A DNA stretch of 25,505 nucleotides from a virus. How positions within the stretch are numbered: the stretch's first letter is position 1; each line of letters opens with the position of its first letter. The translations under genes were made by a program, and so were the position numbers. The stretch is taken from the IMG/VR virus record IMGVR_UViG_3300033571_024429, positions 1-25,505 of that record; one strand, given 5' to 3'. Positions 1 through 25,505 of this stretch are shown here, one piece after another. A model generated the notes under the pieces. The model was not told the DNA's origin. It did no database searches and saw nothing but the letters and a program-made list of their open reading frames with translations.

Positions 1-84
1 CCTAATGGGGGATATTGGATGGTGGGTCTGACGCACTAATGTTGCACTATCTATCGTGCCTGTGAATTCCACATCCAGAGACAT
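1..84 (-). CDS. Unknown protein, 5' part only (runs off left edge)
   Basis: An ATG on the minus strand at 84 opens a frame that stays free of stops to base 1, giving 28 visible residues starting MSLDVEFTGT. An in-frame TAG lies about 40 bases upstream, so this ATG is the only standard start. No clear Shine-Dalgarno (SD) sequence precedes it, which lowers confidence. It follows the GATase-like gene by about 48 bases in the same direction. A TATAAATT box sits in that gap. Too little is visible to suggest a function. Confidence 0.4.
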   Translation of the reverse strand, partial: MSLDVEFTGTIDSATLVRQTHHPISPIR

Positions 85-122
85 CGGAAAACTATAACTT
101 CTGATATCTGTGCCAACTCGCT

Positions 123-130
123 AATTTATA
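123..130 (-). promoter_or_regulatory. Possible T4-like late promoter box (TATAAATT)
   Basis: The minus strand reads CTATAAATTAG just after the stop of the 320-aa gene and about 40 bases before the next ATG. T4-type late promoters use TATAAATA, so this is a one-mismatch match in a sensible place. A short AT-rich box can arise by chance, and I did not find a consistent set of such boxes elsewhere in the window. Confidence 0.2.
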
Positions 131-131
131 G

Positions 132-1094
132 CTATTGCGTGAGCAACTCGAGTACGGTTAACCATCTCGGATCGCCAGCGGATGGGTGGTACCAGTCCCA
201 ACCCATAAATATTATCTGTCCTTGGCCGTAAGGTATTGATGCTACGTAGCTCTGAGCCCCCTGAGTCTCATAATAAGACTTCGATCCCGGCGGCAACGAT
301 GCTGCATCAACGCTGCTGGTGGCATTGTTTTCGCCGATCTCAGCAGGCCCATTTTCTAACGGCGTACCCACTGCTGCTGCAGTCTTGGTAGCTGTGCCAT
401 GCCCCTCGCCTGATTGAGTGATAGACAAATCGAATATATCATCTATCAAATCATCTACTTCACTAAAAACGAATAATGTACCACCGCCATCAACCCACTG
501 TTTGATTACATTTTTTGCAGCCGAATCTAATATTAAATATCCTTCCTCTATCTCTGGGATGAATAGCATATTAGAAGAAGATAATGCCTCTACAAACCCT
601 GCCGAAGTAATAGCGGTAAAGGTAGAAACGCTCATACCCAAGGCATTAAGTGAATCTATCAGGTTAGATGCTTCCGCTCCGCTCTGTCCTGGTTGATAGT
701 CTACATAATCGGTATTGATCAAAACCGTACAAGACATAAAATATGAGGCGAATTTGCGATCGGATCGCAAGTAAGCATACATGGTTGCAAGATCTACATT
801 AGATGTAGACTGATTCTCTAAGACATCAGATCCACCTAACACACGTATGTGGCCGTCGGCGGTCGTAGCTGTAAATCTAAAGTTATAATCGGCCACGTCA
901 GCCGGGAGCGATGGTGAGAGATTGCCACCTAAATTATTGATAAAATTGACAAATTTGGGCAATCGCTTACATTTACTCCAGGTCACATTATCGCTTTTGC
1001 GGAGGTCTACGACTTTCTCTCCTCTGGTTATTTCTAATATCGAGGTAGTGCCATCTCTATATGCTATATTAAAACTTAAAGCCCAAACGATCAT
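132..1094 (-). CDS. Protein with GATase1/ThuA-like domain
   Basis: 320 aa, ATG preceded by GGGAG eight bases upstream. The N-terminal ~110 residues (MIVWALSFNIAYRDG...) match nothing I know. Residues ~120-215 look like a class I glutamine-amidotransferase-like Rossmann domain. It begins with a hydrophobic strand (TVLINTDYVDY), continues with a helix (EASNLIDSLNALG), then a strand (NMLFIPEIEEG), and ends at WVDGGGTLFVFSE. Near the C-terminus YGQGQIIFMGWDWYHP resembles the last strand of ThuA/DUF4350-type proteins. There is no obvious catalytic Cys-His-Glu triad, so a binding or structural role is more likely than amidotransfer. The Thr/Ser/Ala-rich stretch ~225-275 may be an insertion or linker. 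It could be a virion or secreted sugar-binding protein. The fold assignment is inference from pattern only. Confidence 0.6.
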   Translation of the reverse strand: MIVWALSFNIAYRDGTTSILEITRGEKVVDLRKSDNVTWSKCKRLPKFVNFINNLGGNLSPSLPADVADYNFRFTATTADGHIRVLGGSDVLENQSTSNVDLATMYAYLRSDRKFASYFMSCTVLINTDYVDYQPGQSGAEASNLIDSLNALGMSVSTFTAITSAGFVEALSSSNMLFIPEIEEGYLILDSAAKNVIKQWVDGGGTLFVFSEVDDLIDDIFDLSITQSGEGHGTATKTAAAVGTPLENGPAEIGENNATSSVDAASLPPGSKSYYETQGAQSYVASIPYGQGQIIFMGWDWYHPSAGDPRWLTVLELLTQ

Positions 1095-1118
1095 GGGTGC
1101 TCCCTTGTAATCTCATGG

Positions 1119-1283
1119 CTACAGATATATTTTTTCTAAAATCATGGCTTCTGTGGCGGCATGTGCATAGGCACCCACAAAGTAGGAGCCATTCCTGACT
1201 CTGGGTGAAATGCCTGCCTCTCTAAATTGGATTGACAATCTCCATATGTGACAATAAATTCGGAGATATAATCTATGGTGCGA
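1119..1283 (-). other. Intergenic stretch with possible decayed coding sequence
   Basis: This stretch lies between the GC-rich island and the 320-aa gene and has phage-like base composition. Two overlapping minus frames look faintly protein-like. One contains IDYISEFIVTYGDCQSNLE and the other ends NGSYFVGAYAHAATEAM before a stop at 1119. Neither has a plausible start of its own, and both run upstream only into the foreign-looking island. They may be the two halves of a frameshifted 3' gene remnant, or chance. No RNA gene or terminator was seen. Confidence 0.2.
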
Positions 1284-1287
1284 CGCC

Positions 1288-1419
1288 CTATCTGAGCAGT
1301 TGGTGCCCGTCCGTGCCGAGGGCCGCGTGCGAGATCTGCACTTCGTCCGCGTCGGGCGGCGCGGGGTCGTGCGACCAGGCGGCGAGACACCAGAGGAGCC
1401 AGTGCCAGACGGTGTGCAT
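1288..1419 (-). CDS. Small hydrophobic-headed protein (43 aa) in GC-rich island
   Basis: The ATG at 1419 is preceded by an AGAGGA ribosome site about eight bases upstream and runs for 43 codons to TAG at 1288. The N-terminus (MHTVWHWLLWCLAAW) is a short tryptophan-rich hydrophobic segment, possibly a signal-anchor or single membrane helix. An Asp/Ala/His-rich polar tail follows. Codons are strongly GC-ending, as in the 206-aa gene just upstream, 13 bases away. The pair probably moved together. I do not recognise a family. Small membrane peptides in phages are often lysis or exclusion proteins, but nothing here shows that. Confidence 0.5.
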   Translation of the reverse strand: MHTVWHWLLWCLAAWSHDPAPPDADEVQISHAALGTDGHQLLR

Positions 1420-1432
1420 GTCAGCGATCCTC

Positions 1433-2053
1433 TTAGGAACAGTGTGTGATTCGCGGCGTGCCAGGCTGCCACACGCGAACGCGAGCGCGAGCGTGAGACT
1501 GGACGATCGGCACGGATGGCGGGATGACCGACAGCTCCGTCGGCTGTTCGCCGCGTGGAGCGTACGTCCAGTGCGTGGTATCCGGCGGCACTGGCCACGC
1601 GAGTGACACGCCGAAGGCCCAGAGGGCCATACCTACCACAATCCACACCAGTAGGAGCGTAAACTCAAGCCAGTTTGCGCCAACCTTGCCATCCGACAGC
1701 GTCATAAACTCAATGACGGCACTCGTGGCCTTCGGAGCATAGGCGAACCACACCGGGAAGCCGCAGATGACGACGCCAAGCGAGAACATCCCAAAACCAA
1801 CCAACTTGCGAGCGCCGATACCGCAGGTGTCCTCGAGCGTCCACGATGGCGTGCGCGGCTGCGCATGCTCCGCCTGCTCGACGCGATCCTCGACCTGCAC
1901 GTCGCAACGCGGCGCGAGGTAGATCACGGCTAGCCTGTCCGCTTGCATGGCCTGCGGTGAGGATCGCCGGATCGTGTGCATCACCACACCTCGTTCCTGA
2001 GAAAGCCGCTTCTGTAGTTCCTCGCGGACCAAGTTAGACTTTGTCGTAGTCAT
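1433..2053 (-). CDS. Two-TM membrane protein of GC-rich island
   Basis: 206 aa with much higher GC than the rest of the window, especially below ~1960. The N-terminus is a charged helical cytoplasmic-type segment (residues 1-80, basic near RRSSPQAMQADR). Membrane helix 1 is at ~83-105 (VGFGMFSLGVVICGFPVWF) and helix 2 at ~128-153 (LLLVWIVVGMALWAFGVSLA). The tail is Pro/Arg-rich. The ATG overlaps the TGA of a 27-aa reading frame (ATGA) and has no strong SD of its own. No family is recognised. Its composition and its place beside a tRNA-like gene suggest recent acquisition from a high-GC genome, or an assembly join. The function could be a membrane-acting accessory such as a holin or superinfection exclusion factor, which is speculation. 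Confidence 0.65.
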   Translation of the reverse strand: MTTTKSNLVREELQKRLSQERGVVMHTIRRSSPQAMQADRLAVIYLAPRCDVQVEDRVEQAEHAQPRTPSWTLEDTCGIGARKLVGFGMFSLGVVICGFPVWFAYAPKATSAVIEFMTLSDGKVGANWLEFTLLLVWIVVGMALWAFGVSLAWPVPPDTTHWTYAPRGEQPTELSVIPPSVPIVQSHARARVRVWQPGTPRITHCS

Positions 2054-2133
2054 CTAAAACTACCGTGATAATATGTGTGACCTACTCGTTCTATCGTAGG
2101 TATGGGATCCTCTGCTATAGTGCTTAATTTCAT
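2050..2133 (-). CDS. Possible 27-aa leader peptide
   Basis: An ATG at 2133 opens a 27-codon frame (MKLSTIAEDPIPTIERVGHT...) whose TGA overlaps the ATG of the 206-aa membrane protein as ATGA. That junction is typical of translational coupling and is found repeatedly elsewhere in this window. Against it, there is no good SD upstream and the frame is short. The CCTAC/GTAGG inverted repeat at 2081-2100 lies within it. It may be a true leader, the truncated front of an older gene cut by the GC-rich island, or chance. Confidence 0.3.
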   Translation of the reverse strand: MKLSTIAEDPIPTIERVGHTYYHGSFR

Positions 2134-2160
2134 TTTTTGAGAAAATATGCTTAATTGGTG

Positions 2161-2277
2161 GCCGGTGGCTAGGATTTGCACCCGCGACCTGCGATCGATT
2201 TTGTAGAATCGCCGCTCTAGACTTCCCCCTAAAGGTGATACCTTTAGATTGGATCCCGAAGGCTGAGCTACACCGGG
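2161..2277 (-). tRNA. Aberrant tRNA-like gene with expanded D-arm and large anticodon loop
   Basis: On the minus strand the order is tRNA-like. CCGGTG at 2276-2271 pairs with CACCGG at 2167-2162 (acceptor, with a C-C mismatch at 1:72). T8-A9 is followed by GCTCAG opening the D-arm and GAGC closing it. The anticodon stem is GCGAT/ATCGC, the variable loop AGGTC, and the T-arm GCGGG-TGCAAAT-CCTAGC. Oddities are strong. The D-loop is about 47 nt instead of 8-11 and holds a CTAAAGGT/ACCTTTAG hairpin. The anticodon loop is 12 nt (TCTACAAAATCG). T55 is G, and the T-stem needs a bulged A. No anticodon can be assigned safely. It may be a decayed tRNA, a tRNA carrying an insertion, or a tRNA mimic. A CCA occurs just downstream but out of register. 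Confidence 0.55.
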
Positions 2278-2325
2278 TAGTCGATCAATGAAGGTCGACC
2301 ACACTTCCACCATTACTCTAATACG

Positions 2326-2652
2326 TCAAATATTTGATTTGATTGTGACCTTAGCAGCGCTAGCTGATATTTTCTTTACGTGTTCTATTATTATACCATC
2401 GTCGACTAATCTATTGAGTAGATCAGGATCTTGCTTAAATCTTTGCTCGTCCACGACCCAAGATTTTTTCTCACCTCCGGCGTATGGCACGCTGATACTT
2501 ACTTTACCTAATCCAGCGACTAATATTTCTTGGGTCTTCCCACCTGCCCATTCTCTAAGCTGTTCCTTGACAGGAACTAACTCAGCTGTAAGGCGATCGA
2601 TCTCTTGTTGAATGCGGATTGCCCTGGCGGCTAATTCTTGTGCTTCTGTCAT
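2326..2652 (-). CDS. Hypothetical protein, coiled-coil N-terminus
   Basis: 108 aa, not recognised. Residues 1-35 are a charged amphipathic helix (AIRIQQEIDRLTAELVPVK) likely to form a coiled coil. A β-rich part with VAGLGKVSISVPYAGG follows, then a polar helix and an Ala/Lys-rich C-terminus. The ending in short β-strands and the helical hairpin resemble small phage accessory proteins of the Gam/Gp157 type, but the match is only in general shape. The start at 2652 faces the plus-strand gene at 2658 with only five bases between the two ATGs. The SD is poor. Confidence 0.55.
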   Translation of the reverse strand: MTEAQELAARAIRIQQEIDRLTAELVPVKEQLREWAGGKTQEILVAGLGKVSISVPYAGGEKKSWVVDEQRFKQDPDLLNRLVDDGIIIEHVKKISASAAKVTIKSNI

Positions 2653-2657
2653 TTCAG

Positions 2658-3008
2658 ATGCCTAGTAGATATCGCATGAAAAGGAGATCGCCATCACCAC
2701 AACAGATCAAGGTGACCAGAAGGATAACTTCGCCATTTATCGAAGCCATCCCCAGTCAGATAATCCACTTCGACACCTATATCTACGCTGTCGTTAAAAG
2801 AAAACCACACAAAGATCGGCCCACCTTACCTTTTGGCGTGGATGTCAGGATTGATCCTGCTATATTAGATTGGAAGAGCAAGACGATAACTGTGATCATA
2901 CCACTGGATATCAACGCCGGGATAGATTCGATAGAGGATCTAGCTCCTGATTGGTATGAATCTGTGGAAGCAGCTTTTCTTTCATTGATGCATGCGATTC
3001 TCCTATAG
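2658..3008 (+). CDS. Hypothetical plus-strand protein
   Basis: 116 aa from the ATG at 2658; a second in-frame ATG is at 2676. Neither has a convincing SD, so the start is uncertain. The body looks like a real globular protein: basic N-terminus (MKRRSPSPQQIKVTRR), then strands in HFDTYIYAVVKR and TITVIIPLDI, and a helical end (YESVEAAFLSLMHAIL). No family is recognised. Its last 98 bases overlap the end of the minus-strand 300-aa gene head-on, an unusually long antisense overlap. One of the two C-termini could be over-extended, although both frames close naturally. Confidence 0.45.
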   Translation: MPSRYRMKRRSPSPQQIKVTRRITSPFIEAIPSQIIHFDTYIYAVVKRKPHKDRPTLPFGVDVRIDPAILDWKSKTITVIIPLDINAGIDSIEDLAPDWYESVEAAFLSLMHAILL

Positions 3009-3813
3009 GGCCGCGACGCTTGACCTTATAATACCGGACTGGTCTAGGGCCGTATAGGCTGTGATCACCTGGACCGTACACACCAGAGGATTGATAGTGC
3101 CAAAAAGCAGTCGTGAGTATCGGCTTGGCCCTATATGCTAAATATAAAGCTATCAATCGTTCGAAGACATGCGGCGTCCAAAATCCTACATCCCTCATTC
3201 TTAATCTACTGATAATACTCATCAATTTATTACCCAAATAATCTAGAGTCTGCCTAGTACAAGCGAATTGATGACTGTATATCATCTGAGGCTGTGTATC
3301 GAATGCCCATTCATAAATGTCCGGATCATAATTCTTAATTATGTCCCACACATACACACCATTGTCAAAACAATGAATCTTATATGGGTCTTTATCAGGT
3401 ATTAGGTTTGCATCCTCTTGGATCAATATAGATTCCCAGATGTTTTGATAGGCCGCGGGAGCTGTAAGGGCCACTGACACTCTGTCATCCTTGTCTAACC
3501 ATTTATCGATCTTATTCCATATCGTGTGTGGTCGAAAGTGTGGGCGCACGTCTGTATGAAGAAAGGCAACGTGGTTACCTCCTATCAAACGATCGGCATG
3601 CTCCCACACAGTTAATATTATGGAAGTCTCGAAAAGTGCTGAATTCCAAGCAGCATAGGTCGGATAAAAATCGCCTGCTTCCGATAAGTCAGCCCCCTTG
3701 ACTTTAGAAGCACCGCAGGATATAGTCGTCAACTTAACCAGCTTAGAGTTAAATGTGCTCCGCGGCACCAAATCTGCAGATTGTGGGTGTAACAGTACTA
3801 TTGCATTAATCAT
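2911..3813 (-). CDS. GT-A-like glycosyltransferase family protein (uncertain)
   Basis: 300 aa. It starts ATGA on the stop of the upstream 285-aa transferase, so the two are co-translated. The N-terminus MINAIVLLHPQS and the FLHTDVR motif at ~84-90 (strand followed by an xDx-like element) resemble the nucleotide-sugar-binding end of a GT-A fold. The neighbour's YAHQDVR at ~65-71 is a close parallel. The middle has Trp/Tyr-rich segments such as YPTYAAWNSALFETS, seen in DUF4422/polysaccharide-type transferases. The tail is Lys/Arg-rich. Donor and acceptor are unknown. Presumed role: adds sugar to a phage or host surface glycan, together with the surrounding transferases. Confidence in the gene is high and in the family moderate. 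Confidence 0.6.
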   Translation of the reverse strand: MINAIVLLHPQSADLVPRSTFNSKLVKLTTISCGASKVKGADLSEAGDFYPTYAAWNSALFETSIILTVWEHADRLIGGNHVAFLHTDVRPHFRPHTIWNKIDKWLDKDDRVSVALTAPAAYQNIWESILIQEDANLIPDKDPYKIHCFDNGVYVWDIIKNYDPDIYEWAFDTQPQMIYSHQFACTRQTLDYLGNKLMSIISRLRMRDVGFWTPHVFERLIALYLAYRAKPILTTAFWHYQSSGVYGPGDHSLYGPRPVRYYKVKRRGPIGESHASMKEKLLPQIHTNQELDPLSNLSRR

Positions 3814-4667
3814 AGTCTGTGCACGTCTAAAATCCCTCTACTCTGGTCAGTAGTCAACCTTACGTTGGAAATACCCATTGCCCGTATCTTAACTTCTTGC
3901 CCATCATCAGATACTATAGACATTGGTATGTAGCTTGTGAGTTCCTGGTCGGCCCAATGCATATGTGTTCCTAACAATTCTGGGTATCTCATCTTCCATT
4001 TTTGGTGCAAGTATCGCAATTGTGGCCAATATCTATTGTCATCTGATATACTAGCTGAATACTTACCGTAATGTACTATCGGCAAATAAGTGCAATATAC
4101 CTGGTAAGCAGCTGATCTTGCTTGTAGACACAGATCCACTGCATAAAAGTGAAAGCCATCGAACATCGAATCAAATCTAAGCCCTGACTTTTTATTAACC
4201 ACCATCAAACACTCGTCTACGCAATGAGCCAACGCTAGCTGTTTTGTGCCAGCCCAATCTGGTTGCGAATTAGGGATGGGGTCACCAAACCAAACAGAGC
4301 CTATGGCCACGGTATCCTGATTGAGTGCACCTCCCCATCTACCTATATCGGCTCTTCCATACTGTAAATCTATGCCGGCCGAACCTAATACGGCCCAACC
4401 TTCTGACATTCTGCTTATATTGTCAGATAAAATATCAAACCAATTATATAATAATCGGACATCTTGATGCGCATATATCAGATTATCGGATCTAGCCACA
4501 TCCGCGCCAATGTTTAATGCATTGCTAGCAGAGTATCTATTATCTTGGTTGAATATTGGTATTATTTCTACGTCGTATCCATCCCTAGTCTCATAGACCG
4601 ATTTTAACAGACATTCGTCAAAAACGTCAGGTTGGGAAATACAGCAAATTACCGAAAAGTCTGGCAT
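3810..4667 (-). CDS. Glycosyltransferase, StrF/GT2-like (PF13712 type)
   Basis: 285 aa. The front half has the pattern of the glycosyltransferase-like family with StrF similarity. A hydrophobic strand (FSVICCI) comes first, then EIIPIFNQDN. SASNALNIGADVARSDNLI leads into YAHQDVRLL, whose HQD replaces the usual DxD. Later parts (AHCVDECLMVVNK, FDGFHFYAVDLCLQA) fit the acceptor side, with Asp and His residues expected near the metal and base. No signal or membrane segment is seen, so it acts in the cytosol. It leads the minus-strand pair with the 300-aa protein and starts 39 bases from the divergent 76-aa gene. Likely role: sugar transfer in a surface-glycan pathway. Confidence 0.75.
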   Translation of the reverse strand: MPDFSVICCISQPDVFDECLLKSVYETRDGYDVEIIPIFNQDNRYSASNALNIGADVARSDNLIYAHQDVRLLYNWFDILSDNISRMSEGWAVLGSAGIDLQYGRADIGRWGGALNQDTVAIGSVWFGDPIPNSQPDWAGTKQLALAHCVDECLMVVNKKSGLRFDSMFDGFHFYAVDLCLQARSAAYQVYCTYLPIVHYGKYSASISDDNRYWPQLRYLHQKWKMRYPELLGTHMHWADQELTSYIPMSIVSDDGQEVKIRAMGISNVRLTTDQSRGILDVHRL

Positions 4668-4706
4668 TGGCCAAATTTTACGATAACCGTTACAAAGGAG
4701 GCTTAC

Positions 4707-4937
4707 ATGGCCAGCAATCTTACGACCATAACCAACATCTCCAACCAGATCATTCCAATCCTAGTCAATTCGATCGGTCCTGCCAGTGCCAATGAAAATT
4801 CTGACCTTCGATCCCAGGTAAGCAACCAAACATCCATAGTCCCTGGTGCGCAGATCACTCTCGAGACGCTACGTCTTGATCTTGCCCAGTTACAGCAATT
4901 AGGTAGGAAGAAATTAATCACATTTGTGTCTCGTTGA
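4707..4937 (+). CDS. Small probable virion-associated protein (76 aa), strongly expressed
   Basis: The start at 4707 is fixed by AAAGGAGG seven bases upstream, the best ribosome site in the window. A strong GC hairpin follows the stop. The protein is polar and Asn/Ser/Gln-rich at the front (MASNLTTITNISNQIIPIL). It ends in a pattern SIVPGAQITLETLRLD...LITFVSR, which looks like a short β-hairpin plus helix plus strand. The final part resembles residues ~15-50 of the 647-aa glycosyltransferase in spacing (P..-I-L---...-L-I..V). A monocistronic plus-strand gene with strong signals suggests a high-copy product such as a decoration, neck or fibre-attachment protein. The function is inferred only. 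Confidence 0.7.
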   Translation: MASNLTTITNISNQIIPILVNSIGPASANENSDLRSQVSNQTSIVPGAQITLETLRLDLAQLQQLGRKKLITFVSR

Positions 4938-4975
4938 TATATACTGGCACACTTGATTGCCAACCATTAGCACCC

Positions 4976-5006
4976 GGAGCCGCCTGATGGCGGCTCCTAC
5001 TATTTC
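4976..5006 (+). terminator. Strong hairpin terminator after 76-aa gene
   Basis: GGAGCCGCC-TGAT-GGCGGCTCC forms a perfect 9-bp, seven-G/C-pair stem with a four-base loop at 4976-4997, followed by TACTATTTC. The T-run is interrupted, so it is a somewhat weak U-tract behind a very stable stem. It lies 39 bases after the stop of the 76-aa gene and just before the plus-strand GT2 gene. It most likely ends or attenuates transcription of the small gene. Confidence 0.75.
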
Positions 5007-5022
5007 ATAACATATATAAAGT

Positions 5023-5772
5023 ATGCTATTCGACCCCAGTCCTACACAAATCATAATGGTCACATATCATAGGCCAAATGATTTTTCTAACTGTATTCAG
5101 TCGATCTTAGATAATACTAATTGTCCATTCCACCTATCGATTATAGATAATTCTATGGGCCACATAGATTCTTACCTGAATGAGTATCGTGATCTTCCTA
5201 ATGTCACCATTTACGCCAATGATACTAATATTGGCAAAGGGGCTTCAGTTAATAAGTGGTACCCTACCGTTATGATCCATAATCAATTGGCTCATTTCGT
5301 TTCGATAGATGCTGATATAGTGGTCTCCGAAGGCTGGTTAACCGAGCTTATTAGATCATTTTATTATTTAAAACAAGCCACAAAAGTGGCGATGATAGCG
5401 CCAGCTATTTGTAATCACGATTATCAGACATGGGACTATCAAACGTCTAACCAAATGGTGATGCACAATCCTATTCATCTTAATCCGGTCTTTGACTATT
5501 ATCCGGGTCTATATCATAATAGACATACTGCTGGGCCTTTATTTATTATTGATACTAGATTCTTTGAATCTACTGGCATGTTCTATGACAAGCAATTGTA
5601 TGGGGCAGATGATGGCATTCTGTGTGCCAGAGCATATCGACACAACGCTTTTGTTGGTATAAATAGCAATGTGATGGTCAAACATCTAAATATCGATAGT
5701 GACGATGAATATATTGCTTGGAAGAAACGCAATATCACCAAGGACGTGGACCTACATGGTCGGTGGGATTGA
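5023..5772 (+). CDS. GT2 family glycosyltransferase
   Basis: 249 aa GT-A fold enzyme. The N-terminus is classic GT2: IIMVTYHRPNDFSNCIQSIL (residues ~10-29), LSIIDNSMG (nucleotide-binding strand), then NDTNIGKGASVNK. The DxD metal motif is in VSIDADIVVSEGW (~91-103). The acceptor side has GPLFIIDTRFFESTGMF and the D-D near LYGADDGILCARA, matching the usual ED/DD catalytic-base position. It is the only plus-strand enzyme in a minus-strand cluster. The SD is weak (AAAG before ATG) and it sits right behind the hairpin, so low-level read-through is likely. Its end overlaps the sulfotransferase end by 38 bases. Donor sugar unknown. Confidence 0.85.
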   Translation: MLFDPSPTQIIMVTYHRPNDFSNCIQSILDNTNCPFHLSIIDNSMGHIDSYLNEYRDLPNVTIYANDTNIGKGASVNKWYPTVMIHNQLAHFVSIDADIVVSEGWLTELIRSFYYLKQATKVAMIAPAICNHDYQTWDYQTSNQMVMHNPIHLNPVFDYYPGLYHNRHTAGPLFIIDTRFFESTGMFYDKQLYGADDGILCARAYRHNAFVGINSNVMVKHLNIDSDDEYIAWKKRNITKDVDLHGRWD

Positions 5773-6379
5773 TCTTATACGTCGGATAAAACCTATCTAT
5801 TACTCTTCTTTCTACGTTCATCACTCGATTATATATGTCTTGTTCATACCTTGCCCAATATTTTGATGGCTTACACCCCATATCTGAGTCGTTGGTTCGA
5901 GCAATACTTTTAATGCTACGTAGATCGTAATTCAATCCTATCTTATCTAATGCCTCAACTACTCCATTTATACCTTCTTCTAAACGTATAATATGTTTTA
6001 CACCACCAGGGACACCATTCAAAAATTGATCTATTTCATAGCTATACCAACCATCTGGTTTGTATTCTAAAGCATTAACCACAAATCGATTGAAATCGTT
6101 ACTTGCACAGTTATAGTCCAGTGGATGAGTTGGTTGCCAACCGTGCTTCATTCTGAATGCCCACCTAGATTGGTACCATGTTATAGGATGTCGCACCATA
6201 CTAAATATAAATCTTTGCCTATACCATTGCTCGTCATATATCTGTAATAATTGAGGGAAATGAGAATGTTGCTGCCCTACTTCAATAGGTTTAGATATTT
6301 GGCGTAGGATCCTAGACAACCACACCCCACCGGTCTTGGGGATATGCAAAAATAGATATTTATCAGTCGCAAGGGCCAA
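5735..6379 (-). CDS. Sulfotransferase family 2-like protein
   Basis: 214 aa. It starts with TTG at 6379, preceded by GGGTGA eight bases upstream; no ATG fits before the conserved motif. Residues 11-21, LHIPKTGGVWL, form the 5'-phosphosulfate-binding loop of PAPS-dependent sulfotransferases (typical HIPKTGGTS). Residues 61-72, MVRHPITWYQSR, are the 3'-phosphate-binding block (Arg and the Ser after it). The family transfers sulfate from PAPS to hydroxyls of carbohydrates. The length is normal for the catalytic core without a membrane anchor, so it is cytosolic. It lies five bases after the CgeB-like transferase in the same operon, which points to sulfation of the sugar built by these enzymes. 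The host must supply PAPS. Confidence 0.8.
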   Translation of the reverse strand: MALATDKYLFLHIPKTGGVWLSRILRQISKPIEVGQQHSHFPQLLQIYDEQWYRQRFIFSMVRHPITWYQSRWAFRMKHGWQPTHPLDYNCASNDFNRFVVNALEYKPDGWYSYEIDQFLNGVPGGVKHIIRLEEGINGVVEALDKIGLNYDLRSIKSIARTNDSDMGCKPSKYWARYEQDIYNRVMNVERRVIDRFYPTYKINPTDHVGPRPW

Positions 6380-6383
6380 TTAT

Positions 6384-7340
6384 TCACCCAATCATCTGTC
6401 GAGCCTGTTCGTGCATTCCCAATGCTGCCAACAGTGAGGACATGCGGTGGTGATAGGTCTGACTTGTTAATACTTCTTCCTGTTGCTTCTTAACCAATGC
6501 TATTCTTTCAGCATCATTATTCATGTAATGCATACACATTTCGCCAAAATGCTCGGGACTAGCTGCTACTACTACCGAAGGGATCAACCTTCTAAGGTGC
6601 ATCACTGCGTCGTGGACTACTAAGGTCCCACAAGCCGCCAATTTAAACGCCCGTTCTGGTATGTCGATGCCGAACATTTGTGTATGCAACTCAGAAATAC
6701 ATGGACCGATCTTACCACTATTCAAAAATGCATTGGCCCGATCACTGGCTAATATCCCATCACATAGATCCTTAGGCCACTCACCCCAACCTCGTAAAGC
6801 CACTTTCTTATGGCGTTCTTTCGCATTAGCTATAGCAGGGATCAGGTATGTGTCAATAGTCTTTGCTTTGTACGGCCACCTGCCACCAAGATATACCATA
6901 TCTATATCACGTTCTTGGTATGATTTAATTTGTTTGAATATGACCGTGTCAGCTGCACAGGGCATTGGCACCCAACCAAATCCGTATTCGGTCGTCCATC
7001 CGCTCCATATCAATCGGTCGTCTTCTTGGCCATATCCAAATACTACATCTGGCTTTTGTTCCACGACCCATTTAACGTTCTGCTCTGATTCATTGATACC
7101 ATTGATCTCTACTGGCCCATATGGATTGACGTGTATGGCCACTTTACAATTGCGAGATTTCGGGATAGGCTGTTGATGACCAGAGCACCCGATATACAGA
7201 TCTGGCTCGAATTCGTACCAAGACTGTGGCTTCCCATCCCATCTTCTTGTATCATGTCCTTTGTCTCTTAGAGCATTCTGCCACCCGTCCGAAATGTACC
7301 CAAATGCACCTTCTGGCCTGTGGCAAAGCAAGACTTTCAT
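6384..7340 (-). CDS. Glycosyltransferase, GT-B type (CgeB/GT4-like)
   Basis: 318 aa. The N-terminal Rossmann half (MKVLLCHRPEG, then NCKVAIHVNPYGPV, DVVFGYGQ) and the C-terminal half have the shape of CgeB/spore-maturation transferases. IDMVYLGGRWPYKAKTID is the inter-domain segment. FGIDIPERAFKLAACGTLVV near residue 225-245 matches the donor-binding consensus P-x-R-x-F-E-x-x-A-x-G, with Lys in place of Glu. A helical tail with a C-terminal-type MHYMNNDAERIALV follows. It overlaps the double GT gene upstream by ATGA, so it is translationally coupled. Donor and acceptor are unknown, and the Glu-to-Lys change could affect donor ribose binding. Confidence 0.8.
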   Translation of the reverse strand: MKVLLCHRPEGAFGYISDGWQNALRDKGHDTRRWDGKPQSWYEFEPDLYIGCSGHQQPIPKSRNCKVAIHVNPYGPVEINGINESEQNVKWVVEQKPDVVFGYGQEDDRLIWSGWTTEYGFGWVPMPCAADTVIFKQIKSYQERDIDMVYLGGRWPYKAKTIDTYLIPAIANAKERHKKVALRGWGEWPKDLCDGILASDRANAFLNSGKIGPCISELHTQMFGIDIPERAFKLAACGTLVVHDAVMHLRRLIPSVVVAASPEHFGEMCMHYMNNDAERIALVKKQQEEVLTSQTYHHRMSSLLAALGMHEQARQMIG

Positions 7341-9280
7341 AGTAGACCTACTTCCTGTAAATAACGATTATATCCGTTCTTTGATAACTGTTCGATTTGA
7401 GCTTTAACTCGCTCTGCCACAGTCAGTAATTTTAAGCCATCTTCTAGCTGCTTGTTCTTATCATGATGGCAGTTCCATCCTTCTACTCGAGGATGCCAAA
7501 GGTGGACAAGGTCGTAGTACCTGTCTTCGTGCCACTTTCCTACACTAGATAATCTTGTGTAAAAGTCACAATCCTCACACCCGTACCCCCAGAAGTCTTC
7601 ATTAAAAGCACCACAACTCCAGTACGCATCCTTGGTGCATGCTATTGATCCTCCCTCGTAGTATTCTACTACTCTTTCACATTTAGCAAAGTCTGATAGC
7701 TCTCCTGTAGTGTTCAAGTTCTCGCAAGATGACTGATCAGTGTACAGTACTCTAGCACCTATATGGCACGAGTCTGACTTCCGTAGAATATCCCATATCT
7801 TCTGAGCATAATCACCAAATGTAACCATATCAGCATCGTGTAAAATTAATGCGTCATTTGGTGCACGGCATACAGCTTGATTAAATGCGTAAGATTTATT
7901 AAACAAAGGGTTATCTGCTCTCGGCGTATGGATATATTCTATGGGTACTAAACGTTCTGTTGATAGTTTAGATAAGTTATCTTGTTCGGATACGATCACA
8001 TTAATGACCGGAAATCTTTGTGCTCTGATATTATTAACCACTGTCCTTATAGATAAACTCCTATCTGAATCTCTATAAGGAATAATATATGTAATCTCGG
8101 GCAATTCGGTCGACGGACTAGGTAGCTCTCTAACACCTTCTTTCCTCGTATCAAAGGTCACCTTGGCTGACCTTAATAAACCATCTCTGTCCTTTACCGC
8201 CGATGGTTGATTATGCAACATAAAAAAGCGGCTTGACCCACCTACATCAAAAAATCCACGGGGCTGCAAATCAAACTCCCACGCTTTTGCTGACCAATCT
8301 ATATGCTCCATACCATATAAGCCATATTTTTCATTAAAGAACCCACATTTAGACAGCATCAAATGTGTGAACGCCAATATAGCGCCATGAGGCTTGTCGT
8401 CTACGCGATTTAACGTCAACCCACCACAAATCACAGCGGTGCCTTCTTTAGCACCATATACACCTGGCTGACGCATCATGAAATGATGCATGCCTGTTTG
8501 TTCTAATGCCTTAGCATAAAAATATTCCCATCCGGGATCTAACACTTCTACGTCATCATTCAACAATATAGCATACTTGAATCTAGACAAACACCTTAGG
8601 AGACGGTTACTATTGCCAGCAACACCTAATCGCTGGTCATTCTTCATTATTACCAAATCTCCAGACGATTTTAGCTCGTCTAGATATGCGGATAGCTCAG
8701 GGTCTGTGCTGGCATCATCGCTTATGAAAATTGTGGTTTTGTTTAAATCTGTGTTGCGTCTAATAGATGTGACCAACCTTCTCAAACAGTTGAGTCTATT
8801 ATATGATAAGATGCCTACACCTATGTTATTGCTTATTGGTATCCGCTTTCCTTTAAGGAATGGAGCCAACAGCTCCATTCCTTTACGCCGGCTAGATATG
8901 CCTACGATCTTGCCACTTGCTGGCGTTTTACTCTTTTTCTCCTTTAAGCCTTTGATCTTCTTCTGAGGCACGACTGCCCTATGTAACAATAAGTCACTAT
9001 GCCTGGGCGTATCAGGTGGTAGTTTTTTGATCTTATTGGTATCTGACTCAATAACTGGCCTCGGCTTTGGCTTAGATATCCTTTTGACCAGTGGTGGTAT
9101 GACTCTTTGTGTCCGCAGATTTGGCCCGCCAGCATGGACAGGCTTGATCAATCCTTTGGCCACATAGATATCATAATACTCAGGCAATATTATCTTCGAG
9201 TATGGTTTAACCTTTATTACTATCCTGTCTGGCCCCTCCAACGCAACCATAAATGGGTTAGGGTTTACGTATTCTGGCAT
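7337..9280 (-). CDS. Double GT2 glycosyltransferase with N-terminal module
   Basis: 647 aa in four parts. Residues 1-50 are a small β-type module (PNPFMVALEGPDRIVIKVKP, then IILPEYYDIYV...GLIKPV) not usual in GTs. Residues ~52-147 form a basic Lys/Pro-rich linker. Residues ~152-390 are a GT2 domain: GVGILSYNRLNCLRRLV, FISDDASTD, LNDDVEV at 240-246, and HIDWSAKAWEFD as the base region. Residues ~396-620 are a second GT domain with ITYIIPYRDSDRS, LHDADMVTF at 480-488, and GYGCEDCDFYTRL at 565-577, like the galactosyltransferase C-terminal GxGxEDxD signature. It probably makes two consecutive linkages, as chondroitin/hyaluronan-type polymerases do, and the module may tether it to a particle. TAATG links it to the preceding gene. 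Confidence 0.85.
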   Translation of the reverse strand: MPEYVNPNPFMVALEGPDRIVIKVKPYSKIILPEYYDIYVAKGLIKPVHAGGPNLRTQRVIPPLVKRISKPKPRPVIESDTNKIKKLPPDTPRHSDLLLHRAVVPQKKIKGLKEKKSKTPASGKIVGISSRRKGMELLAPFLKGKRIPISNNIGVGILSYNRLNCLRRLVTSIRRNTDLNKTTIFISDDASTDPELSAYLDELKSSGDLVIMKNDQRLGVAGNSNRLLRCLSRFKYAILLNDDVEVLDPGWEYFYAKALEQTGMHHFMMRQPGVYGAKEGTAVICGGLTLNRVDDKPHGAILAFTHLMLSKCGFFNEKYGLYGMEHIDWSAKAWEFDLQPRGFFDVGGSSRFFMLHNQPSAVKDRDGLLRSAKVTFDTRKEGVRELPSPSTELPEITYIIPYRDSDRSLSIRTVVNNIRAQRFPVINVIVSEQDNLSKLSTERLVPIEYIHTPRADNPLFNKSYAFNQAVCRAPNDALILHDADMVTFGDYAQKIWDILRKSDSCHIGARVLYTDQSSCENLNTTGELSDFAKCERVVEYYEGGSIACTKDAYWSCGAFNEDFWGYGCEDCDFYTRLSSVGKWHEDRYYDLVHLWHPRVEGWNCHHDKNKQLEDGLKLLTVAERVKAQIEQLSKNGYNRYLQEVGLL

Positions 9281-9930
9281 TACCGCACCACTTTCGCATA
9301 CAATGGCTTGTATGTCTGGCCTGCTACCTGATCTAGTTTAAACTTTGAAGGTTTGAGTATCAAGTCGCCTTCATATGACCCGGCTCCTTTGAATATAGCA
9401 TCTACGGCTCTCTCGTCTAATATTTCAATCTTCATAACCTCCTGCGTCCTGACCACCTTACCAAAAACATCTTTGACCATACCTGGCCCGATCATCTTAT
9501 TTAATGATACCTGCACATCACATAAGACTAAACCTGATTCGTCTATCCCAAAGTAATATTGTGCTTGATCCAGTTTTATCACCCTCATCAACTCTAGTAT
9601 CTTTATCAGTTCGGATCTCATGAATTCGACGCATAAATTTTGGATATTTTCGTCGACCCCTTGTACTAAGTCTATACTATTTCCTGCCCAATCGCCAAAC
9701 AGAGTCACCACCTGGTCCGTGTCGTGATGCCTATAAATTAATACCGAAATACCTTTATCGCCATAAGATCTTACCACATAACAAAACATATTACATAAAG
9801 GGCTATTATGAGCGAATATATCGATTTGGGGGTATGGTAATATCTTAGGAAGCGTAAGTCTAGACGTACCAGATATTTTCTCTGGTGGTAGGGTCTCGTT
9901 GCAAGATTGAATATTTGCCGTTCTTCGCAT
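9280..9930 (-). CDS. Hypothetical protein, 216 aa
   Basis: No family recognised. ATG at 9930 with GGAAGTGAG upstream, starting 71 bases inside the previous gene. The N-terminal half has β-strand-like hydrophobic patches (NMFCYVVRSYG, ISVLIYRHHD). The middle is a helix (LCVEFMRSELIKILELMRVI). Then comes YYFGIDESGLVLCDVQVSL, a repeating strand pattern, and the C-terminus is Lys-rich. The mixed α/β shape and position among densely overlapped genes suit a virion assembly or particle-associated protein, but direct evidence is absent. Its stop is shared with the start of the double GT gene (TAATG), so their amounts may be linked. Confidence 0.65.
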   Translation of the reverse strand: MRRTANIQSCNETLPPEKISGTSRLTLPKILPYPQIDIFAHNSPLCNMFCYVVRSYGDKGISVLIYRHHDTDQVVTLFGDWAGNSIDLVQGVDENIQNLCVEFMRSELIKILELMRVIKLDQAQYYFGIDESGLVLCDVQVSLNKMIGPGMVKDVFGKVVRTQEVMKIEILDERAVDAIFKGAGSYEGDLILKPSKFKLDQVAGQTYKPLYAKVVR

Positions 9931-10225
9931 TTCTCACTTCCGATAGCTTGAGATTAAAAGTGTTCTTACCTTGTTCTGCTTCATTCATGGTAAACAACAA
10001 TATGGGCAACCCTTCGAAAATTACATTTATCTGATCATCGACATTATTAGTTACCACGCCATACCAAGTAGTAAACCATTTTGTCCATATGATTATATCA
10101 CCATATGTTGGCGTGTATAGAGTTCTCGGCCTATGGTACGCTAGAGGAGGTAGTGTCAACCTCTCATTGCCGCCTAACCCTAGTAAGCCGGTGGGCGAAG
10201 ATTTCATACCTGTATTGGTAGCCAT
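9860..10225 (-). CDS. Hypothetical protein, 121 aa
   Basis: No family recognised. It begins inside the previous gene (62-base overlap) at ATG 10225 with a weak site (GGGACATGAGCG). An internal ATG at 10207 after ACAGGT is an alternative start. The front is Gly/Pro/Leu-rich (SSPTGLLGLGGNERLTLPPL). The middle has Trp-rich β-like sequence (GDIIIWTKWFTTWYGVVTN), followed by INVIFEGLPILLFTMN. It resembles small β-barrel tail-completion or connector proteins only in general shape. It ends 71 bases inside the next gene. Confidence 0.6.
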   Translation of the reverse strand: MATNTGMKSSPTGLLGLGGNERLTLPPLAYHRPRTLYTPTYGDIIIWTKWFTTWYGVVTNNVDDQINVIFEGLPILLFTMNEAEQGKNTFNLKLSEVRNAKNGKYSILQRDPTTRENIWYV

Positions 10226-10673
10226 CGCTCATGTCCCAAGTGATGATTGCTCCATCCCGACTGCCGCCGGTCCATTGTTTGATCAATGTGTCTACCCACG
10301 ATTGACCATTTACATTGCTGCTCAGTGCTACCGGCCTTACTACGCGGCCGTTTATTTCTACTTCTTGAACAGACTCACTTAAGTAACTGGCGGCTTCCTG
10401 CCTCTTTTGGATTAATGTAAGACCATCTATTAAAATATCTCTTTTGCTTCTGGATTTAGTAGTAGCAGTAACACTATATGTGATATTTTTACCACCCTCT
10501 GTCTCGTTTAACATTGTTGATATAGGTACTTCAACGCTGGGCATATTCTTAGCAGGATCAAACTCTGCCACTACTCTTTGTATATCGGCTACAGATCGTA
10601 TGACAACTGGCTTTAATATATCAGGACTCAGCTTGCGTTGCTCTCTCTGCAAAGCTTGTTCCAGTTGCTCCAT
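10164..10673 (-). CDS. Hypothetical protein, 169 aa
   Basis: No family recognised. The start at 10673 is well supported: GGAGG lies seven bases upstream, inside the end of the membrane-protein gene (53-base overlap). The N-terminus is charged and helical (MEQLEQALQREQRKL), and the middle has a Thr-rich β-like stretch (NITYSVTATTKSRSKRD). A helix with QKRQEAASYLSESVQEVE follows, then β-strands ending WDMSDGYQYRYEIFAHR and a basic RVRRQ tail. Neighbour overlap suggests co-regulation with the 121- and 216-aa proteins. A structural role is a guess. Confidence 0.65.
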   Translation of the reverse strand: MEQLEQALQREQRKLSPDILKPVVIRSVADIQRVVAEFDPAKNMPSVEVPISTMLNETEGGKNITYSVTATTKSRSKRDILIDGLTLIQKRQEAASYLSESVQEVEINGRVVRPVALSSNVNGQSWVDTLIKQWTGGSRDGAIITWDMSDGYQYRYEIFAHRLTRVRRQ

Positions 10674-11040
10674 ATTGGTCCTCCAAGTTAAGAGAGATCG
10701 AGATGACTCGTCCTTTTCTGATTAACTCATAAACAACATGGATCCAGTTCGACACCCTATGTATCACGAAAATAGTTACCAAACTACCAACTAATGGTGG
10801 TGCCCCGACCAATAGTACCATAAAAATCGATACCCAAACACTCGTACAATACCCACATGTAATTAGACCATATATCCAGGAATAGACTTTAGTGGATGTA
10901 GTATCAACAGGTGGTGTTGGATAGGCATGTTTGAATATCGACTTATGCAGTGGCACGAACAGTGTGGATGACGTTATTATCTCAGATATTGCCTCTACGG
11001 CTATAGACATTAGCGTGATCGTAAACAAAACAGCTATCAT
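10621..11040 (-). CDS. Membrane protein, DUF1360-like
   Basis: 139 aa with three likely membrane spans: residues ~1-20 (MIAVLFTITLMSIAVEAISE, signal-anchor type), ~52-74 and ~80-95 (LVGSLVTIFVIHRV). Between spans is LITCGYCTSVWVSIF, which matches the CxxCxSVW motif of the DUF1360 membrane family found in phages and spore-forming bacteria. Function is unknown in that family. The C-terminus is a soluble tail with a Glu/Ser end. The start overlaps the upstream 92-aa zinc-ribbon gene by ATGA. The CxxC pair could bind metal or form a disulfide. Confidence 0.7.
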   Translation of the reverse strand: MIAVLFTITLMSIAVEAISEIITSSTLFVPLHKSIFKHAYPTPPVDTTSTKVYSWIYGLITCGYCTSVWVSIFMVLLVGAPPLVGSLVTIFVIHRVSNWIHVVYELIRKGRVISISLNLEDQYGATGTSFAERATQAES

Positions 11041-11315
11041 CGTTTTATCTTACGACAACTGGGATTAGAGCATTGTTCTCTTTCTCTGCCAGCTATATTT
11101 ACCATTACCGTAGTATGGCCACATTGTGAACATCTCTCTGTTTGTACCAATCTCTGTCTTACCGGTAATGGCGGAGTCCTTGCTTGTTCAGCACCCACAT
11201 TATACTTAGACAACCTCTGCGTGGGCACACGGTTAGGCTTGATGTGCTGAGGTCTCTCTATCTTTTGAGGTCTTATGGTCCGACTGGGACGGCCAGACCC
11301 CCCACAACATCCCAT
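11037..11315 (-). CDS. Small basic zinc-ribbon protein
   Basis: 92 aa. The N-terminus MGCCGGSGRPSRTIRPQK is Cys/Gly-rich. A basic Pro/Arg/Gln linker follows. Near the C-terminus, CSQCGH...CSNPSC (two Cys pairs, CxxC and CxxxxC) makes a probable zinc ribbon, with a RKIKR tail. It starts by TAATG overlap with the stop of a 46-aa gene whose N-terminus is MSCGGS, so the two may be related. A DNA- or RNA-binding role is possible. The family is not recognised. Confidence 0.7.
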   Translation of the reverse strand: MGCCGGSGRPSRTIRPQKIERPQHIKPNRVPTQRLSKYNVGAEQARTPPLPVRQRLVQTERCSQCGHTTVMVNIAGREREQCSNPSCRKIKR

Positions 11316-11455
11316 TAATGCCTCTGATCTATACTATTATAGGGGTGAAGCTTTCGGACTTTCACAGGCTTGACCTTAAGAGGTCTTAATATCTTATTTT
11401 TAAGCGGTTGATCTACTATTTTCTTAGTAAATGCTACACTACCACCACATGACAT
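11315..11455 (-). CDS. 46-aa basic protein, MSCGGS N-terminus
   Basis: A short frame between the endonuclease VII relative and the 92-aa gene: ATG at 11455, TAA ending at 11315, sharing its last A with the next ATG (TAATG). The sequence begins MSCGGSVAFTKKIVDQPL and continues Lys/Arg/Pro-rich (KVKPVKVRKLHPY). The exact fit of the junction and the MxCGGS start shared with the next protein (MGCCGGS) support a real gene. It has no strong SD, and a second ATG at 11459 in another frame is not used. The role is unknown. Confidence 0.6.
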   Translation of the reverse strand: MSCGGSVAFTKKIVDQPLKNKILRPLKVKPVKVRKLHPYNSIDQRH

Positions 11456-11465
11456 ACATGCCACA

Positions 11466-11903
11466 TTACTCTCCTACCAGCTTCTGGCGATATAATTTGG
11501 CTCTTTCCGCTGAATTTTTACATTCCTCTATCACCTGCAGAGGGTACTGGTATGCTTGGAGTATATCATATTGTTCTTCTTTCGTTTTCCTGCTGAATCT
11601 GCGTACTAATTGTCTAACTCCTACCGGATGGTATGGGCCCTGCTCTGCCTCCAGGTACGCGGCTATATTTCTTAATACTCTGGGTAGTGATAATTGACTA
11701 CTCACACACCTTGACCTAAAACAGTTCTCGAGTTTGCCAATAAGAATATTACCTTCCGACGATATAACACCTCTGATCCTACCCGTTGAATGGTCGTGGT
11801 CTACAACCGGCTTATATTCTTCTATATCTAATATGGCACATCTTGCCGACTTATATTGTAGCCTGTATTCGATTAACCCTTTTTGATTTACATATTTGGC
11901 CAT
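11466..11903 (-). CDS. Endonuclease VII-like HNH junction resolvase
   Basis: 145 aa. Residues 35-45, DHDHSTGRIRG, match the recombination endonuclease VII motif (T4 gp49 DHDHE..G..RG). N52 and the GKLENCF segment (56-62) align with the gp49 N-x-x-E-x-x-x-x-x-K-F region. A helix LPRVLRNIAAYLE follows, as in gp49. T4 enzyme ligands C23, C26, C58 and C61 hold a zinc ion. Here only C22 of the first pair remains (CAIL), and the second pair site reads SSEGN, so the structural zinc is probably absent. Expected role: cutting Holliday junctions and branches before packaging. It lies by structural and recombination-related genes with GGGTGG upstream. Confidence 0.75.
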   Translation of the reverse strand: MAKYVNQKGLIEYRLQYKSARCAILDIEEYKPVVDHDHSTGRIRGVISSEGNILIGKLENCFRSRCVSSQLSLPRVLRNIAAYLEAEQGPYHPVGVRQLVRRFSRKTKEEQYDILQAYQYPLQVIEECKNSAERAKLYRQKLVGE

Positions 11904-11935
11904 AAACCACCCAATATATGTTTTACATCAGGTGC

Positions 11936-12733
11936 TCAGGCTTTATTTCTTAAATTGGGTATACGATGATCGCGCCTTTTGCCATTTTCTAGATCAAATA
12001 GCCACTGAACAAATCCTATGCGTGGTTTCCCATTACTTGGCGTAACACTGTGATAGGCCGGCTCCGCTTTTAGATTGCAGATGAACACTCTATTATAGGT
12101 AGGCACTATCTGGTCAATCAGCACCAGATCGTGCGGCTTATTATCCGGGAAGCCACCGCCTGGTGTTGCGGTATGAATCCTACCACATTGTGTTAAAAAA
12201 TCCATTCGCCCTGTTGGAGCATTGACCTTGAAGGCCCTGGGGTCATGTGTCTCATCGATCCTCCATAATTGTAGTAGCCCACCGTCTGCTGCTGTCCATC
12301 CCTTATTAAAATAAGTAATGACCACTAAATCCCTGATCGAAGAATCAGTATGGATCCAAAATCCGTCCGCCTGATCTCTATGATACCTTAATTTGACCTC
12401 CACACCGGCTGGCTCTGATAACCTCGTATCTGTGATATACGCACAATACCTATGCCACTCTGCATCAAAAAACAGATCTGCGCCTACGTCTGTTTTATCT
12501 GCAAACTTAACAGATCCGTCATAGGGAAGTTTCACACCATCTACTACTCTGTCTGCCTTTTCGCTAAAAGATAAAGAACTGTGTTTTGCTATCAACTGTT
12601 CTATCTTGTCCTCCCTAAAAAAGTTGTCTAATACTGCGTATTTTGCTATAGGTTTGGCACATATCGATTGCCTGATATCATCGACCACTCTGTCTTCTAG
12701 GTATATCGGGTTAATCCAGTTATCTATGCTCAT
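11936..12733 (-). CDS. 2OG-Fe(II) oxygenase
   Basis: 265 aa from the ATG at 12733, chosen because AGGAAG precedes it and it overlaps the upstream stop as ATGA. The frame is open further (ATG 12766) but that has no SD. Iron ligands are H128 and D130 in WIHTDSS and the distal His in AYHSVTP, followed by the 2OG-binding Arg in KPRIGFVQW ten residues later. The rest is a double-stranded β-helix pattern (DGFWIHTD, LVVITYFNKGW, GGLLQLW). Family members hydroxylate small molecules, protein side chains, nucleic acids or sugars. T4-like cyanophages carry similar oxygenases. Here the sulfotransferase and glycosyltransferase context suggests a surface-modification substrate, which is inference. Confidence 0.8.
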   Translation of the reverse strand: MSIDNWINPIYLEDRVVDDIRQSICAKPIAKYAVLDNFFREDKIEQLIAKHSSLSFSEKADRVVDGVKLPYDGSVKFADKTDVGADLFFDAEWHRYCAYITDTRLSEPAGVEVKLRYHRDQADGFWIHTDSSIRDLVVITYFNKGWTAADGGLLQLWRIDETHDPRAFKVNAPTGRMDFLTQCGRIHTATPGGGFPDNKPHDLVLIDQIVPTYNRVFICNLKAEPAYHSVTPSNGKPRIGFVQWLFDLENGKRRDHRIPNLRNKA

Positions 12734-13428
12734 GTCGGCTTCCTGAATTTGGATGCGTCTTTCCAATTAGTGATGTGAGTGGGTACGTCCTGGCCGGTAT
12801 GCTTAACACCTTTCAAGTAATCAAGGTCTTTAACATACTCAGGACGCGATCTCTTAGCTTGCCACTCTTTGTGACCTTCTGGATGCCCTTGGTGTAATTC
12901 TCCGATGGCGGCACCAGCTACACCATGGTATAGAAACATCTGAGCTATCGGATCGCCTTTATTAATTGTAAATTGCCCTGGCTGATTGATAATGAATACT
13001 AAGCCAAAATTCGACACGCTCCACCAAGCTTCTATGATGGCCTCCATACAGCTATAGGGTAGCCCACGCATATTAGGTATCCCCTTGATATAAACGAAAT
13101 CGCCTGGATCATCAGTGACGGGGATAAACTTAGCTTGCACTGTAAAACTAGCAAAAGATGCGTGGTCATCTACCTCATAATGCGAGGACTTATCTATGTG
13201 TTCTATTACTGCTCTCTTGTGAACGTCTCCATTCCAAGTAACCTTAAATGTGCCAGGAGACAATATATAAAAGCCGAGACTGTTGGCCATGCTCAACGGT
13301 AAACAATGCCTGGCATGATTCTCAGTGGCTCTATTATCTTCCCACCAGTTTCTATATCTGATAGCAGGTATAGGGGCTAGTTCAGTATCATAGCCTGGCG
13401 ACAAATAAACTTGTATCCTCTCCCCCAT
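12730..13428 (-). CDS. DUF6065-like protein
   Basis: 232 aa. The pattern NRATENHARHCLPLSMANSL followed by GFYILSPGTF and the NFGLVFIINQPGQFTINKGDP segment recall DUF6065 proteins of phages and bacteria (function unknown), a mostly β protein with cupin-like strands. Residues YSCMEAIIEAWW form a helix. The C-terminal ~50 residues are charged (KEWQAKRSRPEYVKDLDYL). It starts two bases after the 94-aa gene stop and ends at an ATGA overlap with the oxygenase. The tight linkage to the oxygenase suggests a joint pathway. The family call rests on memory of the pattern only. Confidence 0.55.
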   Translation of the reverse strand: MGERIQVYLSPGYDTELAPIPAIRYRNWWEDNRATENHARHCLPLSMANSLGFYILSPGTFKVTWNGDVHKRAVIEHIDKSSHYEVDDHASFASFTVQAKFIPVTDDPGDFVYIKGIPNMRGLPYSCMEAIIEAWWSVSNFGLVFIINQPGQFTINKGDPIAQMFLYHGVAGAAIGELHQGHPEGHKEWQAKRSRPEYVKDLDYLKGVKHTGQDVPTHITNWKDASKFRKPT

Positions 13429-13430
13429 AA

Positions 13431-13715
13431 TTATGGTGCTACGTAACCGCCTGCGGCACTACGCTTATAAGTGATTACCATTGTCTGATTGATATGAGAT
13501 AAGACATAATCATTAGCCGCCTCAAGCTTGAGGTATTCTGTCACATTAGGATTACCAGAGGTGTTAGGAATAGTCGCATCCTCCAGAACCAGGTGATCCA
13601 TGCTTGAATTGAGTACCTGTTTGATCTGAAGATCGGGACTATTTTTCTTGATAATGTTCCCTGCAGGATCAACGCTAAAAAGCCCTACCCTAGCCACATG
13701 GATACCAATAGCCAC
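13431..13715 (-). CDS. Hypothetical protein, 94 aa (GTG start)
   Basis: GTG at 13715 with a strong GGGAGGT seven bases upstream is the best start; there is no ATG nearby in frame. The sequence has short β-like segments: IHVARVGLFSVDPAGNIIKK, SSMDHLVLEDATIPN, and VLSHINQTMVITYKRS. It could be a small virion or tail-tip adaptor domain, but no family is recognised. It lies between the sulfotransferase and the DUF6065-like gene in one operon. Confidence 0.6.
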   Translation of the reverse strand: MAIGIHVARVGLFSVDPAGNIIKKNSPDLQIKQVLNSSMDHLVLEDATIPNTSGNPNVTEYLKLEAANDYVLSHINQTMVITYKRSAAGGYVAP

Positions 13716-13725
13716 GACTACCTCC

Positions 13726-14517
13726 CTATTTCAGTAAATGTACTAAGCCTAATTGTTCTAGTTTAGCCTGCAATCGCTCTATATTAGTTACTCTTTCCGC
13801 TAGCTCATCTGAATTCTGCTTGGAGCAATGGGCTATCACAGGATACTTAACCCCTATTAACCACGGCAATAATTCCTCCACCCTCTTGTAATCATATCTG
13901 AAGTGCTCATATATCAATATTCTCCTATCCAATAGACGTGATCTGTCTAGTAAGTATTCCTCTTCGCGTGTTATTCTGTTGATGTTGTCTTCTAAATCCT
14001 CTATCGGTACTTCTACTTTAGCCCTCTTTACCGGCCCATTCCATACTACACATTGTCTAGTTTTTTTAACGATAAGATCAGATATCCATTGCATTAATAT
14101 ATTCGATCTGCGGACCACTATAGTTCGAATATCATACCTATGCAAATATTCCCAGAATTTCTTTTCCTGTTTCAGAGCCATAATTTGATGTGCCATGATT
14201 TTAAAACCTGCTGCCACACGGCCATCTATTTTTCTTTTAACCCATGAGATGTTTTTCATATCTTCTGATACGTTATCAAACGTGGGTGTATAACAAAGAT
14301 CCAAAGCTCTGCATATATCATTTTGGATTATTTCGTCTGGGATTAAGGCGTGCCGTTCTTTATTCTCCGGTTTGGCGGGCTGCATATGGTGCTTATGCCC
14401 GACAGGATTAATGGGTTCATTGATACACCTAATTCCTGCCGGTGCGCCTGAATGTATCAAACTGGTGACTAATGTGGAGCCTGTCCTGGGCTGCGCCAAT
14501 ATTATAAACTTTTTCAT
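13726..14517 (-). CDS. Sulfotransferase (Stf0/NodH-like)
   Basis: 263 aa. Residues 9-17, QPRTGSTLV, are the PAPS 5'-phosphosulfate loop (RTGST/L). VVRRSNILMQWISDLI at ~134-149 carries the 3'-phosphate-binding Arg-x-x-N. The Arg/Lys-rich region fits PAPS binding. The GSTLVTSLI + NEPINP arrangement (residues 13-38) is typical of bacterial carbohydrate sulfotransferases. The C-terminal helices (ERVTNIERLQAKLEQLG) may drive dimerisation. It has an ATGA overlap with the exonuclease gene and only a poor SD, so expression is likely coupled. It is the second sulfotransferase in the window and not closely similar to the 214-aa one, suggesting two sulfation sites or steps. Confidence 0.8.
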   Translation of the reverse strand: MKKFIILAQPRTGSTLVTSLIHSGAPAGIRCINEPINPVGHKHHMQPAKPENKERHALIPDEIIQNDICRALDLCYTPTFDNVSEDMKNISWVKRKIDGRVAAGFKIMAHQIMALKQEKKFWEYLHRYDIRTIVVRRSNILMQWISDLIVKKTRQCVVWNGPVKRAKVEVPIEDLEDNINRITREEEYLLDRSRLLDRRILIYEHFRYDYKRVEELLPWLIGVKYPVIAHCSKQNSDELAERVTNIERLQAKLEQLGLVHLLK

Positions 14518-15344
14518 GACAACGATTTAAAAGGTTGCACTATATCGTGAAATTCCTGCAATATTCCGTTCAGTTTATATTTAATCGTCAGCTCTCTAAT
14601 CTTAGACTGGTCAAATGCCACATCTTGGGCTAGCTTCTTATGGCAGTACATCTTATTATGTAATAATTTTGGACATAGGGATAGGTCTATTAACAACAAA
14701 TTCCTATTCAATATATGATATCCTTCCTGATCCAAATAATCCTTGACACTACGGTGGCTTTCTAATAATTTAGTGCTCTTCTTGGGGCCTATGCCTTTAT
14801 AGCCATCGATACAATCGGATTTATCACCAATTAAAGCCTTCTGCCATACAGGGTTGACGAGTGGGGCAGCTATTTCTCGCCTTTTGCCTGGGTCGTACAA
14901 CGTGCATGAATTGAAATAATATGGTATTTGTATCATGTCACTATCTGATGATACGACTATGCTTTTATTGGGATGTAACAGGCTTACTGCCGCATATATT
15001 AAATCGTCGGCCTCCATTTGCTCTCGTTCAAATTGTCTTACACTAATCACTCCAAATAACTGCTTTGCAATATCACTAGTACTTCTCAATTCTTCTGATA
15101 TATCGCCAAAGTAGTGATTACTCTGGCGATCCTTATAAGTCGGGAGTAGAGCCCTTCTCCAAACCTCTTTCCTTGGGGCATCCCAGAATATACTCAAAGA
15201 TGTTGGCCTATACATATTAATCATACTACTATACATCCTAAGCAATGTAGTTATATAGTGATACTTATTATCCTGCCTTCTGTCTGCTTTTACTGCATAT
15301 ATCGCCCTGTACAGGGTATTGCGGGCGTCTATGAGCATATGCAT
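14514..15344 (-). CDS. 5'-3' exonuclease / flap endonuclease (PIN fold)
   Basis: 276 aa, the size of T4 RNase H or phage FEN. MLIDARNTLYRAIYA at 3-17 is the metal-binding first motif (D-x-x-N). ADDLIYAAVSLL (~112-123) and VVSSDSDMIQIPYY (~130-143) give the acidic cluster. The helix-hairpin-helix-type DNA-binding part is ALIGDKSDCIDGYKGIGPKK (~171-190), with the conserved GDxSD...GIGPKxA pattern. The enzyme removes RNA primers and cuts 5' flaps at the replication fork. It lies directly downstream of the gp32-like gene, past a strong hairpin. SD is AGGTGGG. A second ATG two codons later is possible. Confidence 0.85.
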   Translation of the reverse strand: MHMLIDARNTLYRAIYAVKADRRQDNKYHYITTLLRMYSSMINMYRPTSLSIFWDAPRKEVWRRALLPTYKDRQSNHYFGDISEELRSTSDIAKQLFGVISVRQFEREQMEADDLIYAAVSLLHPNKSIVVSSDSDMIQIPYYFNSCTLYDPGKRREIAAPLVNPVWQKALIGDKSDCIDGYKGIGPKKSTKLLESHRSVKDYLDQEGYHILNRNLLLIDLSLCPKLLHNKMYCHKKLAQDVAFDQSKIRELTIKYKLNGILQEFHDIVQPFKSLS

Positions 15345-15362
15345 ATGTTAAGCCCACCTACA

Positions 15363-15400
15363 CATTCGGCCCCAACAGATATGCCTGCTGGGGCCGAATG
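15363..15400 (-). terminator. Strong intergenic hairpin between gp32-like and exonuclease genes
   Basis: CATTCGGCCCCA at 15363-15374 pairs perfectly with TGGGGCCGAATG at 15389-15400, and inner bases extend the stem to about 16 bp around a small loop. There is no U-tract on the minus-strand side, so it may be a transcript stabiliser or processing site rather than a classical terminator. It sits just after the stop of the ssDNA-binding protein, whose mRNA is usually made in great excess over the next gene. Confidence 0.6.
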
Positions 15401-15418
15401 CGCTAATAAGCTGACTGC

Positions 15419-16576
15419 TCAATCCAATTGACTGAGTAAGTCATCGATGTCACTAGAGTCGTTATCCGTCGATTCAGTTTCTGGCTCTGACTTGGCATTG
15501 CTCTTAGCTGTTGCACCAGACTTTGCCTGGCCTGTCTTCTTTGGAGAGACGTTGTCCAGTGGTTCCTCTGCAGCCAGATCATCTTCCATATGGGAAACGA
15601 CATCCTCGTCGGCATCATCGGCGTCTTCATCATTTGAGCTAGATGAGCCCTTGCGAGAAGGTTTGGCCATGACGTCATTTTCTGTATCGTCTGCAGAATT
15701 ACGACGCTGGGTTGCCCTATTGGCCCTGGATTCTGTCTGAACTGTATCATCCTGATCAAATCCGCCATTATCATTTCCGCTGTCGTCGCCATCGACGATC
15801 CTAGCAAAAACGGCATTGAGCTTTTGGGGATCTGGGGCTTTAATCTTCTCCCACAGATTATGCCTATTGAAAAGTAACTTGGCCAGGATTTCGTCGCTGG
15901 TTGAGCCGTCTTTACCCCTGATCATGGGCATTGGCTCCCCACCGTTAGGCAGGAATTTGCTTGTCTTATAACTATTAGACCTGCCCTGCTTCAACACCTG
16001 AAGTTCGAATAAGAATCCGGCACTTTCATCAAAGAAAATACCAAATGCCTGTGGATCGTCCTTGTCACCACAGTCATCCTTCATTAACGTCGAAGACCAC
16101 AAGTCAAAGAGAGTCTTTGGAGCGTTGAAGAACATTACTTTACCACGGACTTCTTCAGGATTTCCCTTCCAATTAGGGAAAAAGATATTAACCATATGGT
16201 AAGTAGAAGGCATCCACTGCTTGATTACGGCTTTCCTTTTCTCTTCTTCTTTCTTGTCTATTGACTTGAGCAAATCAAAACCGAACTGGCAGACTTTGCA
16301 ATCTGATCCGTCTACCCATATTCTCGGGCAAGGATACGGCTTGTTGTCGATCCAATGGTCGGCATGCGTAATAAAGAACTGATCCATAGATTTTTTCACG
16401 GTGCCAGATTTGATCACATCCCCTTTAGCCAAGGGTGGCAATATAAAAAACCTGTACTTCAATGGCTCGGTAGTGCTATTTGCCTTCTCCGGCTTAAACT
16501 CATCAGGATCGATGAACTTACCTGACATAGACGCCCGGAGCTTATCACGCACAGCTTTGACATCGTACTTAGACAT
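15419..16576 (-). CDS. ssDNA-binding protein, T4 gp32-like
   Basis: 385 aa. The N-terminus MSKYDVKAVRDKLRASM is the basic cooperative-binding element. The core has a zinc site: H71 (or H74), C83, C93, C96 in YPCPRIWVDGSDCKVC, with spacing (12, 10, 3) very near T4 gp32 (H64-C77-C87-C90). Aromatic/Lys-rich OB-fold segments follow, such as STYHMVNIFFPNWKGNP. The C-terminal ~120 residues are a very acidic, Ser/Asp/Glu-rich disordered tail ending DIDDLLSQLD, used in gp32 for protein partners. It coats single strands at replication and recombination forks. SD is GAGGTG. The gene lies between the UvsY-like and exonuclease genes. Confidence 0.9.
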   Translation of the reverse strand: MSKYDVKAVRDKLRASMSGKFIDPDEFKPEKANSTTEPLKYRFFILPPLAKGDVIKSGTVKKSMDQFFITHADHWIDNKPYPCPRIWVDGSDCKVCQFGFDLLKSIDKKEEEKRKAVIKQWMPSTYHMVNIFFPNWKGNPEEVRGKVMFFNAPKTLFDLWSSTLMKDDCGDKDDPQAFGIFFDESAGFLFELQVLKQGRSNSYKTSKFLPNGGEPMPMIRGKDGSTSDEILAKLLFNRHNLWEKIKAPDPQKLNAVFARIVDGDDSGNDNGGFDQDDTVQTESRANRATQRRNSADDTENDVMAKPSRKGSSSSNDEDADDADEDVVSHMEDDLAAEEPLDNVSPKKTGQAKSGATAKSNAKSEPETESTDNDSSDIDDLLSQLD

Positions 16577-16646
16577 TTTTACACCTCTAATCCTTTGATT
16601 CTCGGAACTGTAGTTAAAATACTTGGAATACGCTACCTGATCTGTA

Positions 16647-17165
16647 CTAATTCTGCTCGGCTTTCTTTATACCTATCAGAGATCTACAGACTTCGTGTTT
16701 CATTTTGATTGCTTCCATCATATGATATACCTTACCGGCAAGCATATGTGCATTAGCCAATCTCAGATCCGCCTCCACCAGCCCGGGGTTAACCTCCACG
16801 ATATGTCTCATTTGTTCGGCAGTTATCTTAGTCCCAGCTTCTTTAGCTGTCCTTGCCACCTCATCGGTAGCCTTCCCTTTTCTGACCTTTAGATTTCTTT
16901 CTGCAACCGCCACGGCAACCCTTAGCTCAGAGTAGATGGCAGCCCAATAGGCATATTGAGAAGGGATATTTTGCATCTGCTCCTCGAGAATATCCATATT
17001 CACGTCTAGGTCAGACAGTATATCTATAGTTATCTTTTTTAATTTCTTAGGATCATTTTGGTCTGGCACTCTTAATGTTACATCGAACCTAAATAGACTC
17101 GAAGAGATTAATTCTTCTGGTACATTCGCATCAATCCAATCAGAATATTCTTTATTTTTGGGCAT
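16647..17165 (-). CDS. Possible recombination mediator, UvsY-like
   Basis: 172 aa, mostly helical. The front (LFRFDVTLRVPDQN) is a short β part. Then DMNIxE-type helices (MDILEEQMQNIPSQYAYWAA), a helix-rich middle, and a last helix (AGKVYHMMEAIKMKHEVCRS) ending in IGIKKAEQN. T4 UvsY also has helices with a conserved Y-W and a basic end, and in T4-like phages it lies near gp32-class genes. Here the gene is directly upstream of the gp32-like one in the same operon. I judge the family fit as plausible but not shown. If correct, it loads RecA onto gp32-coated DNA. Alternative: unknown recombination accessory. Confidence 0.5.
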   Translation of the reverse strand: MPKNKEYSDWIDANVPEELISSSLFRFDVTLRVPDQNDPKKLKKITIDILSDLDVNMDILEEQMQNIPSQYAYWAAIYSELRVAVAVAERNLKVRKGKATDEVARTAKEAGTKITAEQMRHIVEVNPGLVEADLRLANAHMLAGKVYHMMEAIKMKHEVCRSLIGIKKAEQN

Positions 17166-17171
17166 ATATGG

Positions 17172-17549
17172 TCACTGTGTAGGTGGCTCCCATTTTTGCG
17201 TCTCGAATTTTTGGTCTTTCTTTAATACGTCGGCAGAATGCCCACTAGATTGGCTAATTTGCGATATCGGCTGTGCCTGACCAGCGATCGGTGCTATTGT
17301 TGAACCAGCACCCCTAGGCATATACGCAAATCGCGAAAATCCAGATACTTGTGCACCATGGTCTATCATCAATTTGGCTCGACGACGCGCCATCTTAACA
17401 TCATCCGACTCATGCTTCGTATAATGGTGCGTAGATACCAATCTACTTCTTTCTTCTTTCTTCCTCTCAAGTTTTTTAACTCGTTTCTTGGCTCTATATT
17501 TAGCTCTTTCCTTGGCCCTATAGAGTTTTTTAGCTCTCTCATTGCTCAT
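17172..17549 (-). CDS. Basic Lys/Arg-rich hypothetical protein
   Basis: 125 aa from ATG 17549, which follows AGGT and overlaps the polymerase stop. A longer frame back to a TTG at 17600 is less likely. The first 50 residues are a long, highly basic helix (KLYRAKERAKYRAKKRVKK), then KMARRRAKLMIDHG. The rest is Gly/Pro/Ser/Gln-rich and probably unfolded. It resembles DNA- or RNA-condensing tails but no family. It sits between polymerase and UvsY-like genes, so a DNA-bound accessory role is reasonable but unproven. Confidence 0.6.
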   Translation of the reverse strand: MSNERAKKLYRAKERAKYRAKKRVKKLERKKEERSRLVSTHHYTKHESDDVKMARRRAKLMIDHGAQVSGFSRFAYMPRGAGSTIAPIAGQAQPISQISQSSGHSADVLKKDQKFETQKWEPPTQ

Positions 17550-18744
17550 GATTGGACCTGTATGTTTTGTATTTCTTCCACATCTTCCATTTATCTCCAA
17601 TACTTACATTTATCGGGAAAAATGGATTATCATGTAATAAACCTTCGAATGGTCTGGTCATGATTGGAACTATAACATTGATGATGGCCTTGATCTGTTG
17701 AGGATCTGGTGGAGCTGATATAATAAGACAATCATGTATCTCGCAAACTATATTGTCAGGTAGCTTTTCCCAAACCTTTCGTAGAGTGTTCTGCATAGCA
17801 TGTGCTACTGATCCTTGCATTATACCGTTTAAAACTGCTAAGTCATTCTTAGCATGAGCTGGGCGGAAGGTTCTACCTAATAGTGTGCTTAATGGCTTAC
17901 CATTCGATATGATAGATCTACATTTACTGATCCACCCTCCTAGCTTGGGGAATACATTGGTCAATGCCACACTACTTAAATCCATCGAATTGATAGACTT
18001 GAGCAAGTATTGCTTGCTCTCAGACCTAGTAATCGCCTCTTCTGACTCCTTGTTGATTGTCTCCATCATGTGGGTGTACGGGTCCGTATCAGTGAATGTT
18101 GCTTCTAGCACCGGATCTTCGGCTAATATAGATGCTGCTCTAATATCAGCACATATCCAGTCGAACATCAGAAGCACGTCACAATCATTACCGCCAGCTG
18201 ATGCAACGTGATAGTTTTCAGATAATCCCTGAATGTTGAAACCAGATGACTTACTACGACCTGAGAATGTCTTTTGTGACCACTTTGGATATTCATATAA
18301 ACCATTGACTTGGATGCCGTTTTCCTCGAGGAATTGGTAAGCCACTGCTGCTAAAGCAAGTATGTTATGGTATGGTAATGGTTGTTTAACTGATAGCTTA
18401 TCCAATATCTTCGCTACTATCATGTGATCTTTAGATCTGGAATCCGTAGGAGCGATATCAGGTAAATGCATGTCATAGACGTTATATGTCCTTTTATCTC
18501 TGGGCAGGTCAAAATATTTAATGTGCGATTTAAAGTCAGAAGTGATGATACGCCTATTGCTAGATTCCGCTTTTAAGAACAGCTCCTTTATCGTTTTTCT
18601 TATCTTGTCGATAGATTTAATGGTCTTGCCAGCACCTGGCCGGAATATATCACATATGGTTACTTTATCCTGATTCTTAACGCCAGTACAGCGCGGCTTA
18701 CCTGTTTTATTATCAAACACTGTATAAACGAACAAGTCATCCAT
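17539..18744 (-). CDS. Compact family A DNA polymerase with altered motifs
   Basis: 401 aa, well under the ~600-900 aa of most PolA proteins. Residues 1-120 look like a vestigial 3'-5' exonuclease fold (YTVFDNKTG, SDFKSHIKYF, VYDMHLPDI) with catalytic acids lost (E to K in ExoI). FSGRSKSSGFNIQGLSE matches the T-GR-S-S-NLQN motif. Motif A is FDWICADIRA (usual DYSQIELR, with D in place of the steric-gate E). Motif B is RSESKQYLLKSINS, with Lys kept but the usual Tyr-Gly replaced by Asn-Ser. QGSVAHAM follows. Motif C is EIHDCLII (HDE becomes HDC). The two metal-binding Asps remain, so catalysis is possible. A typical thumb seems reduced. Accuracy and substrate choice may be unusual. Confidence 0.8.
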   Translation of the reverse strand: MDDLFVYTVFDNKTGKPRCTGVKNQDKVTICDIFRPGAGKTIKSIDKIRKTIKELFLKAESSNRRIITSDFKSHIKYFDLPRDKRTYNVYDMHLPDIAPTDSRSKDHMIVAKILDKLSVKQPLPYHNILALAAVAYQFLEENGIQVNGLYEYPKWSQKTFSGRSKSSGFNIQGLSENYHVASAGGNDCDVLLMFDWICADIRAASILAEDPVLEATFTDTDPYTHMMETINKESEEAITRSESKQYLLKSINSMDLSSVALTNVFPKLGGWISKCRSIISNGKPLSTLLGRTFRPAHAKNDLAVLNGIMQGSVAHAMQNTLRKVWEKLPDNIVCEIHDCLIISAPPDPQQIKAIINVIVPIMTRPFEGLLHDNPFFPINVSIGDKWKMWKKYKTYRSNHEQ

Positions 18745-18778
18745 TACCGACTAAATACAGCGGTTAAATATCGATATT

Positions 18779-19261
18779 CTATATAGACTTCTTAGGTCGT
18801 TTGTCGCGTGGCTTTGATTCTGCCTGCGTAGCTGAAGACGCTAAGAAATGCTTGGTCTTAGGATCATATTGACCCTTCTTCTTTAGGGTATTGTCCAAAT
18901 GGTCGACCTCACCAGGGACTCGATATTGAGCATATGGATCCTCATGGGCTAACTTATAACGATTCATATCTCTATGAGCACCGGCTCTATCCAAAAAGCC
19001 ATAGCCTCTGATAAAGCTGGTGAAATTAGATCCATAAACAGTCCTGGTGCAATCATTGCTATTACACCTTGGGCATATAGTAGCTTCTTTTAATTCCTTT
19101 GGATCGGGCTCCATAGAATGTATTGTCTCAAATAATACCAGCTCTTCATATAACTCTATAGGCAATTCTTTGTCGCCAGAGTTATTAATAATCAGCTTAT
19201 CTGCATTATCATTATATGCTTTTTTCCTGCATTTATTGCATTCATAATTATATCTAGGCAT
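18779..19261 (-). CDS. FmdB-like zinc-ribbon protein
   Basis: 160 aa. The N-terminus MPRYNYECNKCRKK and CPRCNSNDCTRTVYG around residues 63-77 give the two Cys pairs of the FmdB/CxxC_CxxC_SSSS zinc-ribbon family. The FETIHSM part matches the usual YEC..C...FE..QS pattern. A ~30-residue insertion lies between the Cys pairs, compared with ~25 residues in small family members. The basic C-terminus (SKPRDKRPKKSI) may bind nucleic acid. Short FmdB-type proteins are widespread in phages and bacteria, with unclear function. The stop is TAG. The gene sits between the GroES-like and polymerase genes. Confidence 0.75.
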   Translation of the reverse strand: MPRYNYECNKCRKKAYNDNADKLIINNSGDKELPIELYEELVLFETIHSMEPDPKELKEATICPRCNSNDCTRTVYGSNFTSFIRGYGFLDRAGAHRDMNRYKLAHEDPYAQYRVPGEVDHLDNTLKKKGQYDPKTKHFLASSATQAESKPRDKRPKKSI

Positions 19262-19265
19262 GGTA

Positions 19266-19694
19266 TCACTCAGATTCTATAACATATGGAATGCCGCATG
19301 GTATATCACACACGATGTGATTTTCCGAGATTATTACAACTTTCCGGCCTTGGTAATGGCCATTGTCAGGAACTATAGTCGCTACATGATTCTTGACAGC
19401 GATCATGACATAATCACCTACATTCACAGTAGGTTTTAGTCTCCCACCATTATTATCGCTTAGGCCAGGTCCAACACCTATGACCAATCCCTCATTTTTA
19501 TATTGCCCCTCAGTATTGGCTAATTGGATTGGAGATTCGCTAGCCGTTTGTAAAATAGCTACATAATTATTATGCATCTTCACCGGCTTGATAACTATGG
19601 TCTTATCACTGATAGGCTTCTCGAACGGTAATATATCTCTAGGCGTGTCACGCCCCTCGTGTTGCGTTAGGGTTTTGCTCTTAGGTATCGGCAT
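19266..19694 (-). CDS. GroES-like co-chaperonin (gp31-type)
   Basis: 142 aa. After a ~30-aa N-terminal extension (MPIPKSKTLTQHEGRD), the body fits the cpn10 fold. The usual PLxDRVLV strand is DKTIVIKPVKMHNNYVAI. The mobile-loop place is short (TASESPIQLANTE). The conserved end is EGLVIGVGPGLSDN...GGRLKPTVNVGDYVMI, equal to GxVVAVGPG...VKVGDxVLF. T4 gp31 replaces host GroES to fold the large capsid protein, and this gene may do the same with host GroEL. SD is GGAG before ATG. The gene is in the replication operon, unlike a capsid cluster. No GroEL is in the window. Confidence 0.8.
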   Translation of the reverse strand: MPIPKSKTLTQHEGRDTPRDILPFEKPISDKTIVIKPVKMHNNYVAILQTASESPIQLANTEGQYKNEGLVIGVGPGLSDNNGGRLKPTVNVGDYVMIAVKNHVATIVPDNGHYQGRKVVIISENHIVCDIPCGIPYVIESE

Positions 19695-19724
19695 GAGGAT
19701 CTCCTTTTAAATGGTTGGTCTTAT

Positions 19725-19898
19725 TTACTTTTCTTCTTTTTCGTAAGCGACTTTGGTCTTACGTTTAGGTATTGCTGGGCTATTACCTACCTTTACTTGC
19801 ATAGCTGACCCATCAGGGCATACGACGAACCCACTCCTCTGCATGGTCTCTGCCATAGACCTTGAGACCTCGACTTCGATAACCACCTTCAATTTCAT
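19725..19898 (-). CDS. Small hypothetical protein (57 aa)
   Basis: ATG at 19898 overlaps the helicase TGA (ATGA), and GGGAG lies within the helicase end, so it is translationally coupled. It reads MKLKVVIEVEVSRSMAETM, then a β-like CPDGSAMQVKVGN with a basic tail (PKRKTKVAYEKEEK). It has one Cys and no known motif. Given its site it may assist the helicase or the GroES-like product, but this is a guess. Confidence 0.7.
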   Translation of the reverse strand: MKLKVVIEVEVSRSMAETMQRSGFVVCPDGSAMQVKVGNSPAIPKRKTKVAYEKEEK

Positions 19899-21241
19899 AT
19901 TAACTCCCTAACTTGCATTTTGTCGTACTCGATTTCACACTCGACTTGGTCGTGCTTAGGACCATTCCGATTCTTAGCCACAAAAAACCTAATGCGTGGA
20001 TGAGGAGTAGCATTTCGATCGGAATCACTCTGATTCAGGCTTATGACATAGTCTAATGCGAATTGCTTTGCGAAACTCTCTGCTGCTTGGTTAAGATCTG
20101 CGACGCCCTCTTCGCTAGATGCTCCGCTTCTGTTGGTCTGTGTGGCTGTGAAGACCAACACATCTTCATTTTTAGCTAAACCTCTAATCTCGTTCGCCAC
20201 ATGCTTCTGTCTATCATAGTCCCTTTTATTGAATTCAGCGATGCGACTGATCATCAGATCCATATAATCCAATATAATCACATCAGGCTTCCACCCTTTA
20301 GTTCGTTTAAGATTGTCCAACAGGGCATAGATATGATTGACACTACGTTCCTCGGGAGGCCATTCGTAAATGGCGAATTTCTTTTTATATGTGCGTTCCA
20401 TAGTTTTAATTTGCCGCCTAATCAGATCTTTGTGCTCAATAATACTAGCTAATGGAACTCCAGTAGCCGCTCCTAAGCACCTCATAGCCGTTTTTATACT
20501 ATCTAATTCGAATGTTATCAAAAGGACATCTTGTCCGATCTCGCCTTTTAATGTTTCGCCTTGTAAAGATGATATTGCATTGTTACACAACAGAATAGAT
20601 TTACCAACATTGGTGCCTGCTAACCAGCACACTACTTCTTTTTTAGATGGACCACCATTGTTCAGTATTCTATCCAGTTTAGGGAAACCGGTAGTGCGAT
20701 GATCAATTATATCTTCTTGGAATAGCAATTCTAGGTTTTCGAAAAACCAAAATCCACCTTCTGAGACATCAGCTATTCGATTAGCCTGAGTCACCAGGTT
20801 TTCAAGTATCTGATAATTGCCTAGTCTATATGCTTCTATAGCTTCGTCGCTATAAAGCATACCGTACTGTCGGTCCTTGGCCCATTTTAATAACGTATCC
20901 TTCACCATCGGCACTTCCCGATGGCTGGACTTACGTTTAATTAAACCTAGAACCTGATCATATGGGTCATCTTCGGTTAATTTGGCTGTGATGCGATCAT
21001 ATAGTATCTCTCTTGTGGGTATGGTATTAAATTCTTCATGCGCATTAAGAATTTCTGCTATGACCCACTGACATTCTGGGCGTTTTAATAGATTCGGCTG
21101 GATAAATCCGCTGACTGCGGTAAAGAATTCAGGATAATCCAATGCCAATGATACAATAGACTCTTCTTCGTATGCACCGAATGGACGTATAGATTCATCC
21201 GATGCGTCATCGCTTTGATTAAGTGCGTCTAAAGTAGACAT
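19895..21241 (-). CDS. Replicative DNA helicase, DnaB/gp41-like
   Basis: 448 aa from the ATG at 21241, one base after the RecA stop; the frame is open 28 codons further into RecA. The N-terminal domain (residues ~20-110, LDYPEFFTAVSGFIQPNLLK) is the helical primase-binding part. The RecA-fold domain has Walker A WLAGTNVGKSILL (~205-217), VLLITFELDS, Walker B DVIILDYMDLM (~315-325), and ATQTNRSGA (sensor). A hexameric 5'-3' helicase that unwinds the fork, like T4 gp41. No separate primase was seen in the window. It follows RecA and precedes a 57-aa gene. SD is weak (GGATGG). Confidence 0.9.
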   Translation of the reverse strand: MSTLDALNQSDDASDESIRPFGAYEEESIVSLALDYPEFFTAVSGFIQPNLLKRPECQWVIAEILNAHEEFNTIPTREILYDRITAKLTEDDPYDQVLGLIKRKSSHREVPMVKDTLLKWAKDRQYGMLYSDEAIEAYRLGNYQILENLVTQANRIADVSEGGFWFFENLELLFQEDIIDHRTTGFPKLDRILNNGGPSKKEVVCWLAGTNVGKSILLCNNAISSLQGETLKGEIGQDVLLITFELDSIKTAMRCLGAATGVPLASIIEHKDLIRRQIKTMERTYKKKFAIYEWPPEERSVNHIYALLDNLKRTKGWKPDVIILDYMDLMISRIAEFNKRDYDRQKHVANEIRGLAKNEDVLVFTATQTNRSGASSEEGVADLNQAAESFAKQFALDYVISLNQSDSDRNATPHPRIRFFVAKNRNGPKHDQVECEIEYDKMQVRELI

Positions 21242-21242
21242 A

Positions 21243-22355
21243 TCATTCGCCATCCAATATGGCATCATCCATACTATTATCTTCGGCACCATCGTCTGTA
21301 GTGGCACTGGCCACATACTGTTCAAATGCCAAGTTATATGTCTTTTTTCTAATCTCTTCTAATATGTCCTGATTATCCCGCAGAAATGCGATAGTAGCAT
21401 TAGTACCATTACCTAACTTCTTTCCGTCGTAGACCCACCAACTACCTGCTGATGTCAGCACTTTGCATTGCTTAGCCACTTCGTACAATGACGAGACTGA
21501 GTCTATACCACAAATAGGTCTAGCTGGATGGCCAACACATATGTCGAATTCTGCCCTCTTAAATGGGGCAGCCACCTTATTCTTTACTATTTTAACACTA
21601 GTCTTAAAACCTATCACATCGTCGTTTTCCTTGAGCGGTTGGCCCCTTCTGACCTCTCCCCTGATTGAGGCGTAGAATTTGAGGGCTCTTCCACCTGGGG
21701 TAGTCTCAGGATTGCCGAACATAACTCCGATCTTTTCTCTAATCTGATTTATAAATACTACCGTAGTCTTTGAATTACTTATCTCTCCCTTAAGCCGTCT
21801 AAGAGCTTTGCTCATCATTCGTGCGTGGGCACCCACATTAGCGTCAGACATCTCTCCGTCTAACTCTACTTGTGGAGTCAATGCTGCGACTGAATCTACG
21901 ATTATCAAGTCGACCAGTTTAGACTTTACCATCACCTCGATAATATTGAAAGCTTCATCCCCACTGTTAGGCTGGCTAAATAGAAGCTTGTCGGTCTTTA
22001 CTCCTATCTTTTTGGCCCACTCTGGATCAAAAGCATGCTCAGCATCTATAAAAGCTGCACGGCCATTCCTGCCCTTAGCTTCGAAGTAATGCTGCTGGCA
22101 AGCTGCGATGAACTGAAGACATGTGGTGGTCTTACCACCGCTTTCCGGACCATACATCTCTATGATACGACCTTGGGGTAGGCCGCCACATCCCATGGCC
22201 AAATCGATACTCGGCACCGCTGTAGGAAAAGTGTCTACCTTGACTATTGTCCCCTCGCCCAACATGACTGATCCAGAACCACATGTCTTTTCGATTATGC
22301 TAATCAAATCTTGCTCGTCTAAAGCAATAGGTGTTGTTTTTTTCTGTTTAGCCAT
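21243..22355 (-). CDS. recA: RecA/UvsX recombinase, bacterial RecA-type
   Basis: 370 aa from ATG 22355, fixed by GGGAGG eight bases upstream; the frame extends five more codons. Walker A is MYGPESGGKTTT (~69-78), as in bacterial RecA GPESSGKTT. The MAW-like region is GGLPQGRIIEMYG (57-70). VDLIIVDSVAALTP is Walker B. VFINQIREKIGVMFGNPETTPGG is the L1/L2 region with the conserved NQxRxKIGVMFGNPETTxGG. Strand-exchange protein for phage recombination-dependent replication. It is closer to bacterial RecA than to T4 UvsX, which is a mosaic feature. The C-terminal tail is acidic. It precedes the helicase by one base. Confidence 0.95.
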   Translation of the reverse strand: MAKQKKTTPIALDEQDLISIIEKTCGSGSVMLGEGTIVKVDTFPTAVPSIDLAMGCGGLPQGRIIEMYGPESGGKTTTCLQFIAACQQHYFEAKGRNGRAAFIDAEHAFDPEWAKKIGVKTDKLLFSQPNSGDEAFNIIEVMVKSKLVDLIIVDSVAALTPQVELDGEMSDANVGAHARMMSKALRRLKGEISNSKTTVVFINQIREKIGVMFGNPETTPGGRALKFYASIRGEVRRGQPLKENDDVIGFKTSVKIVKNKVAAPFKRAEFDICVGHPARPICGIDSVSSLYEVAKQCKVLTSAGSWWVYDGKKLGNGTNATIAFLRDNQDILEEIRKKTYNLAFEQYVASATTDDGAEDNSMDDAILDGE

Positions 22356-22635
22356 CTGATAGCCTCCCAAGAATATCGGTTAGTGATCTTAAGTCATAAT
22401 CTGATACCACTAACACATCTACCGCCGGGATTCTGATAATGGCATTATCTTTAGCCAGTAGTAAGTCATTATCACCTACTATGGCAGTAACCGACCACAC
22501 ACCCTGTGGTAATACTTTGGATCCGGGAGATGCCGATAAATATGAAACATTTCGTACAGTAAGTAACCTTACCTGGTCAAATCTCTCGATTTTACGTCCA
22601 GGGGTATCCATCCGACTCAAAACTACAGAGGACAC
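22348..22635 (-). CDS. Small β-rich hypothetical protein
   Basis: 95 aa read from a GTG at 22635; ATG at 22611 (residue 9) is an alternative. Neither has a good SD. The body has strand-like segments (FDQVRLLTVRNVSYL, GVWSVTAIVGDND, LLLAKDNAIIRIPAVDVLVV) suggesting a small SH3/KOW-like β barrel, and a short helical end. It overlaps the RecA start by eight bases, so it is the first gene of the RecA operon. The divergent 181-aa gene begins 14 bases from the GTG. Confidence 0.6.
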   Translation of the reverse strand: MSSVVLSRMDTPGRKIERFDQVRLLTVRNVSYLSASPGSKVLPQGVWSVTAIVGDNDLLLAKDNAIIRIPAVDVLVVSDYDLRSLTDILGRLSDG

Positions 22636-22649
22636 TTTTAGGAGAGTAT

Positions 22650-23195
22650 ATGAGCCAAGACCTGACCAATGAAGAATTGATACTTCTCGAGGGTATCAAA
22701 TCTATGCTGCAAGATGATGTACAACTGGGCTTGCAAATGCACGAGAAGGACCATAAATCGTCTGGCGAGACAGAGAGGGGTTATGAATATCTACATAACG
22801 AAATAGACGAAATGTTTGCCCTCAAAGCAGCAGAATTGACGCACGCTACTGGCATATGTCAAGCATTTTCCAAAGTCCACGGTTATAAATACCTGGATGA
22901 TCCAACGTTCGCCACTGCAATGCAGAAAGAAATGGTAGCACAGGCAGTGCCAGCCGCGGAACGTGAGCAAGCTATCGGATTCATCCCGAAGATCATCAAA
23001 CAGTTACAGGACGGGCAGAAAGAATGGGCAGAGAAAGATTTCGGGTTTAACCCCCGGATGGACGAGATTATAGATGCTTCTCAGCCTGAGCAGCCATCAG
23101 AGTTCACTGTCGAAGAGCCTGAAGATTGGTCTATGGAGTCTAATGTTGATTTCGAAGAAGGGGATGCCAGCCCTGGGCATATGGATGAGACTTAA
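22650..23195 (+). CDS. Acidic hypothetical protein, 181 aa
   Basis: Plus strand, AGGAGAG before ATG. Helical front (NEELILLEGIKSMLQDDVQ), charged middle (HNEIDEMFALKAAELTH), a second helix with QAVPAAEREQAIGF, and a very acidic tail (EEPEDWSMESNVDFEEGD). No family recognised. The acidic composition fits a DNA-mimic or regulator but is not evidence. The gap to the minus-strand 95-aa gene is only 14 bases, so its promoter must overlap that gene. A short plus-strand frame follows with an 11-base overlap. Confidence 0.65.
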   Translation: MSQDLTNEELILLEGIKSMLQDDVQLGLQMHEKDHKSSGETERGYEYLHNEIDEMFALKAAELTHATGICQAFSKVHGYKYLDDPTFATAMQKEMVAQAVPAAEREQAIGFIPKIIKQLQDGQKEWAEKDFGFNPRMDEIIDASQPEQPSEFTVEEPEDWSMESNVDFEEGDASPGHMDET

Positions 23196-23391
23196 AGCCA
23201 TCGCTGGTAGACTACGGGCACGTAAGTCGTTAAACCGTCCAGCTTTGCATACGCAGAAGCTTTACGACCCGAATGCGGGCATAGATTCGGGTTCCAGATC
23301 CTCATCTGGAACGCAGTTAGCTAGCGGAATACCTCATAAAGCTCGACACCGTGATTTCTTAGGTGTCAAGGTTCCTGGCAACAATATTTAA
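23185..23391 (+). CDS. Small basic hypothetical protein
   Basis: 68 aa if it starts at ATG 23185, overlapping the previous stop by 11 bases; an ATG at 23164 would add seven residues. It is rich in Arg, Lys, Ser and Gly (MRLKAIAGRLRARKSLNRP; SGSRSSSGTQ). It otherwise would leave ~190 bases empty in a gene-dense region, and it ends within four bases of the convergent gene, which supports it. A perfect hairpin lies inside it. No family recognised and SD is weak. Confidence 0.45.
   Translation: MRLKAIAGRLRARKSLNRPALHTQKLYDPNAGIDSGSRSSSGTQLASGIPHKARHRDFLGVKVPGNNI
23291..23312 (+). repeat. Perfect 9-bp hairpin inside the small basic gene
   Basis: GTTCCAGAT-CCTC-ATCTGGAAC is a perfect inverted repeat with a four-base loop. 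It lies inside the 68-aa reading frame and 80 bases before the convergent gene end. It could be a terminator-like or RNA-stability element, or the mark of a non-coding stretch. There is no T-run after it. Confidence 0.5.
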
Positions 23392-23735
23392 TCAGCTAAT
23401 TTTTTGAATATCTTCTCTATCAACCATTTTAACACCATAGGTAATACTACATATATTAGCAAGAATGATAAGATAGCGAAGCCGTATTCCTCTTGGTATT
23501 CCTGCGTAACTTCTCTTCGCACTTGCTTATAGCACTCTTTCTTGGTCCTTCTACGGTCATCCACTAATCCCTGACTGCAGTTGCTTCTCATCCAATTGCC
23601 GAGGTGCTTAATGCACCTTTGTGATACGTTTCTCTTGTCTGTAGGGCCAGTATCGTCTCTCCCGAACTCAGCCTCTGCCTCCATCTCTAACTCTTTGAGG
23701 CATCGCTCTAGTTTATCAGCGAATAGTTCGGACAT
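23388..23735 (-). CDS. C-terminally anchored membrane protein, 115 aa
   Basis: Start ATG after GAGG. Residues 1-80 are a charged, mainly acidic then basic soluble part with four Cys (CL, CIKH, NCSQG, EC). Residues ~84-109 (FAILSFLLIYVVLPMVLKW) are one hydrophobic helix, followed by a basic end (IEKIFKKLAD). A tail-anchored topology, soluble part in the cytosol, is likely. Small tail-anchored phage proteins include spanins and exclusion proteins, but nothing here identifies one. It converges with the plus-strand small gene (four-base overlap). Confidence 0.65.
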   Translation of the reverse strand: MSELFADKLERCLKELEMEAEAEFGRDDTGPTDKRNVSQRCIKHLGNWMRSNCSQGLVDDRRRTKKECYKQVRREVTQEYQEEYGFAILSFLLIYVVLPMVLKWLIEKIFKKLAD

Positions 23736-23746
23736 AATAAGCCTCT

Positions 23747-24481
23747 TTAATACACGCTAATGAGACCTGTGCCTTGGCATTTAGGACAATCCTTACCATT
23801 GATTGAACAGTCCCCATGGCATATAGGGCATGTCCTGGTTGAATCGTCATAACCATGCCTAAAGTCTGGTTGCTCTGGACTTGCTGCCATCCGCTTGAAT
23901 CTTTTTTGTAGTGCTTGATCGTCTGTCTTAATAACTCTTATCTTGGTGGTGCCAGTCCCATCTACCCTAACTACAGGGACAGGGACTGGATTACCTTCGC
24001 GACCCTCTATTATTCCCATTTTAACTTTGCCCTGCCGCACATTACCATCTAAAACATCCTCTTGCCCTGCCACCCTGTAACTCGAATAAGATTGGACTCC
24101 TTGCCCGCCCGTCGAGGTAAACCCCCTGTTATCGATCGTATCATACTTAGCGGTGCTGATCCATCCATCCTCTTGACTTACATCACTCTCACTGGCTGCA
24201 CTACTGACTGCGGCATTATTTTGCCTGTGTTCAGGTTGCCTGTCTACTTGTGGCGTTGGCTTGCCAAGCAAGCTACTAGCGTCAAGCCCTAGACGCTTTG
24301 CCTGCTCGACTAATTCATTAATCTTTCCTAATCTCTCTTGATACTTTTCTCTGGCCATCTTCACCGTAGTTTCTTCAGCGTGAAGATCACACAGAACTAC
24401 TATGATATTCTGATTATCTATGACTATAGTAAGTTTAGTATTTAAGTTTTGGTCACTTCCGCACATTATGCAAGAATTCAT
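23747..24481 (-). CDS. Zinc-binding hypothetical protein with two Cys clusters
   Basis: 244 aa, start ATG with GAGGAG upstream. The N-terminus SCIMCGSDQN, then VVLCDLHAEE, gives one zinc-knuckle (CxxC...CxxH). The middle is polar (Gln/Ser/Asp, NNAAVSSAASESDVSQED). The C-terminus CPICHGDCSINGKDCPKCQG has two CxxC pairs in DnaJ-type zinc-finger order (CxxCxG). The N-terminal cluster resembles rubredoxin/YozE-like fingers. Possible role: binding DNA, RNA or protein partners. No enzymatic motif seen. It starts 21 bases from the divergent 137-aa gene. Confidence 0.65.
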   Translation of the reverse strand: MNSCIMCGSDQNLNTKLTIVIDNQNIIVVLCDLHAEETTVKMAREKYQERLGKINELVEQAKRLGLDASSLLGKPTPQVDRQPEHRQNNAAVSSAASESDVSQEDGWISTAKYDTIDNRGFTSTGGQGVQSYSSYRVAGQEDVLDGNVRQGKVKMGIIEGREGNPVPVPVVRVDGTGTTKIRVIKTDDQALQKRFKRMAASPEQPDFRHGYDDSTRTCPICHGDCSINGKDCPKCQGTGLISVY

Positions 24482-24502
24482 TGTTAACTCCTCGAGGTTA
24501 TA

Positions 24503-24916
24503 ATGGCTACCAAGATAACAATCATCCCGGTTAATCTAGGTTACGACGTCCAAGATCTGATCGCGGAAGGCGTCGAAGAACTTACAGGACAGGCCAAACG
24601 AGACTTAGAGACAGCCATAGAAGTATCCAAGGAAAGGGATGCCCTCAAGGCCAGACAAAACGCAGAGAAAAGCCAGGCGGTCGACAGTATCTCTCTGTTG
24701 ATGGGGCAAGCTTACGACAAAATCGAGCAAGCCAAAGATCGTGGTGTTCATTGCAATGATGTTTTGGGTTTAGTATCAGAAGTTATACCTAATTCTTCTG
24801 CTTTCACGCTCAGAATGAAGAAATTGCTCCGGGATAGGGGTAATCCTTTTGCTCTGTCACGAGTGAAGATAAATGGTGAACCACACTATGTCTTTATACC
24901 ATACAATCAACAATGA
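24503..24916 (+). CDS. Hypothetical plus-strand protein, 137 aa
   Basis: Start ATG at 24503, with GAGG five bases upstream. Front half helical and charged (EGVEELTGQAKRDLETAIEV, ERDALKARQNAEKSQAVDS). The end PNSSAFTLRMKKLLRDRG, ALSRVKINGEPHYVFIPYN suggests a winged-helix-like fold (helix, strand, wing) that might bind DNA. No family recognised. Its divergent neighbour starts 21 bases away. Its stop is four bases from the end of the convergent gene. Confidence 0.6.
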   Translation: MATKITIIPVNLGYDVQDLIAEGVEELTGQAKRDLETAIEVSKERDALKARQNAEKSQAVDSISLLMGQAYDKIEQAKDRGVHCNDVLGLVSEVIPNSSAFTLRMKKLLRDRGNPFALSRVKINGEPHYVFIPYNQQ

Positions 24917-24920
24917 TTAT

Positions 24921-25490
24921 TTACTGATTCGTATTAATCTTGTGCAGCAATTTGTTTAATTTAGATATCTGCTGATGCCAGTTGATGTCGTATATGTCTC
25001 CTAGAGTCAACATTTTAATACCATACTTGCTGGTTCTTACCTTCAATATCTGGTCCGTATAAGATAATAAACCTCCGCTCACAGCAGCAAAAGGTTTAGG
25101 GCCCATAGTTATTATTAATTTAGGTTTTAGACACGACACCTCCATGTCAATGTAAGCCCTGCAATGATTATATTCCTCATCAGAGGGGTAACTACTACAA
25201 CATTTCAGCAAGTACGTGACATAGACATCAGTAGTTAAATTCCTTTGTACCCAATTGGTTTCACCACGGTCTCGAGATTGTATATCGTCATATGTTGGCC
25301 TATCTAAAATTATCATATAATCGGATATTATTCTATTACTAAGCAGGTGCGGGTCTCTAATTATTCCATCCTTCTGCACATCCTCAGTGCCCAATCGGCA
25401 ACAAGAACATGTCATACAGGTTGTAAACAACTGGTTGATAAATTTCGTCTTCCTAACATTAGGACTCTCATTCAAGCCAGCTACTATCAT
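24921..25490 (-). CDS. Fe-S uracil-DNA-glycosylase superfamily protein (UDG4-like)
   Basis: 189 aa. The frame is still open to the window edge, so the true start may lie beyond it. Residues ~25-31 (CMTCSCC) and two later Cys, YLLKCC (~96-98) and NHC (~110), match the four Fe-S cluster ligands of family 4 UDGs, and LKPKLIITMGPKPFAAV (~121-137) is the conserved helix-strand. The catalytic GEAPG..E motif is replaced by ILDRPTYDDIQ, and the late HPS loop is not evident. So it may bind DNA or cut a different base, or be a helper such as the SPO1 polymerase UDG domain. The left end is convergent with the 137-aa gene. Confidence 0.65.
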   Translation of the reverse strand: MIVAGLNESPNVRKTKFINQLFTTCMTCSCCRLGTEDVQKDGIIRDPHLLSNRIISDYMIILDRPTYDDIQSRDRGETNWVQRNLTTDVYVTYLLKCCSSYPSDEEYNHCRAYIDMEVSCLKPKLIITMGPKPFAAVSGGLLSYTDQILKVRTSKYGIKMLTLGDIYDINWHQQISKLNKLLHKINTNQ

Positions 25491-25505
25491 TTGGACAGGC
25501 TTATA

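Follow-up and report, generated by a model that had tools for sequence, protein, structure and literature searches.

The window analysed here, the whole 25,505-nucleotide stretch of the IMG/VR record IMGVR_UViG_3300033571_024429, is part of a large uncultured aquatic phage, and the open reading frames discussed below are present in it at the coordinates given. Its phage origin is seen from an IMG/VR contig of 32.8 kb, with part of which it shares 99.98–100% identity. Between positions 2911 and 14517 the window carries glycosyltransferase (GT) genes, two putative sulfotransferase genes (ST1 and ST2) and an oxygenase gene, and the neighbours of this module are genes for a single-stranded DNA-binding protein, an exonuclease and a helicase, i.e., replication rather than structural genes. 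A megablast search of the GT/ST1 block against GenBank phages gave no match, nor did tblastn searches for ST1, ST2, the GT encoded at 6384–7340, the oxygenase and the DUF6065 protein in named phages. A tRNA-like stretch near 2160–2280 was supported by neither ARAGORN nor Rfam.

Five GT genes had been proposed in the first-pass annotation, and four of these hold, with Pfam scores above the cut-off. The largest, located on the minus strand at 7337–9280, matched PF00535 (4.8e-15), PF02709 (2.6e-7) and the PHROG 2456 glycosyltransferase (1e-22) and has two GT domains, a GT2 domain at approximately amino acids 156–259 and a galactosyltransferase-like domain at approximately 398–580, together with a conserved N-terminal extension. 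It is found in all relatives (L146–L162) and overlaps by 4 bases with a GT4-like gene of the Glyco_trans_1_2 type (6384–7340, minus strand; PF13524, 6.2e-16), which is present in 17 related loci with 38–68% identity. The family 2 glycosyltransferase gene at 5023–5772 (PF00535, 7e-8) is on the plus strand, convergent with ST1 through a 38-base tail-to-tail overlap, and is kept in L146–L150 and L154. The fourth gene (3810–4667, minus strand; Glyco_tranf_2_5, PF13712, 2.7e-11) has orthologues at 34–78%. In contrast, the last gene of the block (2911–3813, minus strand) is GT-like by position only: it is conserved with the block, but its eight orthologues matched no Pfam family, except for a chance KNOX1 match, and no PDB entry.

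The ST1 gene (5735–6379, minus strand) encodes a Sulfotransfer_2/SULT-like protein, which, judging by its motifs, its modelled fold and its orthologues in 12 related loci, belongs to the PAPS-dependent sulfotransferase superfamily and is predicted to have the corresponding activity. Single-sequence PDB searches with either ST1 or ST2 gave nothing useful, and profiles were required. ST1 matched the PHROG 3347 galactose-3-O-sulfotransferase with E 2e-9; its match to Pfam Sulfotransfer_2 was below threshold (E 0.0077), and since the score of 16.8 bits is under the curated cut-off of 22, the protein is placed at the superfamily level only. When its AF2 model (pLDDT 91.6) was compared with the PDB, the best 50 entries were all PAPS sulfotransferases (Z 9.6–11.0, 166–184 residues). 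The 5′-phosphosulfate-binding loop (5′-PSB) reads HIPKTGG, and its K15 and G17 do not vary among the 33 sequences compared. Equally invariant are the 3′-PB residues R63 and S71, eight residues apart and aligned with the R..S of SULT, and His38, which aligns with the SULT histidine and which, as in the family generally, would be the catalytic base. Thus, ST1 shares with SULT and the heparan sulfate 2-/3-/6-O-sulfotransferases the fold (Z approximately 10–11), a HIPKTGG-like loop and a histidine ahead of RxP...S, but differs from them in being viral, soluble and smaller (214 amino acids), with an identity of approximately 8–17%.

ST2 (13726–14517, minus strand) overlaps by 4 bases with the 5′-3′ exonuclease gene and has orthologues in L146/147, L148 and L149/150. 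Its AF2 model (pLDDT 79) found as the top fold match Stf0 (1tex), with Z 13.3 over 197 residues and the next family at Z 11.7; Foldseek gave E 5e-5 against Stf0, and the profile match to NodH (9vki) had E 0.002. The Pfam Sulfotransfer_3 match reached only E 0.048, and ST2 itself did not match PF09037, whereas its homologue L003:10001-10672 did (3.3e-9). The P-loop RTGST together with R137 and S146 is invariant in five sequences, and the window contains the DNA pattern of this P-loop a single time, whereas none of 100 shuffles contains it. A genome scan for bacterial relatives of ST2 confirmed none. From its fold and motifs, ST2 is therefore assigned to the PAPS sulfotransferase fold class as an Stf0-like, NodH-type enzyme with predicted activity. 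Stf0 (trehalose 2-sulfotransferase) and NodH have in common with it the P-loop, the Arg/Ser pair and the invariant Glu34 following the P-loop; ST2 is distinguished by an identity of 16% to Stf0, a long post-P-loop insertion and a phage operon with an exonuclease. The earlier assignment of both proteins to PAPS-type sulfotransferases is thus borne out, with PAPS motifs present in each and folds matching PAPS sulfotransferases or Stf0, and the alternative of another P-loop family devoid of PAPS-binding residues did not hold in structure prediction and profile searches.

Next to ST2, also on the minus strand, are a small conserved protein belonging to no Pfam family (13431–13715), kept in most relatives and present in two copies in L154, a DUF6065 protein (12730–13428; PF19541, 3.4e-23) and the oxygenase (11936–12733). 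The DUF6065 gene accompanies those for ST2 and the oxygenase, and its product is 66–83% identical in L146, L148 and L149. The annotation of the latter gene as a 2OG-Fe(II) oxygenase stands: it fits the prolyl-4-hydroxylase-like families above the cut-off (PF13661, 1.9e-8; PF13640, 7.6e-7) and keeps the predicted Fe and 2-oxoglutarate residues, with HTD...H (HxD and the distal H) and the arginine that follows the distal H unchanged among relatives (four sequences compared).

An oxygenase next to GTs and sulfotransferases could also signify DNA hypermodification, whereby a base is hydroxylated, glycosylated and then sulfated for protection against restriction. The adjacent single-stranded DNA-binding protein, exonuclease and helicase genes suit such a function, and base modification based on GTs and sulfotransferases has reportedly been proposed for phages (Iyer 2013, as cited in PMC10829341). 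However, the oxygenase did not match Tet_JBP at E ≤ 0.1 (a genome search for Tet_JBP was discarded because its control was silent), none of the GTs fits the T4 DNA-glucosyltransferase families of Pfam, and the thymidylate-synthase/hydroxymethylase family (PF00303) was absent from seven large contigs of related phages, in which the controls worked, the window itself being a fragment. We consider this explanation highly unlikely.

The conservation of the locus across related phages divides it in two. Twelve other viral contigs, representing seven distinct phages of up to 275 kb, show the collinear order GT-GT-ST1-GT-GT-X, with an ST1 identity of 38–75%, so the expected conserved neighbourhood does exist for the GT-ST1 block. 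The second cassette, consisting of ST2, DUF6065 and the oxygenase, is more variable and was kept in three distinct relatives; others have different sulfotransferases. Therefore, the genes between 2911 and 14517, previously regarded as one set, are better described as two cassettes with different conservation, and a single operon for both sulfotransferases is rejected. Five more distant loci (two of which are truncated at the end of the locus) keep the GTs with no visible ST1, indicating that sulfation is not universal. The ST1 distances correlated with those of the genes at 3810 (r 0.87), 2911 (0.86) and 7337 (0.81), compared to only 0.42 for the single-stranded DNA-binding protein, in a test based on eight taxa and non-independent pairs. 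The sequences indicate purifying selection on both ST1 and ST2, with pN of 0.15 and 0.22, respectively, and 0.20 for the exonuclease gene; pN is quoted alone rather than as a dN/dS ratio because synonymous sites were saturated.

These patterns also bear on whether the sulfotransferases act on a non-glycan acceptor, such as protein tyrosine, a small metabolite or a lipid, with the GT adjacency reflecting accessory cargo. The folds do match tyrosylprotein sulfotransferases (ST2, Z 11–12) and small-molecule ones (SULT) as well, and the position of ST2 differs among relatives. Yet in 12 loci ST1 lies at the same position between the GTs, whose divergence it follows, and the best match of ST2 is a trehalose sulfotransferase, which makes a non-glycan acceptor quite unlikely in our opinion.

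The related phages encode up to five sulfotransferases each, as well as GDP-mannose dehydratase or NDP-sugar genes and a fusion of a GT with a PhyH oxygenase. A formylglycine-type sulfatase is present in four of the seven related large contigs; its use for host prediction gave no host call, as the matches had only 26–31% identity and were spread across Poribacteria, Chloroflexi, Verrucomicrobiota and others. APS kinase was absent from all seven large contigs with working controls, and PAPS is therefore probably host-derived; its synthesis by the phage itself is unsupported either in these contigs or in the 32.8 kb sibling contig. Another phage group does make its own PAPS.

The best explanation, to which we give about an even chance, is that the infecting phage uses this module to produce a sulfated glycan, which most likely ends up on the virion. 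The support for the sulfated glycan suggested earlier is indirect: ST1 sits inside the GT block and diverges with it, ST2 resembles a sugar sulfotransferase, and the relatives add sugar-nucleotide and sulfatase genes. Since the gene arrangement is kept across the lineage, a sulfate-bearing sugar coat or mark is probably made. We infer that the soluble cytosolic GTs would build an oligosaccharide from nucleotide sugars and that ST1 would sulfate it with host-made PAPS, as would, in some lineages, ST2 or another sulfotransferase exchanged for it. The acceptor would most likely be a virion surface protein, giving new particles an anionic and variable glycan, and the oxygenase may hydroxylate the acceptor, creating an attachment site. 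The nearest annotated phage relatives of the large GT are mycobacteriophage GTs (22–24% identity), and glycosylation of mycobacteriophage virions is known (PMC11256854; PMC12619734, citing Freeman 2023). Against the virion speaks the location of the module among replication genes, which also suits DNA modification, and no virion protein has been linked to it.

Alternatively, where the host bears sulfated glycans on its surface, the GTs and sulfotransferases might remodel its surface polysaccharide during infection, be it capsule, LPS or EPS, for example, to block superinfection or progeny rebinding. The sulfatase of the relatives fits such hosts, and bacterial enzymes of the Stf0 and NodH types transfer sulfate to sugars bound at the surface. 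But the GTs and sulfotransferases of the module are all free of membrane segments, and the ORF list shows neither a lipid-carrier GT nor a Gtr-type flippase in the block; we regard host remodelling as fairly unlikely.

Phage sulfotransferases had been considered seldom described in functional terms, and their function is reported as unclear (PMC10580990); their annotation is not rare, a single motif pattern giving at least 120 matches. The annotated auxiliary ones (PHROG 3347; Sulfotransfer_3 in OM43 and Synechococcus phages) share with ST1 and ST2 the superfamily, the PAPS motifs and an origin from environmental phages, whereas here a fixed GT-ST-GT block and second, swappable sulfotransferases persist over a deep lineage. 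The mycobacteriophage virion GTs (Che8 and Rita, cluster F) are likewise encoded close together and are distant relatives of the large GT; the similarity of the Che8 GTs to those of the module (E 1e-6 for the best domain when three sequences were searched) is too weak to claim orthology, and, in contrast to the window phage, no sulfotransferase is annotated among the Che8 genes listed. The Moraphages (PMC12619734) are also large phages of aquatic habitats and likewise have more than one core GT (four), a sigma factor, a single-stranded DNA-binding protein and DNA polymerase I, but the main text of that paper reports no sulfotransferase.

More speculatively, and in our estimate rather improbably, the lineage might run its own sulfation and desulfation, the GT-embedded and exchangeable sulfotransferases sulfating a glycan made by the phage as a mark or shield for the virion and the phage sulfatase stripping host glycans (or bound virions), which would amount to a virus-encoded sulfate code on surfaces. 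The fixed sulfotransferase-GT block across a diverse lineage provides a concrete substrate class and a set of orthologues, and it predicts that some phage particles, or host surfaces, carry sulfated glycans. If true, this would have a bearing on adsorption, surface charge and the turnover of sulfated polysaccharides in water.

The gene at 5735–6379 (−), ST1, matches Sulfotransfer_2 in Pfam only below threshold, and PHROG 3347, annotated as galactose-3-O-sulfotransferase, at 2e-9. Its HIPKTGG motif, used as one pattern, matched at least 120 viral stretches. In an alignment of 33 proteins from the motif matches, the phosphosulfate loop, H38, R63 and S71 were kept, and in the profile of that alignment these match the PAPS loops and histidine of SULT enzymes. 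All top 50 structure matches of the AF2 model (pLDDT 91.6) were PAPS sulfotransferases (Z 9.6–11.0, 166–184 residues). Alignment and model make PAPS use by ST1 very likely, as the first-pass annotation had proposed. At 5735–5772, ST1 overlaps a plus-strand glycosyltransferase (GT) gene tail-to-tail by 38 bases; similar overlaps occur in the viral loci L146, L148, L149 and L154.

ST2 (13726–14517, −) is weak by sequence alone (Sulfotransfer_3, E 0.048), and its profile search retrieved NodH at E 0.002. RTGST, R137 and S146 are invariant among ST2, its relatives from L146, L148 and L149, and the distant L003. The best structural match of the ST2 model (pLDDT 79; residues 35–56 of low confidence) is the trehalose sulfotransferase Stf0 (Z 13.3; Foldseek 5e-5), with tyrosylprotein sulfotransferases next (Z 11–12). 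Stf0 has a functional glutamate shortly downstream of the P-loop, and Glu34, invariant in the same alignment, lies in the corresponding region of ST2. The invariant residues and the closest fold bear out the initial reading of this gene as a sulfotransferase.

Of the five GT genes initially counted, four are GTs above Pfam cut-offs, one having two GT domains, which gives five domains in total; the gene count is unproven because the conserved gene at 2911–3813 gave no Pfam or PDB match, even with eight orthologues included. The 2OG-Fe(II) oxygenase (11936–12733, −) was correctly called, its HxD...H and Arg being intact. No membrane segments were found in the GTs, sulfotransferases or oxygenase. 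G003, a large relative, encodes a 776-aa fusion of GT domains and a PhyH-type 2OG oxygenase at 140792–143122 (L141:792–3122, −), reminiscent of protein-modifying GT–hydroxylase fusions, which suggests that hydroxylation and glycosylation share one substrate.

A search with the GT adjoining ST1 returned 18 viral contigs, one of them a sibling of the window. The expected conservation of the neighbourhood was found: the order GT-GT-ST1-(GT)-GT-2911 was collinear in 12 of the 17 others (7 distinct phages once near-duplicates were removed), with ST1 identities of 38–75%. The other five, more distant, had GTs and no ST1, with L159 and L162 ending soon after the GT. In this small sample, ST1 distances correlated at 0.81–0.87 with most block neighbours, 0.66 with the GT gene at 6384–7340 and 0.42 with the ssDNA-binding protein. 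Between the window and L146 synonymous sites are saturated, while pN is 0.15 for ST1, 0.22 for ST2 and 0.20 for the exonuclease; judged from sequence, selection maintains both sulfotransferase genes.

The surroundings are of the large tailed-phage type, with a gp32-like ssDNA-binding protein, endonuclease VII, a 5'-3' exonuclease, and RecA-like and DnaB-like ORFs. The window, a virus record of 25,505 bases, matches part of the 32,790-base sibling IMG/VR contig at 99.98–100% identity; past the shared part, that contig has an ORF resembling NAD-dependent DNA ligase and a gene that is likely structural. Among the large relatives G003 (156.7 kb) is the nearest; it aligns with the window gene by gene and encodes tail sheath, portal and terminase, as well as a Volactin-family protein (PF25216, 1.4e-40; L140:17809–19599, +). 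A short 401-aa protein at 17539–18744 (−), whose weak resemblance to DNA_pol_A is confined to the region near its C-terminus, is possibly a split polymerase. The GC-rich island at 1300–2050 (58% GC in 1001–2000 versus about 43% around), with a 206-aa membrane-type ORF absent from L146, is probably a recent insertion.

A second cassette, distinct from the GT block and next to the exonuclease gene, comprises ST2, a 94-aa protein, DUF6065 (12730–13428, −) and the oxygenase; L146/147, L148 and L149/150 retain it. A different enzyme, of the Sulfotransfer_2 family (E 2.4e-11), occupies the ST2 cassette position in L152/153, and G003 has no ST2 and an extra Sulfotransfer_2-like gene within the GT block (sub-threshold Pfam match, E 0.006). 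The large relatives have further sulfotransferases, as many as five in all in G007; their neighbours are GTs, genes for sugar nucleotides or a giant protein that looks structural. Given this variation, sulfotransferases appear to have been gained and swapped repeatedly in the lineage. In G004, a giant RCC1-repeat/FGE-sulfatase-fold protein lies near a third sulfotransferase-like gene (L180:10494–15572, −; L172:1333–2133, −). GDP-mannose 4,6-dehydratase-like and NDP-sugar genes occur near GT or sulfotransferase genes in relatives (L156:14157–15182, −; L158:14103–15068, −; L160:12273–13280, +; L179:10140–12460, −).

A search of seven related contigs (157–275 kb) for APS kinase found none while detecting its controls, so PAPS is presumably host-derived. 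A distant phage of a different group, L003 (IMGVR_UViG_3300028920_000004), encodes at 1893–11650 an APS kinase (1.4e-58), a CysP-like sulfate permease (1.2e-63, yet under that model's cut-off), three sulfotransferase-like genes and several GTs; together these look like a phage-borne set for sulfate uptake, activation and transfer. In L194 and L200 a sulfotransferase-like gene directly follows APS kinase. A small CTP_transf-like nucleotidyltransferase adjoins or lies near APS kinase in L191–L196 and L200, sometimes with a sulfotransferase next, and might feed APS or PAPS synthesis.

Four of the seven large relatives carry a formylglycine-type sulfatase (PF00884) with CQPSRAS as its formylglycine motif and with conserved active-site motifs: G003:151596–152561 (−; L141), G004:5982–6986 (+; L188), G006:13861–14835 (+; L189) and G007:144630–145556 (−; L187). 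None has a membrane segment or evident signal peptide. They are 43–52% identical to the first of the four, 26–31% to the best bacterial matches found and at most 36% to the sulfatases in named phage records; on these comparisons the predicted enzymes form a distinct clade. The literature searched, with partial coverage, yielded no description of sulfotransferase/sulfatase pairing in phages.

Being soluble, the GTs and sulfotransferases would assemble a glycan and add sulfate to it in the cytosol, where virion proteins or DNA are directly accessible and envelope glycans can be reached only from the inner face of the membrane. That the module makes a sulfated glycan is probable. DNA would be within reach as its target, but the seven relatives have no thymidylate-synthase family enzyme, and none of the window proteins matched Tet/JBP or a DNA glucosyltransferase of the T4 type. 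For the virion, to which we give an even chance of being the target, glycans described on mycobacteriophage capsids (PMC11256854; PMC12619734) are a precedent, though the homology of the window GTs to mycobacteriophage GTs is distant. Phage GTs are already known, as are phage sulfotransferases, whose function is stated as unclear (PMC10580990); what is new is a stable lineage-wide GT–sulfotransferase block, exchangeable second sulfotransferases, and sulfatases in the same phages.
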